NCBI RefSeq assembly: GCF_001436695.1
Contig: NZ_AYZG01000051.1
Location: 312,387-376,386 of the forward strand
DNA from: Lactobacillus taiwanensis DSM 21401
GTDB lineage: Bacteria; Bacillota; Bacilli; Lactobacillales; Lactobacillaceae
Direction of reading: 5' to 3'
Length of the DNA stretch: 64,000 nt
Part shown: positions 1 through 64,000 of the stretch, piece after piece
Layout of the letters: each line of letters begins with the position of its first letter
Position numbering within the stretch: position 1 is the stretch's first letter
Program-made: the position numbers and the translations under genes
The notes under the pieces: model-generated
Databases searched by the model: none
Told to the model about the DNA's origin: nothing
Seen by the model: the letters and a program-made list of their open reading frames with translations, nothing else

Positions 1-523
1 GACGTTTTTCAATGCTTCTGCCAAGTTTTTTCTTATTTTTGCGAATACGATGAAGTTTGGTATCTCAGGCAAGTCGTAATTATAGATTCCTAATAAGCCT
101 TGATCAACGTAATTATAAAGGGTTTTGGTGCAGACAACATCGCTGCTAGCGAATTCGCTAGCAGCAGTGGCACGATTACTGCACACATCAAGCGACTAAC
201 CATCTTTAAAAAAATGCTTGTGGACATAGCGCATGAATTGAGTTTTCCTGAGAAAGTCTGATTTGCGCCCACAATTTTTACGATGAGCTTGATATGCATC
301 ATGTCCTTGAGAGGCCTTATATCTTTTGACTTTGCCATGATTACAGTTTTACAGTACCGCGCTTAACCTCATAGCTGATAGTAGAAGGAGAACAGTTTAA
401 TTCACGGGCGATGGCACGCAAAGAATAGCCATCTTTCAAACGCAATTGAATAATAACTCTTTCCTCGAATGATAAATGCTTGCCTTTAATGTGCTGATTC
501 ATGGTAGAATGTAAAGAGTCCAT
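1..523 (-). pseudogene. IS30-family transposase, broken and cut by window edge
   Basis: The N-terminus has the IS30 helix-turn-helix (LSFEERVIIQLRLKDGYSLR... LNCSPSTISYEVKRG). The reading frame is lost just after this, near 345-360, and continues in another frame (GKVKRYKASQGHDAYQAHRK). That frame has an in-frame TAG at 196-198 where the family usually has Trp (KDG-W-SLDVC). The homologous reading continues to position 1 (YNYVDQGLLGIYNYDLPEI), so the rest lies outside the window. The start at 523 is chosen because GAGG precedes it; the terminal repeat probably lies around 570-640. With a frameshift and a stop it should not make active transposase. Confidence 0.85.
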
Positions 524-688
524 TTTGACCTCGTTTCTAAATGTTGTGTGGTAACTACATTCTATCAAACAGGTCCGAATGGACTTTTTATTTTTTATCA
601 AGTGTTCAATTTAATTTTACAATCAGCGAAAAATAATTTTATCAAGCAAATATTTATGTTTAAGATTACATTTTTTCTTCTCCCCATC

Positions 689-716
689 AAAAAAGACCAA
701 GCAAAAATTGCTTGAT
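689..716 (-). terminator. Intrinsic terminator of the rfb operon
   Basis: On the minus strand an imperfect stem, GATCAAGCA pairing with TGCTTGGTC, is followed by a run of six T. It lies about 30 bases beyond the rfbD stop codon and would end the rfbBACD transcript. Confidence 0.8.
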
Positions 717-746
717 CTCACATTCGGTATTATTTAGTTAAAAACT

Positions 747-1733
747 TTACTTCCCCAACTCATCAAAGAAGCCGTCAGCTTTTAAAACATCTAAGTAGCG
801 ACTGATAGCGTCTGGCCAAGTTGGAAGTGGCTTAAAGCCTTTTTCTTCTAACTTACTCTTGTCTAAGCGAGAGTTAAATGGACGAACAGCCTTTGATAAA
901 CCATATTCTTCAGTAGTTACAGGAGTTACCTTAGTCTTGTAGCCTGCTTGACGGTAGATTTCTTTAGTGAAATCATACCAAGAAATATAGCCGGTCTTAG
1001 GGCCATTTTCGTCATGGTCGCCTTCACTTGCTGGCAACTCAGCGTTAGTTGCATGGTAGTAGCCGTACTTATCAGTTTCAATCATGTCTACTAATAAACG
1101 AGCTAAATCAAAAGTATAAGTTGGTGTACCTACTTGGTCGCTAACAACTTTAACTTCATCATGGTTTGAACCAACTTTAAGCATTGTCTTAATGAAGTTA
1201 GAACCATTTACACCAAATACCCAAGCAATACGAACGATGAAGTACTTGTCCAAGGTATTAGCAACAGCTTCTTCTCCGCCAAGCTTGGTTTCACCGTAAA
1301 CATTTAATGGCTTATAACCTTTGAAGTCAGGTTCCCAAGGAGTAGTTCCTTGACCATCAAAGACGTAGTCAGTTGATAAGTAAACCATTGAGGCATCTAG
1401 CTTTTTAGCAACATTAGCGATGTTTTGAGTTCCATCAACGTTAACTTTGCGAACAGCTGCAACTTTGTCATCATCTTCAGCCATGTCAACTGCAGTCCAA
1501 GCAGCACAGTGAACAATAACATCTGGACTTACTTCAGAAATAACTTTGTCTACTGCAGCTGCATCGGTAATATCTAAAGAAACGTATGGAGCCTTAGTTA
1601 CAGCTGTGCCGTCAGCTACACCAGCATATTCAGGTGCTAGGTCTGATCCCACACCTTCATAGCCACGTTTAGCAAGTTCATTCATTACGTCATGGCCAAG
1701 CTGACCATTAACGCCAGTTACAAAAACTTTCAT
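747..1733 (-). CDS. rfbD: dTDP-4-dehydrorhamnose reductase (RmlD/RfbD)
   Basis: Last step of dTDP-L-rhamnose synthesis: NAD(P)H-dependent reduction of dTDP-4-dehydrorhamnose, in the cytosol. The 328-residue protein is an extended SDR. It shows the nucleotide-binding GxxGxxG at residues 7-13, the catalytic Tyr146-x3-Lys150 (YGETK), and Ser120-Thr121 in LSTDYVFDG. It is somewhat longer than the usual ~280-300 residues, with small insertions around residues 35-50 and 235-245. It is the last gene of the rfbBACD operon, 16 bases after rfbC and followed by a terminator. The rhamnose donor probably feeds the EPS cluster at 22-37 kb or other wall polysaccharides. Confidence 0.95.
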   Translation of the reverse strand: MKVFVTGVNGQLGHDVMNELAKRGYEGVGSDLAPEYAGVADGTAVTKAPYVSLDITDAAAVDKVISEVSPDVIVHCAAWTAVDMAEDDDKVAAVRKVNVDGTQNIANVAKKLDASMVYLSTDYVFDGQGTTPWEPDFKGYKPLNVYGETKLGGEEAVANTLDKYFIVRIAWVFGVNGSNFIKTMLKVGSNHDEVKVVSDQVGTPTYTFDLARLLVDMIETDKYGYYHATNAELPASEGDHDENGPKTGYISWYDFTKEIYRQAGYKTKVTPVTTEEYGLSKAVRPFNSRLDKSKLEEKGFKPLPTWPDAISRYLDVLKADGFFDELGK

Positions 1734-1749
1734 TAATTTACCTCACTAA

Positions 1750-2358
1750 TTAAAACTTAAAAGTATCCTTTAAGCCTTTCCATTCTTGATCACGGTCAGA
1801 TAAAGTAAGCTTAGTGCCATCATCAAGAGTGTAACCACTAGCATCTGGACTGCCTGGGTAATTCCCCTTAAGATGTGGCCATTCAATACCAATTTCAGGA
1901 TCGTTCCAAGCCATACCGCCTTCATCGTTTGGGTGCCAGAAGTCATTAACCTTGTAGCAGAATTCTGCTTCATCACTTAAAACAAGGAAACCATGAGCAA
2001 AACCTTGTGGAATTAAGAATTGCTTCTTGTTTTCAGCAGTCAATTCAACACCGTACCACTTACCGTAAGTCTTTGAGTCGCTACGAAGATCAACTGCAAC
2101 ATCGAATACTGAACCACGAACAGCACGAACCAACTTAATTTGTGGGTATTTCTTTTGGAAATGTAAACCACGAAGTACACCCTTAGTTGAGCTTGATTGG
2201 TTATCTTGAACGAAGTTAATGCTGAAGCCAGCATCCATCATATCTCTTTGGTTAAAAGTTTCCATGAAGTAACCACGATCATCACTGTGAACAGTTGGGA
2301 TGATAACTGCTAAACCTTCAATTCCACCAACATTTTTTTCAACTCTAATTTGTCCCAT
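1750..2358 (-). CDS. rfbC: dTDP-4-dehydrorhamnose 3,5-epimerase (RmlC/RfbC)
   Basis: Converts dTDP-4-dehydro-6-deoxyglucose to dTDP-4-dehydrorhamnose, the third step of dTDP-rhamnose synthesis. The 202-residue protein has the cupin fold signature. The general base is His66 in the RGLHFQ motif, and the catalytic tyrosine is Tyr135 in FCYKV. DRGYFMETF near residues 27-35 is also typical. The length fits the long form found in lactobacilli. It sits between rfbA (29 bases) and rfbD (16 bases) in one operon. Confidence 0.95.
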   Translation of the reverse strand: MGQIRVEKNVGGIEGLAVIIPTVHSDDRGYFMETFNQRDMMDAGFSINFVQDNQSSSTKGVLRGLHFQKKYPQIKLVRAVRGSVFDVAVDLRSDSKTYGKWYGVELTAENKKQFLIPQGFAHGFLVLSDEAEFCYKVNDFWHPNDEGGMAWNDPEIGIEWPHLKGNYPGSPDASGYTLDDGTKLTLSDRDQEWKGLKDTFKF

Positions 2359-2387
2359 TTAAAAAGCTTCTTTCTTAATTAAAAATT

Positions 2388-3272
2388 TTAGTAACGAACC
2401 TTACCTTCAGCAACTGATTTTAGGTGTTTACCATATGGGCTCTTGCCATAATGCTTAGCTGCTTCAAGTAATTGATCCTTGTCAATCCAGCCATGAACAT
2501 AGGCAATTTCTTCAGGTGCAGATACTGAAACACCTTGACGTTCTTCAATCATTTTTACGTAGTTTGAAGCGTCGACTAAACTTTGCATTGTACCAGTATC
2601 AAGCCATGCATATCCACGACCTAAAAGTTGTACTCCTAAGTTATCATCTCGTAAGTACATATCGTTTAAGCTAGTAATTTCTACTTCACCACGTGCACTT
2701 GGCTTCACTTGAGCAGCCTTTTCACTTACACCAGCCGGGTAGAAGTAAAGGCCAGTAACAGCATAGTTACTCTTAGGTTGCTCTGGCTTTTCTTCGATAG
2801 AGACAACATTATCATTTTCATCAAAACCAATAACACCAAAACGTTCTGGATCATTTACGTAGTAACCAAAAACAGTGGCCTTACCCTTTTGAGCATCTTC
2901 TGCAGCATTCTTAAGTAAATCAGTAAAACCATTACCGTAGAAAATGTTATCACCTAAAACCATGGCACATGCTTCACCATTAATGAAATCTTCACCTAAT
3001 GTAAATGCTTGAGCCAAACCATCTGGACTTGGTTGAACCTTGTAAGAAAGGTTAACACCAAATTGTGAACCATCACCTAATAGTTCCTTAAAACGTGGAG
3101 TATCAGCTGGAGTAGAAATAACTAAAATATCTTTAATACCAGCTAACATCAAAGTAGATAATGGGTAATAAATCATTGGTTTGTCGTAAACTGGCAATAA
3201 TTGCTTACTAGTTACTAAAGTCAATGGATATAAACGAGTACCTGAACCGCCTGCTAAAATAATTCCCTTCAT
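2388..3272 (-). CDS. rfbA: Glucose-1-phosphate thymidylyltransferase (RmlA/RfbA)
   Basis: Makes dTDP-glucose from glucose-1-phosphate and dTTP, the first step of dTDP-rhamnose synthesis. The 294-residue protein starts with the nucleotidyltransferase signature [13 protein letters not shown] (G8-T18). It also has the family motifs [16 protein letters not shown] and VLGDNIFYG, in which the metal-binding Asp lies. The length is normal. Six bases separate it from rfbB upstream, so the two are co-transcribed. Confidence 0.95.
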
Positions 3273-3278
3273 ACTGAA

Positions 3279-4316
3279 TTAGTCCTCATCTAAAACTTGC
3301 TTCTTACCGTACATTTCGTCGTAATAGTTTTGGTAGTCACCAGAAATGATGTTTTCCCACCAGTCTTTGTTGTCAAGGTACCATTGGATAGTCTTCTTGA
3401 TACCATCTTTGAACATAGTTTCTGGAAGCCAGCCTAATTCGTTGTGAATCTTTTCTGGATTAATAGCGTAACGACGGTCATGACCCTTACGGTCAGTAAC
3501 GTGTTCAATTAATGAGTATGGCTTGTCTAAGTAATCACAGATAAGTTTAACAATATCAATATTAGCCATTTCGTTGTGACCACCAATGTTGTAAACTTCA
3601 CCAGGCTTACCATTTTCTAAGATAAGGTCAATTACCTTGCAGTGATCTTCAACGTAGAGCCAGTCACGAACGTTCTTACCATCACCGTAAACTGGTAATT
3701 TTTCATTGTTTAATGCTCTTTGGATCATCAATGGAATCAGTTTTTCTGGGAATTGATATGGACCATAGTTGTTAGAACAACGTGAAATGGTTACTGGCAA
3801 GTTGAAGGTTCTGCCGTATGCACCAACCAACAAGTCTGCACTAGCCTTACTTGATGAGTAAGGACTTGAAGTATGAAGTGGAGTATCTTCGTGGAAGAAA
3901 AGATCTGGACGATCTAATGGTAAATCACCGTAAACTTCGTCAGTTGAAACTTGGTGGAAGCGCTTGATACCGTATTTACGGCAAGCATCCATTAAGACAG
4001 AAGTACCGATAATGTTAGTTTCCAAGAAAATTTCTGGATTTTCAATAGAACGATCAACGTGACTTTCAGCAGCAAAGTTAACTACTACATCAGGCTTTTC
4101 TTCTTCGAATAATTTGTAAACACCTTCGCGGTCACGAATGTCTAACTTAACAAACTTGAAGTTAGGGTTATCCATGACATCCTTCAAAGTAGATAAGTTA
4201 CCTGCATAAGTTAAACTATCCAAACAGATAATTTCGTAATCAGGATGCTTCTTTAACATGTAAAAAACAAAGTTTGAACCGATAAAACCGGCACCACCAG
4301 TAACAATGACTTTCAT
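3279..4316 (-). CDS. rfbB: dTDP-glucose 4,6-dehydratase (RmlB/RfbB)
   Basis: Converts dTDP-glucose to dTDP-4-dehydro-6-deoxyglucose, the second step of rhamnose synthesis, with tightly bound NAD. Visible features of the 345-residue protein: GGAGFIG at residues 7-13 for NAD binding, Thr125-Asp126-Glu127 of the active site, and Tyr153-x3-Lys157 (YSSSK). It is the first gene of the operon. The promoter upstream, between it and the MerR-methyltransferase gene, has MerR-type geometry. Confidence 0.95.
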   Translation of the reverse strand: MKVIVTGGAGFIGSNFVFYMLKKHPDYEIICLDSLTYAGNLSTLKDVMDNPNFKFVKLDIRDREGVYKLFEEEKPDVVVNFAAESHVDRSIENPEIFLETNIIGTSVLMDACRKYGIKRFHQVSTDEVYGDLPLDRPDLFFHEDTPLHTSSPYSSSKASADLLVGAYGRTFNLPVTISRCSNNYGPYQFPEKLIPLMIQRALNNEKLPVYGDGKNVRDWLYVEDHCKVIDLILENGKPGEVYNIGGHNEMANIDIVKLICDYLDKPYSLIEHVTDRKGHDRRYAINPEKIHNELGWLPETMFKDGIKKTIQWYLDNKDWWENIISGDYQNYYDEMYGKKQVLDED

Positions 4317-4347
4317 AATTAAATCTGCCTTTCTTTATTTATTACTT

Positions 4348-4378
4348 ATCATATAACATTACGTTACGTCACCTTCAA
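4348..4378 (-). promoter_or_regulatory. Promoter of rfbBACD with 19-bp spacer and MerR-like operator
   Basis: On the minus strand a -35 TTGAAG (4373-4378) and a -10 TATGAT (4348-4353) are separated by 19 bp. The spacer contains TGACGTAACGTAA, an imperfect copy of a TGACGTnACGTCA palindrome. A 19-bp spacer with a central palindrome is the known architecture of promoters activated by MerR proteins. The adjacent gene upstream encodes a MerR-type protein, so it is the obvious candidate regulator; this link is inference. A 17-bp alternative -10 (TATATG) overlaps. Confidence 0.55.
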
Positions 4379-4394
4379 GCTTGAAAATAAAAAA

Positions 4395-5570
4395 CTATGT
4401 TTTCTTACAATAAAAGTAGCCGGCATCCTTAGTAATATAGAAGCCATTCTTCACTTTATTGGTAACATAGTCTTTAAATTCACCATAACGATCAATTAGT
4501 AATTCATTCTGATTACCATGACAGGATAAAATGTAAGAAATTACAGGTGTAGATTCAGATAGCTCAATTGCGTCTTGATATTTATGACAAGAAACGTCTA
4601 TAAAGTCTTTACTTAAAATTTCCGCACCATTATCGAGACCAAAACGATCATATAGATTGGTAGAAGATAAAACTATTTCAGGATTAAATTCTTGAACTAA
4701 ATCAGTGATTTCATGCATATGGCGCTTTGAATAAGTTGCACAGGCAAAAGATGCACCCTTTTTCATTACCCGGCGAACTTCTTTTAAAGTCTTTGGGATA
4801 TCGTCACAATAAAAGAGCATGTGGTTAGCAATTACCAAGTCAAAAGTATTATCCGCAAAAGGAATCTTTTGAGCATCAAAAACCGCATATTGAAATTCAG
4901 AATTATCACCAATTTCATTCTTAGCATCGGCTAAGATTCCTTCTGAAATATCAGATAAAACTATTGTTAAACCTTTTGACAGTTTATCTAAATTCTGAGA
5001 CCATAAAGCACCATTGCCAGCGCCCAATTCAAGAATCTTCATCCCCGGCTTTAAGTCAAGCTGCTTAAACAGCCAATGGAACCATCCCTCTTTATTGAGA
5101 GAATAATCTCGATGCAGCCTAATTCGGGCAGAAATATTTGAGGCGTTCTGATATTGCGTACTTAAAGATTGATTCATTGAAGTTAAATGAATTAAATTTA
5201 ACATTTTGCTCCAGTCAACTTCTTGACCAGCCTTCAATGTGCTACTCGTAGAATCAATAGCAGTTGCCACATTCTGCATTTCTTTAAGTCGCTCTTCTAC
5301 TAATCTTTTTTGAATTTGCAGTGAATCAAGCAGCAGCTGTCTGTCTCCTGAACCCAAAGTCATCTCTCGAATATCACTTAGAGAAAATCCTAGGTATTTT
5401 AATAGAAGAATTTGTTGTAGCTTTGCAAAATCTGCATCAGTATACCGTCTAGCACCACTTGTAGTATGCGTGGATGGTTTTAATAAATTTTTTTGGTCAT
5501 AATAGCGAATTGTACGAATTGACACATGGGCTTTTTTCGCAAATTCACCGCTTGTGTAGTATGTGGTCAA
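4395..5570 (-). CDS. MerR-family regulator fused to a SAM-dependent methyltransferase
   Basis: Residues 4-72 form a MerR DNA-binding domain (YYTSGEFAKKAHVSIRTIRYYD, then the wing). A coiled region at about 78-110 normally dimerises the protein. From residue 165 to the C-terminus there is a class I methyltransferase, with motif I ILELGAGNGA at 179-188 and later motifs (FDAQKIPFADNTFDLVIANHML). The methyl acceptor is unknown. The start is TTG at 5570 because it precedes the complete HTH, but the ribosome binding site is weak. It lies upstream of rfbB in the same direction and may control that promoter. The domain calls are sound; the physiological role is not known. Confidence 0.8.
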   Translation of the reverse strand: MTTYYTSGEFAKKAHVSIRTIRYYDQKNLLKPSTHTTSGARRYTDADFAKLQQILLLKYLGFSLSDIREMTLGSGDRQLLLDSLQIQKRLVEERLKEMQNVATAIDSTSSTLKAGQEVDWSKMLNLIHLTSMNQSLSTQYQNASNISARIRLHRDYSLNKEGWFHWLFKQLDLKPGMKILELGAGNGALWSQNLDKLSKGLTIVLSDISEGILADAKNEIGDNSEFQYAVFDAQKIPFADNTFDLVIANHMLFYCDDIPKTLKEVRRVMKKGASFACATYSKRHMHEITDLVQEFNPEIVLSSTNLYDRFGLDNGAEILSKDFIDVSCHKYQDAIELSESTPVISYILSCHGNQNELLIDRYGEFKDYVTNKVKNGFYITKDAGYFYCKKT

Positions 5571-5677
5571 TTACATCATCTTTTCTATGGCCGACTTCAA
5601 CCTTGATTTAATTAAAAAAGAATATATGTTAGACTATCATCATCTTCTTTAGATTAGTTTAATAAAAACCTTTTTCA

Positions 5678-6499
5678 TCAGTCTGTACATTTTTCATATT
5701 TTATAGCCTGTAAATTATTATTAATTAAATTAAAATACCAAACTCTAATTCTTTTTTTCTCCCCATTTTCCAAAATTTCTTTATAAGATTTAAACTCAAA
5801 GTTATATTTACCAATAAATAATACTTTATATTCACTATTAGGATCTATATTTTTTTCATTATGTCTTCCCAAATAAATACGATACACATGGTGGTATTTA
5901 TCTTGTGGGTCGACCTCTAAAATATCATACTTATAGTTCGATTCTTTCGCAGTTTTAGTAATTACAGATAGTTTTGCGTTGCCATAAACTAAATAAACTT
6001 TATCTTTATCCTCCTCCTGGTCAATATAAGACTTAAGAGATCTAACTCTTAAAGATCTACGAATCTTACCAGTTGAAATTTCAAATGAAAACGGACTTTC
6101 TTTTTCTGACTTAGGGCCTGTATTATCTGATTCACTATTACCGGTATTTTTTTGACCAAATAAATTGGCAAACATTGAATTAACTTTATTCTCAATTTGA
6201 TCATTTGTTAAATGATCTATATATTCTGAAGTCTCCTGCAAACTACCAGCTCTATAAATTTTAGAGCAACCTCTTTTATGTTCAGATGTTGGCTTTTTCC
6301 TTAAAAACGGATGTTTTTTAGTATGTATTGTCAAGAAAAGAATAGCTTTATGACATTCTGGACAATACATCATATCATTATATTTTTTCTTAAACTCGAC
6401 ATCGTCATTATTTGAGCTTGATAATGCATCTTCTAAATCTACATCTCTTCCAGTTTTTCCACCATTTTTACTATAAAAGAAATTAGAATATTTAGTCAT
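5678..6499 (-). CDS. Hypothetical protein with N-terminal CxxC...HxxxC zinc-ribbon-like motif
   Basis: I do not recognise this 273-residue protein. Near the N-terminus Cys46-x2-Cys49 and His74-x3-Cys78 are spaced like a treble-clef zinc site, similar in layout to the N-terminal region of CoiA-like proteins. Residues 90-135 are polar and probably disordered (QKNTGNSESDNTGPKSEKE). The C-terminal half is rich in Lys, Tyr and beta-strand-like segments (YNFEFKSYKEIL, RVWYFNLINN). There are no membrane segments. A good AAGGAG site precedes the ATG. It stands alone at the edge of the island, with the MerR gene downstream on the same strand. Confidence 0.6.
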   Translation of the reverse strand: MTKYSNFFYSKNGGKTGRDVDLEDALSSSNNDDVEFKKKYNDMMYCPECHKAILFLTIHTKKHPFLRKKPTSEHKRGCSKIYRAGSLQETSEYIDHLTNDQIENKVNSMFANLFGQKNTGNSESDNTGPKSEKESPFSFEISTGKIRRSLRVRSLKSYIDQEEDKDKVYLVYGNAKLSVITKTAKESNYKYDILEVDPQDKYHHVYRIYLGRHNEKNIDPNSEYKVLFIGKYNFEFKSYKEILENGEKKRIRVWYFNLINNNLQAIKYEKCTD

Positions 6500-6654
6500 G
6501 ATAGATAATATCTCCTTAAACTAGCTTTTTCTACATATATATTGCAACACAATAATAGACCTTCAAGTTGATATAAAATAATAGATAACTATATAATGTG
6601 CTAATATTTATAATACCTCAGATTGATTTTTCTATTTAAAACTATTGAACGTTT

Positions 6655-6783
6655 TTAATCAAACTTAAATTTATACTTTATTTTTAAATTATGATGCATA
6701 TTGTACTGGATATGTTTTTCTTTTTGTAATCTACTAACAACTATTCCGGGTGCTATGTTTTGCTCTTCGGCAATTTTTTATAC
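6655..6783 (-). pseudogene. C-terminal remnant of an ImmA/IrrE-type protein
   Basis: The minus strand encodes KIAEEQNIAPGIVVSRLQKEK followed by HIQYNMHHNLKIKYKF and a stop. This resembles the C-terminal segment of ImmA/IrrE (COG2856) proteins, where 'ISPGIVVGRLQ' is typical. The preceding reading is closed by a TAG. No HExxH region is present, so only a stub survives, fused to IS debris. It is a different copy from the intact ImmA-like gene at 18471-19637. Confidence 0.5.
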
Positions 6784-6829
6784 TATCAGTTTCAACATTT
6801 GATTCGTTAGTATCTGGCGACGCAATTCT

Positions 6830-7176
6830 TCGTTTTCTTTAAGAGCGAATCCAATTAGTAAGCGTGCCTTGGCTTTTCAGGCGCGATTTTAAAGATACAG
6901 AATAAGCATGACTAAAACTCAATTGATAGCTTCTAGCTTAAATTCAGCTGAATAATAAGTATGGGGTTTATCCAAGATCTTCATTCCATGCCTATAAATG
7001 AGTGAATCTAAGTAATTAATATTAGCTGATCTTATTGCATACTTTTTACTTAAATATGTCGATCCTTTATGTTCAATAGCCTATTCTCTATACATATTCA
7101 ATTTATCTTTTTTAATTAATTTAGACATAGTAAACTCCCGAAATCCGTGTCCGAATTTCGGGGGGGTCACTTCAGA
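6830..7176 (-). pseudogene. IS3-family orfA remnant with element left end
   Basis: From ATG at 7126-7128 the minus strand reads MSKLIKKDKLNMYRE, then a TAG at 7081-7083, then AIEHKGSTYLSKKYAI and YYSAEFKLEAIN, then a TGA at 6919-6921. This is the helix-turn-helix orfA of an IS3 (IS150-like) element with two stops and frame loss. Upstream, to about 7176, is the element end TGAAGTGACCCCCCCGAAAT, in which CCCGAAAT and ATTTCGGG can form a hairpin. There is no orfB. Confidence 0.75.
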
Positions 7177-7195
7177 TTTTGTATCTTTTATTTTT

Positions 7196-7397
7196 CAATT
7201 CTCCTGTATACAAAAATAGGCTATGCCATAAGACATAGCCTATCTTTAAGATTATATAGCAATTAATAAACCAAAATATTTTTTCTACCAATTCAATTAA
7301 ATTTACTAGAAGCTGGCTCCATGATATCCAATAAAATTTTATTTCAATATCGAAATCCTAGTATTATTTTTTTGATTTACCTTTAAAAAGTTATCAC
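7196..7397 (+). mobile_element. ISL3-family left-end remnant
   Basis: Compared with the fuller ISL3 element at 16443, this stretch keeps the subterminal hairpin (AGGCTATG...CATAGCCT), the block CCAATTCAATTAAATTTACTAG, and a decayed copy of the first transposase codons (AATATCGAAATCCTAGTATT). It has the same orientation as the 16443 copy. It lies just downstream of the five-gene AAA+ cassette and fills most of the 950-base gap between 6500 and 7450, together with the two remnants before it. Confidence 0.7.
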
Positions 7398-7450
7398 ATG
7401 ATAAGTTTTATAAATTCTGCCTTATCACTCAGCTTGTCCCGAGTGCTATT

Positions 7451-7933
7451 CTACAACTTTATAACAGCTACATTTCCATTCTTATCAACTGCACGCATAC
7501 AATTGGTATAAACTTCAATATAGGCATAATGTTGATTATTAGCTAGAGAACGGCTTACTTCCATTTCAGGGGTCATCTTTTCACCAGTCTTATAATGATT
7601 TATAATTTGCAAGTTATCAGTCAAAGTATGAACTTCATATTCTTCGCCTAAATAACATTTACCTGCTATTCCTAATAAAATACCAGTTAGATCAACTTCA
7701 GGAAACTCAGCTTTAAATATCTCTTTAATTTTATCAATCTGATTTTGAGTAATCTTCTGATTTCCTGCATCTAAACTAACTATGGCATCTAGTAAAGCTC
7801 TTGGGCGTTTTTTTCTAAGTATTTTTTCAATTCTTGTATCGCTTAAATTAAAGGAAGCAAAATTAGATTGATTTTTCGAACTAATATTTAAATTATTATT
7901 TTCTCTTTCAAAATTAATTATTGGTCTAGGCAT
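7451..7933 (-). CDS. Hypothetical protein, last gene of Ycf46-type AAA+ cassette
   Basis: I do not recognise this 160-residue protein. Residues 1-30 are polar and Asn/Ser-rich. Residues 32-90 look like a small helical domain (IEKILRKKRPRALLDAIVSLD ... EIFKAEFPEVD). The C-terminal 60 residues look like beta strands (EYEVHTL, QIINHYKTG, YAYIEVYTNCMRAVD). There is no signal peptide or membrane segment. Its start codon overlaps the stop of the ATPase gene at 7933, so translation is probably coupled and the protein is likely a partner of the ATPase. Confidence 0.75.
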   Translation of the reverse strand: MPRPIINFERENNNLNISSKNQSNFASFNLSDTRIEKILRKKRPRALLDAIVSLDAGNQKITQNQIDKIKEIFKAEFPEVDLTGILLGIAGKCYLGEEYEVHTLTDNLQIINHYKTGEKMTPEMEVSRSLANNQHYAYIEVYTNCMRAVDKNGNVAVIKL

Positions 7934-9504
7934 TATAAAAGAACTCTCCGTGTTCTTGCTTCACTCGTTTTGCTTACAGCTTGTTCTCCGATAGGATGAC
8001 CAGAGGCGGGGACTGCTCGGGACTTTCCCCATTCACGTATTGCTGAGATTTTTTCTGGACTAGTCTGTGATAATGGCACTACATTATTGAATTCATCAAC
8101 AATATCTTGTGCTGAAAGATTAGATTCACCTGACATAACACCATATGCAAGATCTCTAATAGCAGATTCTAAATCAGCACCTGAAAAGCCTTCAGACATT
8201 TCTACTATTTTATCAGCAAATTCTCCTACAAAGTTTTTATTAAGATATTTTGCCATATATAAAGATAGAATTTCTCTTCGTTCATCAGCTGTAGGAAGAT
8301 CTACAAAAAATAATTCATCAAATCTTCCTCGTCTCAATAATTCAGCAGGTAATTTACTTACATCATTTGCAGTAGCAACAACAAAAACTTGCTTTCTACT
8401 TTCTTGTAACCAAAAAAGGAACTGCCCCACCATACGTGTAGACACTCCACCATCATTTGCACTACTTGCTCCCGAAAGTCCTTTTTCAATTTCATCTATC
8501 CATAAAACACAAGGAGATACTTGATCGGCAGTATTTAAGGCATCCCGCAATTGTTGTTCAGTTTGTCCCACATAACTGCCCTGAACTGTAGCAAAATCTA
8601 ACCTATACAAAGGTAAATTCCAGTTGGCTGCAATTGCTTTAGCAGATAAAGACTTTCCACATCCAGGTACTCCTACTAATAATACTCCTCGTGGTGGTCT
8701 TAAGCCTCTATTTTTTAATTCAGCACGCTTTTCGGGAGTTAATAGTTTTCTTTTAGAAGTAAGCCATTTTTTCAATCCACTCAAACCGCCAACTTGTTGA
8801 ATATTATCATCGATTTCAATTCTTTCTAATCCAGAAATATCATTAAATAATCGATCTTTAGCCGTCTGAACTTCTTTTAAATCTTCATTTGTAATACGAC
8901 CATTTGCAATTAAGGACGCAATAATATTTTCCGCCTCTATTTGAGTTGTTCCAGATAAATAAGAAGAAGCCTGTTGAATACTATTTTCATCCCAATCAAT
9001 TTGAATTTGGGATTTGTACGGCTGAAGCTGATTATTAATTATTTCAGTCATTTCATTTTCATTAGGTAAATCCAATTTAATAGACATGCCTTGACGCTGT
9101 AGTTGACTCCAAACACTATTATTGCTAATGGTTATGACTGAACCACCTACTTCAACAGCCAAATTAACTAAATCAAGTAATTTCTTAGCTGTATCAGTAT
9201 CAGTCGATATATTACTTATTTCTGTTAAAACTAGGGTTAGATTTTGAACTCCATTTTTCATTTGTTCACTTACAAAATCTAAAGCTGAATAAATTGAGTT
9301 ATCATCATTTACATTACTGCCATCTTGTAGATTGTATAATCCTTTTGACAAGGTATGAACTAAAAAGGGCGTATTTACTTCCTGACTAACATTTTTAATT
9401 ATACTTAACGCACGTGCGTGTTCAATTGTGTCAATTACAATGAACGGAATTCGTGCTTTAGCAAAGCGCTTCAACAAATTTTCCGATTCTTTTAAATTAC
9501 TCAT
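7933..9504 (-). CDS. Ycf46-like AAA+ ATPase
   Basis: Core enzyme of the five-gene cassette, 523 residues. Residues 1-200 look like a degenerate nucleotide-binding domain without a Walker A (FIVIDTIEHARAL, LTLVLTEISN). Residues 235-470 are a complete AAA module. It has Walker A GVPGCGKS at 278-285, Walker B VLWIDEIE at 333-340, sensor-1 Asn380 (VATAND), arginine fingers in RRGRFDE at 391-397, and sensor 2 FSGADLESA. This arrangement and the wording of the motifs match the Ycf46 family (COG0464) known from cyanobacteria and plastids. Such ATPases remodel or unfold proteins; the substrate here is unknown. It overlaps its neighbours by 1 and 8 bases. Confidence 0.9.
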   Translation of the reverse strand: MSNLKESENLLKRFAKARIPFIVIDTIEHARALSIIKNVSQEVNTPFLVHTLSKGLYNLQDGSNVNDDNSIYSALDFVSEQMKNGVQNLTLVLTEISNISTDTDTAKKLLDLVNLAVEVGGSVITISNNSVWSQLQRQGMSIKLDLPNENEMTEIINNQLQPYKSQIQIDWDENSIQQASSYLSGTTQIEAENIIASLIANGRITNEDLKEVQTAKDRLFNDISGLERIEIDDNIQQVGGLSGLKKWLTSKRKLLTPEKRAELKNRGLRPPRGVLLVGVPGCGKSLSAKAIAANWNLPLYRLDFATVQGSYVGQTEQQLRDALNTADQVSPCVLWIDEIEKGLSGASSANDGGVSTRMVGQFLFWLQESRKQVFVVATANDVSKLPAELLRRGRFDELFFVDLPTADERREILSLYMAKYLNKNFVGEFADKIVEMSEGFSGADLESAIRDLAYGVMSGESNLSAQDIVDEFNNVVPLSQTSPEKISAIREWGKSRAVPASGHPIGEQAVSKTSEARTRRVLL

Positions 9505-9973
9505 TTGGATCTAACTCCTTATATACTGGGTTATTTCTAATGACACTAACCAGTTCTTGATTTACGGAATGATCATTTTTAATTGCACTTTTTTCTAAAG
9601 ATTCTTGTACTTCTCGCATATTAGAAGTTACAGCGTTCTTCACATTTTCTTGTACTTCATTTGGTAAACATGGCAATATAACTGCATTCAACAAGAAATC
9701 ATATTTTTTTCTAGCATTTAATAATGTTTGAATAATATCATCAACAGAATGTGCAGTTTTAAAACCTTTATTTATACCTGTACTAATCAAATCTATTCTT
9801 GCTTGAATTGTTTGAAAAAGTACGTCAACAAATCTAGTTCCTACTTCTTGATTCCAATGTAATGTTCCTTTTTTCATTTCATCAACAACTGTATCATCAC
9901 CAGCTGCAAATTTATCCAGCACATCCACCCATGTCTTGTAAATATTTGGTGCAACGACTGCCTTATCTTTCAT
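9497..9973 (-). CDS. Hypothetical helical protein of AAA+ cassette
   Basis: Unrecognised 158-residue protein, predicted from its composition to be almost entirely alpha-helical (TRFVDVLFQTIQARIDLISTG, NARKKYDFLLNAVILPCL, NVKNAVTSNMREVQESLEKS). It has no membrane segment. It overlaps the ATPase start by 8 bases and the preceding small gene by 11 bases, so the three are translated together. A structural or adaptor subunit is a reasonable guess, nothing more. Confidence 0.75.
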   Translation of the reverse strand: MKDKAVVAPNIYKTWVDVLDKFAAGDDTVVDEMKKGTLHWNQEVGTRFVDVLFQTIQARIDLISTGINKGFKTAHSVDDIIQTLLNARKKYDFLLNAVILPCLPNEVQENVKNAVTSNMREVQESLEKSAIKNDHSVNQELVSVIRNNPVYKELDPNE

Positions 9974-10154
9974 TATTATGATTTCTCCTTACTGTTTCTA
10001 TCGGTGGTACCAGATCCCACTTTGGTAATCCATCGGCAAAAATTTCTTTTTGACTTGAGGAATTAACAGTTTCATGGTTAAAGTCAATAGCCTGAGCTTT
10101 ATTTGATTCAACTTCAATTTTAATATCTGCAAAAGGTGTTTCATTCATATCCAT
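9963..10154 (-). CDS. Small hypothetical protein with DGLPKWDLVPP motif, AAA+ cassette
   Basis: A 63-residue acidic peptide with no predicted domain. The notable piece is DGLPKWDLVPPIETVRR at about residues 41-57. This compact Pro/Trp segment looks like a docking motif rather than a folded core. The gene overlaps the next gene by 11 bases and follows the large coiled-coil gene by 2 bases. That strict packing argues that it is a real gene despite its size. Confidence 0.65.
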   Translation of the reverse strand: MDMNETPFADIKIEVESNKAQAIDFNHETVNSSSQKEIFADGLPKWDLVPPIETVRRNHNNER

Positions 10155-10156
10155 CT

Positions 10157-11851
10157 TTATTCCCCTACCTTAACTTCTCTTACATTATTTAAGGAAGATA
10201 CATAACTTGCTGGTTCTAATTTGTCTAAAAAATTATTAACATTTTCACTTTGAGAATCTACCGCACCAAGTTCGCGTCTAAAATCAACCACTTCAGCCAT
10301 AAGTGCCCTTATAACTTCCTGTCCACTATTTATTGTTCCTGTATATTTTTTCTTTAAATTCGTTCTACTATTACGTATTTTTTCATTATTAGACTTAACG
10401 TTAAATACCCATAACCCAGCAACAACTAGCCCAATTACTCCCAAAATAGGAGAAGCTGCAAAAAGGAGCACACTAATAATTCCTGCAATAATTGGTCCTA
10501 CATATTTCTTTTCCTGCATTACTTTAACTTTATCTTCACATTCTTTTTGCATATGCTTTTTATAATCAGCTAATAATTCTAATTCATTTGCACCATCGGC
10601 AGTTTTTCCGTGATAGCTATTTATTGTAAAACTTATTTCATTTGGTACATTTGCTCGGTGAGTAGCAACAAGATCATTATATGCTTGCTGTATCCATTCT
10701 TTAGATAAAGCAATTGCTAGTTTTTGAATAGCTATATTTCTCTTTTCAGGATCCATTTCCATAGCTGTATCAGTTAACACTTGCGCAAAATCCTTGCTCT
10801 GATCATAACTATGTTTTTTTACAGACATTTCGGCATTTGCTTTAACTGTATCCCCATTATTTTTTACAATTAATTCATTTAATTCTTTTTCACGTTGAAG
10901 ACCTTGCTCTTCTTGGTCATAATCAGTAACTAAATGCATTAAAATATTATCTAATTGTTTCTTCACAGCAGAGGCATCATTAGGCGTTTCATAAATATTC
11001 TTAAAATACTTCATAACTTCTTGATGTAAATACGCTTGATTTAAACTTGCCAGTATTTCATTAGCGTTGTTACTATATTTTGCTAACTGTGAATATCCAT
11101 ACTGTTTTTCCGGGATTAAAAGAGCTAGTGCTTGCTTCCATCTTGCTACTACACTGGCTTCAAAGCCGGGCTGCTTAGATAACTGATCCATCCAAACAGT
11201 AATTTTCTGGCCGATCTGGTGTTTACTATCAATTCCTAATAAGCCATTTGCATAAGCGTCAATTAAGACAATACTCTCTTGATCAATCTCGGTAGCACTT
11301 TGTGTATTTAAAAATTGTAAAACCCATCTTCGACTAGCATCCAATCGATTAGCACGTCGACAAATCAAGGCAAATAATATAGCCGTTTTTTTACTATTCC
11401 TATGCATAGCTTCTTTTAATGCTCTATTCGCTAAATCTTCTTCATCATTAATCCATGCAGAAATTGCTACTAAGGCAGGTGCCAGCCAATATGTTGGAGT
11501 CTTAATAAACAATTCATCAGTTGCTGTTGAAATAGAAGTTTTCTTTATAATATTTAAATCCGTAGCTTCAACGATTCCACGTAAAGATCTACGAATTTCT
11601 TTATAATGTCCATACTTCTTTTCAATATTTTGATTTATCTTAACAATTCTTTGTTCAGCCAAACTAATATTATTAGTTTTCTTCTGCTCAGCAATAAAAT
11701 TATTTAATTCTTGCTCTAGAGCTTGAACTTGTTGTGAAACAACGACTACATTTTTATCTACATTATCAACTCTTTGATCAATTACAGAAATTGATCTATC
11801 TAAACTTGCAATTGCTTTCTCTACTCCAGAAAGATCGATTACATCCGCCAT
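10157..11851 (-). CDS. Coiled-coil protein with C-terminal membrane hairpin, first gene of AAA+ cassette
   Basis: Unrecognised 564-residue protein. The start at 11851 (MADVIDLSGVEKAI) is chosen because GGAGG lies at the right distance; an upstream in-frame start has no such site. Residues 5-55 are a heptad-like coiled coil (SLDRSISVIDQRVDNVDKNV...QALEQEL). Residues 60-430 are helical and soluble. At about 450-483 two adjacent hydrophobic segments (YVGPIIAGIISVLLFAASP, ILGVIGLVVAGLWVF) suggest a membrane hairpin. The last 80 residues are helical again. It may anchor the ATPase complex at the membrane (inference). A promoter lies just upstream. Confidence 0.8.
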   Translation of the reverse strand: MADVIDLSGVEKAIASLDRSISVIDQRVDNVDKNVVVVSQQVQALEQELNNFIAEQKKTNNISLAEQRIVKINQNIEKKYGHYKEIRRSLRGIVEATDLNIIKKTSISTATDELFIKTPTYWLAPALVAISAWINDEEDLANRALKEAMHRNSKKTAILFALICRRANRLDASRRWVLQFLNTQSATEIDQESIVLIDAYANGLLGIDSKHQIGQKITVWMDQLSKQPGFEASVVARWKQALALLIPEKQYGYSQLAKYSNNANEILASLNQAYLHQEVMKYFKNIYETPNDASAVKKQLDNILMHLVTDYDQEEQGLQREKELNELIVKNNGDTVKANAEMSVKKHSYDQSKDFAQVLTDTAMEMDPEKRNIAIQKLAIALSKEWIQQAYNDLVATHRANVPNEISFTINSYHGKTADGANELELLADYKKHMQKECEDKVKVMQEKKYVGPIIAGIISVLLFAASPILGVIGLVVAGLWVFNVKSNNEKIRNSRTNLKKKYTGTINSGQEVIRALMAEVVDFRRELGAVDSQSENVNNFLDKLEPASYVSSLNNVREVKVGE

Positions 11852-11885
11852 ACTTATTCCTCCAATTTTATTAATTACGAATGCT

Positions 11886-11913
11886 ATTATAGCAATATCC
11901 AATATACTGATAA
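11886..11913 (-). promoter_or_regulatory. Promoter of the AAA+ cassette
   Basis: Minus-strand -10 TATAAT (11886-11891) and -35 TTATCA (11908-11913), spacer 16 bp. The -10 is perfect and the -35 weak. The start of transcription would lie about 30 bases before the ATG at 11851, so all five genes can be read from it. Confidence 0.6.
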
Positions 11914-11924
11914 AGCGATTTTAT

Positions 11925-12035
11925 AGACTATAGATTGATGGAATTATATGATATTCTATCGACAGAATTTTTATTGCATAAAGAATAGGAGATAGCTTAT
12001 AACATCATCATGCTACAAGTTATCTCCTATTAGGT
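11925..12035 (+). mobile_element. ISL3-family left-end remnant
   Basis: Contains ATGATATTCTATCGACAG and TTTTTATTGCATAAAGAA, nearly identical to the left end of the ISL3 element at 16443. A subterminal inverted repeat follows (TAGGAGATA...TATCTCCTA), where the other copies have their own hairpin. It has the same orientation as the copies at 7196 and 16443. It separates the AAA+ cassette from the reverse transcriptase gene; the hairpin may also act as a transcription stop. Confidence 0.7.
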
Positions 12036-12104
12036 TGTGAGCTCCATTTTAAATTCACCTATATCGATCACTTAAGTGAATAAATTATATCTATCCTTAA
12101 CTCC

Positions 12105-13430
12105 CTATCCCCACCGATTCTTCCTCAAAGTTAGCCTAATCTTCGTCATAATTCGACCCTCAGGGATCATAATCGAATGTTTCGGAAAGGCTTCCTGAAC
12201 TCTACTTAAATAAGTAAAATAATTACCTCTTCCATATCGTCCATTTGGAGAATACAGTTGATATAACTTATCTGCACCCTTGTAATACTTATTACGATAA
12301 TATTGATGAGCAACACCTTTAGCTTTATGATGCATTCGATAATAATATTTACTTGTCGTTTTTTCGCGTATTTTTACTGCATTACCATCAAAAGTAAAGC
12401 CAATAAAATTAATTGTTTTATGCTTTTCATTTAGGCTCGGAGTAAAAAGATGCCCAATATTAACAATAGAATGACTTTGTAATTTATAAACTTGCGTTTT
12501 TTCTGGTTGTAATTCCAAAATACCTTTATCTTTAAATGCTTCAAATTTTAGAATTATTTTTTCAATATCATCAGTTGAACTAGTATCCATAGGTAAGATA
12601 ATTATAAAATCGTCACTGTATCTTCTATAAATACCGCCACATGCAACTACAAATTCATTTATCATCTTATCAATTTCTTGCATATAAACATTTGCTAGAC
12701 ATGCACTAATTGATGAGCCTTGTGGAATTCCTTTATTGTCCTGATGTCGCCTAATGTGTGATCGATATTTCTTATAATCACTTTGAGAGAGAATTCTTGG
12801 TTTAGAATTCATCTTAATCTTATCTTTTCTCTTCTTTGGAGTAAGATTATTTAATCGATAGAGATCTGTTAAATCCCAATAATCATATTTGGTAATTCGT
12901 TTAAATATCGCATAATAATCGGACTTAAGCCTATCGACTTGTAATAAATCACATAATCGCTCTTTTAAATATTGATGGTCAATTTTGTCAAAAAAGCTTG
13001 TAAAATCGCCAATCATAACATAAGAAGAAGGATGCTGAATCATAAACTGGTGCATTTTTCTAAATTCAGCAATAGTATCTGTATGTAGATCTGTTCGATA
13101 TGCTATTGGCACTTCGTAAATGCCATCTTGTTTTAGACGTGCATTATATTTTTTATTAATTAAAAAACTATAATATTGAAAAATACAACTATCAATATGA
13201 GATGCATAGCAAATAGTGCGCTCCTTAAGTTTTCTTCCTTCCGCTTTATTATATTTGTGATATTCAAGATCATATTTTATAAACGGATAAAAACCATGTC
13301 GCTCAATATTTTTAGAATTAGTAATATAGTTCTTGCATTTAGTTAAATCGGTTCGAAGATCAAAATGAGCATATCCTCTTTTACTCTTTTCTAATACTTT
13401 TGGATCTTTAAACCATTCATTAATATTCAT
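12105..13430 (-). CDS. Reverse transcriptase, DRT2/UG2-like (probable anti-phage)
   Basis: A 441-residue RNA-directed DNA polymerase. Motif A is in DFTSFFDKIDH (Asp142), the primer-grip region in GIPQGSSIS (234-242), and the catalytic YSDD at 271-274. There is no maturase (X), HNH or other added domain, so it is not a group II intron protein; nor is it next to a retron effector. RGYAHFD near the N-terminus and the YASHIDSCIFQYY segment recall the UG2/DRT2 group of defence reverse transcriptases; this subgroup call is from memory. The start at 13430 follows a TGGGGT site; the in-frame extension to 13517 overlaps the RNA hairpins. A structured, promoter-bearing leader lies directly upstream, as in DRT2. 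Confidence 0.85.
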   Translation of the reverse strand: MNINEWFKDPKVLEKSKRGYAHFDLRTDLTKCKNYITNSKNIERHGFYPFIKYDLEYHKYNKAEGRKLKERTICYASHIDSCIFQYYSFLINKKYNARLKQDGIYEVPIAYRTDLHTDTIAEFRKMHQFMIQHPSSYVMIGDFTSFFDKIDHQYLKERLCDLLQVDRLKSDYYAIFKRITKYDYWDLTDLYRLNNLTPKKRKDKIKMNSKPRILSQSDYKKYRSHIRRHQDNKGIPQGSSISACLANVYMQEIDKMINEFVVACGGIYRRYSDDFIIILPMDTSSTDDIEKIILKFEAFKDKGILELQPEKTQVYKLQSHSIVNIGHLFTPSLNEKHKTINFIGFTFDGNAVKIREKTTSKYYYRMHHKAKGVAHQYYRNKYYKGADKLYQLYSPNGRYGRGNYFTYLSRVQEAFPKHSIMIPEGRIMTKIRLTLRKNRWG

Positions 13431-13790
13431 AATTACCCCAATAAATGACGATACCCACTGGCAACGGAGAATAGCGTTCCTAACCAGTGGGTACAAAAAA
13501 TCAGACTTATAATTCATAACAGAGTAAACAGTGAGATGAATTATAACTACTCAGTAATGTCATGTATCTTCATGGTACCATAAAGACGAAAGGACCCAAT
13601 ATGAATCTCTCTCCTAGGACACGAATTCTCCTGTTAATTGTGGGAGTCTTCTGGATTACCCTAGATCAAGAAACATATTCTCTAGTAGCCGATCTTGGAA
13701 CTGAATTTATTACTAATATTATTAATAAATTCTGGACCGAGATCTTGACAACAATCCTTTTCCGTTATGCCTAATTTCATCATAACGCAT
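13431..13790 (-). ncRNA. Structured leader/ncRNA of the reverse transcriptase
   Basis: About 360 bases between a strong promoter and the RT start carry four clear hairpins on the minus strand. They are: CGTTATG/CATAACG (13787-13781 with 13769-13763); GAATTTATTA/TAATAAATTC (13732-13723 with 13712-13703); TTATAATTCAT/ATGAATTATAA (13546-13536 with 13517-13507); and TACCCACTGG/CCAGTGGGTA (13493-13484 with 13461-13452), which has an inner AACG/CGTT pair. All stems are perfect. In DRT2 systems the template RNA lies in this place and orientation. That it is the template here is inference. Confidence 0.65.
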
Positions 13791-13795
13791 ATATA

Positions 13796-13824
13796 ATAAT
13801 ATAAATAAAAAATAGATTTATCAA
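13796..13824 (-). promoter_or_regulatory. Promoter of RT-associated ncRNA
   Basis: Minus strand -35 TTGATA (13819-13824), a 17-bp spacer, -10 TATTAT (13796-13801). Transcription would start near 13789, just at the first hairpin of the leader. It lies in the short gap after the stop of the membrane protein gene at 13847, so the RNA and RT form their own unit. Confidence 0.6.
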
Positions 13825-13846
13825 ATAAATTTATTAGTATTCAAGC

Positions 13847-14800
13847 TTATATTTTATCTTTTTCTGCATATTTAATATATTCTTCCATTTTTTTAAATTT
13901 TTTCTTTTCTGATTCTTTATTAAAAGCAACTAAGGCGCCAATAACAACTAAACACATAAATCCTAAGCCAAAACCAGATATCAAACTTTTCCATAACTCA
14001 ACTTTTTTACCAATTAGTAATTTCGTAAAAACAGAAATAATATTACTGTAATATCTAAATACAAATAAACTAACCACACTAATAAATAATGAAATCATAG
14101 AAAATATATTTGTATTGGCTCTAGCTATAATTTCTGACTTTAAATTAATAAAGTTATCTATATCTATATTTCTTAAAGTCCTTAAATTAGAAATAATATT
14201 TTTTCCTATTTTTTCATTTTTATCATCAGATTGTTTCAAAAAAATATCCGTTTTTACTTGATCAGTTAATATACTAGCCAACATATCTTCATTAAAATAT
14301 ATAGGATTTCTTGAAAATAATGTATAAAAATTACTTATCTTTTTTTCTTTAAAATATGAAGTGTAAGTTCCTAATAGACATCCGGGAAATAAATACAAAA
14401 TCAAATCTATTAAAAATGTATACATATATCCATAAATAAATATTAACGCCAATTCTTTCAATCCATACTTAGCTATAATGAAAGCTATACCTCCTAAAAT
14501 CATACTAAATCCACCACAAAGATACGGTATAAGAAATGGCCATTTTTTATATTTATTATCTAAAAATTTAAGTAATTTTACTCCTACACAAACATACCCT
14601 ACTATAATGACTACACTACAAATTATATAAGAAATAAATCCTATCAAATTACTGGCCCATCTAGTTTCTATAAAAATGGCCATCATCACGAAATAAAAAA
14701 CAGGTATGCTTTGTTCTACCACAGCATACTGATCAATTTTTCTAAACTTTAACTTATTAAAAAAATCTTTTATTTTATTCTTTTGAATTTTATTACTCAT
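13847..14800 (-). CDS. Hypothetical multi-pass membrane protein
   Basis: Unrecognised 317-residue protein. Hydrophobic segments lie at about residues 28-50, 52-75, 85-108, 112-140, 233-256 and 267-293, giving around six membrane spans. A soluble loop at about 150-225 contains TRLYTLF-like and LRTLRNIDID helices. The C-terminus is Lys/Glu-rich (KESEKKKFKKMEEYIKYAEK). Base composition is very AT-rich, like the rest of the island. It is upstream of the RT unit in the same direction but has its own leader, so a link to the RT is not shown. Confidence 0.65.
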   Translation of the reverse strand: MSNKIQKNKIKDFFNKLKFRKIDQYAVVEQSIPVFYFVMMAIFIETRWASNLIGFISYIICSVVIIVGYVCVGVKLLKFLDNKYKKWPFLIPYLCGGFSMILGGIAFIIAKYGLKELALIFIYGYMYTFLIDLILYLFPGCLLGTYTSYFKEKKISNFYTLFSRNPIYFNEDMLASILTDQVKTDIFLKQSDDKNEKIGKNIISNLRTLRNIDIDNFINLKSEIIARANTNIFSMISLFISVVSLFVFRYYSNIISVFTKLLIGKKVELWKSLISGFGLGFMCLVVIGALVAFNKESEKKKFKKMEEYIKYAEKDKI

Positions 14801-14825
14801 CTTTAACCTCTAAAATTTTTATAAT

Positions 14826-14858
14826 AAAAAACGACAGAATTACGTAAATCTGCCGTTT
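14826..14858 (-). terminator. Terminator-like hairpin upstream of the membrane protein gene
   Basis: Minus strand AAACGGCAGA pairs with TCTGTCGTTT with one mismatch and is followed by six T. It lies 25 bases before the start at 14800. It may stop transcription coming from the IS elements at 15-18 kb or act as a leader attenuator. Confidence 0.5.
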
Positions 14859-14989
14859 ATTATATGCAATCTCAATTGTGTAGTCAATACGTGTATAGTT
14901 TATGAGCTATAGCTCATTTTACCATTTCAAAAAATTTTTTCAAGATAAAAAAATACATACTACATAATTTTGTGATTAACAAGCGATAA

Positions 14990-16442
14990 TGTCTTAATTG
15001 TCAACTTAGGAAAATGTCCTAATAAAATATTAAGTATGTCATAATCTCTTTTATTAGAAGTTATGGAACAAGTGAAAAGGATTTATTTAACTATGAAATA
15101 TGAAGAACAGTACAGACTCATTAAAGAACTTCTAGATCATAATGGAATACGCATAGAGCTGCTAAAAAGCTTGGTATTTCTGTTAGACAAGTAAATAGAA
15201 GAATTAAACAATATCAAGACAAAGGAAAGGCGGCCTTCGTTCATGGGAACAAAGACCGCAAACTTGTTAATTGTCTCACCACAGAAATTAACAATCAAAT
15301 TGTAACCTTATATCGCTCTAAATATCAAGATTGTAATCTAAAACATTTTGTTGAGCTGCTAGAAAATTTATAAGATATTCACGTCTCTTACACTAAGGTC
15401 TATACTCTCCTTAAAAAGTAAGATATTCTATCTCCTAAGCCATGGAAAAAGACTAAGCGTGCTTTAGTGAAAAAAGATGGCATACCCAACATTCTAAGCA
15501 AACAAAAGAAGAAGTTAAAGTTGCAGTCAATCATCAGCTAGCTGTGGCAGCTACCCATCCTCGTCATGAACGCTGCAAATATTTCGGCGAAGAAATTCAA
15601 ATAGATTCCTCAGTCTTAGTTTGGTTTGGTACTCAAAAAGCCTATTTGCATCTAGCAATTGATAACACTACTGGCATTACTGTTGGAGCTTATTTTGACT
15701 GGCAAGAAACCTTAAAGGGCTATTATCATGTCTTCAAACAAATTCTTCAAAACTACGGTATTCCACTCTGTTTTAAAACAGATAACCGCACTGTATTTAA
15801 CTACAAAACTGCTAAGACTAAATCTGCTCATAAGGATGTCCTCACGCAGTTTGGCTATGCCTGCAAAACTTTAGGCGTAGATCTTAAAACTACTAGCGTC
15901 TCACAAGCTAAAGGTATGGTTGAAAGAGCTAATCAAACTGTTCAAAGCCGTCTTAAACCTGAGTTAAGATTGGCAAGTGTAAAGACCAAACAAGTATCTG
16001 ACAGAACAGTTTATCCCTAATTTTAACAAGAAATTTGGCAATAAAACTCGCAAAGGGTGGTCTATTTTCAAAATTGCTTCTAGTGAGCGCAAAATTAATT
16101 ACACGTTTGCTGTTTTCAGTAGCAGAGTATTTGATAGCAAAGCAGCTATTTCTTTTAAGAACAAGCTCTATCAAGCTGTAAATGAATATGGCAAGCTAAT
16201 TTGTTTCATGAAAGGCATAATTGAGGTCCTAAATGGACAGTTACTGACTACAGTAGATGATCATGTTTATTTTCCTAAAAATGCAAAAATATCTCCAGAA
16301 ATAGATCAAGAGCCTAAAAAGAAAAGAGCTAGAAAAAATATATTCCACCAATGTCACATCCGTGAAAACGTGAATCATTTTTAAGGCAACAAGCAGAAGC
16401 TCATAAATATCATCAATATACATAAAAAGCGAAGAAAAATTC
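14990..16442 (+). mobile_element. ISNCY (IS1202-like) element, truncated on the right
   Basis: The left end is near 14990 (TGTCTTAATTGTCAAC) and the degenerate transposase occupies 15093-16425. At 16443 the intact left repeat of an ISL3 element begins and no matching right end of the ISNCY element is seen. The ISL3 insertion or a deletion has therefore removed it. The left boundary is approximate. Confidence 0.6.
15093..16425 (+). pseudogene. ISNCY-family transposase, multiply broken
   Basis: Conceptual reading: MKYEEQYRLIKELLDHN, frame change near 15150, RAAKKLGISVRQVNRRI (HTH), stop TAA at 15371-15373, stop TAA at 15419-15421, frame change near 15478. A 158-residue open part at 15544-16017 follows, holding the DDE core: IQIDSSVLVWF, LAIDNTTG, KTDNRTVF, AKGMVERAN. 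Another frame change near 15990 leads to a C-terminal part (GNKTRKGWSIFKI). The family is judged from this core. With two stops and three frame breaks it is inactive. Confidence 0.75.
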
Positions 16443-17899
16443 GGCTCTATACTTTTTCCTGTTGATGAATATCTATGATATTCTATCGACAGGATTTTTT
16501 ATTGCATAAAGAAAGAGGCCATAGCCTCTCTTAACTTAAAATCCTTCTTCGACCAATTCAATTAAGTTTACTAGGAGATTCTGCTATGTCCTCCTTAATG
16601 ATTGTATTAAATTTCATCTCAATATTGAAGACTCTAATATTATTTTTTCTGATTATTTTAAAAAATATATTAACGGCAAATATTATAATCTCTATGTAGC
16701 TGAACTTATTCAGCTACATTGTCCTTACTGTCTTTCCTCTAACCTTAAGCATAATGGTCATTATACTTCTAACGTACGCTTTATTACTGCTGATGCTAGC
16801 CATCCAGTTATTATCAGACTTAAAAAGCAGCGCGTTTTATGCAATGTTTGCTTTAAAGGATCACTGGCTCAATCTAATCTTATTAATAAAGGCTGCTATA
16901 TCTCTAACACGTCTAAGCGAAAAATACTTTCTGCTCTTACTGAAGATCGTTCAATGACTAGTATTGCTAGAGAACATACTGTATCTGTCAACACGGTTCA
17001 AAGAGTATTAGAATCCTGCTCTTCTAAGTTCTATGATGATTTTGATCATCTGCCCGAACACTTAGCCTTTGATGAATTCAAAGGTGTAGGCAAGAAGCTT
17101 CACTTTATTTGTCTAGATGGTGATACTCACAAAGTTGTTTAAATTCTTAGAACTCGTTTTAAGTCTAATATTTTGCGATATTTTTACAAGTTTACTCCTA
17201 AAGCTCGCTCAATGGTTAAGACAGTGACCATGGATCTTAACTGCTATTATCCAATCGTGGCCAGAGAATTATTTCCAAATGCTCAGATAGTTATTGACCG
17301 TTTTCATATGGTTCAAATGCTTACTAGATCTTTTAATATTTTCAGAGTTCAAATCATGAAGCAATTTAATAAAAGAAGCCGTGAATATAAGCTTTTAAAG
17401 TCCCCTTGGAAGCTTTATCTCATGAAATATGACAAACTTAATAAGACTACTTCCTACTACGATTCGCACTTTAAAGACTCTCTCACTCAAGAACATGTTG
17501 TCTTAGATGGTTTAGATTGTGACCAAACCTTAGAAAATACTTATTGGATTATGCAAGACTTTATGACTGCTATTCAAAATAAAGATGAAAAACAGATTAT
17601 TCACTTACTTAACTCAAAGCAAACTATAGGCAAGGAAATGCATCAAACACTACTGACCTTTAAGCAGAATTATACTGGTGTCCTAAACGGTATATCTTCT
17701 AACTACTCTAATGGTTGTCTTGAAGGTGTCAATCCCAAGATTAAGCAGATTGAGCGTACTGTTTATGGCTATAGAAACTTTAGTCATCTTTTAATTAGAC
17801 TTGAAGAAAATATTGTAAAAGAAAAAGAGCCAAACAACTATTTTCTAGTTGCTTAGCTCTCTTTATAAACTATTCATCTACAGAATTTGACAAACAGCC
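16443..17899 (+). mobile_element. ISL3-family insertion sequence, full length but inactive
   Basis: The ends are inverted repeats of the form GGCTnTnTn, then 7 bases, then CTGTnGATGAATA. Left is 16443-16476 (GGCTCTATACTTTTTCCTGT) and right is 17899-17866 (GGCTGTTTGTCAAATTCTGT). Both have the same 16-base spacing before CTGT. Length is 1457 bp, normal for ISL3. The flanking octamers AAAAATTC and ATTTATAT do not match, so there is no visible target duplication. It sits against the truncated ISNCY element. Confidence 0.8.
16600..17856 (+). pseudogene. ISL3-family transposase with internal stop
   Basis: Continuous reading from about 16600: N-terminal zinc-finger part (IQLHCPYCLSSNLKHNGHY, LCNVCFKG), HTH (MTSIAREHTVSVNTVQRVLE), then DDE segments (LAFDEFKGVGK; TVTMDLNCYYP; IVIDRFHMVQML; YSNGCLEGVNPKIKQIERTVYGYRNF). 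An ochre TAA at 17140-17142 splits it, and the usual ATG at the N-terminus is out of frame by a small indel near 16600. The C-terminal 227 residues are intact to 17856. No functional transposase is expected unless the stop is read through. Confidence 0.85.
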
Positions 17900-17922
17900 A
17901 TTTATATGAATGAAAATTAAGA

Positions 17923-18474
17923 TTAAATAGTTAAATTCAACTTTTTTTCTAGTTCAAAAAGGGAGATACAAGTGATACCAAAATGACGAGCAATATCTGG
18001 AATCTTAGGCTCATGGCCCATCGGCCCTCCATTTCCTTTCCAATTCCATTTATTATTTTTATCATAGGCAAATTGACCACTTCCCTTTTCAAATGTTACG
18101 ATTTGATAATTATATTTAATAGCAATTGCTATTAACAGAGGATCAGCTTTACCTATTTTTTTCTATTCATTTATACTACTTGATTTATATGCACCACAAT
18201 CTTGAATGTATTTAATAACATTCCCATATTCAGCCCAAATTAAAGGGTCTTGATTTTCATCATAAATTACTGAAACTAAATTTTTCTGTGACCATTGAGC
18301 TAAATTCGGATCTACATTAATTTCATTACTTACACATTTGGGTACAATTAATAAACTATTGGTTTTATTTATTTCCTTTCCAAACCACTCCCAAAAAGAG
18401 GGAAAAATTTTAAAACCATAATATCGCTTCATTGGCTCAATAAAACAATTACTATCTAAGAGATACTTGGTCAT
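17923..18474 (-). pseudogene. DUF4411 PIN-like toxin with in-frame amber stop
   Basis: The first 103 residues (MTKYLLDSNCFIEPMKRYY, with Asp7 of the PIN-like active site, then FPSFWEWFGKEI) end at a TAG at 18163-18165. The same frame continues as KKIGKADPLLIAIAIKYNY, IVTFEKGSGQ and IPDIARHFGITCISLFELEKK to a TAA at 17923. One base change, probably TGG to TAG, has therefore cut a ~183-residue toxin-type RNase family protein. Its start overlaps the ImmA-like gene by 4 bases, the usual pairing for this module. Loss of a toxin while its partner survives is a common decay path. Confidence 0.8.
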
Positions 18475-19637
18475 TTATTTTTCTCCTCCACTCTAGCCTT
18501 TAATTTGTTGTAAGCGTGCATATTCTTCACATTTAACAAATTAAATGCATCTAAATAGGTTGTGTCTCCCTGATCCGTACTATTAATCACAGCAGACGCA
18601 AAATTATGGTCTAATTTATACGCCAACGTGTCATAGAAATTAGGCCCTCCAGTATGAGATGACTTAACTATAAATTGTGAAGTTTCTTTTTTAATTTCAT
18701 TAACTAATTCTTGAGAAATCAATTCATAATTTTTAGCTGTTATTGCCGTTGCCATAGGACTTGCTTTGAATTTTTTAGCTATTTTATAAATTTTTTCAAA
18801 ATCTGAGTTTTTAATACTATTCCAGTATCTAATAAAATATTTTTTATTAAATATAATGGATTCAGCTATTTTATTTACTCGCTGTTCAAATTTTTTATTT
18901 AGATATTTTGGGTCAGTTTGAAAATTATAATTAAATAATTCAGTTTTGCCATACCACAGATGTACTAATTCATGAACTAAAGAAAATAATCTCGCATTTT
19001 GGCTATCTTTTGTATTGATAAAAATTAAAGGAGCGTATCTTTTAATTAATACAAATGCTCTAAATTCATTAATATTTAAGCCATCTCTTGTATTATTTCC
19101 AACAAAACTACTCGTCTCTACTACTATCCCATGACTAGTAATTATAGTTCTAAGATAATTGAATGCATTTTGATTAGATTTAAGTTGAATATTCCAATCT
19201 TCTTTTAGATTAAAAAATTTCAAAATTTGTTTGGCGATTTCTTCCGAAGAGTGTTGACTATTATGCTCTCCCATTCCTACAAACAAAATTGGAGAATATC
19301 CCTCTCTTATTCTATAATCTTCAAGCCAATCTGATCTCATCTCCATAGAATCAATCATTTTTAACAATTCACTACTAACTTTTGTTACTTCGTCATTATT
19401 AATAGTTCGAAACTTAAGTAATGGAATCTCTTCCATAGGAGGATCTGACAAAAAGAAATTTCCAAAAGGAATTTGAGACTTTTTACTGAGAACTTGTAAC
19501 TGATGAATAGTGGGAGTTTTTTCTCCTTTCATCCACACTTTAATCTTATCAATCCAATCAACACCTAGTTTATCATCAGCAATCTGTAAAACCCATTTTA
19601 AAATTTTGTTATTGACTTTAAATGTTGCAGTTACCAT
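18471..19637 (-). CDS. ImmA/IrrE-family metallopeptidase with N-terminal HTH-like region (antitoxin partner)
   Basis: A 388-residue protein of the COG2856 group. Residues 10-75 resemble the XRE-like region (LGVDWIDKIKVWMKGEKTPTIHQLQVLSKK). The zinc peptidase motif HELVH is at residues 222-226 (LFSLVHELVHLWYG). The C-terminal part has FEQRVNKIAESIIF and FKASPMATAITAKNYELI. The start at 19637 is preceded by AAGAAGGTGGGAG; a GTG nine bases earlier is an alternative. In the family these proteins relieve repression or act as antitoxins with DUF4411 proteins, as the overlap here suggests. The toxin is broken, so the protein now stands alone. Confidence 0.85.
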   Translation of the reverse strand: MVTATFKVNNKILKWVLQIADDKLGVDWIDKIKVWMKGEKTPTIHQLQVLSKKSQIPFGNFFLSDPPMEEIPLLKFRTINNDEVTKVSSELLKMIDSMEMRSDWLEDYRIREGYSPILFVGMGEHNSQHSSEEIAKQILKFFNLKEDWNIQLKSNQNAFNYLRTIITSHGIVVETSSFVGNNTRDGLNINEFRAFVLIKRYAPLIFINTKDSQNARLFSLVHELVHLWYGKTELFNYNFQTDPKYLNKKFEQRVNKIAESIIFNKKYFIRYWNSIKNSDFEKIYKIAKKFKASPMATAITAKNYELISQELVNEIKKETSQFIVKSSHTGGPNFYDTLAYKLDHNFASAVINSTDQGDTTYLDAFNLLNVKNMHAYNKLKARVEEKNK

Positions 19638-19830
19638 TACTCCCACCTTCTTTACCTTTAAATGTATAGATTTATCCGAAAATTATACATCGAATTTCCA
19701 TTAATTATATATTATATCATTCATGAATATCTTAACATTATAAATATTTTATCACCTTTCAAATTCCTCAGCTATTAAGAATGCAATAGTCATTATTTTT
19801 AATAACTTTATTTTTAATAATTAAATTGTA

Positions 19831-20823
19831 TCATGAATCACCATCTAGATATATTCCATAAAAATACGGAACTTGTTCTGAATCTACATATAGTACATAA
19901 ATAAATTGATTTATTATATTTAAATTATTTTCATCTATACTTACCAAATTGCTAAATCCTTTTTCTCCAGAATCTAATTTTTTCCAACTGTTATCTATAC
20001 GAAGATAATCTCCTAATAAAATAGGTTTATTATTTACTCTATGTTCTTTATTAATCTTTCTAAGAGTAGCACTAGATACAATGCCAACAAATTTAAATGT
20101 TCCAGCTCTTCCTCCAGTATTATTACACCATATCTCTAAAACGATTCTTTTTTCTACAATTACACTTACATAATTAGAATGAAGCATTGATGTAGGACTA
20201 TTTACAATAATAGATAAATTAGGATGTTTTGAATTAAAATATGTTACTATTGCAATACTTCCAGTAAAAAGGGGAAATAAAAAAGAGGGTACATTATATT
20301 CTGAAATTTCCCAATAAAATGTTGAATTATATTTATATAGTTCACTTAATAAATAAGGCCAACCCACCATACACATAATAAAAGGTAATATTAGCCCTAC
20401 TACAACAAAAAATTGAACTGAGTGTTTTTTTCTAGGAAGCGTAAATTTAAAATCTATCCATTTTCTACTTTTAGGTAAAATCCATAGGTAACTTACTGCG
20501 GCTATAAGAATACTAAAAAAGATTAATCCACCCAATATTGGATAAGTATATGTATCTAGTAATTGCCTATTTTTAAGACTTGTACGTTGATAATTTTTTA
20601 TAATTATAATAATTAAAAAATATAATGCAATTACTCCTAAATATATAGAAACAACAAAATCAAATGTTCTATTCCAAAAATTTGTACTCACTATCAAGCT
20701 TTTATTTTTTATTATCCAGTTTTTAATTGTAACAATTAAAAACTTATCTAAAATTTTATATTGATCAAAATATTTTTCCATTTTTTCGTACATTCCAACA
20801 ATCTTCCAAGAGATCTTTATCAC
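19831..20823 (-). CDS. Hypothetical membrane protein
   Basis: Unrecognised 330-residue protein with four likely membrane spans, at about 52-75, 88-112, 130-153 and 178-195. A C-terminal soluble region of about 120 residues looks beta-rich (YVSVIVEKRIVLEIWCNNTGG, FKFVGIVSSATLRKI). No catalytic motif is visible. It is flanked by an IS-free gap on the left and by a 527-base gap on the right that contains ISL3 debris. Very AT-rich, in keeping with acquired DNA. Confidence 0.6.
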   Translation of the reverse strand: MIKISWKIVGMYEKMEKYFDQYKILDKFLIVTIKNWIIKNKSLIVSTNFWNRTFDFVVSIYLGVIALYFLIIIIIKNYQRTSLKNRQLLDTYTYPILGGLIFFSILIAAVSYLWILPKSRKWIDFKFTLPRKKHSVQFFVVVGLILPFIMCMVGWPYLLSELYKYNSTFYWEISEYNVPSFLFPLFTGSIAIVTYFNSKHPNLSIIVNSPTSMLHSNYVSVIVEKRIVLEIWCNNTGGRAGTFKFVGIVSSATLRKINKEHRVNNKPILLGDYLRIDNSWKKLDSGEKGFSNLVSIDENNLNIINQFIYVLYVDSEQVPYFYGIYLDGDS

Positions 20824-21235
20824 AAGATAATGAAGGATAAGAGAACAAATTAAATAAATACTTCTTTCAACAAATTAAGCAAAATCTGAATCCTTACCTT
20901 TCTACAGGCTATTAGTTCTAACTACACTTGTACTATATCTCTCATGAGAGTTTGTACTTCATTCCTTCTCATACTAAAAAACATATTATTATGAAATCTA
21001 GAAAACAAAGAATACCTTAATCATGATAACAAGGAGGCACTCTATTGTTGTTAATAAAGAGAGCTTTATTTCAATCCTCATAAATGTAGTTTCCTATTCT
21101 CCCACTAAAAACGACTATTTTGTGGTTAACATGAATTTTTTCTTATACTATCTTAGTATCTGCTTTTTGAAGTTCTACTATAACTTTTATCATATCCCTA
21201 AAGCTTTTGATAATTTTAATTGAATTGACAAAAAA
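20824..21235. other. Non-coding gap, nothing convincing
   Basis: No gene is supported here. A plus-strand AAGGAGG at 21030-21036 precedes no credible start, and the 66-codon frame around it overlaps the site itself and has odd composition. CTCATGAGAG at 20941-20950 is a short palindrome of unknown meaning. The stretch ends in an ISL3 fragment. Confidence 0.4.
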
Positions 21236-21355
21236 TGTACTCTATTTGCTTAGGTCGTGACAATCCACATCGAGTTATAAAAATACTTAGCAGTCGCTTT
21301 AAGCTTAAATATATTAACTATTGGTTCAAATGCTTACTAGATTTTTTAATTTAAA
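21236..21355 (+). mobile_element. ISL3 transposase fragment with internal deletion
   Basis: The plus strand reads CLGRDNPHRVIKILSSRFKLN, matching CLDGDTHKVV-ILRTRFKSN of the transposase at 16600-17856. It then jumps, after TTGGTTCAAATGCTTACTAG, to the part that in the full element encodes MVQMLTRSFN. About 130 bases of the element are missing between the two parts. Its end touches the stop codon of the neighbouring membrane protein gene. Confidence 0.7.
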
Positions 21356-22112
21356 TTTTAAATTTTTTAGTCCAATAATTCCCTCCAATATCTTTAAATA
21401 CAACTACTAGATTTTTTTGTTTTACTAAATTATTTAAATATGCTGCTCTTAATCTTTTAACATCTACTCTATAAAATTCACTTTCCTCATTCTTACCAAT
21501 TTTCGTGTAATCTTTCTTTTGTAGTATATTATTTGTTTCTTTATTATCATTCCAAAACAAAACTTGACTTTCAGTAATTTCATCACTGTTTAGCTTTTTC
21601 CAGTCTTCTTCAGTACATATTCCCTTATAAGATAGTTTTATATCTTTATTAAGTCTATTAATAGCATAAATAGTTAAAATTTTTGAATCAAATTTATAAT
21701 ATTTTACTGAATCTTCTTGTTCAATTACATAATTTCCATCTAAAATCACTTCAATTATTCGAGGCTTATAAGCAAACAAAAAGGCACCTATACTTATAAT
21801 CGAACTAATACCAATCCAATTTTTTATGTCAACAGAATATTGATGTGGCAATACAATCAGAAAACCTACAAGCCAAAGAAAAATACTAGCTATTAAAATG
21901 CGATAATTTTCTACTTTACTTTTAAAAGTTTCTATCTCCCCTCTATTTCTTTCAATATAGACAATAATCACAATTAATAAAACCGATACTATTTCTATAC
22001 TTATTCCCAAATATTTAAAAAGTTTAGGATAGATTGGACAAGCTATTATATAGATTAAAATAGCAATTATGCAAATATTTTCTAAATTAATAAGACTATA
22101 AAATTTTTTCAT
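21351..22112 (-). CDS. Hypothetical membrane protein
   Basis: Unrecognised 253-residue protein. Two pairs of membrane segments lie at about 8-28, 32-52, 70-90 and 95-115. They are followed by a soluble C-terminal domain of about 130 residues (YVIEQEDSVKYYKFDSKILTIYAINRLNKDI ... FYRVDVKRLRAAYLNNLVKQ). The plan, several spans then a beta-rich tail, resembles the 330-residue protein at 19831, but I see no clear sequence identity. The stop codon lies in the ISL3 fragment, so the C-terminus may have been altered by it. Confidence 0.6.
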   Translation of the reverse strand: MKKFYSLINLENICIIAILIYIIACPIYPKLFKYLGISIEIVSVLLIVIIVYIERNRGEIETFKSKVENYRILIASIFLWLVGFLIVLPHQYSVDIKNWIGISSIISIGAFLFAYKPRIIEVILDGNYVIEQEDSVKYYKFDSKILTIYAINRLNKDIKLSYKGICTEEDWKKLNSDEITESQVLFWNDNKETNNILQKKDYTKIGKNEESEFYRVDVKRLRAAYLNNLVKQKNLVVVFKDIGGNYWTKKFKI

Positions 22113-22195
22113 TATTCAATCATTCCTTTAAATTCAATTTCAATATCAATAATTAGTATCTTCAGCTTCAGTTCATAAACATATCAAAATAATGA

Positions 22196-22281
22196 TACAA
22201 TACTATACATGAGGAGAAAATAAAATTACAATTTTAAGCTTTCCATCTCCTCTGACTAGTTATCAAAACTAGTCTTTTTTT
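22196..22281 (+). ncRNA. Candidate small RNA with own terminator
   Basis: The plus strand has a -10 TACAAT (22196-22201) with a weak -35 TTCATA (22172-22177, 18-bp spacer). A transcript beginning near 22208 would fold GAGGAGA (22211-22217) against TCTCCTC (22246-22252). It would end at a perfect 8-bp terminator stem GACTAGTT/AACTAGTC (22254-22274) with seven T. No plus-strand gene lies nearby for this terminator to serve. The TCTCCTC segment could pair with a Shine-Dalgarno sequence. The arrangement resembles antisense or regulatory RNAs, but the function is unknown. Confidence 0.5.
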
Positions 22282-22287
22282 GATTTC

Positions 22288-22331
22288 AAAATAAAAAGGA
22301 TTCAACCAGATCTACTTCTGATTAAAATCCC
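22288..22331 (-). terminator. Terminator of the EPS operon
   Basis: The minus strand forms an imperfect stem from GGATTTTAATCAGA to TCTGGTTGAATCC, then TTTTTATTTT. It lies about 60 bases after the acyltransferase stop at 22389, the last EPS gene. Confidence 0.65.
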
Positions 22332-22388
22332 CTATTTGATTCGGTATTATTAAATTATAACTTTTATATGTAATTTAAACTACTATCA

Positions 22389-23408
22389 TTAGTCTATAAA
22401 TCTTACTTTAAATTTTAGATATGTTTTTAATATATATATTCTTATAAAGTCAATTAATGTAGCGCTACAATAAATCACACAAGCAACTAGCAATTCATAT
22501 CCTGCCGTATATGGAATCGTTTGCCATTGCTGTGCATGAACAATCTTATCCCATAAAATTGGTAGAAAAATAGCTTGACAGTGAATTAAATATACAGCAA
22601 ACGTAGATGCAGCGATTTTATTTATTATTTCGTTATAAGAAATAGAGGTGTTTTTAACAATCAAAAAGAGCGATACACCAGCTATAGCTTCTAAAGGACT
22701 TGATGTAGTCAAAAATGCAAACCATGACTTAGGTCTAATCAAATCTAGTACAACTATAGAGCTTACCATTAAAATTAGTGACCCTAAAAATATTAAAATA
22801 TAATATTTTTGATTTTCTTTTGTAAAATCGGAAGAATATTTTCTTAGATATCCTCCTACAAAATAAATATAAACTAAATTAATTACAGAATTATTATTCG
22901 TTACTACCGTAATATTCTTTAAATAAGGAAGTAAAGAAAACATAATAAATAGAAGTAAAAGAAGCTTTTGATATTCTTTTTTCTCCAAATGTTCAATTAC
23001 AATATTCATATATGGCACTAAAATATACATACCAATATAAGCAGAAACATACCAATAATTTCCTGTTAAAACTGGTAGAAAGGATTTAAGTGCATCTTTA
23101 GGATTGATTGGAATAACATGGAAAATCACTAATAATAAGTAAATAGATATTGAATAAAATAAGGTAATTCCCCAGATTTTTTTCAGAGATTTTATTTTAA
23201 AATGTGATCCACTTAAAAAATAAGCTGAAATCAGGGTAAACCCCCATACACCTAGTTCTCCACCCATCCATAAACTTTGAATAGATACTCGATGAACCAA
23301 ATTTAATTCATCATAAGAAAACTTAGTTTGCCATGTAACATGACCAGCAACGATTAAAAACATGCATATTATACGTAACAGTTCAAAATTTGATTGTCTT
23401 TTTTTCAT
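22389..23408 (-). CDS. Acyltransferase 3 family membrane protein (EPS O-acetylation)
   Basis: A 339-residue integral membrane protein. The N-terminus FELLRIICMFLIVAGHVTWQ has the conserved His of acyltransferase-3 (OafA/WecH-like) enzymes, and about ten hydrophobic segments follow. Enzymes of this family move acetyl or similar groups onto sugars of surface polysaccharides. It is the last gene of the EPS operon, one base after the flippase gene stop, and is followed by a terminator. The acyl group and acceptor sugar cannot be told from the sequence. Confidence 0.85.
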   Translation of the reverse strand: MKKRQSNFELLRIICMFLIVAGHVTWQTKFSYDELNLVHRVSIQSLWMGGELGVWGFTLISAYFLSGSHFKIKSLKKIWGITLFYSISIYLLLVIFHVIPINPKDALKSFLPVLTGNYWYVSAYIGMYILVPYMNIVIEHLEKKEYQKLLLLLFIMFSLLPYLKNITVVTNNNSVINLVYIYFVGGYLRKYSSDFTKENQKYYILIFLGSLILMVSSIVVLDLIRPKSWFAFLTTSSPLEAIAGVSLFLIVKNTSISYNEIINKIAASTFAVYLIHCQAIFLPILWDKIVHAQQWQTIPYTAGYELLVACVIYCSATLIDFIRIYILKTYLKFKVRFID

Positions 23409-23409
23409 C

Positions 23410-24837
23410 TTATTTATGTATCTTTTCCTTTATTACCTGTCTACCTTCGTTAAGTATTGAAGCTTTCAATATCCAAATAGCTACTCCATAAATCAAAATT
23501 CCAATAAGAACTTCAATACCTAGCATTAACCATGATTGAGGCAAATGTAAATTCATCCAAAAGACTGGAATAAACATTAATATTCCTGCTACACAATACT
23601 TCCAAGAGTCTAAAAATAGCTCTTTAAAATTTAGAAGATCTCTAACAGCCCACATTTGATAGAATGTTACAGCTATTTCTGATATGACTGTTGACCACAT
23701 AGCCCCATTTAGCCCCCACATTTTAATAAGAGGTACATTTAAGATTAGATTTACAATCGCTCCTAAGGTGACAGACCATGTAAATTGCTTTTGTCTATGG
23801 ATAGGAAGCAAATATTGAACTCCAATTACATTACTCCATGCAATGATTAAAATCACAATAGATTCAATCATCATTGCTGGTCCAACTGGACCATATCCTG
23901 GACCATAATATTTTGGAGCTAATGTCAAGGAAATAGCAGCTAATCCAAACATCATAGGGTATGAAATAGCAGAAACAAAATTGAAAGACTTATAAAGCAT
24001 CTTATTTACTTTTTCCATATTTCCATGAGAAACTGCATTCGCCACATGAGGCAACATTACAGTCCCCGTGGCAGTTACAAGTGCCAAAATTAACTTTACT
24101 AAATTATCGGAATACTGATAATATCCTGATGCTGTTTCATTTACCATAACTCCGAGCATTGTTTTATTGAGTTGAACATAAACTTGAGTTGCAATTTGGG
24201 GAATAAATAGTTCCAACATTGGTAAAAAATGTTGCCATGGGTTTAACATTTTCCAATCTGTTCTACTTAAGTCACGTCGAATATTAGGCCACAATGTCAA
24301 GTTACCTAGCAAAGTAGATAGCGCCAAGACAATGATATAGAGGGTTACATCATCAGGCCCCTTAATAAAAATAAAAATAGCAATCATCGAAATTATTTTT
24401 ACAAAGGAGTTTTTCAACACAGTAACCTTAAAATCTTCTATACCTTCATAAAACCATGAAATATCTAAGGCCACCGCAATTAAGTTAATAGATTGTGCCC
24501 ACATATACTCAGGTTGACGAGTATAAAAAATCATAAATACTTCAAATGCTACGAATGCATATAGAGTCATTATTGTTTTTACAATTTGAATTTCCCAAAA
24601 GGTTTGTGACATTTGAGCTCTATTTTCACGTACATAAGCTATTTGTCGGTTTCCATAAAAACCAATTCCCATATTTGCGATTAAAATAAAATACTGAATA
24701 ATGGAATTTGTAAATGAATTTGCCCCTACACCTTCTGGTCGTAAGACTCTACTTACATAAGCAGAAGTTATTAGTGGAACAATAATTGCAAGAACTTGAT
24801 ATCCTACATTATATAGATAATTTTTTATAACCTTCAT
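23410..24837 (-). CDS. wzx: Wzx-type polysaccharide flippase
   Basis: A 475-residue MATE/MVF-like transporter with twelve to fourteen hydrophobic segments; the start MKVIKNYLYNVGYQVLAIIVPLIT is typical of Wzx proteins (RfbX/PST family). It should flip the undecaprenyl-linked repeat unit to the outer face of the membrane. It is packed between the glycosyltransferase at 24839 and the acyltransferase, with gaps of one base each. Together with the Wzy-like gene at 26840 it defines a Wzx/Wzy-dependent pathway. Confidence 0.9.
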   Translation of the reverse strand: MKVIKNYLYNVGYQVLAIIVPLITSAYVSRVLRPEGVGANSFTNSIIQYFILIANMGIGFYGNRQIAYVRENRAQMSQTFWEIQIVKTIMTLYAFVAFEVFMIFYTRQPEYMWAQSINLIAVALDISWFYEGIEDFKVTVLKNSFVKIISMIAIFIFIKGPDDVTLYIIVLALSTLLGNLTLWPNIRRDLSRTDWKMLNPWQHFLPMLELFIPQIATQVYVQLNKTMLGVMVNETASGYYQYSDNLVKLILALVTATGTVMLPHVANAVSHGNMEKVNKMLYKSFNFVSAISYPMMFGLAAISLTLAPKYYGPGYGPVGPAMMIESIVILIIAWSNVIGVQYLLPIHRQKQFTWSVTLGAIVNLILNVPLIKMWGLNGAMWSTVISEIAVTFYQMWAVRDLLNFKELFLDSWKYCVAGILMFIPVFWMNLHLPQSWLMLGIEVLIGILIYGVAIWILKASILNEGRQVIKEKIHK

Positions 24838-24838
24838 A

Positions 24839-25747
24839 TTAACTGCTTAAATTATTGTTTACTACCTTTTTTATAATATCGCTATCAATATTTTCATCAA
24901 ATTTGCGAGAAAAAAGATGCCCTTTTTTCTTAGCTTGTTGAAGCATATCATAGTCTTTCAATCGCCAAGTATAGGGACTACCATCCCACCAGTTTATATA
25001 ACGTAAATTTCCTTGAAACTCATCTGGTTTATCACTAACTTTAGTTGAGTCATATACTCGTTTTTTATATTTTGGAAATAGATTAATAAATATTGGAATA
25101 AATAATTCATCCACTAAAAATCCATTATGGAATAAGTGATAAATTAAATCTTCATTATCTACTAAGTCTGAGACAAGCTCATTATCTAGTGATACCCAAT
25201 TTGAGCCAAAACTAATTTTATCAATATTAATTCTTCGCTGTGGCATTTTAGAGTATAGTTTTGTTTCTATTCTATGATAGAGACCTTTAAATTTATTATC
25301 GGTTCTAAAAGTATTAGGGAAATGATAATTATGAAGTCTCACTGATAACTCTTTTGGATTTAAAGCTCCACTGTATGTAATAAACTCTTTATTTAGATTT
25401 TTATCAAAAAAATCATGTATTTGATCTTGATTAGCTAATGGTAAATCAAGACCGGAAAGTAAATGATAATAATCATAATGGCCATTATTTGCAGCTTTAA
25501 AAAGTGCTAGCTCTGCTTCAATTTGAGAATAATCTCCCCAAAATATATTTATTGGATCAATCATCGTTACAGTAGCATAGGTTGCTTTATAGACTGCTGG
25601 AAAGATATTTGTAGATTTCTTATCTAATAAAATAAAAATATCATTTCTAGAATCATCTAAGGTTGCTATTAACGTAGCTAACTGGTTAGGATTTCGATTA
25701 GCAATTATTAGATACGCATGTTTTCCCATTTTATTTTTCAAATTCAC
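24839..25747 (-). CDS. Glycosyltransferase family 14-like (core-2/I-branching type)
   Basis: A 302-residue protein of the family named after beta-1,6-N-acetylglucosaminyltransferases. The start HAYLIIANRNPNQLATLIATLDD, the motif YYHLLSGLDLPLANQDQIHDFF at about residues 91-112, and FGSNWVSLDNELV near 178 are diagnostic. It has no membrane segment and acts on the cytosolic side on the lipid-linked EPS unit. It overlaps glf by 17 bases. The sugar transferred cannot be told from the sequence. Confidence 0.85.
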   Translation of the reverse strand: MNLKNKMGKHAYLIIANRNPNQLATLIATLDDSRNDIFILLDKKSTNIFPAVYKATYATVTMIDPINIFWGDYSQIEAELALFKAANNGHYDYYHLLSGLDLPLANQDQIHDFFDKNLNKEFITYSGALNPKELSVRLHNYHFPNTFRTDNKFKGLYHRIETKLYSKMPQRRINIDKISFGSNWVSLDNELVSDLVDNEDLIYHLFHNGFLVDELFIPIFINLFPKYKKRVYDSTKVSDKPDEFQGNLRYINWWDGSPYTWRLKDYDMLQQAKKKGHLFSRKFDENIDSDIIKKVVNNNLSS

Positions 25748-26843
25748 CTTTTACAGACTCTAAAGCAGCTGAAATTACTTGATCCATATTGTAATACTTG
25801 TATTGACCTAAGCGACCACCAAAAATAACTTTATCATTTTCTTTTTCAGCTAATTCTCTGTATTGCTTGTATAATTCGTTATTTCTTTCATTGTTAACTG
25901 GATAATATGGTTCATCTCCACGTTTCCAATCAGCTGGATATTCACGTGTGATAATTGTTTTATCCTTATCACCTTTACCAAACTCAAAATGTTTGTGTTC
26001 AATTACACGAGTATAAGGGGTTTCTGCATCAGTATAGTTTATTACTGCATTACCTTGATAATTATCTACATCTTTTTCTTCAGTCTCAAAACGAAGAGAA
26101 CGATATTCAAGTTCGCCTAACTTATAATCAAAGAACTTATCAATCATGCCAGTGTAGACAATCTTATCAAAGTTCTTTAAATATTCATCCTTTTTATCAA
26201 AGAAATCAGTATTTAACTTAACTTCAATATTTTCATTATCAAGCATTTTTTCTACTATTTGGGTGTAACCACCTTTAGGAATTCCCTGATAATCATCATT
26301 AAAGTAATTGTTATCATAAGTTAAACGAACTGGAAGTCTTTTAATAATAAATGCTGGCAATTCTGTAGCTTTTCTGCCCCATTGCTTTTCTGTATATCCT
26401 TTAATTAATTTTTCGTAAATATCACGACCAATTAGGGAAATTGCTTGTTCTTCAAGATTTTGTGGTTCTTTACCAGCCATTTCTTGACGTTGATCGTTAA
26501 TTTTATCCATAGCTTCTTGTGGAGTTCTTACTCCCCACATTTCACTAAAAGTATTCATATTAAATGGCAAGTTGTACATCTTACCATAATAATTTGCTAC
26601 AGGACTGTTAGTATAACGATTAAATTCAGCAAATTGTTGTACATAATCCCAAACCTCTTTATTTGAGGTATGAAAAATATGTGCTCCATATTGATGAACT
26701 TGAATCCCATCAACTTCTTTAGTGTAAATGTTTCCTGCCAAGTGATCCCGTTGTTCAATTACAGTAACTTTATTACCACGTTTTGCTGCTTCATGAGCAA
26801 ATACTGCACCAAATAAGCCTGATCCTACAACTAAATAATTCAT
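25731..26843 (-). CDS. glf: UDP-galactopyranose mutase
   Basis: FAD enzyme converting UDP-galactopyranose to UDP-galactofuranose. The 370-residue protein has the FAD-binding GSGLFG at residues 7-12, QYGAHIFHTSNKEVW with the family's substrate-site residues, and the typical YTGMIDKFFDYKLGELEYRSL-type segment. Its length matches bacterial Glf. It overlaps the Wzy-like gene by 4 bases. It implies that the EPS contains galactofuranose, consistent with the galactofuranosyltransferase-like gene at 28132. Confidence 0.95.
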   Translation of the reverse strand: MNYLVVGSGLFGAVFAHEAAKRGNKVTVIEQRDHLAGNIYTKEVDGIQVHQYGAHIFHTSNKEVWDYVQQFAEFNRYTNSPVANYYGKMYNLPFNMNTFSEMWGVRTPQEAMDKINDQRQEMAGKEPQNLEEQAISLIGRDIYEKLIKGYTEKQWGRKATELPAFIIKRLPVRLTYDNNYFNDDYQGIPKGGYTQIVEKMLDNENIEVKLNTDFFDKKDEYLKNFDKIVYTGMIDKFFDYKLGELEYRSLRFETEEKDVDNYQGNAVINYTDAETPYTRVIEHKHFEFGKGDKDKTIITREYPADWKRGDEPYYPVNNERNNELYKQYRELAEKENDKVIFGGRLGQYKYYNMDQVISAALESVKGEFEK

Positions 26844-28132
26844 TCGTTTTTCCCCCGTCTAAATAAAATATATTTTAATACTATCCATGAGATTATCATA
26901 TACAAAAAATTTACGTTTAGGTTTTCAAAAAATCTATTAGAGAAGAAAGACAAAGCAATTAAGGCACCTATATAACTATAAACTAATTTCATAATTCCAA
27001 AACCATTGCTTTGCTTTGCAAACTTATAACATACTTCCCCAACACCACTAACTACAATAGTTAGAATTCCTATTCCCATATATCCAAAATCATATAGCCA
27101 AGAATAAAACATAGTTGCTACGTTACCAGTATTATGACCATTTAAAATTTGAAACGGTATATCCAATTTATAATCTGGCAAAGCAAATCGAAATACTCGT
27201 GATAAAGTTGGCAAAATTGTTACAAAAGTCTGTTGTCCAAAAATTTCCCCCTTTATTGGAAATGAACGATTTTTTATAAATTCATTTAAATTAGCAATTT
27301 CTGCTCCCATATAGGTAGAAATATATTCTCCTAGATTACTATTCTCCATATTTCTTCCCACTAAGCTAGCGGACCATTCAAAGACAAAAACAAACAAAAT
27401 TGCCCCTATAATACCTAAAACAACATATTTCGTATTTGCTGAATTCCAGTTATGTTGTTCTTTAACTATAAAGTATCCTAAAATAGTCAAAGCAATTAAA
27501 AATACAATACTATCGCCTCGAGCACCTGTTAATAGTGGAGTTGCGAGACCCAAAAGTAAATTAAAAAACAAAATTAAATTAAATTTTCGCTTTACTATTA
27601 TATTTTCCAGAAAAACATATCCAGCCATCATTCCAGCCGAACTATTAAAAAGAAGAATAAGCCCAAAATAACCTGGTAAATTTATTTGTCCTTTTATAAA
27701 TCCATTCTGAACATAGTTAATATAATTGATAGCAGTCATTAAATTTGAGATACCTGTAGCTCGCCTGATTGTAAATACTGCTAAACATAATATTACTAAT
27801 TGTATAAAAAGGATACTTGTAAATCTTTTATCAACATATTCGGGAATTACTTTATAAGGGGCTATTTTTTTTGCTCTAGTCCCACTTGATATAGTGTTGA
27901 AAATAAAATTTACAATGTATCCTACTATTATAAATTCTAACGCACCTAAGGTAATAACTAAGAACGTTCTTATATCCAACTCAAGATTCCAAGCTATTTG
28001 ATTAATCCAAGCAATAAAAGACGCTATAGTCATGCCGCCACAAAAAAGAATTGATGGTGAAACTAATGATCGATTATTTAGATAGTAGGCTAATAAAGTT
28101 AATAATACTAACGATAAAGTTAAAAATATCAT
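26840..28132 (-). CDS. wzy: Wzy-type polysaccharide polymerase
   Basis: A 430-residue hydrophobic protein with about eleven to twelve membrane segments and a larger extracellular loop at about 260-340 (LVGRNMENSNLGEYISTYMGAEIANLN...). The sequence is poorly conserved, as is usual for Wzy, but the segment GARGDSIVFLIAL and the position in the operon support the call. It would join repeat units on the outer face. It shares one base with the next upstream gene and 4 with glf. Confidence 0.8.
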   Translation of the reverse strand: MIFLTLSLVLLTLLAYYLNNRSLVSPSILFCGGMTIASFIAWINQIAWNLELDIRTFLVITLGALEFIIVGYIVNFIFNTISSGTRAKKIAPYKVIPEYVDKRFTSILFIQLVILCLAVFTIRRATGISNLMTAINYINYVQNGFIKGQINLPGYFGLILLFNSSAGMMAGYVFLENIIVKRKFNLILFFNLLLGLATPLLTGARGDSIVFLIALTILGYFIVKEQHNWNSANTKYVVLGIIGAILFVFVFEWSASLVGRNMENSNLGEYISTYMGAEIANLNEFIKNRSFPIKGEIFGQQTFVTILPTLSRVFRFALPDYKLDIPFQILNGHNTGNVATMFYSWLYDFGYMGIGILTIVVSGVGEVCYKFAKQSNGFGIMKLVYSYIGALIALSFFSNRFFENLNVNFLYMIISWIVLKYILFRRGKNE

Positions 28133-29055
28133 TATTTTTCTACCTTTTCTATTTTTGGATTAAAAAATAATCCCGCTGCTGTACCTTTTACTGATACCCA
28201 AGCTCTATAAAATCTATGGTCTTTAGACTTGATTAAAGCTTTAATTGGTACCTTTACCCCTTGACGTACGGTTGCTTTAAATACTTCTTTTTTTGTACTA
28301 TGTTTCTTAAGATAAAAAATTGTATTACGCTGTGCCAAATAGTAACGTTTTACACGACCCAAGCTCTCTTCTTTAACCAAATCCGTAGCAATATTTTGCT
28401 TTATTTTATGCTCTACTAAAGAGTCATTAACCATCAATCCATCTAAATGATAATCATGCGTAATTCTAAGAGTATATTCAACATCATCGCCCCAAATAAA
28501 GAAATCAGTAATTGGGTATCCTACCTTTTTTACTACATTTCTAGGAAACATAATGGATACAAAAGATGCTGATTTAACTTTCGTTACACCTTGATCACTA
28601 TATTTATTCCATTCTTTATCTGGACTTGGAATATTCATGACAGCTACACTATTGTCTTGCCAACGTACATTACTACATAAAAATCCAAGATGAGAAGAAA
28701 TATTTGATTTATCAATTAATTTTTCTAAAGCAGTTGAGGTTGGAATAGTATCATCATCCATAATCCAAACATAGTCTGCGTTACTTTTATTAATAAAAGT
28801 TTTTAAACCGGCGTTAAAACCACCAGCTCCTCCTAGATTTTTTTCTAGATGTATAGGAACTATTTTTTCACTTTTAATAGATTGTAAATATTCCCAAGTA
28901 TTATCAGTAGAACAATTATCTATAATAAAAAAATGTTCTATTGGATAGGTTTGACTCTCAATGGCTTCAACACATTCCTTTAATAAATCTAATCTATTAA
29001 AGGTTACAACTACACAATCAACGCTTTTTTTATTTTTCATATTACTCCTACTCAT
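28132..29055 (-). CDS. Family 2 glycosyltransferase, galactofuranosyltransferase-like
   Basis: A 307-residue GT-A enzyme. CVVVTFNRLDLLKECVEAIESQ opens the fold, DYVWIMDDDTIPT at about residues 95-107 carries the metal-binding DDD, and FFIWGDDVEYTLRI near 185 is the acceptor-site WGDDxE motif seen in GlfT-like and rhamnosyltransferase-like enzymes. The presence of glf in the same operon favours galactofuranose as donor sugar. The start may be Met6. No membrane segment is visible. Confidence 0.85.
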   Translation of the reverse strand: MSRSNMKNKKSVDCVVVTFNRLDLLKECVEAIESQTYPIEHFFIIDNCSTDNTWEYLQSIKSEKIVPIHLEKNLGGAGGFNAGLKTFINKSNADYVWIMDDDTIPTSTALEKLIDKSNISSHLGFLCSNVRWQDNSVAVMNIPSPDKEWNKYSDQGVTKVKSASFVSIMFPRNVVKKVGYPITDFFIWGDDVEYTLRITHDYHLDGLMVNDSLVEHKIKQNIATDLVKEESLGRVKRYYLAQRNTIFYLKKHSTKKEVFKATVRQGVKVPIKALIKSKDHRFYRAWVSVKGTAAGLFFNPKIEKVEK

Positions 29056-29057
29056 CT

Positions 29058-30152
29058 TTACTTATATTTGTTTATCCATGAATAATACCAGTCATATAGT
29101 TTTTTATTTTGAACATTAATATTATAATTATCGTTTCCTCTAAAACTACGATCAAAATCCTGTTTTTTCCAAGATTGAAATTCATTAATCCATGGATTTA
29201 CTCCCCCATCTATTGAGAGAAGTTTTACTTTATCAGAATATATAACTGAAGGATCTATGTTTTTAGATAGTATTGTTGGTATACCAGATGCTTGAGCTTC
29301 TATTGCTACTACTGGCAAGCCTTCATAAAGAGAAGGCATAGCAAATACATCAAATGCAGAATAAAACTTTTCAGTACTTTTTACACCACGTACTCTAATG
29401 ATATGAGCTGCACTTTTCTTTGATTTAATGTACTTTTCTAATTCTTGTTCATCAGGCTGATTCTTCTCGCCCTTTCCAATAATCATTAAGTAACTCTTGG
29501 GATACTCATCATAAAATTTATCAAATATTTCAACAAGAAATTTTTGATTTTTTTGTTCAACCACTCGTCCAATGTTTCCAATTAAAAATGATTTCTCTGG
29601 AATATGATACTTTTTTCTTATTTCTTCTCTTGCAGATTGATTAAATTGATATTTACTCTGATCAATTGCATTAAACAAGATATTAAATTTTTGATTTCCG
29701 TAGAGATATTTTCCAGCCTCTTCACCACACGCTACTAATTCGTTGGCTGACCAACTAGTTAATTTCTTATAGATCCTATCTTTAACAGAATCACTATCAT
29801 TTAGGGCTAAATGAGAATGGGACACACGAACTGGAACACCCAAAATTTTTGCAATAGTTAGTGGAAAGAAATTCATCAGGCTCATATGACTATGTACAAC
29901 GTCAGGTTTTTCTTTTTTTATAAGTTGGTAAGTTGATTTTATATTTCCCCACAGACTTTCTCTTCGAGCCGGAATTTGATACATTTTATTTCCTAATTGT
30001 TCCGACATTTTCTTTTTTGCTGAATCTGCAGTATGTAGATAAACTATTGATTCCTTTACATCATAATCTTTATTTAACTTACCAGTATAATTTAATAAAA
30101 CTTGCTCTACTCCACCATTAACAAAACCAGCCGTAAAATGCATAACTTTCAT
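29058..30152 (-). CDS. Family 4 glycosyltransferase (EPS)
   Basis: A 364-residue GT-B enzyme. N-terminal domain: FTAGFVNGGVEQVLLNY and VVHSHMSLMNFFPL. C-terminal GT4 domain: LIGNIGRVVEQKNQKFLVEIF, the conserved E-x7-E region FAMPSLYEGLPVVAIEAQASGIP at about residues 271-293. It resembles its two neighbours in the operon (30159 and 31277), which suggests duplication. Donor and acceptor are unknown. It is cytosolic or peripheral on the membrane. Confidence 0.88.
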   Translation of the reverse strand: MKVMHFTAGFVNGGVEQVLLNYTGKLNKDYDVKESIVYLHTADSAKKKMSEQLGNKMYQIPARRESLWGNIKSTYQLIKKEKPDVVHSHMSLMNFFPLTIAKILGVPVRVSHSHLALNDSDSVKDRIYKKLTSWSANELVACGEEAGKYLYGNQKFNILFNAIDQSKYQFNQSAREEIRKKYHIPEKSFLIGNIGRVVEQKNQKFLVEIFDKFYDEYPKSYLMIIGKGEKNQPDEQELEKYIKSKKSAAHIIRVRGVKSTEKFYSAFDVFAMPSLYEGLPVVAIEAQASGIPTILSKNIDPSVIYSDKVKLLSIDGGVNPWINEFQSWKKQDFDRSFRGNDNYNINVQNKKLYDWYYSWINKYK

Positions 30153-30158
30153 TAATTA

Positions 30159-31280
30159 TCACTTTTCACTTTCTAGCAAACTAGATATTTGATTTGCTTG
30201 TTTCTTCACATCAAATTTATTTAAAGACGAATCAAGTGATGATCTTTCCTCATTTGTTTTAAACTTTATAGTACTTAACTTCTTAACCCAATTATCTTTG
30301 TCATACCCAGTAATTCGTTTAATATTTTGTGTTACAAACACTTGTGGTGCTACATTACTAGAAGCAAGGACGGGCAAAGCACTTACCTGTGCCTCTAATG
30401 GAACAAGACCAAATCCTTCATATAAACTTGGAAATAAAAGTATGTCCATGGCCGAATACCATTTATTTAATTTATTAGTGTAAGTTATAAATTTAACTTT
30501 TTTCTTAATTCCTAATTCATCGGCTATTCTCACAATTTCACTCTTCATCGGGCCATTACCGATCATTAAGAATGTACTATTAGGATTGCTCTTAAGATAT
30601 TCTGAAAAAACTTGTAAAGCAAAAATAGGATTCTTTCTTTCTTGTAAAACACCGGCAAATCCAATTAATCTTTCATTTAAAGATATATTTAATTCAGCTC
30701 TAAGTTCTTTACGTGCTTTCGCATCAAATTTAAAATTATCTAATTCAATTCCATTATCTATAACAGTTACATCTTTTAATGTATTAAACATCCATAATGC
30801 AGAATCTTTAGAAGTAGCTAATTTCACATCGGCCATATTATTAAGAATTTTTTTCCCTCTATTATTCATTACATTCAGAAAATACATTAAAATTTTATTT
30901 TTAAAAACATGACTATAATATGCATTATGAGAATGACAAACTATTTGTGCATTTGTATAGCGTTTTGCATATTTTACAGGAAAATAATTCCAAGAAGACG
31001 AATAATTAAAATATATAATGTCAAAATCATTATTTTTTAGAAAGTTTTTCCACCATTTCACATGTGCCAATGGCCGTTTTGTTATAGGTACTACCCTTTC
31101 TAATCGCCACCCTAAGTCATCACATGTTTTATTTGTTTCTTGTTTTGAATCAATTCCATATCCTACACATTGAATATTATATTTATTAACATCAAAATGA
31201 GGAAACATATTGAATATAAACTGAGTCAAGCCACTTCCACTAATAAAGTCCCCAACAATTAATAGTTTCTTCGCGGTCAC
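30159..31280 (-). CDS. Family 4 glycosyltransferase (EPS)
   Basis: A 373-residue GT-B enzyme. VGDFISGSGLTQFIFNMFPHF opens the acceptor domain, IVCHSHNAYYSHVFK lies in the linker, and IGFAGVLQERKNPIFALQVF and LLFPSLYEGFGLVPLEAQVSALP form the GT4 donor-binding site. It overlaps the preceding gene by 4 bases and precedes the next by 6, so it is translated with them. Sugar specificity is not visible. Confidence 0.88.
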   Translation of the reverse strand: MTAKKLLIVGDFISGSGLTQFIFNMFPHFDVNKYNIQCVGYGIDSKQETNKTCDDLGWRLERVVPITKRPLAHVKWWKNFLKNNDFDIIYFNYSSSWNYFPVKYAKRYTNAQIVCHSHNAYYSHVFKNKILMYFLNVMNNRGKKILNNMADVKLATSKDSALWMFNTLKDVTVIDNGIELDNFKFDAKARKELRAELNISLNERLIGFAGVLQERKNPIFALQVFSEYLKSNPNSTFLMIGNGPMKSEIVRIADELGIKKKVKFITYTNKLNKWYSAMDILLFPSLYEGFGLVPLEAQVSALPVLASSNVAPQVFVTQNIKRITGYDKDNWVKKLSTIKFKTNEERSSLDSSLNKFDVKKQANQISSLLESEK

Positions 31281-32386
31281 TTTGAATAAATCCCCTCTAA
31301 TATTTCTACAGTATTACTAATGTCATAGCCAGCTTTTTGAACTTCCTTATATGACTTTATACGGTTAGATTCACGTGATTCTTCAACACTTTTTAACGCT
31401 AAATCAACATATTTCTCAGGTGAAGCAGTAATATCAATGGTTTTAATTTGACTAGTTACTTTTGCCTCTGGCTCAATATTATTACTTGCTATACATTGTA
31501 AACCCGTTGCTTGAGCTTCAATAAGAACAATTCCCAACCCCTCATAATGCGATGGAAATAGAAATGCATCACTCATAAACATTAAATTTTTAACGTCATT
31601 TCTTATTCCTAAGAATTTAACATGTGATGAAATATCTAATTCTTTTGCTTTTTGCTGTAGCTTTTCTCTTAGTTCACCATCTCCTACCAAAAATAAAATT
31701 GAATTCGAATCTTTTTTTAGAATTTCTTTGAACCATCTAAATAAAAAGTCATGATTTTTTTGATGAGATAATCTTCCTACATGTAAAAAAACGTTTTTAT
31801 TCTCTACATTGAACTTTCTTCTATATTCATCTCTAATTAGAGGGTTAAAACTATAGTCTTTCGTCTTAATCCCATTAGGAATTACTACCGCAGACCGATT
31901 TCTAAATAGCCATCTAGTAGCACCTTCACTACAAGAAAGACGGATTATATCATTTCTATAATTAAGTCTTCTATTGACAAAGTTTAAAACTCTGCGTGCA
32001 TACATTCCTGGATTCATATATGAATTATGAGAATGCACAATTACTTTAGAGTTAGAATACTTTAATGGCAATGTAATACCATCAGAATAACTCCACGTTA
32101 AAACGTTATTATGGACAAAGTCATAATTATTTTCTTCGATTATCTTCTTTAATTGATTTCTATTTGCTTTTAAATTTTCTCGTCTTCCTGGTATGTTATA
32201 AATCTTTCCACCTAGACTTTTTATTTCGTCCGAATAAGCTAGAGCTTTTCCACCAGTTTCCATGTTTACAAAATCAAATTGAAATTTATTACGATCAATA
32301 TTTCTATATACATTCATAATAAAAGATTCAATTCCACCATAGTTAGACGTCATTCCAATTTGAAGAATTTTTTTCAAATTTTCCAC
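31277..32386 (-). CDS. Family 4 glycosyltransferase (EPS)
   Basis: A 369-residue GT-B enzyme. It has IGMTSNYGGIESFIMNVYRN at the N-terminus, VIVHSHNSYMNPGMYARRV in the middle, and VFLHVGRLSHQKNHDFLFRWF and AFLFPSHYEGLGIVLIEAQATGL in the donor domain. These are typical of GT4 enzymes annotated as EpsF-like. It is the second committed transferase gene after the DUF4422 enzyme. Specificity is unknown. Confidence 0.88.
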   Translation of the reverse strand: MENLKKILQIGMTSNYGGIESFIMNVYRNIDRNKFQFDFVNMETGGKALAYSDEIKSLGGKIYNIPGRRENLKANRNQLKKIIEENNYDFVHNNVLTWSYSDGITLPLKYSNSKVIVHSHNSYMNPGMYARRVLNFVNRRLNYRNDIIRLSCSEGATRWLFRNRSAVVIPNGIKTKDYSFNPLIRDEYRRKFNVENKNVFLHVGRLSHQKNHDFLFRWFKEILKKDSNSILFLVGDGELREKLQQKAKELDISSHVKFLGIRNDVKNLMFMSDAFLFPSHYEGLGIVLIEAQATGLQCIASNNIEPEAKVTSQIKTIDITASPEKYVDLALKSVEESRESNRIKSYKEVQKAGYDISNTVEILEGIYSK

Positions 32387-32403
32387 CTACTGTATAAATC
32401 ATG

Positions 32404-33180
32404 CTAAAAATGAGTTTGTTTTTTACCAATTCCAAATTTTCTATTGATAAAACTAATAGCCTTTTTCACTAATTGTTTAGGGCCAATTTGTCCCCATGGA
32501 ATTTCTTTATAGCTTTCATTAGTGGTATATAACCAAACATCCATTAAAAGCTCTGAAATATATCCAAATACTCTCGCTTCTTGAACAGAATAATCTGAAA
32601 TATCAATTTCATTTTCAAGCTTCTCTAGAACCCCAAACATAAAATTGCAGTATGAATCAAATGCATCAGCTTTCATAATAAACATATTAAACATGTGTGC
32701 TTTTCGGCTTTTCATCACTTTATCAAAAGCTGTTAAATATGCTGGATATGACTTTTCAATTATTTCGCGTGTTTTATCTAAAGGTTCTTTATGATGTGCA
32801 TGAATGTAATGAGAATAGTTTGTCTCAATATAGTAATTTCTCTTTTTAGGTAAAAGTACATCATATTTTTGTAAGAGTTGTTCTACTTTTTCAATATTTA
32901 TAACGTTCTCTAAATTATATGGTTTTTTATCGAAAAAAAGACGTCGATAGTGAACTAAGCCTACAGCATCGACATCTTTTAAATTTTTCCAAGCCCAATA
33001 AATAGCTGTTAACTCATTATAATTAGGATTTTTTTCAGATATATTATCTCCTTCATCATCTCTTTGATAAGGAATATCTGGTTTATAATTCTTTTTTGCA
33101 CCAACTAATACTGGTAAATAACCTTCTACTTCAGGCATTGGAAATTTTTTATGAGCAGCAATTAAAATTTTTATCTTCAT
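32404..33180 (-). CDS. DUF4422 glycosyltransferase (EPS)
   Basis: A 258-residue protein of the DUF4422 family, common in Lactobacillus and Streptococcus capsule clusters. It has KILIAAHKKFPMPEVEGYLPV at the start, then LTAIYWAWKNLKDVDAVGLVHYRRLFF at about residues 57-83, then HHKEPLD and AHMFNMFIMKADAFDSYC. The start at 33180 is the one at the family's usual first residue; the in-frame extension to 33222 overlaps the sugar transferase gene. It probably adds the second sugar to the lipid-linked first sugar (inference from gene order). Confidence 0.85.
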   Translation of the reverse strand: MKIKILIAAHKKFPMPEVEGYLPVLVGAKKNYKPDIPYQRDDEGDNISEKNPNYNELTAIYWAWKNLKDVDAVGLVHYRRLFFDKKPYNLENVINIEKVEQLLQKYDVLLPKKRNYYIETNYSHYIHAHHKEPLDKTREIIEKSYPAYLTAFDKVMKSRKAHMFNMFIMKADAFDSYCNFMFGVLEKLENEIDISDYSVQEARVFGYISELLMDVWLYTTNESYKEIPWGQIGPKQLVKKAISFINRKFGIGKKQTHF

Positions 33181-33190
33181 TCTAACTCCA

Positions 33191-33850
33191 TTAATACGCA
33201 CTATTCGGATGAACAACAACACCGACAGTCTTTAGTAAAATCTTAAAATCAAACCATAAACTACTGTTATTAATATATTCAAGGTCTAATTCAACCATTT
33301 CATCAAAGTCTGCATCATTACGCTTAGTTACTTGCCAAAGACCAGTACAACCAGGTATAACAGTCAATCGTAACTTGTCGTATGGTGTATAATCTTCTAC
33401 TTCCATTGATAGAGGTGGACGTGGACCTACTAAAGACATATCGCCTTTTAACACATTCCAAAGCTGAGGTAATTCATCAAGACTATATTTTCTAATTACA
33501 TGACCAATCTTAGTTACTCGAGGATCATCTTTGATCTTAAACATTGCTCCGTCAATTTCATTTTGTTCTTCTAACTGTTTTACCATTTTATCGGCATTCA
33601 CAATCATCGAACGAAACTTCCACATTTTAAACGGTTTTCCATTTTTTCCGATTCTTGTTTGTGAATAAAATGCCGGGCCACCATCTTCTTTTTTTATTTT
33701 TACAGTCAAAACTCCAAATAATGGTGATAATAAAACCAAAGCAACCCCGCTAGCTAAGATATCAAATCCACGTTTTACAGTATGATATACTAAACGTCCT
33801 TTAACTTTTGACGGATCTAGTTCTACCTTTTTAACCTCTTGTGCCATCAT
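33191..33850 (-). CDS. epsE: Undecaprenyl-phosphate sugar phosphotransferase (priming enzyme, EpsE)
   Basis: Starts EPS assembly by moving a sugar-1-phosphate (galactose or glucose) to undecaprenyl phosphate. The 219-residue protein is the short, catalytic form: one membrane segment at about 28-50 (RGFDILASGVALVLLSPLFGVLT), then FYSQTRIGKNGKPFKMWKFRSM, DELPQLWNVLKGDMSLVGPRPP and PGCTGLWQV. All three are hallmarks of the bacterial sugar transferase family. It lies after epsA-D in the standard order. Confidence 0.93.
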   Translation of the reverse strand: MMAQEVKKVELDPSKVKGRLVYHTVKRGFDILASGVALVLLSPLFGVLTVKIKKEDGGPAFYSQTRIGKNGKPFKMWKFRSMIVNADKMVKQLEEQNEIDGAMFKIKDDPRVTKIGHVIRKYSLDELPQLWNVLKGDMSLVGPRPPLSMEVEDYTPYDKLRLTVIPGCTGLWQVTKRNDADFDEMVELDLEYINNSSLWFDFKILLKTVGVVVHPNSAY

Positions 33851-33874
33851 TTAAAACTCTATCCCCCAATAAAT

Positions 33875-34645
33875 TTAAAATAACCAAAATCTCTTCTTTT
33901 TCTTTAATGGTCTCCAATTTAAGTTAACATTATCAGAATTAATAATATTTCGCGCATTCTGCTTAAAACTATTAGCTACATCCAATCCTTGCGTCTTTTC
34001 CAACTTCTCATAAGCGTCATGCATTCGACTTTCACGTTTTGGCAATGTATGGGCATCCGAAGCAAAAGTTGCTACTTGTCCAGCCTCTACAAATCTGTCA
34101 GCTAATTTTTCAATTTCTTTACCGAATACTCCCACATACGAACTAGCTGTAATTTGTGTTAAACATCCTTGTTCGAGAAATTCTTGCAACTTTTCAGGAT
34201 GGGCTAAGATCCCTGAATTTCTTTCAGGATGAACAATGATTGGCGTAATACCGCGGCCAAGCAACTTAAAGGTCATATCTTTGGCATAAGTTGGTACATC
34301 TTCACTTGGAAATTCCAATAACATATATCTGCCATCTTCATCACAAAAGAGGATATCATCATCATCTAAAGCTTGAGGTAAATTACCATTTAAACGAACT
34401 TCTTGACTAGGAAAGACTGTTAAAGGAATATGATTTTCTTCTAACGCTTTCTGAAAATCAGCAGTTTCTTTTATGATATCTTTTTTATGATTTAGATATT
34501 TTCCATTTAAAGTATGAGGCGTCATTAACGCATGAGTAATTCCATCTGCTACTGCTGCCTCAGCTAATCCTAACGACGAATCTAAATCAGGAGAACCATC
34601 ATCGATCCCCGGTAATATATGTGAGTGAATATCAACTAATACCAT
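33875..34645 (-). CDS. epsD: PHP-type protein-tyrosine phosphatase (CpsB/EpsD)
   Basis: Manganese-dependent phosphatase that removes phosphate from the EpsC tyrosine kinase. The 256-residue protein shows the metal ligands in VDIHSHILPGIDDG (residues 4-17), TPHT near 42, HPERN near 140, and ASDAHTLPKR near 196. It follows epsC by six bases. Together with EpsB and EpsC it forms the phosphorylation control of polymer length. Confidence 0.93.
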   Translation of the reverse strand: MVLVDIHSHILPGIDDGSPDLDSSLGLAEAAVADGITHALMTPHTLNGKYLNHKKDIIKETADFQKALEENHIPLTVFPSQEVRLNGNLPQALDDDDILFCDEDGRYMLLEFPSEDVPTYAKDMTFKLLGRGITPIIVHPERNSGILAHPEKLQEFLEQGCLTQITASSYVGVFGKEIEKLADRFVEAGQVATFASDAHTLPKRESRMHDAYEKLEKTQGLDVANSFKQNARNIINSDNVNLNWRPLKKKKRFWLF

Positions 34646-34651
34646 TATTTA

Positions 34652-35419
34652 TTACTTCGCTTCTGTATCTTTCTCTTGGCCATAGCCATAACCATAACCA
34701 TAACCGTAGCCATAGCCGTAGCCATTTGGGCCAGTTTTTACATCATTCATTACATAACCCAAAACATGTGTCTTAGTTAAGTTAAGCATTTCAATTGCTC
34801 GTTCAACACCAGCTTTTTGGGTAATGCCTTGACGTACAACTAACACTACACCATCCATTTCACCAGCTAAAATTTGGGTATCAGAAACTTCAAGAACTGG
34901 AGCAAGGTCTAAGATGACTAAATCATAGTGTTCTTTAACCATATTTAAGAATGCTCGCATTCTGTTAGAACCTAATAATTGTGCTGGGTTAGGTGGAATA
35001 GGACCAGCTGGCATAACAGAAAGATTAGGAATAATATCTTCTTTTACAATAGCTGCCATGTCTACTTCATTAGAATGTGAAGTCAAAATTGTTGTCAATC
35101 CTACTCTATTCGGAATATCAAAGGTTTGATGTAGAGTAGGTCTATGAAGATCAGCATCAATTAATAAGACTTTTTTTCCTGATTGAGCCATAGTTACAGC
35201 TGTATTAACTGTCACTGTCGACTTACCTTCACTAATATTGGCAGAAGTAAAGGCTAAGGCCTTAATCTGATGATCGACACTTGTAAAATCGATATTTGTC
35301 TTTACAGTTCTAAACTGTTCACTAACTGGGTTTTGAGGTTTTGCCACAGTGATTAACTTAGCACCATATTGCATGGTTTCATCAGTACCACGTTTTTTAC
35401 GTCTATTAAACAATCCCAT
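34652..35419 (-). CDS. epsC: BY-kinase, tyrosine-protein kinase (CpsD/EpsC)
   Basis: Cytosolic autokinase of EPS control. The 255-residue protein has the P-loop SANISEGKST at 59-68, Walker A' LLIDADLHRPT at 86-96, and Walker B LVILDLAP. The C-terminus is a strict Gly-Tyr alternation with seven tyrosines at about 233-247, the autophosphorylation cluster. It is encoded by degenerate six-base GGYTAY units (34683-34725) that could change in number. It needs EpsB as membrane activator and EpsD as phosphatase. Confidence 0.94.
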   Translation of the reverse strand: MGLFNRRKKRGTDETMQYGAKLITVAKPQNPVSEQFRTVKTNIDFTSVDHQIKALAFTSANISEGKSTVTVNTAVTMAQSGKKVLLIDADLHRPTLHQTFDIPNRVGLTTILTSHSNEVDMAAIVKEDIIPNLSVMPAGPIPPNPAQLLGSNRMRAFLNMVKEHYDLVILDLAPVLEVSDTQILAGEMDGVVLVVRQGITQKAGVERAIEMLNLTKTHVLGYVMNDVKTGPNGYGYGYGYGYGYGYGQEKDTEAK

Positions 35420-35429
35420 TTATACGCTC

Positions 35430-36290
35430 CTATACTCGTTTCTTCTTACCAGAATTATTATCGTTATTAATACTAAACTTATTAGATAAGTGGAAGTGTG
35501 ATACATGACCTAAATTAGTTAAGCCTAATTCCTTAGTCAAGTAATCATCATCTCTTACTGTAGTATTAAATGAATCACGTAAAACAATTAACGCAACACT
35601 AATAATTAAGCCAAGTACAATTCCTGCTAAAGTAAAGAGTGTAGTCTTTGGAAAAGTTTTAATACCACGCGCAGCTGGTGAAACAATAGTTACATTGTTA
35701 ACATTCATGATGCTTTTAATCTTGCTCTTAAATGTTTGAGCTACTGCATTAGCAATAGCTTGAGCCTTCTCAGGATCATTACTTTTAGCACTAATAGTGA
35801 AGACTTGTGATTGTTGTTGTGTACTTACAGAAACAGACTTTTGCATTTCTTTAGCACTAACATTATATCCACGACCCGCTCTTCTAACTACTGCTAGTTC
35901 TGCTGGACTAACTAACTTCTTAGTTCCATCAGCTAAAGTCTTATATTTAGCCTTCTTAGCAGGTTTTACCACTTCAGTAGGATTCTTAATCCACTTAGAA
36001 GCATCTTTTAAGATAACTGGACTAGTAACAATATCCTTATAAGTATTAATTACCTGAACATCAGCTTGTTGTGCATTAAATGCTTGATTTGCATCATTTT
36101 CATTACGCTTCTGGTTAACTAAGATTTGAGTAGTTGAAGTATATTTAGGTTCAACCACAAAAGCAGCTAAGATAAACCCAACTGCGCCTAATCCAATTAC
36201 CCATAAAATAATAGACCAGATATGTGCTCGAAGGAGCATCCATAATCTACGTAAATCGATTGTATTTTCAGTTTTTGTACTGTTTTCCAC
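35430..36290 (-). CDS. epsB: Chain-length determinant / kinase activator (Wzz-like, CpsC/EpsB)
   Basis: A 286-residue membrane protein with the Wzz plan: segment one at about 20-42, an extracellular coiled region (QKRNENDANQAFNAQQADVQ, QQQSQVFTISAKSNDPEKAQAI), and segment two at about 218-242, followed by a short cytosolic tail that activates EpsC. The Pro-rich motif before the second segment is weak here. The start is GTG at 36290 with AGGAG upstream; the stop is 10 bases before epsC. Confidence 0.9.
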   Translation of the reverse strand: MENSTKTENTIDLRRLWMLLRAHIWSIILWVIGLGAVGFILAAFVVEPKYTSTTQILVNQKRNENDANQAFNAQQADVQVINTYKDIVTSPVILKDASKWIKNPTEVVKPAKKAKYKTLADGTKKLVSPAELAVVRRAGRGYNVSAKEMQKSVSVSTQQQSQVFTISAKSNDPEKAQAIANAVAQTFKSKIKSIMNVNNVTIVSPAARGIKTFPKTTLFTLAGIVLGLIISVALIVLRDSFNTTVRDDDYLTKELGLTNLGHVSHFHLSNKFSINNDNNSGKKKRV

Positions 36291-36296
36291 TTTTTC

Positions 36297-37301
36297 CTAT
36301 TCTCCTGTCTTCAAGGTTTCCGGCTTAAGCCCTAAGGCAGCACGTAACTTATTACTAATTCTTTGACACTCTGCTTGACTAACTGATTCATAGGCAACGC
36401 CGCCTTCCCAGTCGCCTTGTCCATGAGCGTAGTCAGTAGTTACATTATCAGTTGCATGACGATAGTTCTGAGCTAAAGCAACCATATTGTCAAAAGTTAA
36501 ATTTGTCATGGTTTGCTTAGAGACTGAGTTCAAGAATGGTTGATTCACGACTGTCTTGTAAGAAATGGAACTCTTTAATAATGCCATAATTACAAGTCTT
36601 TGTCTCTCTTGACGCCCATAATCTCCTCGAGGATCGTCATACCGCATTCTACTAAATGCCAAAGCTTTCTTCCCATTCATATGATACGTTGCGCCTTTAG
36701 TAAAATGATAACCTTCATAATCAAAGGTTAATGGTGACTTAACTGTCACTCCTCCAACTTGATCAATTGCCTTCTCTAATCCTCCCATGTTTACCATTAC
36801 GTAAGCGTCAGTTGGAATATTGAAGTACTTCTTGATCGTTTTTACAGTTTCGTCTACACCACCATAAGTATAAGCTGAATTAATCTTGGCTGGTGAATAG
36901 TCTGGATAGCCCGGTAAGTTAACTTTCATGTCTCGAGGCAAGCTAACAACTGTAGTCTTATTAGTCTTAGGATTAATAACCATCATCATGATGGTATCAG
37001 TTCTACCCTTGTAAGAACGACCAAATTCACCTGTATCTGTTCCTAATAAAAGCAAGCTCATTGGCTTTTTGTCTTTAAGGGTGTCGCTAACCTTTCGATC
37101 ACTAATTTCGTTACTCATCGGATTATACATATTGTTAGTGGCAACATGGATATTGTGCCAAGCGATAATAACCGCAATGATGTCTACCACAAGGAAAACA
37201 CCTAATACAATCCAAAAGATACGCCAAAACTTTTTACGTCGATGATGACGGTGATGATGTGAGCGATGTCTTAATTCATTATCACTATTATTATGATCCA
37301 T
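36297..37301 (-). CDS. epsA: LytR-CpsA-Psr family protein (EpsA), first gene of EPS operon
   Basis: A 334-residue LCP protein thought to transfer finished polymer from its lipid carrier to the cell wall. The N-terminus is cytosolic and His/Arg-rich (RHRSHHHRHHRRKK). A membrane segment lies at about 25-48. The LCP domain follows: LLLLGTDTGEFGRSYKGRTDTIMMMVINPK, SLPRDMKV, KINSAYTYGG, and AFSRMRYDDPRGDYGRQERQ with the conserved Arg and Asp residues. GAGG precedes the ATG. It opens the operon behind a TATAAT promoter. Confidence 0.94.
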   Translation of the reverse strand: MDHNNSDNELRHRSHHHRHHRRKKFWRIFWIVLGVFLVVDIIAVIIAWHNIHVATNNMYNPMSNEISDRKVSDTLKDKKPMSLLLLGTDTGEFGRSYKGRTDTIMMMVINPKTNKTTVVSLPRDMKVNLPGYPDYSPAKINSAYTYGGVDETVKTIKKYFNIPTDAYVMVNMGGLEKAIDQVGGVTVKSPLTFDYEGYHFTKGATYHMNGKKALAFSRMRYDDPRGDYGRQERQRLVIMALLKSSISYKTVVNQPFLNSVSKQTMTNLTFDNMVALAQNYRHATDNVTTDYAHGQGDWEGGVAYESVSQAECQRISNKLRAALGLKPETLKTGE

Positions 37302-37324
37302 TTTATTCCTCTTTTATTTTTCGT

Positions 37325-37351
37325 TTTTTAGTAACACTAAAAATCATTATA
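37325..37351 (-). promoter_or_regulatory. EPS operon promoter region with inverted repeat at the transcription start
   Basis: Minus-strand -10 TATAAT (37346-37351) without a clear -35. Directly downstream lies a perfect inverted repeat TTTTTAGT-GTT-ACTAAAAA (37325-37343) that would overlap the start of transcription. It could be an operator or a leader hairpin; the protein that might bind it is not known. Confidence 0.5.
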
Positions 37352-37531
37352 CAAAAAATATTTGAAAATTCATAGAAAATTCACAATTAGCATAAAAAAA
37401 CACTTTTATTGAATTAAAACATGCTCTAAATAGCGATCTAACCACCTTCACGCATATAAGTGTACTGTCACCCCCCCCCATAAAGTCAATATGAACCCAT
37501 TAAATGTTATTTATTTTTTCGACGATTTTGC

Positions 37532-38014
37532 TTATTTTTCTAGCGCTTTTCTTAATTTTAAAAGTAAATCTTTCTTCACTCGCTGCAAGGTTCTACGCGA
37601 GCATCCCGCCTGCTCAACCAAAGCTGTAACCTCCCTCTGCCCCAATAAATGCTCAAAAAATAATAACCGCTCAGTCTCTTTTAACTTCTTAACTTCATCT
37701 TTCAAAACTACTAAGTTATCCCAATCAACTTCTGTCGTTCCTAATTCCGTCCCATTATTTATCTCTTCATTTCTTTCGCTTCTGCGTTGAATCTTTCTCA
37801 GTTCATCTAAGGTATGCCAAAAAATCTTCTTAAAGGCTAGCTTATCAATATCTTCTCCTGAACTTTCTTCTAGCATCCCCGCATAAATCAAGACTCCAGC
37901 CTGCAATAAGTCTGCATAATCTTGATAATCTGCCCTAACTCCAGCTGCCTTAATTGCTCCAGCAACTAAACGCCGATTTTCCCAAGCTTTAATAAAATTT
38001 CTTTCTGTAACCAT
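37532..38014 (-). CDS. Sigma-70-like factor, SigH/ComX type
   Basis: A 160-residue protein with a region-2-like segment (DYQDYADLLQAGVLIYAGML) and a C-terminal region-4 HTH (VTALVEQAGCSRRTLQRVKKDLLLKLRKAL). The length and single-domain form fit the minor sigma factors of lactobacilli related to SigH/ComX, which drive late competence genes in relatives. The ComK-like gene next door and comEA/comEC in the window fit this role. A 14-bp palindrome lies 28 bases upstream of the start. The exact type is inference. Confidence 0.7.
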   Translation of the reverse strand: MVTERNFIKAWENRRLVAGAIKAAGVRADYQDYADLLQAGVLIYAGMLEESSGEDIDKLAFKKIFWHTLDELRKIQRRSERNEEINNGTELGTTEVDWDNLVVLKDEVKKLKETERLLFFEHLLGQREVTALVEQAGCSRRTLQRVKKDLLLKLRKALEK

Positions 38015-38041
38015 ATTTTGATCATTCCTTAATCAAAATGT

Positions 38042-38055
38042 CACAAGCGCTTGTG
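38042..38055. promoter_or_regulatory. 14-bp perfect palindrome upstream of sigma-factor gene
   Basis: CACAAGCGCTTGTG is perfectly self-complementary and lies 28 bases before the start codon at 38014, inside the probable promoter. A dimeric regulator is the simplest explanation. No second copy was noticed in the window. Confidence 0.5.
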
Positions 38056-38198
38056 CAGAAAATAGATTATCAAAAGCAAAATTTTACTAAAATCCAAGAC
38101 CTAATATCTTCAAAAGCTTGCTACTACGCACTTTTTATTTTTACATTTGCTCGGCTTTTCCTTTTTACTCGTCTTTAATCGCTATCCTTTCTGGTAAA

Positions 38199-38226
38199 TA
38201 AAAAACACGCTTTTTCAAGCGTGTTT
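38199..38226 (-). terminator. Terminator of the ComK-like gene
   Basis: AAACACGCTT pairs with AAGCGTGTTT on the minus strand and is followed by six T. It begins within the stop codon region of the ComK-like gene at 38225, so coding end and terminator overlap. Confidence 0.85.
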
Positions 38227-39079
38227 ACAAAATTGATTTAATTCTTCTAGACAGTCGATAAAACAAATTATGATCATGAATTTTCCAATCTTTAATGTCA
38301 AAAAATTCAGCGCATTGCCGACCATAATTTTGATGAAATTCTTCAATTGCAGCTTCCGCAAGATCCTTTAAATTTAAGGCATTCTGAATCTTAGTTAAAT
38401 AAAAGTATTCTTGATCTGCTACTAAGTTTTTCTTTCTGCACTTACACAATTTCAAATGAAAGCCATGAGAATTCGCATACTTAACTAACATTTGACCAAA
38501 AACATGGTTATGCGTAATTGCCTCTGCTAGCCGTTTATGTAAGTTCGGTGCATAATCATCGAATTCAAAATTATAAGTGCAGCCATTATCTCGATAAGAG
38601 AAGATTACTTTATCTTCTACTTGTTGTACTGTTTGCATATGATGTAGGCCAATCCAGCAAGTATGTCTTTCTGAATGAGCTCTTAACGAAAAATAGGCAA
38701 TCTCTCCTAAAGAAATCGCATGGCGATAATAAAAGCCTAGTTCTTTCTGTAATTTCTTTTGCAATACTGCTCCTAAAATTAAACGGTGCTTCAAAAAATA
38801 ATTAACTAATTGTCGACTATTTTTTTGACATAAAATAATACCCTCTTTTTTATCTAAGATAACTGACTGGTATTTTCCTTCAAGCGGATTTTTATGAAAA
38901 TCATATAAGGCAATCATATTTTCATTTAATTGATATAGATTATTCTCGTGGACAAATGGTCTAAATGCAGAAGTACAGATTGAGTCTGTTACTCTAGTCT
39001 TAACTAATTCTTTGGACCAAGTATTTAAGGCCCTACCTGCTGGCAGATTAACGCTAAACTTATTAAGTTCTCTGTTCAT
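38225..39079 (-). CDS. ComK-like competence transcription factor
   Basis: A 284-residue protein. Residues 47-165 follow the ComK pattern: NENMIALYDFHKNPLEGKYQSVIL, GIILCQKNSRQLVNYFLKHR, then TCWIGLHHMQTVQQVEDKVIFSYRDN, comparable to the B. subtilis ComK segment that reads CIWLSYHHIRRV. It is longer than B. subtilis ComK (192), with a helical C-terminal addition of about 80 residues. The start at 39079 follows AAGGAG. It is next to a SigH/ComX-like gene on the same strand. Assignment is by pattern from memory. Confidence 0.6.
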   Translation of the reverse strand: MNRELNKFSVNLPAGRALNTWSKELVKTRVTDSICTSAFRPFVHENNLYQLNENMIALYDFHKNPLEGKYQSVILDKKEGIILCQKNSRQLVNYFLKHRLILGAVLQKKLQKELGFYYRHAISLGEIAYFSLRAHSERHTCWIGLHHMQTVQQVEDKVIFSYRDNGCTYNFEFDDYAPNLHKRLAEAITHNHVFGQMLVKYANSHGFHLKLCKCRKKNLVADQEYFYLTKIQNALNLKDLAEAAIEEFHQNYGRQCAEFFDIKDWKIHDHNLFYRLSRRIKSIL

Positions 39080-39150
39080 ATTCACTCCTTTTCTTCTATA
39101 AAATAACACATTTTATCAAGGAATATAATCATATCAAAAAACAAGCATAT

Positions 39151-39184
39151 AAAAAAGACCCCTACACAAAATGTGTAGAAGCCT
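39151..39184 (-). terminator. Terminator after DsbA-like gene
   Basis: GGCTTCTACACA pairs with TGTGTAGGGGTC (a few mismatches), then six T, 14 bases after the stop at 39198. Confidence 0.8.
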
Positions 39185-39197
39185 AATTAAATAACTT

Positions 39198-39869
39198 TTA
39201 AAAGTTTAAAAATTCATCTGGTTTCATCCCAAAACCTGCTCCAATGACAGTTTTGAAGGTTGAAACATCTTGAACACCGTCAAATTGTTGACCATTAATA
39301 ATAAAGTAAGGTACTGATTCAATACCGCGACTTTCTAAGTCAGCTTCTTCTTGCATAACTACATCTTGATATGCATTTGAATCCAAAATCTTTTTAACTT
39401 CGCTAGGATCTAACTTATTCTTTTTTGCCACATCTAATAATACTTTATGGTCTGCTAACTCCTTATTTTCAGTAAAGTAAGCATAGAATAAATCATCAGC
39501 TAGATTTTCAATTAGCTTAGAATCGTGATAAGTTGCCTTAGCCCATTGAACCATCCGATGAGCATCCATGGTATTTGTATTATAAGCAGTTGCTTCATTA
39601 ATTGTTAAACCAACTGCCTTACCCATTGCCTTAGCATGATCATAGGCTGCGTTTGCTTTAGCTAATGGAATTGCCTTCTCATAGGCTAAGAGGACTGCAT
39701 TAGTTTGCTTAGTTGACTTAGGAGCATCTAAGTCAATTTGAAAGGCATTTAAGTCATAGTCTATCTTATCCTGAACGCCTAATTCTTTAATTGCTTTTTG
39801 TAAGTTAGTTTCACCAATGTAGCAGTAAGGACATGCATAATCGCCCCAAATTGAAATTTTCATTTTCAA
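39198..39869 (-). CDS. DsbA-family (FrnE-like) oxidoreductase
   Basis: A 223-residue thioredoxin-fold protein with the redox motif CPYC at residues 13-16 (WGDYACPYCYIGE), a helical insertion, and the cis-Pro loop VPYFIING near 190. There is no signal peptide, so it is cytosolic, as for FrnE-type proteins linked to oxidative stress or to unknown thiol chemistry. It has its own terminator. A second, shorter family member at 41969 lacks the first cysteine. Confidence 0.88.
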   Translation of the reverse strand: MKMKISIWGDYACPYCYIGETNLQKAIKELGVQDKIDYDLNAFQIDLDAPKSTKQTNAVLLAYEKAIPLAKANAAYDHAKAMGKAVGLTINEATAYNTNTMDAHRMVQWAKATYHDSKLIENLADDLFYAYFTENKELADHKVLLDVAKKNKLDPSEVKKILDSNAYQDVVMQEEADLESRGIESVPYFIINGQQFDGVQDVSTFKTVIGAGFGMKPDEFLNF

Positions 39870-39929
39870 CTCTTCTTTCTGTTATTATACTCTCCCCTCT
39901 ACAATAGGAACTTTATGAACAGAAAGCAA

Positions 39930-41198
39930 CTATTTTCGCTTGCGCTTTAACTTATCCTTAATAGCTACTAAGTCAATAATCTTTTGCGGCGATAAATTAG
40001 GATACATATGCGTTAAGTAACCTAATAATTCAACGAAATTCAAGAGATAATTCGTTAAGTCTTCGCTTTCCATCTTTCCACCAGTAAAAGTATTATCTTT
40101 CATATTTGAAAATAAGTAGAAATCACGCACTAATCCCATTTTTTGATAAGTTAAAAGCTCACTATAGATGTCATGAATATCTAACCGTATTTCCTGCTCA
40201 TCTGTAATTTCCTTTTTAACTGGTAAATCAATTGCATATGCAGAGTCGCCACCATGAACTAAACTTAAGTATGACTTTTCTTCAAGCATCATATCGCTAA
40301 TTTCTTTAAATTTTTCATCAGTGAAATCCATATTAGCTTCTAAACCTGTTAAATAACCGGGTAACGCCTTAACTAGGTCATCTTCAGTCTTAAATGAAGG
40401 TGTTAGGACATAAATATAGCGTTCAGTCCTAATAAATAAAATGTAATAGGTTAGGTCTAGCTGCTGCAACTTTTTACTAAAACCAATTATCTCTTGCTCT
40501 AGGCGATCACCTTCAGGAGTCTGAATTTCAAACTGTCCGCCTTGATAAGGAACTCGATAAACCTGCCAAAAGTCTTCGACCTTAAAGCCATTAATTGCTC
40601 GATCTTCAAAAGCTTCCTTATTAAGCAATTTAGCTGGATTCGGCTTTTTATTTTCTAAATCCTTTAAAACTGCCTGAGGATTAAGAATATTACGGTTAGC
40701 ATATTCCATCAGCATTACTTGAATATCATGGTAGGTCGACATATTCTGATCGCTACTATCTTGGAAATAGACCTCTCCTAACTTATTCGTATAGTTAGCT
40801 ACTAAGACGTAATCCCCAATTGCGTCTTCTTTGACTAAGTCTTCAGCAAAATCTACTATTTCTCCTACTCGCTGCTCAGCTTTGCTTAACTTTTCTTCAG
40901 GCAGATCATGACGAGGACGCTTTATTTTTCGCATTGCTTTTACATTAAACAACTCATCTTCTAAATCACCCTTTAAGACATCAATAAATTCCTGATAGTC
41001 TAAATCAAGTCGCTGCACAAAGCTAGCAATTAACCTAAAAATTAAACCTTCAGCCCTAGCTGGTTGATAAGAACGCCGTAAGTTATCACTAATATAAGTT
41101 TCTTCAAAATCTGACGTTTGTACAATAATTGCTACATCAAAAGTATTTGGTGTCTCGTATACCTTATCCAGTAATTCTCGCATTCTCTTACTTAACAT
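39930..41198 (-). CDS. Conserved hypothetical protein
   Basis: Unrecognised 422-residue soluble protein without membrane segments. It is acidic, with a basic end (AIKDKLKRKRK). Segments such as FDVAIIVQTSDFEETYISDNL, LDLTYYILFIRTERYIYVLTPSF and DIYSELLTYQKMGLVRDFYLFSNM look like mixed alpha/beta structure. Codon use is like the housekeeping genes, not like the AT-rich island. It stands alone between a DsbA-like gene and a lipoprotein gene. Confidence 0.75.
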   Translation of the reverse strand: MLSKRMRELLDKVYETPNTFDVAIIVQTSDFEETYISDNLRRSYQPARAEGLIFRLIASFVQRLDLDYQEFIDVLKGDLEDELFNVKAMRKIKRPRHDLPEEKLSKAEQRVGEIVDFAEDLVKEDAIGDYVLVANYTNKLGEVYFQDSSDQNMSTYHDIQVMLMEYANRNILNPQAVLKDLENKKPNPAKLLNKEAFEDRAINGFKVEDFWQVYRVPYQGGQFEIQTPEGDRLEQEIIGFSKKLQQLDLTYYILFIRTERYIYVLTPSFKTEDDLVKALPGYLTGLEANMDFTDEKFKEISDMMLEEKSYLSLVHGGDSAYAIDLPVKKEITDEQEIRLDIHDIYSELLTYQKMGLVRDFYLFSNMKDNTFTGGKMESEDLTNYLLNFVELLGYLTHMYPNLSPQKIIDLVAIKDKLKRKRK

Positions 41199-41262
41199 TT
41201 CTATCCCTGCCTATTCAAATCATCTCACTTGCTACCATTATACGGATCTTCCCCTCGATAGA

Positions 41263-41291
41263 CAAAAAGTCTGCTAGAATAGCAGACTTTA
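41263..41291 (-). terminator. Terminator of the lipoprotein gene
   Basis: AAAGTCTGCTA pairs with TAGCAGACTTT and is followed by TTG on the minus strand, starting three bases after the stop codon at 41294. Confidence 0.8.
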
Positions 41292-41293
41292 AG

Positions 41294-41827
41294 TTAAATG
41301 TTTTCGCCGTACATAATATTTGAAAAACTCCCATTTAATGACTTATCGTTGCTTACATGTAAGTCAACTACATTGCCTTTGCCAGCCTCATCGACTAAGA
41401 CAATTGGCTTTTGTTTGTGCCAGCAAAATAGGAAAGTCTTGTGTTGACCATCTTTAGTTAAGTCATGGTTATAAATAGCTAAGACATCGTAGTCATAATG
41501 GTGTTCGCCTTGAGGACTCCAACCAATACTAATCTTTTTACCATTTAGCTTAAAAGTATCTTTCTTAAACGCATCTGGGTAAATTCGGTTAGCTGAATTA
41601 GTAAGTTTAGTCTTACCATCATACTTAGTATAAGTTTGGTTATTCTTTTTGCCGTAGTCTTTCATTTCTTGGGCAAGTTTTTGGTCTTTTTTCTTATCCC
41701 AATGCTTCTTTTGTACTGTCTTAGAACTCTTAGTACTATTATCGCTAGTCGAAGCAGAATTGGTAGAACAGCCGCTAGCTCCTACTAAGCTAAGCACTAC
41801 CGCGCTAATTAGTAATATCTTCTTCAT
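41294..41827 (-). CDS. DUF4767-type lipoprotein
   Basis: A 177-residue secreted lipoprotein: signal segment ILLISAVVLSLVGASGC with the lipobox cysteine at residue 20, then a Ser/Thr-rich linker. The domain HWDKKKDQKLAQEMKDYGKKNNQTYTKYDG is characteristic of DUF4767, widespread in Lactobacillaceae and of unknown role. It is anchored to the outside of the membrane. It has its own terminator, so it is monocistronic. Confidence 0.85.
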   Translation of the reverse strand: MKKILLISAVVLSLVGASGCSTNSASTSDNSTKSSKTVQKKHWDKKKDQKLAQEMKDYGKKNNQTYTKYDGKTKLTNSANRIYPDAFKKDTFKLNGKKISIGWSPQGEHHYDYDVLAIYNHDLTKDGQHKTFLFCWHKQKPIVLVDEAGKGNVVDLHVSNDKSLNGSFSNIMYGENI

Positions 41828-41901
41828 TTGTATAATTCCTCTTTTCTTTTATTCTTATCCTACCATTAAATTTACACTTTCGGCGCAATTTAATCTCGCA
41901 T

Positions 41902-41943
41902 AAAAAAGTGTAATTTCACTTTTTGAGCAAAATTACACTTTAA
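41902..41943 (-). terminator. Terminator, possibly bidirectional, between lipoprotein and DsbA-like genes
   Basis: AAAGTGTAATTT pairs with AAATTACACTTT. On the minus strand it is followed by six T after the 41969 gene. The base-paired A tract also gives a short T run on the other strand. Confidence 0.8.
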
Positions 41944-41968
41944 ATAAAAGAAAATTAGTATTAAGAGG

Positions 41969-42607
41969 CTAGTTTGCCTTCTGATATATCAAATTATTGA
42001 TTGCTTCAATTAAATCTTCTTTCGTAGGCACACCTTCATAATGATAACGACCAATTTCAAAGTATGGTACAGCATCCACATTTCGGTTAGCTAAGTTATT
42101 TTCATCTTCAATAACTACATCTCTATATTCTTCACTAGTAAGAATCTTTTTAGCAGATGAAGCATCCAATCCAGCGTCGTTGACTATTTTTAATAAAACA
42201 TTATCACTAGCGATATTTTGGCTTTCAACAAAATAAGCTACAAAAATCTCATCAATTAACTTAGCTGTTTTTTGGTTTACTTGCGTATCATTAGACCATT
42301 TAGTTAAACGCAAAGCCTTCATCGTATTAATTGGAAGCGTATCTGCATAATCAATAGTTAAACCTGCATCCCTAGCTTGTTCAGTAATATTTTGAAATCT
42401 TTCATAAAGTTGCTGTTTGGTTAGCGTTAACATCTCTCCACGTGTTAGGCGTGGATTTTCAGTAGCAGTTGGAGCAATTTGAAAAGTGCAAAAGTTATAC
42501 TCTAACTTATTTTGATCAATACCTACTGTCTTCATCGCTTCATTTAACCTATGAAAAGCAATATAACAAAATGGAGATGCATAATCCATCCAAAAATTAA
42601 TTCTCAT
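41969..42607 (-). CDS. DsbA-family protein with SPFC motif
   Basis: A 212-residue paralogue of the protein at 39198. The redox site reads ASPFCYIAF, with Ser11 in place of the first cysteine and Cys14 kept, so it cannot form the usual disulphide and may act more like a kappa-class glutathione transferase or isomerase. The cis-Pro loop VPYFEIG is present. It follows the 56-residue gene at 42626 by 18 bases and probably shares its transcript. Confidence 0.85.
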   Translation of the reverse strand: MRINFWMDYASPFCYIAFHRLNEAMKTVGIDQNKLEYNFCTFQIAPTATENPRLTRGEMLTLTKQQLYERFQNITEQARDAGLTIDYADTLPINTMKALRLTKWSNDTQVNQKTAKLIDEIFVAYFVESQNIASDNVLLKIVNDAGLDASSAKKILTSEEYRDVVIEDENNLANRNVDAVPYFEIGRYHYEGVPTKEDLIEAINNLIYQKAN

Positions 42608-42625
42608 TGTATGCCTACTTCCTTG

Positions 42626-42796
42626 CTATTCACTAGCCTTTTTAATTAAAGCTCTCAAATCAGCATCAGAAAAATCTTTACCATATTTACTTTGTAATTC
42701 TTCCAAAATGAAGCCATTGTTACGATCACGATGGATCATTTCACGTACATCTTTAATAATTTCTTCTCTTTCACGATCAAATGTTGGAACTGTCAT
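42626..42796 (-). CDS. Small conserved hypothetical protein (56 aa)
   Basis: Short gene reading MTVPTFDREREEIIKDVREM and on to DFSDADLRALIKKASE. It is highly charged and helical, with no membrane segment. AAGAAGG lies eight bases before the ATG, which supports translation. It is followed 18 bases later by the DsbA-like gene. It looks like a small regulatory or DNA/RNA-binding peptide, but I do not recognise it. Confidence 0.65.
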   Translation of the reverse strand: MTVPTFDREREEIIKDVREMIHRDRNNGFILEELQSKYGKDFSDADLRALIKKASE

Positions 42797-42888
42797 ATTT
42801 ATAACCTTCTTTCAAATATATCATCCGCTTTCATTTTTAATTGTATGAGCTTAGGACACTAATGACAAAAATTTGATCTTGGCATAAT

Positions 42889-42920
42889 AAAAAGGTAGTC
42901 CATCTATAAGACTATCTTTT
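42889..42920 (-). terminator. Terminator after the 171-aa membrane protein gene
   Basis: AAGATAGTC pairs with GACTACCTT (one mismatch), then TTTTTA on the minus strand, directly after the stop at 42919. Confidence 0.75.
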
Positions 42921-43434
42921 ATAAATCATGTTGATACTTTTTCAAGAGAACAACTGCAATCCAAATTGAAATAAATGAAGGTAAAATAATTACTACTAAT
43001 AAATCTGGATTAAGAATGTGAACTGTTTTTATCATTTTAGTAATCGTATGAATCTTCGCAATATTATTAAAGATTGATTGATAAACAGTTACATAGATCA
43101 AAGACCACTGAATGCAGTATTCAATCAAAGTTAAAGTTATTTCTGAAATCTGATGATACTTGTTAACCTTCTTAAGCCCTTCATATAAGAAGAGCCCAGA
43201 TAAGACTACTAGAGCAGCTAATAGTAAGAACAGGTTACCTAGCTTCATATCATGCACTTTATTAATAAATAAAGCTGCAGTTCCAAAGAAGATGAGAAAG
43301 TTAATCGTGCTTAAAACTAACAATACCAAGAAGAGAATAATTGCTTTCAAAAAATAAAAGCGATTCTTAGAAGTAAAGATATAGCCAGTAACAACTACGG
43401 CTAAAACAATTAGGAAGAGTGGTAGAACTTGCAT
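42919..43434 (-). CDS. Hypothetical membrane protein
   Basis: A 171-residue protein with about five hydrophobic segments (residues 2-22, 30-58, 68-88, 100-122 and 145-165) and a basic C-terminus. There are no motifs I recognise. It shares one base with the phosphatase gene upstream (ATG within the stop), so the two are co-translated; a functional link is possible. Confidence 0.7.
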   Translation of the reverse strand: MQVLPLFLIVLAVVVTGYIFTSKNRFYFLKAIILFLVLLVLSTINFLIFFGTAALFINKVHDMKLGNLFLLLAALVVLSGLFLYEGLKKVNKYHQISEITLTLIEYCIQWSLIYVTVYQSIFNNIAKIHTITKMIKTVHILNPDLLVVIILPSFISIWIAVVLLKKYQHDL

Positions 43435-43910
43435 TATGCTTCAGACTTCTCAATCTTATTAATTAAAGCCTCACAGCCACGACAAATGTCTTGATAAGCA
43501 GCTTCAAAGTCACCAGTATACCATGGATCATCAACATCCATCATTGAACCAGTAAAAGACAGCAGCTTGTATTCTTTCCTTTCTGGGTCTCCTGCCGAAA
43601 TATGATTCATATCAAAGAAATTCTCTTCATCCATTCCCACAATATAATCATATTTCGCGTAGTCGCTCTTAACCATCTTTTTAGCCTGGCGATGAGTAAA
43701 AGGAATTCCGTGTTCATTCATAACTCTTTGTGAACGAACGTCAATATCTCGTCCAATCCCGCCAATAATTGCATCCTCAGTAGTAGCTGCAGATGCAATT
43801 TCATACTCGCTTTCTTTTCCAAGGTTCTTAACAATCTTTTTAGTAACAAATTCAGCCATTGGAGATCGACAAATATTACCATGGCAAACAAATAAGATTT
43901 TCTTAGTCAT
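43434..43910 (-). CDS. Low-molecular-weight protein-tyrosine phosphatase
   Basis: A 158-residue cytosolic phosphatase with the active-site loop CHGNICRS at residues 9-16 and the acid Asp in VDDPWYTGDF near residue 128. Its length is normal. The natural substrate is unknown; in related bacteria such enzymes act on BY-kinases or stress proteins, but this copy is outside the EPS operon. Confidence 0.93.
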   Translation of the reverse strand: MTKKILFVCHGNICRSPMAEFVTKKIVKNLGKESEYEIASAATTEDAIIGGIGRDIDVRSQRVMNEHGIPFTHRQAKKMVKSDYAKYDYIVGMDEENFFDMNHISAGDPERKEYKLLSFTGSMMDVDDPWYTGDFEAAYQDICRGCEALINKIEKSEA

Positions 43911-43975
43911 TTTTATCCCTTATTTCTTTAAAATATATAATTTAATTCTAAAGCTAAGTCATTTATTTAAGCAAG

Positions 43976-44017
43976 AAAAAATACCGACTAAAGCTTATCA
44001 GCTCCAATCGGTATTTC
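43976..44017 (-). terminator. Terminator of the clpX-yihA operon
   Basis: AAATACCGA pairs with TCGGTATTT with an inner AGCT/AGCT pair, then TTTTT on the minus strand, about 100 bases beyond the yihA stop. Confidence 0.75.
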
Positions 44018-44121
44018 TCTTTTTCAAAGGTTGTTGAAATATCATTAATTCAATGAATTCAACGTATTTTATTATAGCAAAGTTAAGCGGATTTAATCAG
44101 TAAATTATGCAATTTTTTAAA

Positions 44122-44706
44122 TTACATCTTATCTTCAATCCAATTCCAAAACTTATCAACGTTTAATTTAGTAACGCTAGAAAATGGTAAGAAAGAAACA
44201 TTCTTTTGAGTTAAGTCTAAGCTCTTACCAATCTTTTGCCTAATTTGACTAGCTTCCATCTTTTTAAGTTTATCCATCTTAGTTGCAACCACTAAAATTG
44301 GTACATCAAGATAAAGAGCATAATTAAACATATTAATGTCATCCGAAGTTGGATTATGACGTGCATCAACTAATAAGACTAATCCCTTTAGATCTGCACG
44401 TGTCTCAAGGTAGTCTTGAATCATTTCTCCAAAAGCAGCTCTCTGCTTCTTAGAAACCTTAGCGTAACCATAGCCAGGAACATCAACCAGATATAGTTCA
44501 TTATTTACCTTATAAAAATTAAGGGTTTGAGTTTTACCTGGTTGCTGCGACGTACGAGCAAGCTTACGTCGGTTGACAATCGTATTAATCAAGCTAGATT
44601 TTCCAACATTTGAACGTCCAGCTAATGCAAATTCTGGCAAATCATCTTTAGGATATTGTTTTTCAGAAACAGCACTAATTACGAACTCTGCATCTACGAC
44701 TTTCAT
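44122..44706 (-). CDS. yihA: Ribosome biogenesis GTPase EngB/YsxC
   Basis: Essential GTPase for large ribosomal subunit assembly. The 194-residue protein has G1 GRSNVGKS at 30-37, G3 DVPGYGYAKV, and G4 TKMDKL. It overlaps the clpX stop by one base, the usual clpX-engB order in Firmicutes. Confidence 0.96.
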   Translation of the reverse strand: MKVVDAEFVISAVSEKQYPKDDLPEFALAGRSNVGKSSLINTIVNRRKLARTSQQPGKTQTLNFYKVNNELYLVDVPGYGYAKVSKKQRAAFGEMIQDYLETRADLKGLVLLVDARHNPTSDDINMFNYALYLDVPILVVATKMDKLKKMEASQIRQKIGKSLDLTQKNVSFLPFSSVTKLNVDKFWNWIEDKM

Positions 44707-45971
44707 TATTTAGTCGCCTCACTCGTCTTTTTAGCTTTTTCATCCTTATAAGTGATCTTTGGTTCAGCATGCTTAGTAATTACATCCTTAGTGATTTCGA
44801 CTTTCTTAATGTTATCTTCACTAGGTGTGCGGTACATAACGTCCATCAATGAATTTTCAACGATTGAACGTAAGCCACGTGCTCCCATATGACGGCTAAT
44901 TGCCATATCTGCAATCGCCTTAAGAGCACCATCGGTAAATTCAAGATCAACATCGTCAAGAGAAAGTAATTTCTTGTATTGTTTTACAAGAGCGTTCTTT
45001 GGTTCAGTCAAGATTCTAATTAAATCATCAGTACTCAACTTATCAAGCGTCGTGATAATTGGAATACGTCCGATAAATTCAGGAATCAAACCAAACTTAA
45101 CTAAGTCACCGGTAGTAAGATTCTTTTGCCAGTCATCTGCATCTACTTGATTCAGTCCGGCTTCGGCACCAAAACCAATTGTCTTTTTACCTAAACGGTT
45201 CTTAACGATGTTTTCAATGCCATCAAAAGCACCACCAACGATAAACAGAATATTAGTAGTATCAATCTTAATCATCTGTTGTTGCGGATGCTTACGTCCA
45301 CCCTGAGGTGGAACAGAAGCAATAGTACCTTCCAAAATCTTAAGAAGTGATTGTTGAACACCTTCCCCAGAAACATCACGCGTAATTGATACATTTTCTG
45401 CTTTCTTAGAAATCTTATCAATTTCATCGATATAAATAATGCCTCGTTGTGCGCGCTCTAAGTCATAGTCAGCATTTTGTAATAACTTAAGTAAGATATT
45501 TTCTACATCTTCACCAACATAACCAGCTTCAGTTAATGTAGTAGCATCAGCAATAGCGAATGGAACATTTAAAATTCTAGCCAAAGTTTGAGCCAAATAA
45601 GTCTTACCTGAACCAGTTGGTCCAATCAAAGCAATGTTTGATTTTTGCAACTCAGTTCCAGTACTATCAATATCCATTTGACTAATACGCTTATAGTGGT
45701 TATAAACGGCAACTGAAAGAACCTTTTTAGCCCGGTCTTGGCCAATTACGTATTCGTCCAATTGCTTTTTAATTTCCATTGGCTTAGGCAAGTCTTTTGT
45801 TCCTTTGATGGAATCTGCTTTTAATTCATCATCTATAATTTTCTTGGAAAGATCAATACATTCATTACAAATGTAGACTCCATTTCCGGCCACAATTTTT
45901 TTAACTTGTGACTGTGGTTTACCACAAAAAGAACATTTTACTTCTTCTTGTTCAGTAATTTCGTTAGCCAT
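44706..45971 (-). CDS. clpX: ATP-dependent Clp protease ATP-binding subunit ClpX
   Basis: Unfoldase that feeds tagged proteins to ClpP. The 421-residue protein has the N-terminal zinc domain (Cys13, Cys16, Cys35, Cys38), Walker A GPTGSGKT at 117-124, Walker [11 protein letters not shown], and the GYVGEDVE pore loop. The IGF-type loop that docks to ClpP is present ([10 protein letters not shown]). It lies downstream of tig, as in most Firmicutes, with a hairpin between them. Confidence 0.97.
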
Positions 45972-46065
45972 GAGCCCATCCTCCTTTTCACTTACTTTAT
46001 GTCAAAAATAAGCTTAGCAGTTCACTTTGACAGAGTAAAGAAAATTGTCTTATTAATTAATAGTA

Positions 46066-46097
46066 AAGAAAAAAGCGACTGTCATAGCCGCCCTTTT
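46066..46097 (-). terminator. Weak terminator between tig and clpX
   Basis: Minus strand AAAGGGCGGCT can pair with AGTCGCTTT with mismatches, then six T. It lies between the tig stop (46118) and the clpX start (45971), so part of the transcripts may read on. Confidence 0.55.
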
Positions 46098-46117
46098 CTT
46101 AAACTAGTTATCAACTA

Positions 46118-47467
46118 TTATTTATCAGCCTTTTCTTCGTCATCTTTGGTTGACTTCTTAGCAGTTGATTTCTTAGTAGCTTTCTTAGCAACTTGCTTTG
46201 CCTTGTCAGCTACTAAATCAATAGCTTTTCTAATAGCAATATCATGCTTAAGCATATCATCACTCAAGCTACGACGAACAACTTTTTCATCCATGTTGTA
46301 GTCGTGTGCTAAGTCCTTAATTTCTTGCTTGATTTCGTCATCAGTTGCATCAAGTTTTTCTTCTGCAACGATTGCTTCCAAAACAAGGTTAGTCTTAACA
46401 CGTTCTGCAGCACCTTTAGCTAATTGTTCACGCAATTGAGCTTCAGTTGTACCAGTTAACTTGAAGTAAGTTTGTGGGTCAATACCTTGACGTTGCATGT
46501 TGCCTAAGTATTGGTTCAATTGGTTTTGAACATCTTCATCGATCATTGCTTGAGGAATTTCATCAATAGTTGCATTTTCAACTGCACCTTTAATTGCTGC
46601 ATCTTGGATAGCGTCCTTTGCGTCGTCTTCCTTGTGCTTCTTCAAGTCTTTCTTGATCTTATCTTTTAATTCATCAAGTGATTCTACTGAATCATCAACG
46701 TCTTTAGCAAACTCGTCATCTAACTTAGGTAATTCTTTAGATTTCACTTCATGAATCTTAGTAGCAAAGTGTGCTTCTTTACCAGCTAAGTCTTTTGCAC
46801 CGTAATCTTCTGGGAAGGTTACAACAACATCTACATCATCGCCAGCCTTGTGACCGATAAGTTGATCTTCAAAACCAGGAATAAAAGTACCTGAACCTAA
46901 TTCTAATGAGTAGTTTTGAGCACTACCACCATCAAATGGCTTACCATCAATAGTACCAGTGTAGTCGATAGTAACCGTATCGCCCTTAGCAGCCTTACCG
47001 TCCTTTAATACTAATTCAGCATTTTGTTCACGGCGCTTGTTTAATTCTGCGTCTACGTCTTTAACTAAAACGCGAGTGCTTTGCTTAGGAACTTCGATAC
47101 CCTTGTAGTCACCTAACTTAACTTCTGGCTTAACAGAAACAGTAGCCTTCATTTCCCAAGACTTGTTCTTATCCATTGAAACAGGAGTAATTTGTGGTTG
47201 ACCAACTGGATCAATACCAGCTTCCTTAACTGCAGCAGTGTAAGCTTCTGGTAAAACGATGTTCAAAGCATCTTCATAAAGAGCTTCTTCACCGTAGAAT
47301 TGATCGAAAACAACACGTGATACGTGGCCTTTACGGAAACCTGGTACACGTAAGTTCTTCTTAATACGCTTGAAAGCTTGATCCAAGCCTTTTTTTACTT
47401 CTTCTTGTGAGATTTCAAAAGTTAATTCACCGGATGTTTTACCGGTCTTTTCCCATTTTACAGACAT
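46118..47467 (-). CDS. tig: Trigger factor
   Basis: Ribosome-bound chaperone. The 449-residue protein has the ribosome-docking loop GFRKGHVSR at residues 43-51 (the usual Pro is replaced), a central FKBP-type PPIase domain ([20 protein letters not shown] ... [11 protein letters not shown]), and a helical C-terminal chaperone domain. It ends in a Lys-rich tail ([19 protein letters not shown]). Position upstream of clpX is classical. Confidence 0.96.
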
Positions 47468-47576
47468 TAATTAAATACCTCCGATGTCAAATTTGGGTTT
47501 GCTATTGCACACTTAACTATCTTACCCTAAACGCTGATAAAACACAAATATAGGGAGAAGATTTTAAAATTTTGGA

Positions 47577-47609
47577 TAAAAAAAAGATGCATCCGAAGAT
47601 ACATCTTTT
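47577..47609 (-). terminator. Terminator of tuf
   Basis: Minus-strand stem AAAGATGTATC/GATGCATCTTT closed by a stable TTCG tetraloop, followed by more than six T, 15 bases after the tuf stop. Confidence 0.92.
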
Positions 47610-47624
47610 TTAGATAGATTGGAA

Positions 47625-48815
47625 TTAGTCAAGAATTTCAGTAACTTGACCAGCACCAACAGTCTTACCACCTTCACGGATAGTAAATTTAGTACCCTTT
47701 TCAATGGCAACTGGCTTGATCAATTCAACAGTGAATTCAACGTTATCACCAGGCATAACCATTTCAGTACCTTCTGGTAATTCAATCTTACCAGTTACAT
47801 CAGTAGTGTGGAAGTAGAATTGTGGACGGTAATCTGAGAAGAATGGAGTGTGACGACCACCTTCATCTTTGTTCAAGATATAAACTTGACCCTTGAAGTT
47901 CTTGTGAGTTTGGATTGAGCCAGGTGCAGCTAAAACTTGACCACGTTCAACTTGGTCACGGTCGATACCACGAAGCAATACACCAACGTTATCGCCGGCT
48001 TCACCAAGATCAAGAGTCTTGTGGAACATTTCCAAACCAGTAACAGTTGATTTTTCAACCTTGTCAGTTAAACCAACGATTTCAACTTCATCGCCGACCT
48101 TAACAGTACCACGATCAATACGGCCAGAAGCAACAGTACCACGACCAGTGATAGTAAATACGTCTTCAACTGGCATTAAGAATGGCTTGTCAGTATCACG
48201 TTCTGGAGTTGGGATGTATTCGTCAACAGTTTCCATTAATTTTCTGATAACGTCTTGTTGTTCTGGGTCACCTTGAAGTGCCTTCAAAGCTGAACCACGG
48301 ATAACAGGAACATCGTCACCAGGGTAATCGTATTCACTTAACAAGTCACGTACTTCCATTTCAACTAAGTCAATCAATTCTGGATCGTCAACTAAGTCAA
48401 CCTTGTTTAAGAATACAACGATGTACTTAACACCAACTTGACGAGCAAGTAAGATGTGTTCACGAGTTTGTGGCATAGGACCATCAGTTGCAGCAACAAC
48501 CAAGATAGCACCATCCATTTGTGCAGCACCAGTAATCATGTTCTTGATGTAGTCAGCGTGACCTGGAGCATCCATGTGAGCGTAGTGACGATTCTTAGTT
48601 TCGTATTCTACGTGAGCGGTATTAATAGTAATACCACGTTCCTTTTCTTCTGGAGCAGCATCGATTTGTGAGTAATCTTCAGCTTGTGCCAAACCGTCTT
48701 CTGCCAAAACAGTAGTAATAGCTGCAGTTAAAGTGGTCTTACCATGGTCAACGTGGCCGATAGTACCAATGTTAACGTGCGGCTTAGTTCTTTCGTAATG
48801 TTCTTTTTCTGCCAT
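47625..48815 (-). CDS. tuf: Elongation factor Tu
   Basis: GTPase that delivers aminoacyl-tRNA to the ribosome; 396 residues. G1 is GHVDHGKT, G3 is DAPGHADY, G4 is NKVD, followed by domains II and III ([38 protein letters not shown]). The start at 48815 ([17 protein letters not shown]) is the family start and has GGAGGGTC upstream; an in-frame earlier ATG has no support. Strong promoter at 48943-48970 and its own terminator. Confidence 0.98.
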
Positions 48816-48942
48816 TAATATGACCCTCCTGTAAATTTGCAAGAAGTCCGTTGAGTAAGTAACGGATAATTCTCTGTTGATTATTATACTACTTTCAAAG
48901 GTAAAAGCCTAGCTCGTACCCCTTTGAAAATATCCTCTATTG

Positions 48943-48970
48943 ATTATACTAGATCCACAGAAAATGTAAA
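48943..48970 (-). promoter_or_regulatory. tuf promoter
   Basis: Minus strand -35 TTTACA (48965-48970), 16-bp spacer, -10 TATAAT (48943-48948). The leader of about 120 bases contains a stem TCAAAGG/CCTTTGA (48896-48926 region) and a second TATAAT-like box near 48885, which may be a second start. Confidence 0.75.
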
Positions 48971-48992
48971 CCTTTTTTGCTCAATATCGGAA

Positions 48993-49850
48993 CTAAAAAT
49001 CAGAATTTGTTGCTTTTTCATATGCCAAATATTCATATATCTTGTTTAAAAGCTTCTGATTTGCTCCGCCTTCCTTTTTTTCAAGGTATTTTCTAAAATC
49101 ATGAGCAAATTGATCTGGATCTCTAATATAATCTCTTAAGCGCGGATAAAGCATCCCTAAACAAACATTCATTTCACCAATCATTAAAGGTAATTTACTT
49201 GGATCCTGTCTAAAATAATCAGCTAAACTAACACAAACTTCTCGATAAATAGGATTTTTTTCAAGTAAGTCTGTTTCTTTAGGAATAAAGTCCTTTAATT
49301 CTCCCAAAATATAAACTTGAATTTTCTCGCTATAACCTAGTTTTACTAAATCCTCACACAATGATAGGCGTAAGGCAAAATTAGGAGATGGATCTATCAA
49401 CATACTCTTCGCTAAATTAATGAAATTTTCTGTACTTAAGCAATATAAGAGTAAGTAATCTCTTTCTTGAATATATTTTAATTTTTTAAAATTCCGCATT
49501 ATTTCTAATTGCTTAATTTGACTAACTGGTTCAATCTTCAGCGGTAATTTTTCATCTAATAAATATTCCAATTGGCTTGCTTCAATTGCATAATGCTGAA
49601 AAGCCAAAATTTTGAGATAAGTGTCAAATACCCTTTTATTAGAAAAAAGGTCAGGCTCCTCTTTAATCAAAGAATATGCCTGATCCCCCTTTTCTTGGCT
49701 TAAGTAAATTTCACATAACTCACAAACAATATTTGAATCGTGACCTAACCGCAAAGCTTCTAGCAAGTACTGCTTAGCTTGCGGCAAGTCATTATGATCT
49801 TTTGCTTCTTTAGCTAACAGAAGCAAATTATCTTGACTCGCATGTGTCAT
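48993..49850 (-). CDS. TPR-like hypothetical protein
   Basis: A 285-residue soluble helical protein. The first 60 residues look like TPR repeats (LLLLAKEAKDHNDLPQAKQYLLEALRLGH, CELCEIYLSQEKGDQAYSLI). Its start overlaps the stop of rnjB at 49850, so translation is coupled and it may be a partner of RNase J2 or simply a conserved passenger. This order (rpsO, rnjB, this gene, tuf) is typical of lactobacilli. Confidence 0.75.
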   Translation of the reverse strand: MTHASQDNLLLLAKEAKDHNDLPQAKQYLLEALRLGHDSNIVCELCEIYLSQEKGDQAYSLIKEEPDLFSNKRVFDTYLKILAFQHYAIEASQLEYLLDEKLPLKIEPVSQIKQLEIMRNFKKLKYIQERDYLLLYCLSTENFINLAKSMLIDPSPNFALRLSLCEDLVKLGYSEKIQVYILGELKDFIPKETDLLEKNPIYREVCVSLADYFRQDPSKLPLMIGEMNVCLGMLYPRLRDYIRDPDQFAHDFRKYLEKKEGGANQKLLNKIYEYLAYEKATNSDF

Positions 49851-51634
49851 TAAGCTTTTGCCTTCTTTTGTTCTGAATCTTTTTTATGATAGTTTCTTCT
49901 ATTTGGACGCTTTTCCGAGTTGTTTTCTTGGTTGTTTTGATTATTTCTTCTAGCCATTACACGATGTCTATTTTGGTTAACTTCCATCACAACTGGTAAA
50001 ACAACTGGGCGACGACCAGTTTGCTTATAAAGATATTTTTCAACATCATTTCGAACATCTTGCTTTAATTCAGTCCAATCAAATTTCTTATGTTCAAAGT
50101 TGTTGTTTACAGCCTCTTTAATTACGTCAGCTGCACCATTCATCAAAGCATGATTTGCCTTAATGTAAACAAAACCTCTAGTTGAAACACGTGGTTCAGA
50201 GATGATTTTCTTTTTCTTTCTATCAATAGTTACAGCGGCAATGAAGACACCATCATCAGATAAAACTTCACGATCTCTTAACACAATGTTACCAACGTCA
50301 CCCACACCTGAACCATCAATCATAATATCTTCGCCTGGTACAGCATCTGTACGGTAGAAACGTCCCTTTTCTAGTGCAAAAGCATCCCCATTATGTGGTA
50401 AGAAAATATCCTTCTTATTCATACCAGCTTCAACAGCTAGATCTTTATGAATTTCCAGTAAACGATATTCACCAATTACAGGAATTAAAAACTTAGGTTT
50501 AAGCGTATCGACCAACAATTGTAAATCCCGACCAGTTGCGTGACCACTAGTGTGTCTGTCTCTTCCAAGTTCCTTAACAGTTCCACCAGCACGGTAAATC
50601 ATATCGCTAGTTTGAGCTACCATTGTTTCAACTGAATGTGAAGGGGTAGTAGCAATGAAGACTAAGTCGCCATCCTTAATCTTAATCATTCGGTGACGGT
50701 TAGTTGCCATCTTTTGAAGGGACTTAAGTGGTTCACCCATACGACCAGTTTCTAAAATTACTAATTCATTGTCAGGAATCTTCTTTAAGTCCTTACTGTG
50801 AACAAGTAATCCCTTAGGCACATTTAAGTAACCCAATTTCATTGCTGTATAGACAATTTTACCAGCATCTCTACCTGTCAAGAAAACATGTCTTCCAGTT
50901 GCAGCCGCTGCTTGGAAAATTTCTTGAACACGGACGATATTTGATGCTTTTGCTGCAGCAATGATGCGACCATCATAGTTTTCAAAAATGTTATAAATAT
51001 ATTTTTCAATATTAGTTTGACGATCATTTGGAAAGTTTGCTTCAGCATTAGTTGAATCACTCAGAAGTGCGAGTACGCCCTTTTGGGCAATCTCAGATAA
51101 GCGAACAAGGTCAGTTCGATAGCCCTTTTTAGCTGATGGATCAAACTTAAAGTCACCAGTGTAGACAATTTCGCCTTCTTTAGTAGAGATATCAATACCT
51201 AGAGAATCTGGAATTGAATGAGTAGTCTTAAAGAAAGAGACATTTGCATTTTTAAATTCAATTTCAGTATCAGCGTCAATTACATGAAAAAGATCATTCT
51301 TACGATGTCTATTTTCGCGTTGAACCGCAATCTTAGCTAATTCAATTGTCAATTTTGAACCAAAGACTGGAATATCATAATCTCTCAAAATGTATGGCAA
51401 TGCACCAATTGAATCTGCATGCCCGTGAGTTAAAAAGATACCCGCAATCTTATCTCCGTAGTCACGGAAAAATTGTAAATCAGGGATAACTACATCAATT
51501 CCTAATAAAGATGAATCAGGATACTTTAAACCTGCATCCATAATAAAAATTTCATCTTCAACTTGAACAGCGTACATGTTTTTACCATTTTCACGTGCGC
51601 CACCCAAGATCATTATCTTAATCTTTTGTGACAT
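49850..51634 (-). CDS. rnjB: Ribonuclease J2
   Basis: A 594-residue metallo-beta-lactamase/beta-CASP RNase. The metal motif reads HGHADS at residues 70-75, so the last histidine of HxHxDH is Ser. Loss of this ligand is typical of J2 paralogues, which support J1 in RNA decay and processing. Strong similarity to streptococcal J2 (GGARENGKNMY..., THSIPESLG-like). A basic tail (EKRPNRRNYHKKDSEQKKAKA) may bind RNA. The complete-motif J1 is partly present at 63315. Confidence 0.92.
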   Translation of the reverse strand: MSQKIKIMILGGARENGKNMYAVQVEDEIFIMDAGLKYPDSSLLGIDVVIPDLQFFRDYGDKIAGIFLTHGHADSIGALPYILRDYDIPVFGSKLTIELAKIAVQRENRHRKNDLFHVIDADTEIEFKNANVSFFKTTHSIPDSLGIDISTKEGEIVYTGDFKFDPSAKKGYRTDLVRLSEIAQKGVLALLSDSTNAEANFPNDRQTNIEKYIYNIFENYDGRIIAAAKASNIVRVQEIFQAAAATGRHVFLTGRDAGKIVYTAMKLGYLNVPKGLLVHSKDLKKIPDNELVILETGRMGEPLKSLQKMATNRHRMIKIKDGDLVFIATTPSHSVETMVAQTSDMIYRAGGTVKELGRDRHTSGHATGRDLQLLVDTLKPKFLIPVIGEYRLLEIHKDLAVEAGMNKKDIFLPHNGDAFALEKGRFYRTDAVPGEDIMIDGSGVGDVGNIVLRDREVLSDDGVFIAAVTIDRKKKKIISEPRVSTRGFVYIKANHALMNGAADVIKEAVNNNFEHKKFDWTELKQDVRNDVEKYLYKQTGRRPVVLPVVMEVNQNRHRVMARRNNQNNQENNSEKRPNRRNYHKKDSEQKKAKA

Positions 51635-51745
51635 ATTTTTGCTTCTTTCTATTTATTAAATTTAATTAATTTTATGGATCTTGATGATCAAAACGAAGTT
51701 AATCTAATTAATTTTACCATATAATAGTGTGAATTTGAAAGAAAC

Positions 51746-51779
51746 AAAAAAAGCTACCCTTCATGACGAAGAGTAGCTG
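51746..51779 (-). terminator. Terminator of rpsO
   Basis: Minus strand AGCTACTCTT pairs with AAGGGTAGCT, followed by seven T, 20 bases after the rpsO stop. Confidence 0.9.
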
Positions 51780-51798
51780 AGGCTGATAAATTTTAAGA

Positions 51799-52068
51799 TT
51801 AACGACGTAAACCTAACTTGTTAATTAATTCACGGTAACGTTGAATATCCTTGTTCTTCAAGTAACGAAGTAAATTACGACGGTGACCAATCTTTTTAAG
51901 CAAACCAACGTATGAGTGGTGGTCTTGCTTGTTAGCCTTTAAGTGGTCGTTCAAGTTGTTAATATCACTAGTTAAAAGTGCAATTTGAACTTCTGGAGAA
52001 CCAGTATCGCCATCGTGACGTGCGTATTCTTTAATTAATTCATCTTTCTTTTCTTTTGAAATAGCCAT
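51799..52068 (-). CDS. rpsO: 30S ribosomal protein S15
   Basis: Primary 16S rRNA-binding protein of the central domain; 89 residues, normal length. The signatures [45 protein letters not shown] and the C-terminal [12 protein letters not shown] are universal. It has its own terminator and a GC-rich structured leader. Confidence 0.98.
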
Positions 52069-52097
52069 TAGAAAAATACCTCTCTTTTAAATAATTG

Positions 52098-52143
52098 CCA
52101 TTAACAACGTTAACCGTCGGCGGCGGGAAAACAGCGTCAATGG
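52098..52143 (-). promoter_or_regulatory. Structured leader of rpsO (putative S15 autoregulatory RNA)
   Basis: In an AT-rich genome this 46-base stretch carries CCCGCCGCC. Its ends can pair (CCATT/AATGG, ACG/CGT), enclosing GACGC and GACGG arms. Position, 30-70 bases before the S15 start, and compactness suggest a ribosomal-protein leader that S15 binds to repress itself. This is inference from structure and position. Confidence 0.5.
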
Positions 52144-52199
52144 TTCCAACAAATATTAATATTACATGGAAGTTTTTAAAAAAGCAAGTCCAAATTACC

Positions 52200-52228
52200 T
52201 TGCACCAAGTGCTCGTATTAAGTATAAT
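52200..52228 (+). promoter_or_regulatory. rpsT promoter
   Basis: -35 TTGCAC (52200-52205), 17-bp spacer, -10 TATAAT (52223-52228), about 30 bases before the start codon. Confidence 0.85.
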
Positions 52229-52262
52229 TAACGAGTAAATCTATTTTATCGAGGTGATTTTG

Positions 52263-52520
52263 ATGCCACAAATTAAATCAGCAATTAAACGTGTTAAGAC
52301 TAATGCTACTGCTAACAAGCGCAACGCTGCTGAATTAAGTAAATTGAGAACTGCTGTAAGAAAATTCAACGAAGCTGTTGAAAATGACGCAAAAGATGTC
52401 CTCGATTTAGAAGTTAAAGCTGCACGTGCTTTAGATAAGGCTGCTTCTAAAGGTCTTATTTCTAAGAACAAGGCTAACCGTGATAAGTCACGTTTATCTA
52501 AAAAGGCTGCTAACAAGTAA
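52263..52520 (+). CDS. rpsT: 30S ribosomal protein S20
   Basis: 16S rRNA-binding protein; 85 residues, starting [20 protein letters not shown]. The ATG at 52263 follows GAGGTG; an upstream in-frame GTG lies in that site itself and is rejected. The C-terminal part [23 protein letters not shown] is typical. It stands alone on the plus strand between minus-strand rpsO and holA, with promoter and terminator of its own. Confidence 0.97.
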
Positions 52521-52551
52521 TCGATTGCTTGACACTTTATATTAGCAAAAT

Positions 52552-52584
52552 AAAAGCTCGGAGATTTTTCTCCGGGCTTTTTTG
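52552..52584 (+). terminator. Terminator of rpsT
   Basis: AAAAGCTCGGAG pairs with CTCCGGGCTTTT on the plus strand, then TTTG. The symmetric A and T tracts allow it to work also for the opposite-strand holA gene. Confidence 0.88.
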
Positions 52585-52588
52585 TCGT

Positions 52589-53578
52589 CTAAATTTTTAA
52601 TAAGAAAAGTTTTAAGAACTCATCTCCGCGGTAAGTTCCATTCTTGTAGCCATAATCCAGCTCGATTGCTTGTTTTAGCAAAGTCGTTAATTTAGCAAGT
52701 GAAACTTTATTTTCGAGTGCTAATTTAACTCGATATGGATTTACTTTTAGCTCTTTGGTAATTTGATCTTTACTCCAGCGTCTATTTTGCAATACTTTAA
52801 CACAAGTTAAAAACTCTATTTGTGATTCAAAAATCGCCAGAAGCTGAATAGCACTTGCTCCTTCTCTTAAATGATCCTCTAAACGTTGAGTTGCTTCTTG
52901 ATAATTTTTATTAAAAGCAGCTGTTAAGATTTCAAAGATATTTTCTGATAAAGATCGATCAATATTTTCATTAATCAGGCTTTCAGTAATTTTCTTATCT
53001 TCACCAACTATATTTTTAAGCTTTAAGTAATTACTCAAAGAAACATCAAGAACTTGATCACTTCTCTGCATCAAAACTTGAAGAGCCATATTTGTAATTT
53101 GATAGCCTTCTTCTTTACTAATTGCTTTAATTATCCCACTCACTTCATAAGGTTTGAGCGAAGTTTCAACTACATTGACATGTTCAAGTAAAAATTTACT
53201 GATCTTTTTTCGACGATCAATTTTTTCATAGTTAGCTACAAAGACCACAATATCTTCTAAATCACCCAAATGCTCAATTATTTTTGTTAATTTTTCAATT
53301 TGCTTTTTAAATTTTTGTGGAACTTTAGCCATTAAAAAGAAAGGATTCTTAACTACGACAATTTTTTGAGCTGTAAAAAGCGACGATTCTGTCAAAGTAG
53401 CCATTAATTCATCAAGACCATCTTCAAGACAGTCGACAATTACTTGATCAAAGTCAGCAAATTTTTTTTGATTAAGATAATCACGGACTAAATAATCATT
53501 AAAGAAAGAATCTGATCCTTGAATCAGCAGGTTGGCATTTTTAGGATTAGTTTGTTTAAAAAGAGATATTAATGTCAT
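52589..53578 (-). CDS. holA: DNA polymerase III delta subunit
   Basis: Clamp-loader subunit that opens the beta clamp; 329 residues. Family features: LLIQGSDSFFNDYLVRDYL near the start, MATLTESSLFTAQKIVVVKNPFF, and the C-terminal QLLAIFESQIEFLTCVKVLQ and ELDYGYKNGTYRGDEFLKLFLLKI. It overlaps comEC by 4 bases, the usual comEC-holA order before rpsT in Firmicutes. Confidence 0.94.
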   Translation of the reverse strand: MTLISLFKQTNPKNANLLIQGSDSFFNDYLVRDYLNQKKFADFDQVIVDCLEDGLDELMATLTESSLFTAQKIVVVKNPFFLMAKVPQKFKKQIEKLTKIIEHLGDLEDIVVFVANYEKIDRRKKISKFLLEHVNVVETSLKPYEVSGIIKAISKEEGYQITNMALQVLMQRSDQVLDVSLSNYLKLKNIVGEDKKITESLINENIDRSLSENIFEILTAAFNKNYQEATQRLEDHLREGASAIQLLAIFESQIEFLTCVKVLQNRRWSKDQITKELKVNPYRVKLALENKVSLAKLTTLLKQAIELDYGYKNGTYRGDEFLKLFLLKI

Positions 53579-55860
53579 TTTGCATTTCCTTTATAAAAAG
53601 TCGTAATTGCTTCACCTTGAAATGGTGAATAAGTCCAAGTAATTGTACCACTATCTTGTGTATTTAAGTATGGGATGCTTAAGTCTTTCAAGGTTTTTAA
53701 GGTTTCTTGATGAGGATGACCAAAACGATTATTTCTTCCAGAAGATATAAAAACAAGATGCGGATCCAGTTGTTTTAAAAACTCTGGATCACTCGATGTC
53801 TTACTACCATGATGCCCTAACTTAAAATAGTCTACATGAAGATTATAGTGACTAAGAATTTCTTTTTCTCCATCCCTTCCCAAATCTCCAGTGAAAAGCC
53901 AGCGCTTATTAGCTAATTTAAAAGTCAAAGACAATGAATCTTCATTTTTACCTAGCCCTGGCTCAAAAGGATAAACCACTTCAAAATTTATATTCTTTGT
54001 TTTAACCTCATCACCTGCAAGCAACGGTACTAGTTGAACATCATTTACATGGTTATTAATCCTCTTCATAAAAGATTGGTTTTCAGTTAATCCCTTTGCA
54101 AAATATAGCTTATCTACTGAAATTTGATCCAGCAATGCTGTTAAATCACCAATATGGTCTGCATCCTGATGGCTTAGAAAAACTCCATCTAAATGATTAA
54201 TTCCTTGCGAATATAAATATGGAATAGTAATTCTGTTTAACTGTGGTTGACTTTTTCTTTTGCCAAAATTTAGTTTTCCGCCCGTATCAATTAAATACGT
54301 CTTTCTATTGAAAGGTGTAGTAATTAAAATACTATCTCCTTGCCCCACATCAATAAAAGAGACTTGTCCTTTAAACGGAAAATGAATTAAGCAAAAAAGA
54401 CTAACATAGGTCCCAACTAAGAAAAACCTCAACTTTAACTTCTTAATTTTAATTTTTGGCAAAATAATTAAAGTTATAGTTATCACTAGCAAAAATATCG
54501 TCTGAAACCAATTTATTTGACCAAAAGTCACTAAGCCTAATTGTTTGTCAGCAATAAAATTCGTTATATCGGCTACTACTTTAAAAATTGGTTCACTTAC
54601 TTTACCAATTGCTGGTAAAAGCCAAAATAAAAAAATCACAATAAAGGTCAATGGCAATAAAACAAAGTTAAAAATGGGCACAATTAAAAAGTTATAGATA
54701 ATTGTTAAAATATTAATTCTATAAAAACTATGTAGCAAAATTGGTGTGATTAATAAATTAAGAGCTAAATTTTGTTTAATATTTTTAAAATTCCGCGTAA
54801 TTTCTAACCCAAATACTAACAAATAACTTAAAATAGCCCCACTATTTAGAAATAATAAAGGGTTAAAGAGGAGATGTGTTAATACAACAATTCCTAACTT
54901 ATCTCCGCTACTAACCCTCATCTTTTTTCTTTTAAAGAAAATACTCCAAAAATAACTTAAGCTAGCACGTACAAAGCCCGCTTGAAAGTTGGCCAATAAA
55001 ATTTCAATAGTTAAAAATGCAATACAAAAGATTGTTACCTCTTCTTCAGTTCGCTTTAAGATCGTTCCAAGCCACATAATCCCTAAAATATAAAGACTTA
55101 CATGTAACCCAGAAATACTTAGCAAATGAATAATTCCTAAGTCTCGATAACTGTTTAGTAAAACCTTATTATCAGGACTAGGATTTTGCGCTAAAACCAT
55201 TTCACTAGCAAAAAATTTCGTTAAAGATGGCATCTTTTCAAAATAATTCATTAAATTTTTTCGCAAAACATGAATGTAATCAAAAATAGTTATTTTTTTA
55301 GGATAAATTTGATAGTTTTCAAGTTTTACTCTTTCTCTTATTTTTTTGCTCCGATAATATTTTTGATAGTCAAATTCACCTGAATTAGTTGCAGGCATAA
55401 TTTGCTCTATCTTTGCCCGATAGTCCACCAAGTAGCAAGTATGGTACTTGTTCAGTTTCTTTTCAAAAGAATTATCTATGCTTCCACTAATTAAAACCTT
55501 ATTTTTACCTAACTTACCTTCACCATAAAAGAAATTATCTTTAATTTGAATTTGATCACTATAAATCTGAATTGGACCTTCTAAATTTAATTCTTTAGGT
55601 TTTTGATGAACAAAACTTACAATTCCCACTAGTCCCAAAAATAAAAATATTAATGGTCGATATTCAGAAAACTTATAGACTAACAATAGAAAGAAAAAGC
55701 TTAAAAATATTATTCCAACGATTACTTGAGAAAATGTGGTCGTTTGTAAAATTATAAATGTAACTGAAATGCATCCCAAACTAAGTAACAAATAAAAACC
55801 AGATGCATAAAAGCTAGAGCGCCAATTGATCTTTGAGTTTTTCAAAAGTCTTTTCACCAA
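53575..55860 (-). CDS. comEC: ComEC/Rec2 DNA uptake channel protein
   Basis: A 761-residue competence protein. Four or more N-terminal membrane segments and an OB-like part (residues ~60-170) come first, then the competence domain (LLSISGLHVSLYILGIMWLG at ~245-265, with more spans to ~500). The C-terminal metallo-beta-lactamase-like domain has FIDVGQGDSILI, LSHQDADHIGDL, FTGDL and GHHGSKTSSD. It looks complete. The start is given as TTG with a GTG next to it; it overlaps comEA by 47 bases. Confidence 0.93.
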   Translation of the reverse strand: MVKRLLKNSKINWRSSFYASGFYLLLSLGCISVTFIILQTTTFSQVIVGIIFLSFFFLLLVYKFSEYRPLIFLFLGLVGIVSFVHQKPKELNLEGPIQIYSDQIQIKDNFFYGEGKLGKNKVLISGSIDNSFEKKLNKYHTCYLVDYRAKIEQIMPATNSGEFDYQKYYRSKKIRERVKLENYQIYPKKITIFDYIHVLRKNLMNYFEKMPSLTKFFASEMVLAQNPSPDNKVLLNSYRDLGIIHLLSISGLHVSLYILGIMWLGTILKRTEEEVTIFCIAFLTIEILLANFQAGFVRASLSYFWSIFFKRKKMRVSSGDKLGIVVLTHLLFNPLLFLNSGAILSYLLVFGLEITRNFKNIKQNLALNLLITPILLHSFYRINILTIIYNFLIVPIFNFVLLPLTFIVIFLFWLLPAIGKVSEPIFKVVADITNFIADKQLGLVTFGQINWFQTIFLLVITITLIILPKIKIKKLKLRFFLVGTYVSLFCLIHFPFKGQVSFIDVGQGDSILITTPFNRKTYLIDTGGKLNFGKRKSQPQLNRITIPYLYSQGINHLDGVFLSHQDADHIGDLTALLDQISVDKLYFAKGLTENQSFMKRINNHVNDVQLVPLLAGDEVKTKNINFEVVYPFEPGLGKNEDSLSLTFKLANKRWLFTGDLGRDGEKEILSHYNLHVDYFKLGHHGSKTSSDPEFLKQLDPHLVFISSGRNNRFGHPHQETLKTLKDLSIPYLNTQDSGTITWTYSPFQGEAITTFYKGNAK

Positions 55861-56506
55861 TTCCTGTTACTTTAGTCAGATCTTCAATTTGTTTGAAACC
55901 ACCATTTTGATCACGATACTCAATAATTTGTTCTGCCTTTTTCTGACCAACGCCATTTAACTTTTGTAAGTCTTGAACGGTTGCCGAATTCAGATGAACC
56001 TGTTCTGTATTTGTGCTTGAAGTCGAATTTGAACTAGATGAATCAGAAGAACTACTAGTTGCAGACTTGGTAGCAGGAATATCTTCTATCTTTTCTCCAA
56101 TATGAGGAACATAAATTTGATCTTGATCTTTCAACAGTGCTGCTCGATTAATTGCACGCGTTTCTGCTTTATCAGTCAATCCACCACATAATTTTAACAA
56201 ATCATTCAGGCGTGCACCATTTTTTAAGGTATACACACCACTATGCTTAACTGCCCCTGTAATATCAACCGTCACTGTATCCTGCTTAGATGAGCCCTTG
56301 AAACCTGTAGTCGACTGCATGCTCTTACTATCACTTTTAGGAAAAGAGGTAGATTGCGTTTTATTTTCACTTAAAACTTGTTGGTTATTCACTACAGGCT
56401 GATTATTTTTCTGCATGATATATCCTCCAACAAAAAGTAAAATAATAATTCCAACTACATAAAATTTCTTTTCAATTATGAATTCTTTAAGTTTTTCAAA
56501 ATCCAC
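55814..56506 (-). CDS. comEA: ComEA DNA receptor
   Basis: Membrane-anchored receptor for transforming DNA; 230 residues. N-terminal membrane segment at about 14-31 (FYVVGIIILLFVGGYIM), a SLBB-like domain at about 80-145 (VTVDITGAVKHSGVYTLKNGARL), a Ser/Thr-rich linker, and two C-terminal helix-hairpin-helix motifs (LQKLNGVGQKKAEQIIEYR, LTKVTGIGEKTFEKL). The GTG start at 56506 follows GAGGTG; an earlier ATG at 56545 lies in the terminator of the preceding gene and is rejected. Confidence 0.93.
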   Translation of the reverse strand: MDFEKLKEFIIEKKFYVVGIIILLFVGGYIMQKNNQPVVNNQQVLSENKTQSTSFPKSDSKSMQSTTGFKGSSKQDTVTVDITGAVKHSGVYTLKNGARLNDLLKLCGGLTDKAETRAINRAALLKDQDQIYVPHIGEKIEDIPATKSATSSSSDSSSSNSTSSTNTEQVHLNSATVQDLQKLNGVGQKKAEQIIEYRDQNGGFKQIEDLTKVTGIGEKTFEKLKDQLAL

Positions 56507-56531
56507 TTTTATCACCTCATTATTTATTACG

Positions 56532-56559
56532 AAAAAAAGCAGCATTTTTTGCTGCTTTT
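56532..56559 (-). terminator. Terminator after the SepM-like gene
   Basis: AAAGCAGCA pairs with TGCTGCTTT, then TTTT on the minus strand. It separates the coaD-sepM transcript from comEA-comEC-holA. Confidence 0.88.
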
Positions 56560-56562
56560 AAT

Positions 56563-57576
56563 TTATTTTTCTAAATAATTTAGTGCATCTTCAAATCGAG
56601 CTACAGGAACAATCTTCATTCTAGTATGAATTTTTTTGGCAGTCCTGACTGCTTCTGCATAATTTGTCTCACCCTTTTTAACTCCTGATGGACGATCAGT
56701 TGGCGCAAAAAACACTTTCATTCCCTGCCGACTAGCAGCAATTACTTTTTTATCAATTCCACCAATCATACCTACTTTACCATTACTATCAATTGTTCCA
56801 GTCCCAGCAATCTTTTGATTAGGACTAAGATTTTTTCTTGTAAATAATTGATAGCATTCAAGAGTAAACATTAGCCCGGCAGACGGTCCGCCAATATCTC
56901 CAGAATTAATCTTAACTTCTGGTTTTGTAACTACGCGCGTATGATCCACTAATTGAATACCAATGCCATAGCGATTTGTTCCGGCCAATTTAACTGTTTT
57001 TCCAGAAAAACTCAAATGCTTATTTCCTCGGATAACTTCTATTTTGACGTTTTTCTTTTTTAGCGTTGAAACGTATTTAATTAACTCTTGACTAGAAGCG
57101 AATTTTTTATCGTTTACACTAATTAAAATATCTCCAACTTTCAATTTATTCTTAAAAGTTGAATTCTTCATTATTTCCATCACATAAACGCCTAAAAATT
57201 CTTGTCGGTGTGGTACATTAGCCTTTTTAGCAGCGTAGTAAATAGCATTATTTTGACTAGTTTCCATATAGTATTGCTGCATTTTGTTATATTCATCGCT
57301 AGTTGAAGTCCCCATTAATTCATTTCTTGAGTAACGGGTATCTGCTGGCCTGAAAAAACTAGTCAAATAATCAATCATCGCTGCTGGTCGTTCACTAACC
57401 GTTACTAAATAGAAATTAGGATTAGCCTTTCTATCACTTTTGACATATTTACTTATTTGAAAAGCCTCTCCAGGAGACTCAATATAGTACTGCGTTGGCC
57501 ATAAACAAAAAACAATAGCTATTAAAAATGCTGCTATTCCTAGCAGCCAAAACTTTATCTTTTTATTTTTCTTCAT
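56563..57576 (-). CDS. SepM-like PDZ/Lon-type serine protease (YlbL family)
   Basis: A 337-residue membrane protease with one N-terminal span at about 8-28, a PDZ domain at about 120-195 (VYVMEIMKNSTFKNKLKVGDILISVNDKKF), and a Lon-like domain with catalytic Ser in GDIGGPSAGLMFTLE near residue 232 and the Lys in GIDKKVIAASRQGM near 278. It acts outside the membrane. In streptococci the SepM relative trims competence pheromone; whether that is the role here is unknown. It overlaps coaD by 14 bases. Confidence 0.9.
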   Translation of the reverse strand: MKKNKKIKFWLLGIAAFLIAIVFCLWPTQYYIESPGEAFQISKYVKSDRKANPNFYLVTVSERPAAMIDYLTSFFRPADTRYSRNELMGTSTSDEYNKMQQYYMETSQNNAIYYAAKKANVPHRQEFLGVYVMEIMKNSTFKNKLKVGDILISVNDKKFASSQELIKYVSTLKKKNVKIEVIRGNKHLSFSGKTVKLAGTNRYGIGIQLVDHTRVVTKPEVKINSGDIGGPSAGLMFTLECYQLFTRKNLSPNQKIAGTGTIDSNGKVGMIGGIDKKVIAASRQGMKVFFAPTDRPSGVKKGETNYAEAVRTAKKIHTRMKIVPVARFEDALNYLEK

Positions 57577-58060
57577 TTCTATTCCTCAATTTTTCTTCTA
57601 AAGCAGCTGCCACTGGCTTTGGCACCAGCTTAGAAACATCTCCACCGAAAAATACTGTTTCTTTAATCATACTTGAGGAAATGAAACTATCTTCTGGACG
57701 CGTAAACAATAAAACTGTATTCAAATCTGGATCTAAAGTTTTATTAATTCCCGCAATATCTCGTTCATAATTAAAATCAGCTGTATTTCGCAACCCGCGC
57801 ACAATCGCTCCTGCATTTAGATCATGTGCAACTTCAACAGTTAATTCCACCGGACGAGCAATTACTTCAACATTATCATCATTTTCAAAAACTTTCTTGG
57901 CTAAATCTAACCGCTCCTTTTCATCGAAAAGATAATTCTTACTAGTATTAGTCATAATTACTACATACAGCTTTTCAAACATTTTAGCAGCAGCTTCAAT
58001 AACTTCTACATGTCCATTGGTTATCGGATCAAAACTTCCAGGAAAAATCGCCTTCGTCAT
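57563..58060 (-). CDS. coaD: Pantetheine-phosphate adenylyltransferase (PPAT)
   Basis: Penultimate step of coenzyme A synthesis. The 165-residue protein has FPGSFDPITNGHVEVI (the T/HxGH nucleotide-binding motif) and the C-terminal SSSMIKETVFFGGDVSKLVP. Its length is normal. Two bases separate it from rsmD, so it belongs to the rsmD-coaD-sepM unit common in Firmicutes. Confidence 0.96.
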   Translation of the reverse strand: MTKAIFPGSFDPITNGHVEVIEAAAKMFEKLYVVIMTNTSKNYLFDEKERLDLAKKVFENDDNVEVIARPVELTVEVAHDLNAGAIVRGLRNTADFNYERDIAGINKTLDPDLNTVLLFTRPEDSFISSSMIKETVFFGGDVSKLVPKPVAAALEEKLRNRNEEK

Positions 58061-58061
58061 T

Positions 58062-58610
58062 TTACTTCCTCTTGTACACCTTTACCTTCGTTCTCCCTAA
58101 TTGATGATCTTTAATGATTGAAAAACCATCAACTTCTGGTAATTCATCATGCTCATCTGTTTCAGCAACAATAAGTGCATTTTCTCTAAGCAAATCATTA
58201 CTTAATAACTTAGTAATAATCTTAACAATTTTTTGTTTTGCATAAGGTGGATCAAGAAAAATTAAATCAAACTTTTTGCCCTCATCATGCAAAATCTTAA
58301 TTGCACGGTTATCACTGCACTTTAGAACTTTAAAACGATCTGCCTCTTTGGTTAGCTCAACATTTTTCTTAATAATTTGGCAAGCCTGTCCACTAATGTC
58401 TACTAAAATCGCGTTATCGTAGCCACGAGAAACTGCTTCAATTCCCAAAGCACCACTGCCTGCATAAAGATCCAGTACTTGGCCACCATCAAAAAACTGT
58501 CCTAAAGAATTAAATAAAGAGCCTTTTACTTTATCGCTTGTTGGTCTTGTAGCATTGCTTTTCAATGTATATAAATTACGTTTAGCATATTTTCCTGCAA
58601 TAATTCTCAA
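58062..58610 (-). CDS. rsmD: 16S rRNA (guanine(966)-N(2))-methyltransferase RsmD
   Basis: A 182-residue methyltransferase. RIIAGKYAKRNLYTLKSNATRPTSDKVKGSLFN opens the protein, motif I is VLDLYAGSGALGIEA near residues 40-54, and motif IV is FLDPPYAKQK near 115. It overlaps ylbG by 4 bases. Confidence 0.94.
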   Translation of the reverse strand: MRIIAGKYAKRNLYTLKSNATRPTSDKVKGSLFNSLGQFFDGGQVLDLYAGSGALGIEAVSRGYDNAILVDISGQACQIIKKNVELTKEADRFKVLKCSDNRAIKILHDEGKKFDLIFLDPPYAKQKIVKIITKLLSNDLLRENALIVAETDEHDELPEVDGFSIIKDHQLGRTKVKVYKRK

Positions 58611-58942
58611 ACCCGTAAATCCTCGTTTTCTTCTCGTAATTTTTCTGCTTCTTCTTTTAATTCACGCATCATTTCTTCTTCGTGTTCAGCTGAGAAGTCA
58701 AGTTCATCTGTTTTAGATGTTTCTACAGCCTGCACATAATTCTTGCTTTTTAGTTCAGTAATTACTTTAGATGCATATTCGGAACTTACATATAGAATTA
58801 CATACTTGTTTTTACGTGAAAAATAAATGATATTACCAAATCTACGTAACTTATATTGATCACTAATTTGATAAAGCCAGACAATTATCTGCGTGCGTGC
58901 AGTCATCTTTTTGCTTGATCCATCTTTAAACACTAGACTCAA
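58607..58942 (-). CDS. YlbG-family protein (DUF2129)
   Basis: A 111-residue protein with the DUF2129 core RTQIIVWLYQISDQYKLRRFGNIIYFSRKNKYVILYV at about residues 16-52. The C-terminal third is acidic and coiled (EEEMMRELKEEAEKLREENEDL). Function unknown. Overlaps with ftsW (4 bases) and rsmD (4 bases) show translational coupling. Confidence 0.9.
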   Translation of the reverse strand: MSLVFKDGSSKKMTARTQIIVWLYQISDQYKLRRFGNIIYFSRKNKYVILYVSSEYASKVITELKSKNYVQAVETSKTDELDFSAEHEEEMMRELKEEAEKLREENEDLRV

Positions 58943-60123
58943 AGTACACTCCTACTTTCTACTAAGGCTTTCTTCTCTGCGGCTGAAATATTCAAAACTA
59001 GTCCTAAAGCGGCAGTCAGAACAATCATAGAAGACCCACCATAAGAAATAAACGGTAGCGTTACCCCAGTAATTGGCAATAATCCTAAAACTGCTCCTAC
59101 ATTAAAGAGTGTTTCAGTAAAGATCATCGTTACTACACCAAAACAAACTAAGGCATTAAATTGAGATTCGGCATGAATTCCCACTTCCATAATGCGCCAC
59201 ATCAAAAAGAAAAGAAGTGTAATAACCACAATTGCACCAATTACACCAAGTTCTTCTGCAGTGATTGACAAAATAAAGTCAGTATACGGTTCTGGCAAGT
59301 AGCCTCTTTTTTGCATACTATTTCCTAGACCGACACCAAATAAGCCCCCATTATGAATTGCATAATATGAGTTTACTAACTGTGCACCGCCAGTTTTTTC
59401 TAGCTTAAAGGGATGAACAAAAGCAAGTAAACGCTGGAATTGATATGAATCTTTAATAAAGCCTGGAGTCCAAACTAGCAAAAACAACATTAATAACACA
59501 ATTCCAGCAAATAATCCAATTAACCAATAAACTGCTAATTTAGTTGGAATACCTGAAACGCTATACATTACAAAGACAATCATGAAAAGAATAGCTGACC
59601 CACCAAAGTCTGGTTCTAAAATAACCATTACAATCATGATAAAAGAAATGACAGTTGGGCCAAATAAATTATGCCAAATTTGTCCAGGAACAAATTTTCC
59701 ATCTCTTCTTGATAAAACAAATGCCAAATAAAGAACTAAAGATAATTTAGCTACTTCAACAGGCTGAATATTAATAAACCCTAAATTAATCCATCCAACT
59801 GCCCCATTAACAGCAGCTTTTCCATGGCTAACTATTTTAAGAAAAATTAAAAATAGCAACATCAAACCTGAAATACCTAAGTAAGATAAGACAAATTTTC
59901 GATTTTTAAATACCTTCAATTTTAATGCAAAACATGGAATTCCAAAAAATAAAAATGCTGCAAGAAAATATATAATTTGTCTTTTCATGTATATACTCGG
60001 TGAAAATCCATTCACCAATAAAATATCCGAGCTTGCTGAATAGACCATAATAATCCCAATAGTTGACAAAACTAAATATGGGATCAAGATGCTATAGTCT
60101 AAGTATCTTAATTTCTGTCGCAC
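58939..60123 (-). CDS. ftsW: FtsW/RodA/SpoVE family peptidoglycan glycosyltransferase
   Basis: A 394-residue SEDS protein with about ten membrane spans; polymerises lipid II together with a class B penicillin-binding protein. Typical segments: IGIIMVYSAS, GAVGWINLGFINIQPVEVAKLSLVLYLAF, EPDFGGSAILFMI, and the C-terminal LPITGVTLPFISYGGSSM. FtsW rather than RodA is suggested by its neighbours (typA, ylbG, rsmD) but is not proved. Confidence 0.92.
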   Translation of the reverse strand: MRQKLRYLDYSILIPYLVLSTIGIIMVYSASSDILLVNGFSPSIYMKRQIIYFLAAFLFFGIPCFALKLKVFKNRKFVLSYLGISGLMLLFLIFLKIVSHGKAAVNGAVGWINLGFINIQPVEVAKLSLVLYLAFVLSRRDGKFVPGQIWHNLFGPTVISFIMIVMVILEPDFGGSAILFMIVFVMYSVSGIPTKLAVYWLIGLFAGIVLLMLFLLVWTPGFIKDSYQFQRLLAFVHPFKLEKTGGAQLVNSYYAIHNGGLFGVGLGNSMQKRGYLPEPYTDFILSITAEELGVIGAIVVITLLFFLMWRIMEVGIHAESQFNALVCFGVVTMIFTETLFNVGAVLGLLPITGVTLPFISYGGSSMIVLTAALGLVLNISAAEKKALVESRSVL

Positions 60124-60181
60124 GATATATCTGCCCCTTTAGTTAAATAATCTTTTTTATTATATCACTACCTTTGTCCAA

Positions 60182-60214
60182 CAAAAAAAGTAGCTCAATA
60201 ATTGAGCCACTTTT
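60182..60214 (-). terminator. Terminator of typA
   Basis: AAAGTGGCTCAAT pairs with ATTGAGCTACTTT (one mismatch), then TTTT on the minus strand, 20 bases after the typA stop. Confidence 0.9.
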
Positions 60215-60235
60215 AAAAATTAAATAAGGATATAA

Positions 60236-62068
60236 CTATTTGTTACGCTTCTTATCTGCCTTTTTTCTTTCGTTAGTGTTCAAAATCTTCTTACGTAAAC
60301 GAATACTTTCTGGAGTTACTTCACAGTATTCATCATCGTTCAAGAATTCGATAGCTTCTTCCAAAGTCATAGTCTTAGGAGTTTTAATAGAAGCTGAGTG
60401 ATCTTTACCAGCTGCACGAGTGTTAGTTAAGTTCTTACCCTTAGTTACGTTAACAGCAATATCACGTTCACGTGATGATTGACCAACAATCATACCTTCA
60501 TAAACTTCAACACCAGCACCGATGAATAATTCACCACGTTGTTCAACTGATTGAAGTGAGTAAGTAGTTGATTGGCCTTGGTTAATTGAAACTAAAGCAC
60601 CATTACGACGACCTGGTTCCCAGTTCTTAACTACAGGCTTGTATGAATCAAAAGTATGGTTCATAATTCCGTAACCAGCAGTTTGAGACATAAATTCGTT
60701 GTTGTAACCAATCAAACCACGTGATGGTACTAAGAATTCAAGTCTAGTTTGACCATTACCAGTAGATTCCATGTTCTTCATTTCACCTTTTCTTTGTGAA
60801 AGTGAATCGATAACTGAACCTACGTAAGCATCTGGAGTATCAACTTGAACTGCTTCAAATGGTTCACACATTTGACCATCAATTTCACGGTAGATAACCT
60901 TAGGACGTGAAAGTTGTAATTCGAATCCTTCACGACGAAGTTCTTCAACCAAAATTGATAAGTGTAATTCACCACGACCAGAAACAGTCCAAGCATTTAA
61001 TTGATCAGTTGGTTCAACCTTTAAAGAAACATCAGTACGAGTTTGACGAATCAAACGATCTTCAAGTTTCTTAGGTGTAACTTGATCACCTTCACGGCCA
61101 GCAAATGGTGAATCGTTTGCAACGAAGTCCATTTGAAGAGTTGGTGGATCAATCTTAAGAAGTGGTAAAGCCTCAGGTTTATCAGCAGAAGCAATAGTTT
61201 CACCAACGTAAATATCATTAATACCAGAAATAGCAATGATATCGCCGGCCTTTGCTTCTTGAATTTCATTACGCTTCAAACCAAAGTAACCAAATAACTT
61301 AGTAACACGGAAGTTTTGAGTTGAGCCATCACGCTTCATAACAGTGATGTTATCACCAACTTTAACTTTTCCACGGTAAATACGACCTACACCAATACGA
61401 CCTACATAGTCATCCCAATCAAGCATAGTGATTTGGAATTGTAATGGTTCGTCAGAATTATCCACTGGAGCAGGAATGTTCTTAACAATAGTATCAAAAA
61501 TAGGATCCATTGTTTCTTCTTGCTTAGCTGGGTCTGATTCATATGAAGAAGTACCATTCAAAGCAGATGCGTAAACAACTGGGAAATCAAGTTGTTCATC
61601 GCTAGCACCTAATTCAATGAATAATTCAAGAACTTCATCCAATACTTCCTTTGGACGAGCACCTGGACGGTCAATCTTGTTAATAACTACGATTGGCTTA
61701 ACACCAGCTTCTAAAGCCTTCTTAAGCACAAAACGAGTTTGTGGCATAGTACCTTCGTAAGCATCAACAAGCAATAAACATCCATCAACCATGTGCATGA
61801 TACGTTCTACTTCACCACCAAAGTCGGCGTGTCCTGGCGTATCCAAGATGTTAATTGTAGTATCGCCATACTTAACAGCAGTGTTCTTAGATAAAATAGT
61901 GATACCACGTTCACGTTCGATAGCATTAGAGTCCATTGCACGGTCTTCTAGATTCATGTGTTCTGGTAATGTATCTGATTGTTTTAACAATTGGTTAACC
62001 AAAGTAGTCTTACCGTGGTCAACGTGTGCGATAATTGCAATATTTCTAATATCGTCTCTTCTTTGCAA
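60236..62068 (-). CDS. typA: Translational GTPase TypA/BipA
   Basis: Ribosome-binding GTPase for 50S assembly and stress; 610 residues. [26 protein letters not shown] and NKIDR are the G motifs, followed by EF-G-like domains and the BipA C-terminal domain ([32 protein letters not shown]). The start is TTG at 62068 with GGGGAGG eight bases upstream; the ATG at 62092 would put that site inside the gene and lies at the end of a terminator hairpin, so it is rejected. Confidence 0.95.
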
Positions 62069-62092
62069 AAGAAATTCCTCCCCGAACTTCAT

Positions 62093-62117
62093 AAAAAAAC
62101 TGTGACTCCAGTCACAG
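62093..62117 (-). terminator. Terminator-like hairpin in the typA leader
   Basis: Perfect stem CTGTGACT/AGTCACAG with a two-base loop, followed by seven T on the minus strand. It lies between the typA promoter (62181-62209) and the ribosome binding site, so most transcripts could stop before typA. An attenuation role is inference. Confidence 0.65.
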
Positions 62118-62180
62118 CTCTCTTACGCAAAATAATAATGCAGTTATTGAAGCTTTATATCTCTATAGTTTCGTCTTACA

Positions 62181-62209
62181 ATTCTACTCTAAAAATATAA
62201 TATCGTCAA
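62181..62209 (-). promoter_or_regulatory. typA promoter
   Basis: Minus-strand -35 TTGACG (62204-62209), 17-bp spacer, -10 TAGAAT (62181-62186). The leader to the TTG start would be about 105 bases. Confidence 0.7.
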
Positions 62210-62337
62210 CGAAAGTACAAGCTGTGAACTGTTTATTTTTTAACAAAAATATTATACCAAAAACTTCGATCATTGCCGTCTTTTCTTTCAATTGTTATCA
62301 TATTTATAGCAAATAAAGAAATAAGGAGATTTTAATT

Positions 62338-62892
62338 TTGATTTTAATGCATGATATTACACGTGATGGCAATCCTGTTTTAAGACAAGTTGCTAAGCCA
62401 TTAACTTTTCCATTATCTGATGAATATAAAAAATTAGCAGATGAAATGATGCAATACTTAATCGATTCTCAAGATCCTAAGATTGCTGAAAAGCATCAAT
62501 TAAGAGCCGGTGTTGGTTTAGCTGCACCTCAAGTAGGTAAAAGTATTCAAATGGCCGCTCTTTTAGTTCCAAATGACAAAGGCGAGATCATCTTTAAAGA
62601 AGTTTTTGTTAATCCAAAAATTCTTTCTGAATCAGTTAGAAAAGCTTGCCTTGCTGAAGGTGAAGGTTGTCTTAGTGTAGATAAGGATATTGAAGGTTAT
62701 GTTCCACGTCCTGATAAATTAAAGATTCGCTACTACACAGTAGATGGAGAAGAAAAAACAATTCGTTTAAAGGACTACCCAGCAATTGTTGCTTCTCACG
62801 AAATTGACCACTTAAATGGTCACTTATTCTACGACCGCATTAACAAAGAAAATCCTTTTAGTTTAGCAGAAGATACTATTGTGATTTCCTAA
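62338..62892 (+). CDS. def: Peptide deformylase
   Basis: Removes the formyl group from nascent proteins; 184 residues, type 2 (Gram-positive) form. Motif 1 [10 protein letters not shown] from residue 58, motif 2 EGCLSVD around Cys111, motif 3 HEIDH at 154-158 giving the metal-binding histidines. The TTG start at 62338 is chosen because AAGGAG lies nine bases before it; the next ATG, 9 bases on, is too far. It ends in its own terminator. Confidence 0.95.
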
Positions 62893-62915
62893 AAGAAATC
62901 TTTATTTTTTATATT

Positions 62916-62950
62916 AGACGATAGATCTAAGATAGTTCTATCGTCTTTTT
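62916..62950 (+). terminator. Terminator of def
   Basis: AGACGATAGA pairs with TCTATCGTCT, followed by TTTT, on the plus strand 24 bases after the def stop. Confidence 0.88.
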
Positions 62951-62971
62951 ATGTACCTATATATGAGGTAA

Positions 62972-62999
62972 TTGGTATACTTCAAAGCAAGTTTATGAT
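62972..62999 (+). promoter_or_regulatory. Promoter of rpoY-rnjA
   Basis: -35 TTGGTA (62972-62977), 16-bp spacer, -10 TATGAT (62994-62999). Transcription would start near 63006, about 75 bases before rpoY. Confidence 0.6.
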
Positions 63000-63020
63000 A
63001 AAATTTTAATAGCTATGAAT

Positions 63021-63050
63021 TTCTGCATGATTTCATGTAGAAGTTTTTTT
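63021..63050 (+). terminator. Terminator-like hairpin in the rpoY-rnjA leader
   Basis: TTCTGCATG pairs with CATGTAGAAG (one mismatch) around a three-base loop, followed by seven T. It lies between the promoter and the rpoY start, so it could attenuate the rpoY-rnjA transcript. Confidence 0.55.
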
Positions 63051-63081
63051 GAACGTTTTAAATATAAGGAGATTATAAGAA

Positions 63082-63309
63082 ATGATCTACAAAGTTTTAT
63101 ACCAAAAAGACCAGATCGTTAATCCAAGAAGAGAAACTACAAAAACTCTTTTTTTAGAAGCAGATAACGTAGTTGCAGCAAGAACTATGGTTGAGGATAA
63201 TACCCCCTACAACATTGAACTCATCCAAGAATTAACTGGAAACTCTCTTGCTTACGAAAAGCAAAATCCAGATTTTAAGCTGACAACTTTTAAATCTGAG
63301 GATAAATAG
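63082..63309 (+). CDS. rpoY: RNA polymerase epsilon subunit
   Basis: A 75-residue small subunit of Firmicutes RNA polymerase. [20 protein letters not shown] and the acidic C-terminal part ([26 protein letters not shown]) are diagnostic. AAGGAG lies 12 bases before the ATG. It is directly followed by rnjA, the conserved Firmicutes order. Confidence 0.95.
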
Positions 63310-63314
63310 CGACC

Positions 63315-64000
63315 TTGAAATTAAAAAATAACGAAGTCGGCGTTTACGCTATAGGGGGTCTAGGCGAAATCGGCCGTAATATGTACTGCGTTGAGTACCA
63401 AGATGAAATTATCATCATGGACTGCGGTATCAAATTCCCAGAAGACGATATGATGGGAATTAACTATGTTATCTCAGACTATTCTTATTTAGTTAAGAAC
63501 AGAAAAAAAATTAAAGCATTAGTAGTCACTCACGGACACGAAGACCATATTGGAGGAATTCCTTATCTTTTAAAGAAGATTCCGGAAATTCCAGTCTATG
63601 CTACTCCATTTGCTTTAGCTTTAATTCGTGGAAAGCTTGATGAACACGGTATTTTAAATTCTAGTGAACTTCATGAAGAACACGAAGATACTGTTTTAAA
63701 GTTCGATAAATTATCAGTTACTTTCTTTAGGACAACTCACTCAATTCCTGATACCTTAGGAATTGCAGTTCATACTCCTGAAGGGGCTGTTCTTTTCACT
63801 GGGGACTTCAAGTTTGACCTAACTCCAGTTATGAATCAACCAGCTCCTGACTTTCAGGAAATGGCTAAACTAGGAAAAGAAGGTGTCTTAGCCCTCTTAT
63901 CTGATTCTACTAATGCAGAAGTTCCTACGTTTACAAAATCAGAAAGATTTGTTGCTCATTCATTGCACGACATCATTACTGGAATCAAAGGTAGAATTAT
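63315..64000 (+). CDS. rnjA: Ribonuclease J1, N-terminal part (cut by window edge)
   Basis: 5'-3' exo- and endoribonuclease of the RNA decay machinery. The TTG at 63315 opens LKLKNNEVGVYAIGGLGEIG, the usual J1 start; GAGG lies 14 bases upstream, a long spacing. The metal motif HGHEDH is complete (VVTHGHEDHIGGIPYLL), unlike RnjB at 49850. Further motifs RTTHSIPDTLG and TGDFKFDLTP are present. About 228 codons are visible and the frame is open to the window end. Confidence 0.95.
   Translation, partial: MKLKNNEVGVYAIGGLGEIGRNMYCVEYQDEIIIMDCGIKFPEDDMMGINYVISDYSYLVKNRKKIKALVVTHGHEDHIGGIPYLLKKIPEIPVYATPFALALIRGKLDEHGILNSSELHEEHEDTVLKFDKLSVTFFRTTHSIPDTLGIAVHTPEGAVLFTGDFKFDLTPVMNQPAPDFQEMAKLGKEGVLALLSDSTNAEVPTFTKSERFVAHSLHDIITGIKGRI

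What the first reader, a model, noticed from the sequence alone, without database searches (positions are those of the whole stretch)
12105..13824. DRT2/UG2-like reverse transcriptase with a hairpin-rich upstream RNA
Seen: a stand-alone RT with YSDD, no maturase or intron domains, and a 360-base leader with its own promoter and four perfect stems of 7, 10, 11 and 10 bp. Known: DRT2 systems consist of one RT and an upstream structured RNA template. Inferred: this is a DRT2-type anti-phage locus in a lactobacillus. The RGYAHFD and YASHIDS segments fit my memory of that group.
Basis: partly seen in the sequence, partly recalled or inferred. Interest (0 to 1): 0.85.

Follow-up and report, generated by a model that had tools for sequence, protein, structure and literature searches.

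The report
Predicted neo gene in Lactobacillus DRT2
[quoted passage not shown] here the restart signal differs from the one studied in the laboratory, and nothing has yet been tested in cells.

Summary
I then inferred what the leader encodes. Of 81 loci examined, 75 have the 5' motif; in 71 of these the predicted cDNA repeat has a length divisible by three and a stop-free circular frame, neither of which was used to choose it (shuffled leaders 5.7%). In the window the repeat is + 13564-13755, 192 nt, 64 codons. The jump word is AUUG in much of the clade (AUUG/AUGA in the window), not ACA as in KpnDRT2. The RNA's 3' tail is complementary to the restart site and varies with it, which suggests self-priming. 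Codon-level selection on Neo is not shown, 25 of 71 units lack a well-spaced ATG/GTG/TTG, and no expression, defence or toxicity was tested. So: a DRT2 of a divergent clade, now with a concrete Neo prediction.

The parts
12105..13430 (-). DRT2 reverse transcriptase, 441 aa, starting at MNINEWFK; active site YSDD
13445..13790 (-). predicted DRT2 ncRNA, about 346 nt (5' end from the promoter, 3' end from the pairing tail; neither end measured)
   Evidence: ends inferred
13796..13824 (-). possible promoter of the ncRNA and RT: TTGATA-17-TATTAT
   Evidence: a consensus match only
13763..13787 (-). 5' hairpin, 7 bp; a hairpin stands here in the other leaders printed
13711..13789 (-). Rfam RF03027 RT-6 match
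13752..13755 (-). [quoted passage not shown]
13745..13750 (+). -35 half TTGACA of the neo promoter, near the end of the cDNA repeat
13576..13581 (+). -10 half TACCAT (TG at 13573-13574), near the start of the cDNA repeat; 17 bp from TTGACA only across the repeat junction
13564..13755 (+). predicted cDNA repeat unit, 192 nt = 64 codons, stop-free in one frame round the circle
13590..13593 (+). possible neo ribosome-binding core AAGG, seven bases before the ATG
13601..13755 (+). neo, coding part of the first repeat from its ATG; in the cDNA it runs on through 13564-13600 and repeats
13559..13563 (-). 3' jump/priming site AUGAC, just 3' of the template
13507..13546 (-). 11-bp hairpin 3' of the template
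13546..13552 (-). pseudoknot 5' strand GAGUAGU
13469..13475 (-). pseudoknot 3' strand GCUAUUC in the loop of the terminal hairpin
13452..13493 (-). terminal hairpin, 10 bp
13445..13449 (-). 3' tail GUCAU, complementary to the AUGAC site; proposed primer

Best explanation
This is a complete DRT2-type abortive-infection locus. One promoter makes the ncRNA and, by read-through, the RT. The ncRNA's 5' hairpin and 3' pseudoknotted domain hold the RT while the middle serves as template. The ncRNA's 3' tail (GUCAU) pairs with AUGAC just 3' of the template and primes cDNA synthesis; the first nucleotide is + 13564. [quoted passage not shown] Each junction puts TTGACA 17 bp before a -10 box and so makes a promoter, followed by AAGG and ATG, for a reading frame without stops: a Neo of 64-residue repeats, expected to arrest growth and so block phage. 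Shown here by sequence: the RT family, the conserved RNA parts, unit length and open frame across the clade, the co-varying pseudoknot and tail. Inferred from KpnDRT2 work: the RT reaction, phage triggering, transcription, toxicity and defence.
For: RT. RNA: RT-6 at the locus and upstream of the RT in 18 of 20 relatives that I picked from the 80 (misses L058, L095). Unit: 81 loci examined (window and the 80), 75 have the 5' motif, 71 of the 75 give a length multiple of three and an open frame, the same frame in each. The choice rule used -10 likeness and word match, with the 17-bp spacer built in, and not length or frame; it was fixed after a first look at the same loci. Of 43 non-redundant units 40 fit (binomial p 3e-16 for length alone). 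Controls: 1500 shuffled leaders gave 31.4% multiples of three and 5.7% open; interior shuffles expect 12.5 of 71 open. The window alone: 199 of 5000 shuffles open. Lengths run from 123 to 192 nt. L038 differs from the window unit by 9 nt, three codons. Pseudoknot: 7 of 7 pairs, G-U allowed, in 42 of 42 loci with the loop pattern, in 14 sequence combinations; shuffled linkers reach 7 in 22 of 840. Tail-site pairing: mean 4.17 bp in 42 loci, 0 of 2000 tail swaps as high (swaps do not allow for kinship).
Against: Codon-level constraint was not found: pN/pS 0.67 in the neo frame against 0.61-0.96 in the five other frames of seven Lactobacillus-type units. An in-frame ATG, GTG or TTG at good spacing from a ribosome-binding core was found in 46 of 71 units; 13 had ATA/ATT/ATC only and 12 nothing. 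The jump words of the window share only two letters (AU); 40 of 71 units share four. The -10 box TACCAT is weak. Four of 75 loci fail (L083, L089, L110, L117) and six have no 5' motif (L056, L099, L104, L106, L107, L113); one of the 71 (L112) has a poor -35, TTTACG (by its box count). L033, with a weak RT-6, gave no unit. The second L. johnsonii copy does not reach the RT-6 cut-off. The pseudoknot was not tested in 29 of 71 loci; tail pairing is only 2-3 bp in 16 of 42. Nothing was measured in cells.
Confidence: 0.85

Rival explanations
1. A DRT2 RT with a structured template RNA, but the cDNA is not a gene: the open frame is a by-product of RNA sequence constraint, and the DNA itself, or the RNP, is the effector.
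For: No codon-position signal of protein selection in seven Lactobacillus-type units. 25 of 71 units lack a well-spaced ATG/GTG/TTG. The residues that recur among Neo repeats are largely those set by promoter and jump words (seen in the list).
Against: Unit lengths from 123 to 192 nt, 71 of 75 multiples of three with an open frame; RNA structure alone does not require that. A ribosome-binding core within 27 nt after the -10 in 62 of 71 units, and the experimental precedent of KpnDRT2 (PMC11100668, PMC12039810).
Confidence: 0.08
2. A working DRT2 elsewhere, but weakened or decayed in the window lineage: the 3' word has drifted to AUGA, so template jumping is imprecise or lost.
For: Only two letters of jump homology in the window and its six close copies; -10 TACCAT.
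Against: The AUGA word is kept in seven copies, whose RNA tail matches it (GUCAU or UCAU), and all seven units keep a length divisible by three and an open frame. The RT frame of the window is intact.
Confidence: 0.05
3. A retron or a group II intron remnant.
For: Weak matches to retron and maturase models.
Against: Scores far below those models' cut-offs (39.5 against 235; 73.9 against 300), no maturase domain above cut-off, no group II intron or retron RNA among Rfam matches in the window, and DRT2 profiles far better.
Confidence: 0.01

Closest known systems
KpnDRT2 (Klebsiella pneumoniae DRT2; PDB 9c0i and others)
   Same: One RT behind a pseudoknotted ncRNA; template between a 5' hairpin and a 3' scaffold; TTGACA near the end and a -10 near the start of the cDNA, 17 bp apart only across the junction; repeat divisible by three without stops; ribosome-binding core and start codon after the -10.
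   Different: Distant RT (phmmer E 2.2e-40; its Photobacterium relative is 29% identical to the window RT). Jump words AUUG/AUGA in place of ACA/ACA. Repeat 192 nt in place of 120. The ncRNA tail is complementary to the 3' site; in KpnDRT2 a DNA primer is attached to the ncRNA 3' end (PMC12039810), and I did not have its RNA sequence to check for the same pairing.
Rfam RF03027 RT-6 RNA
   Same: The window matches over all 75 positions, and 18 of 20 relatives picked for the scan match upstream of the RT.
   Different: The Rfam model covers only the 5' hairpin and the start of the template; the full ncRNA is predicted at about 346 nt.
DRT9 and DRT10
   Same: Repetitive RNA-templated DNA synthesis by related defence RTs (PMC12632851, passages).
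   Different: In the passages seen DRT9 makes homopolymer DNA and DRT10 short tandem repeats, both protein-primed, and no gene is described for either.

Membership tests
DRT2 (broad RT family) | RT scores best against DRT2 profiles | tested here: met
   PADLOC Drt2 422.5 and 243.3 bits, next family 66.9
DRT2 (broad RT family) | Passes the NCBIfam Drt2 cut-off | tested here: inconclusive
   322.9 bits against 390: best NCBIfam match but below the naming cut-off; a naming threshold, not a trait of the system
DRT2 (broad RT family) | RT branches with KpnDRT2 and apart from other UG groups | tested here: inconclusive
   groups with DRT2 relatives, but the outgroup (two RTs on long branches) was set by me and no other UG group was in the tree
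DRT2 (broad RT family) | RT alone, without added effector domain, behind an ncRNA | tested here: met
DRT2 (broad RT family) | ncRNA with 3' pseudoknot | tested here: met
   window GAGUAGU/GCUAUUC; co-varying 7-bp pseudoknot in 42 of 42 loci with the loop pattern (29 not tested)
DRT2 (broad RT family) | cDNA repeat divisible by three, stop-free, with promoter across the junction | tested here: met
   window 192 nt, one open frame, 17-bp spacer by the rule used; 71 of 75 in the clade
DRT2 (broad RT family) | Tandem cDNA, phage-triggered, giving toxic Neo and phage defence | not testable with these tools
   needs experiments
KpnDRT2-type core clade | ACA words flanking the template | tested here: not met
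   no ACA at the window's 5' junction; ACA within 3 nt of the 5' junction in 3 of 71 units and of the 3' junction in 10 of 71; so not filed under that subclade
Rfam RT-6 | Score above the gathering cut-off | tested here: met
   57.7 against 46.7 bits
Retron / group II intron | Model scores above cut-offs; maturase domain; cognate RNA | tested here: not met

The most novel reading that the evidence does not exclude
Gene synthesis by DRT2 is a property of the whole family, with a jump word that each clade has replaced (AUUG here, cDNA words like AATAC and AAAC elsewhere, ACA in KpnDRT2) while the 17-bp junction promoter and the multiple-of-three repeat stay fixed. In the Bacillota clade the ncRNA's own 3' tail is the primer, annealed at the alignment site as in telomerase, and it co-evolves with that site. 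In Lactobacillus the realignment needs only two letters, so the jump is placed by RNA architecture and not by the word.
Probability: 0.5. Interest if true: 0.75.

Novelty: new variant of a known kind. Interest (0 to 1): 0.62.

Why it matters
Tang et al. could predict RNAs for divergent DRT2 clades but called Neo annotation there 'more challenging' and raised the possibility of other mechanisms (PMC11100668, section 10, read; which clades they meant is in a figure I have not seen). This work gives a simple rule that recovers a candidate neo gene in 71 of 75 loci of one divergent clade and suggests the mechanism is the same with a changed restart signal. It ties the Rfam RNA RT-6 to DRT2, offers a Gram-positive test system in lactobacilli, and predicts which pairing primes the reaction.

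Tried and rejected
Published ACA rule on the window: the leader has four ACA; the four pairs more than 60 nt apart give units of 69, 74, 76 and 81 nt, two of them (69 and 81) multiples of three with an open frame, but all end without the -35 half; rejected for that reason. Other spacings on the window: 14 and 20 bp also give multiples of three, and microhomology does not single out 17 (2 letters at 17; 3 at 13 and 14). 17 rests on homology with L043 and L044, which have four letters exactly there, and with the rest of the clade.

Selection test on the neo frame: no clear signal. A first, cruder test of tail-site pairing took many wrong tails (mean 3.20 against 2.87, 0 of 300 swaps as high); the tail was then defined from the pseudoknot loop (42 of 71 loci). 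A search for relatives of the neo ORF in phage records found none. The single-query scan of viral contigs found no relative of the RT; the alignment scan found five distant ones, 27-38%.

Circularity: the 5' motif contains the complement of TTGACA, the 3' site was chosen by its -10 likeness and word, and the spacer was built in, so counts of these boxes prove nothing; length and frame were not used. The rule was written after a first look at the same loci.

Rows left out: from the tree, 23 of 126 RT rows (near-copies, short or other RTs). 25 of the 103 rows in it bore no label. L033 was labelled AUUG although no unit was found in it, and the Kpn label of L123-L127 rests on kinship or annotation, not on a tested word. 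In one search four of 40 loci (L019, L099, L104, L127) had too little upstream DNA and were not counted.

Full report
What was checked. Both are there. The RT ORF is 12105-13517(-), and its real start is most likely 13430, since the first 29 codons lie in the RNA's terminal hairpin and the second L. johnsonii copy has no start codon before this ATG. The stems are confirmed, three of them perfect and one the core of a longer imperfect pair. The leader is more stable than shuffles (z -2.99) and has a promoter-like TTGATA-17-TATTAT at its head (a consensus match only).

What the RT is. PADLOC's Drt2 models score 422.5 and 243.3 bits; the next family, Drt9, scores 66.9. NCBIfam's Drt2 is also the best match, 322.9 bits, but under its cut-off of 390. 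Three solved sequences match: two are named Drt2, one RNA-dependent DNA polymerase. That UG2 is the older name of DRT2 is recalled. One copy exists in the window's genome. Of 395 genomes of the order, the window's own included, 56 had some RT match; one of the same genus had copies at 92% and 84%, and the next best were about 36% identical. That genome is L. johnsonii ATCC 33200, judged by the contig length and the record. Plasmid records gave 28 and phage records 3 matches, all under 60% identity. An alignment-based scan of GTDB genomes kept the best 80 loci of 160 that encode a relative; their titles are mostly of Bacillota: Lactobacillus, Lachnospiraceae, Oscillospiraceae, Paenibacillus and others. 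In a quick tree of 103 RTs the window sits with Lactobacillus copies inside this clade; KpnDRT2 and its Gram-negative kin, and a second group from the window's order, branch apart.

The RNA. Rfam's RT-6 matches 13789-13711(-) over its full 75 positions. It also matches upstream of the RT in 18 of 20 relatives that I picked from the 80, and in the first but not the second L. johnsonii copy. So RT-6 is the 5' end of the DRT2 RNA of this clade. In 398 genomes of the phylum two had RT-6 at E 0.001 or better, one of them the window's own and the only one over the cut-off (strict filters).

The hidden gene. In KpnDRT2 the RT copies a template between two ACA words into tandem cDNA; the junction joins a -35 and a -10 box 17 bp apart, and the repeat is stop-free and divisible by three (PMC12039810, main text and discussion read; PMC11100668, results parts 1-2, section 10 and discussion read). 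Reading the clade's leaders showed AUUGUUGUCAA near the 5' end, whose complement is TTGACAACAAT, and a hairpin before the RT whose loop holds the complement of TATAAT, followed by AUUG. Joining the end of the cDNA to its start at these words gives TTGACA-17 bp-TATAAT. After a first look I fixed a rule that does not use length or frame: the best 5' motif with at most two mismatches, and the 3' site with the best -10 and word match at that spacing. Of 81 loci 75 have the motif, and 71 of the 75 give a length divisible by three with an open circular frame, the same frame in each. L083, L089, L110 and L117 fail; L056, L099, L104, L106, L107 and L113 have no motif. Shuffled leaders give 31.4% and 5.7% (1500 runs). 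After removing near-copies 40 of 43 fit.

The window. The unit is + 13564-13755, 192 nt. The -10 is TACCAT with TG before it; AAGG, seven bases and ATG at 13601 follow. The predicted Neo repeat is YLHGTIKTKGPNMNLSPRTRILLLIVGVFWITLDQETYSLVADLGTEFITNIINKFWTEILTTM. It has 44% AILMFWVC residues, the low end of the clade (median 54%, range 44-65%), and another frame of the same unit has 42%, so this composition says little. An open frame arises in 199 of 5000 interior shuffles of this unit, so the strength lies in the clade, not in one locus. I looked for codon-level selection in seven Lactobacillus-type units and did not find it (pN/pS 0.67 against 0.61-0.96); Wilkinson et al. also write that most conserved Neo residues follow from promoter and ACA conservation. 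A ribosome-binding core lies within 27 nt after the -10 in 62 of 71 units, but only 46 of 71 have an ATG, GTG or TTG at good spacing in frame.

Restart and priming. The 5' word is AUUG in 61 of 71 units and the 3' word AUUG in 45; 40 share all four letters, 14 three, 16 two and one none. The window and its six close copies have AUGA at the 3' site and so share only AU. The 12-nt tail after the terminal hairpin is complementary to the 3' site: GUCAU/AUGAC in Lactobacillus, CCAAU/AUUGG in L043, UCCAAU/AUUGGA in L045, UGCAAU/AUUGCA in several Clostridia. In the window the tail would place the first cDNA base at + 13564, the start found from the promoter spacing. I infer that the tail primes synthesis. 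KpnDRT2 cDNA is attached to the ncRNA 3' end (PMC12039810), which fits.

The scaffold. A 7-bp pseudoknot between the linker and the loop of the terminal hairpin is present in all 42 loci with the loop pattern, in 14 sequence combinations; 29 loci lacked the pattern and were not tested.

Other clades. A wider scan with no set word gave an open unit as its top candidate in 18 of 36 other DRT2 or RT loci, against 9 of 360 shuffled runs. A group with cDNA word AAAC or AAC (L007, L008, L010, L012, L013 and others) and one with ATAC (L035, L036, L106, L121) stand out; the labelled rows of each cluster on the RT tree. The Photobacterium relative of KpnDRT2 gives 111 nt, a length that Wilkinson et al. 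list for close homologs. This part is a lead, not a result.

Is it in print? Searches of the held open library listed no account of Neo in Gram-positive DRT2 or of an AUUG word; I saw listings only, some capped (one search listed 15 of 52, 20 of 14,127, 10 of 12). PMC12596737 and PMC12632851 were seen as abstract or passages only; the final journal version of Tang et al. did not come up in these searches, so its content is unknown to me.

Verdict. The locus is a DRT2 of a divergent Bacillota clade with a predicted Neo and changed jump words: a new variant of a known kind. Function, toxicity and defence are inferred from KpnDRT2.

Noticed in passing
L031:3478-5189 and L031:9134-10879 (L. johnsonii ATCC 33200): Two DRT2 copies about 5.7 kb apart. 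The first has a leader 97% identical to the window's, but its RT matches in two overlapping pieces in different frames, so it looks frameshifted; the second is 83% in the leader and its RT matches in one piece.
   Followed up: partly
L007, L008, L010, L012, L013, L009, L005 and L035, L036, L106, L121: Other DRT2 groups give open multiple-of-three units with other jump words, cDNA AAAC/AAC and ATAC.
   Followed up: partly
L056 and L057: Two DRT2 RTs in one assembly; one (L056) has no recognisable leader of this type within 480 nt.
   Followed up: no
window 7933-11902: Run of genes with an AAA ATPase (phrog_8638, 345 bits; weaker IetA matches) and two proteins without a family above cut-off next to the RT; possibly another stress or defence unit.
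   Followed up: partly
window 13847-14800: 317-aa protein without a family match above cut-off directly upstream of the ncRNA, same strand; its sequence looks membrane-bound to the eye.
   Followed up: no
window 15544-17856: Transposon remains: an ISL3 transposase part at 17173-17856 and a short ORF at 15544-16020 that looks integrase-like to the eye but has no Pfam match at E 0.001.
   Followed up: no
window 18471-19646: Protein with an IrrE-like M78 peptidase domain and weak PADLOC capP/RmrA matches.
   Followed up: no
window 23410-35419: Three proteins tested in this stretch match polysaccharide synthesis, glycosyltransferase and a ParA-like ATPase, so probably an exopolysaccharide cluster.
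   Followed up: no
L041; L095 and L109: Contigs binned to unrelated MAGs carry a Lactobacillus-like DRT2 (L041, 82% to the window RT) or near-identical RTs (L095 and L109): binning errors or recent transfer.
   Followed up: no
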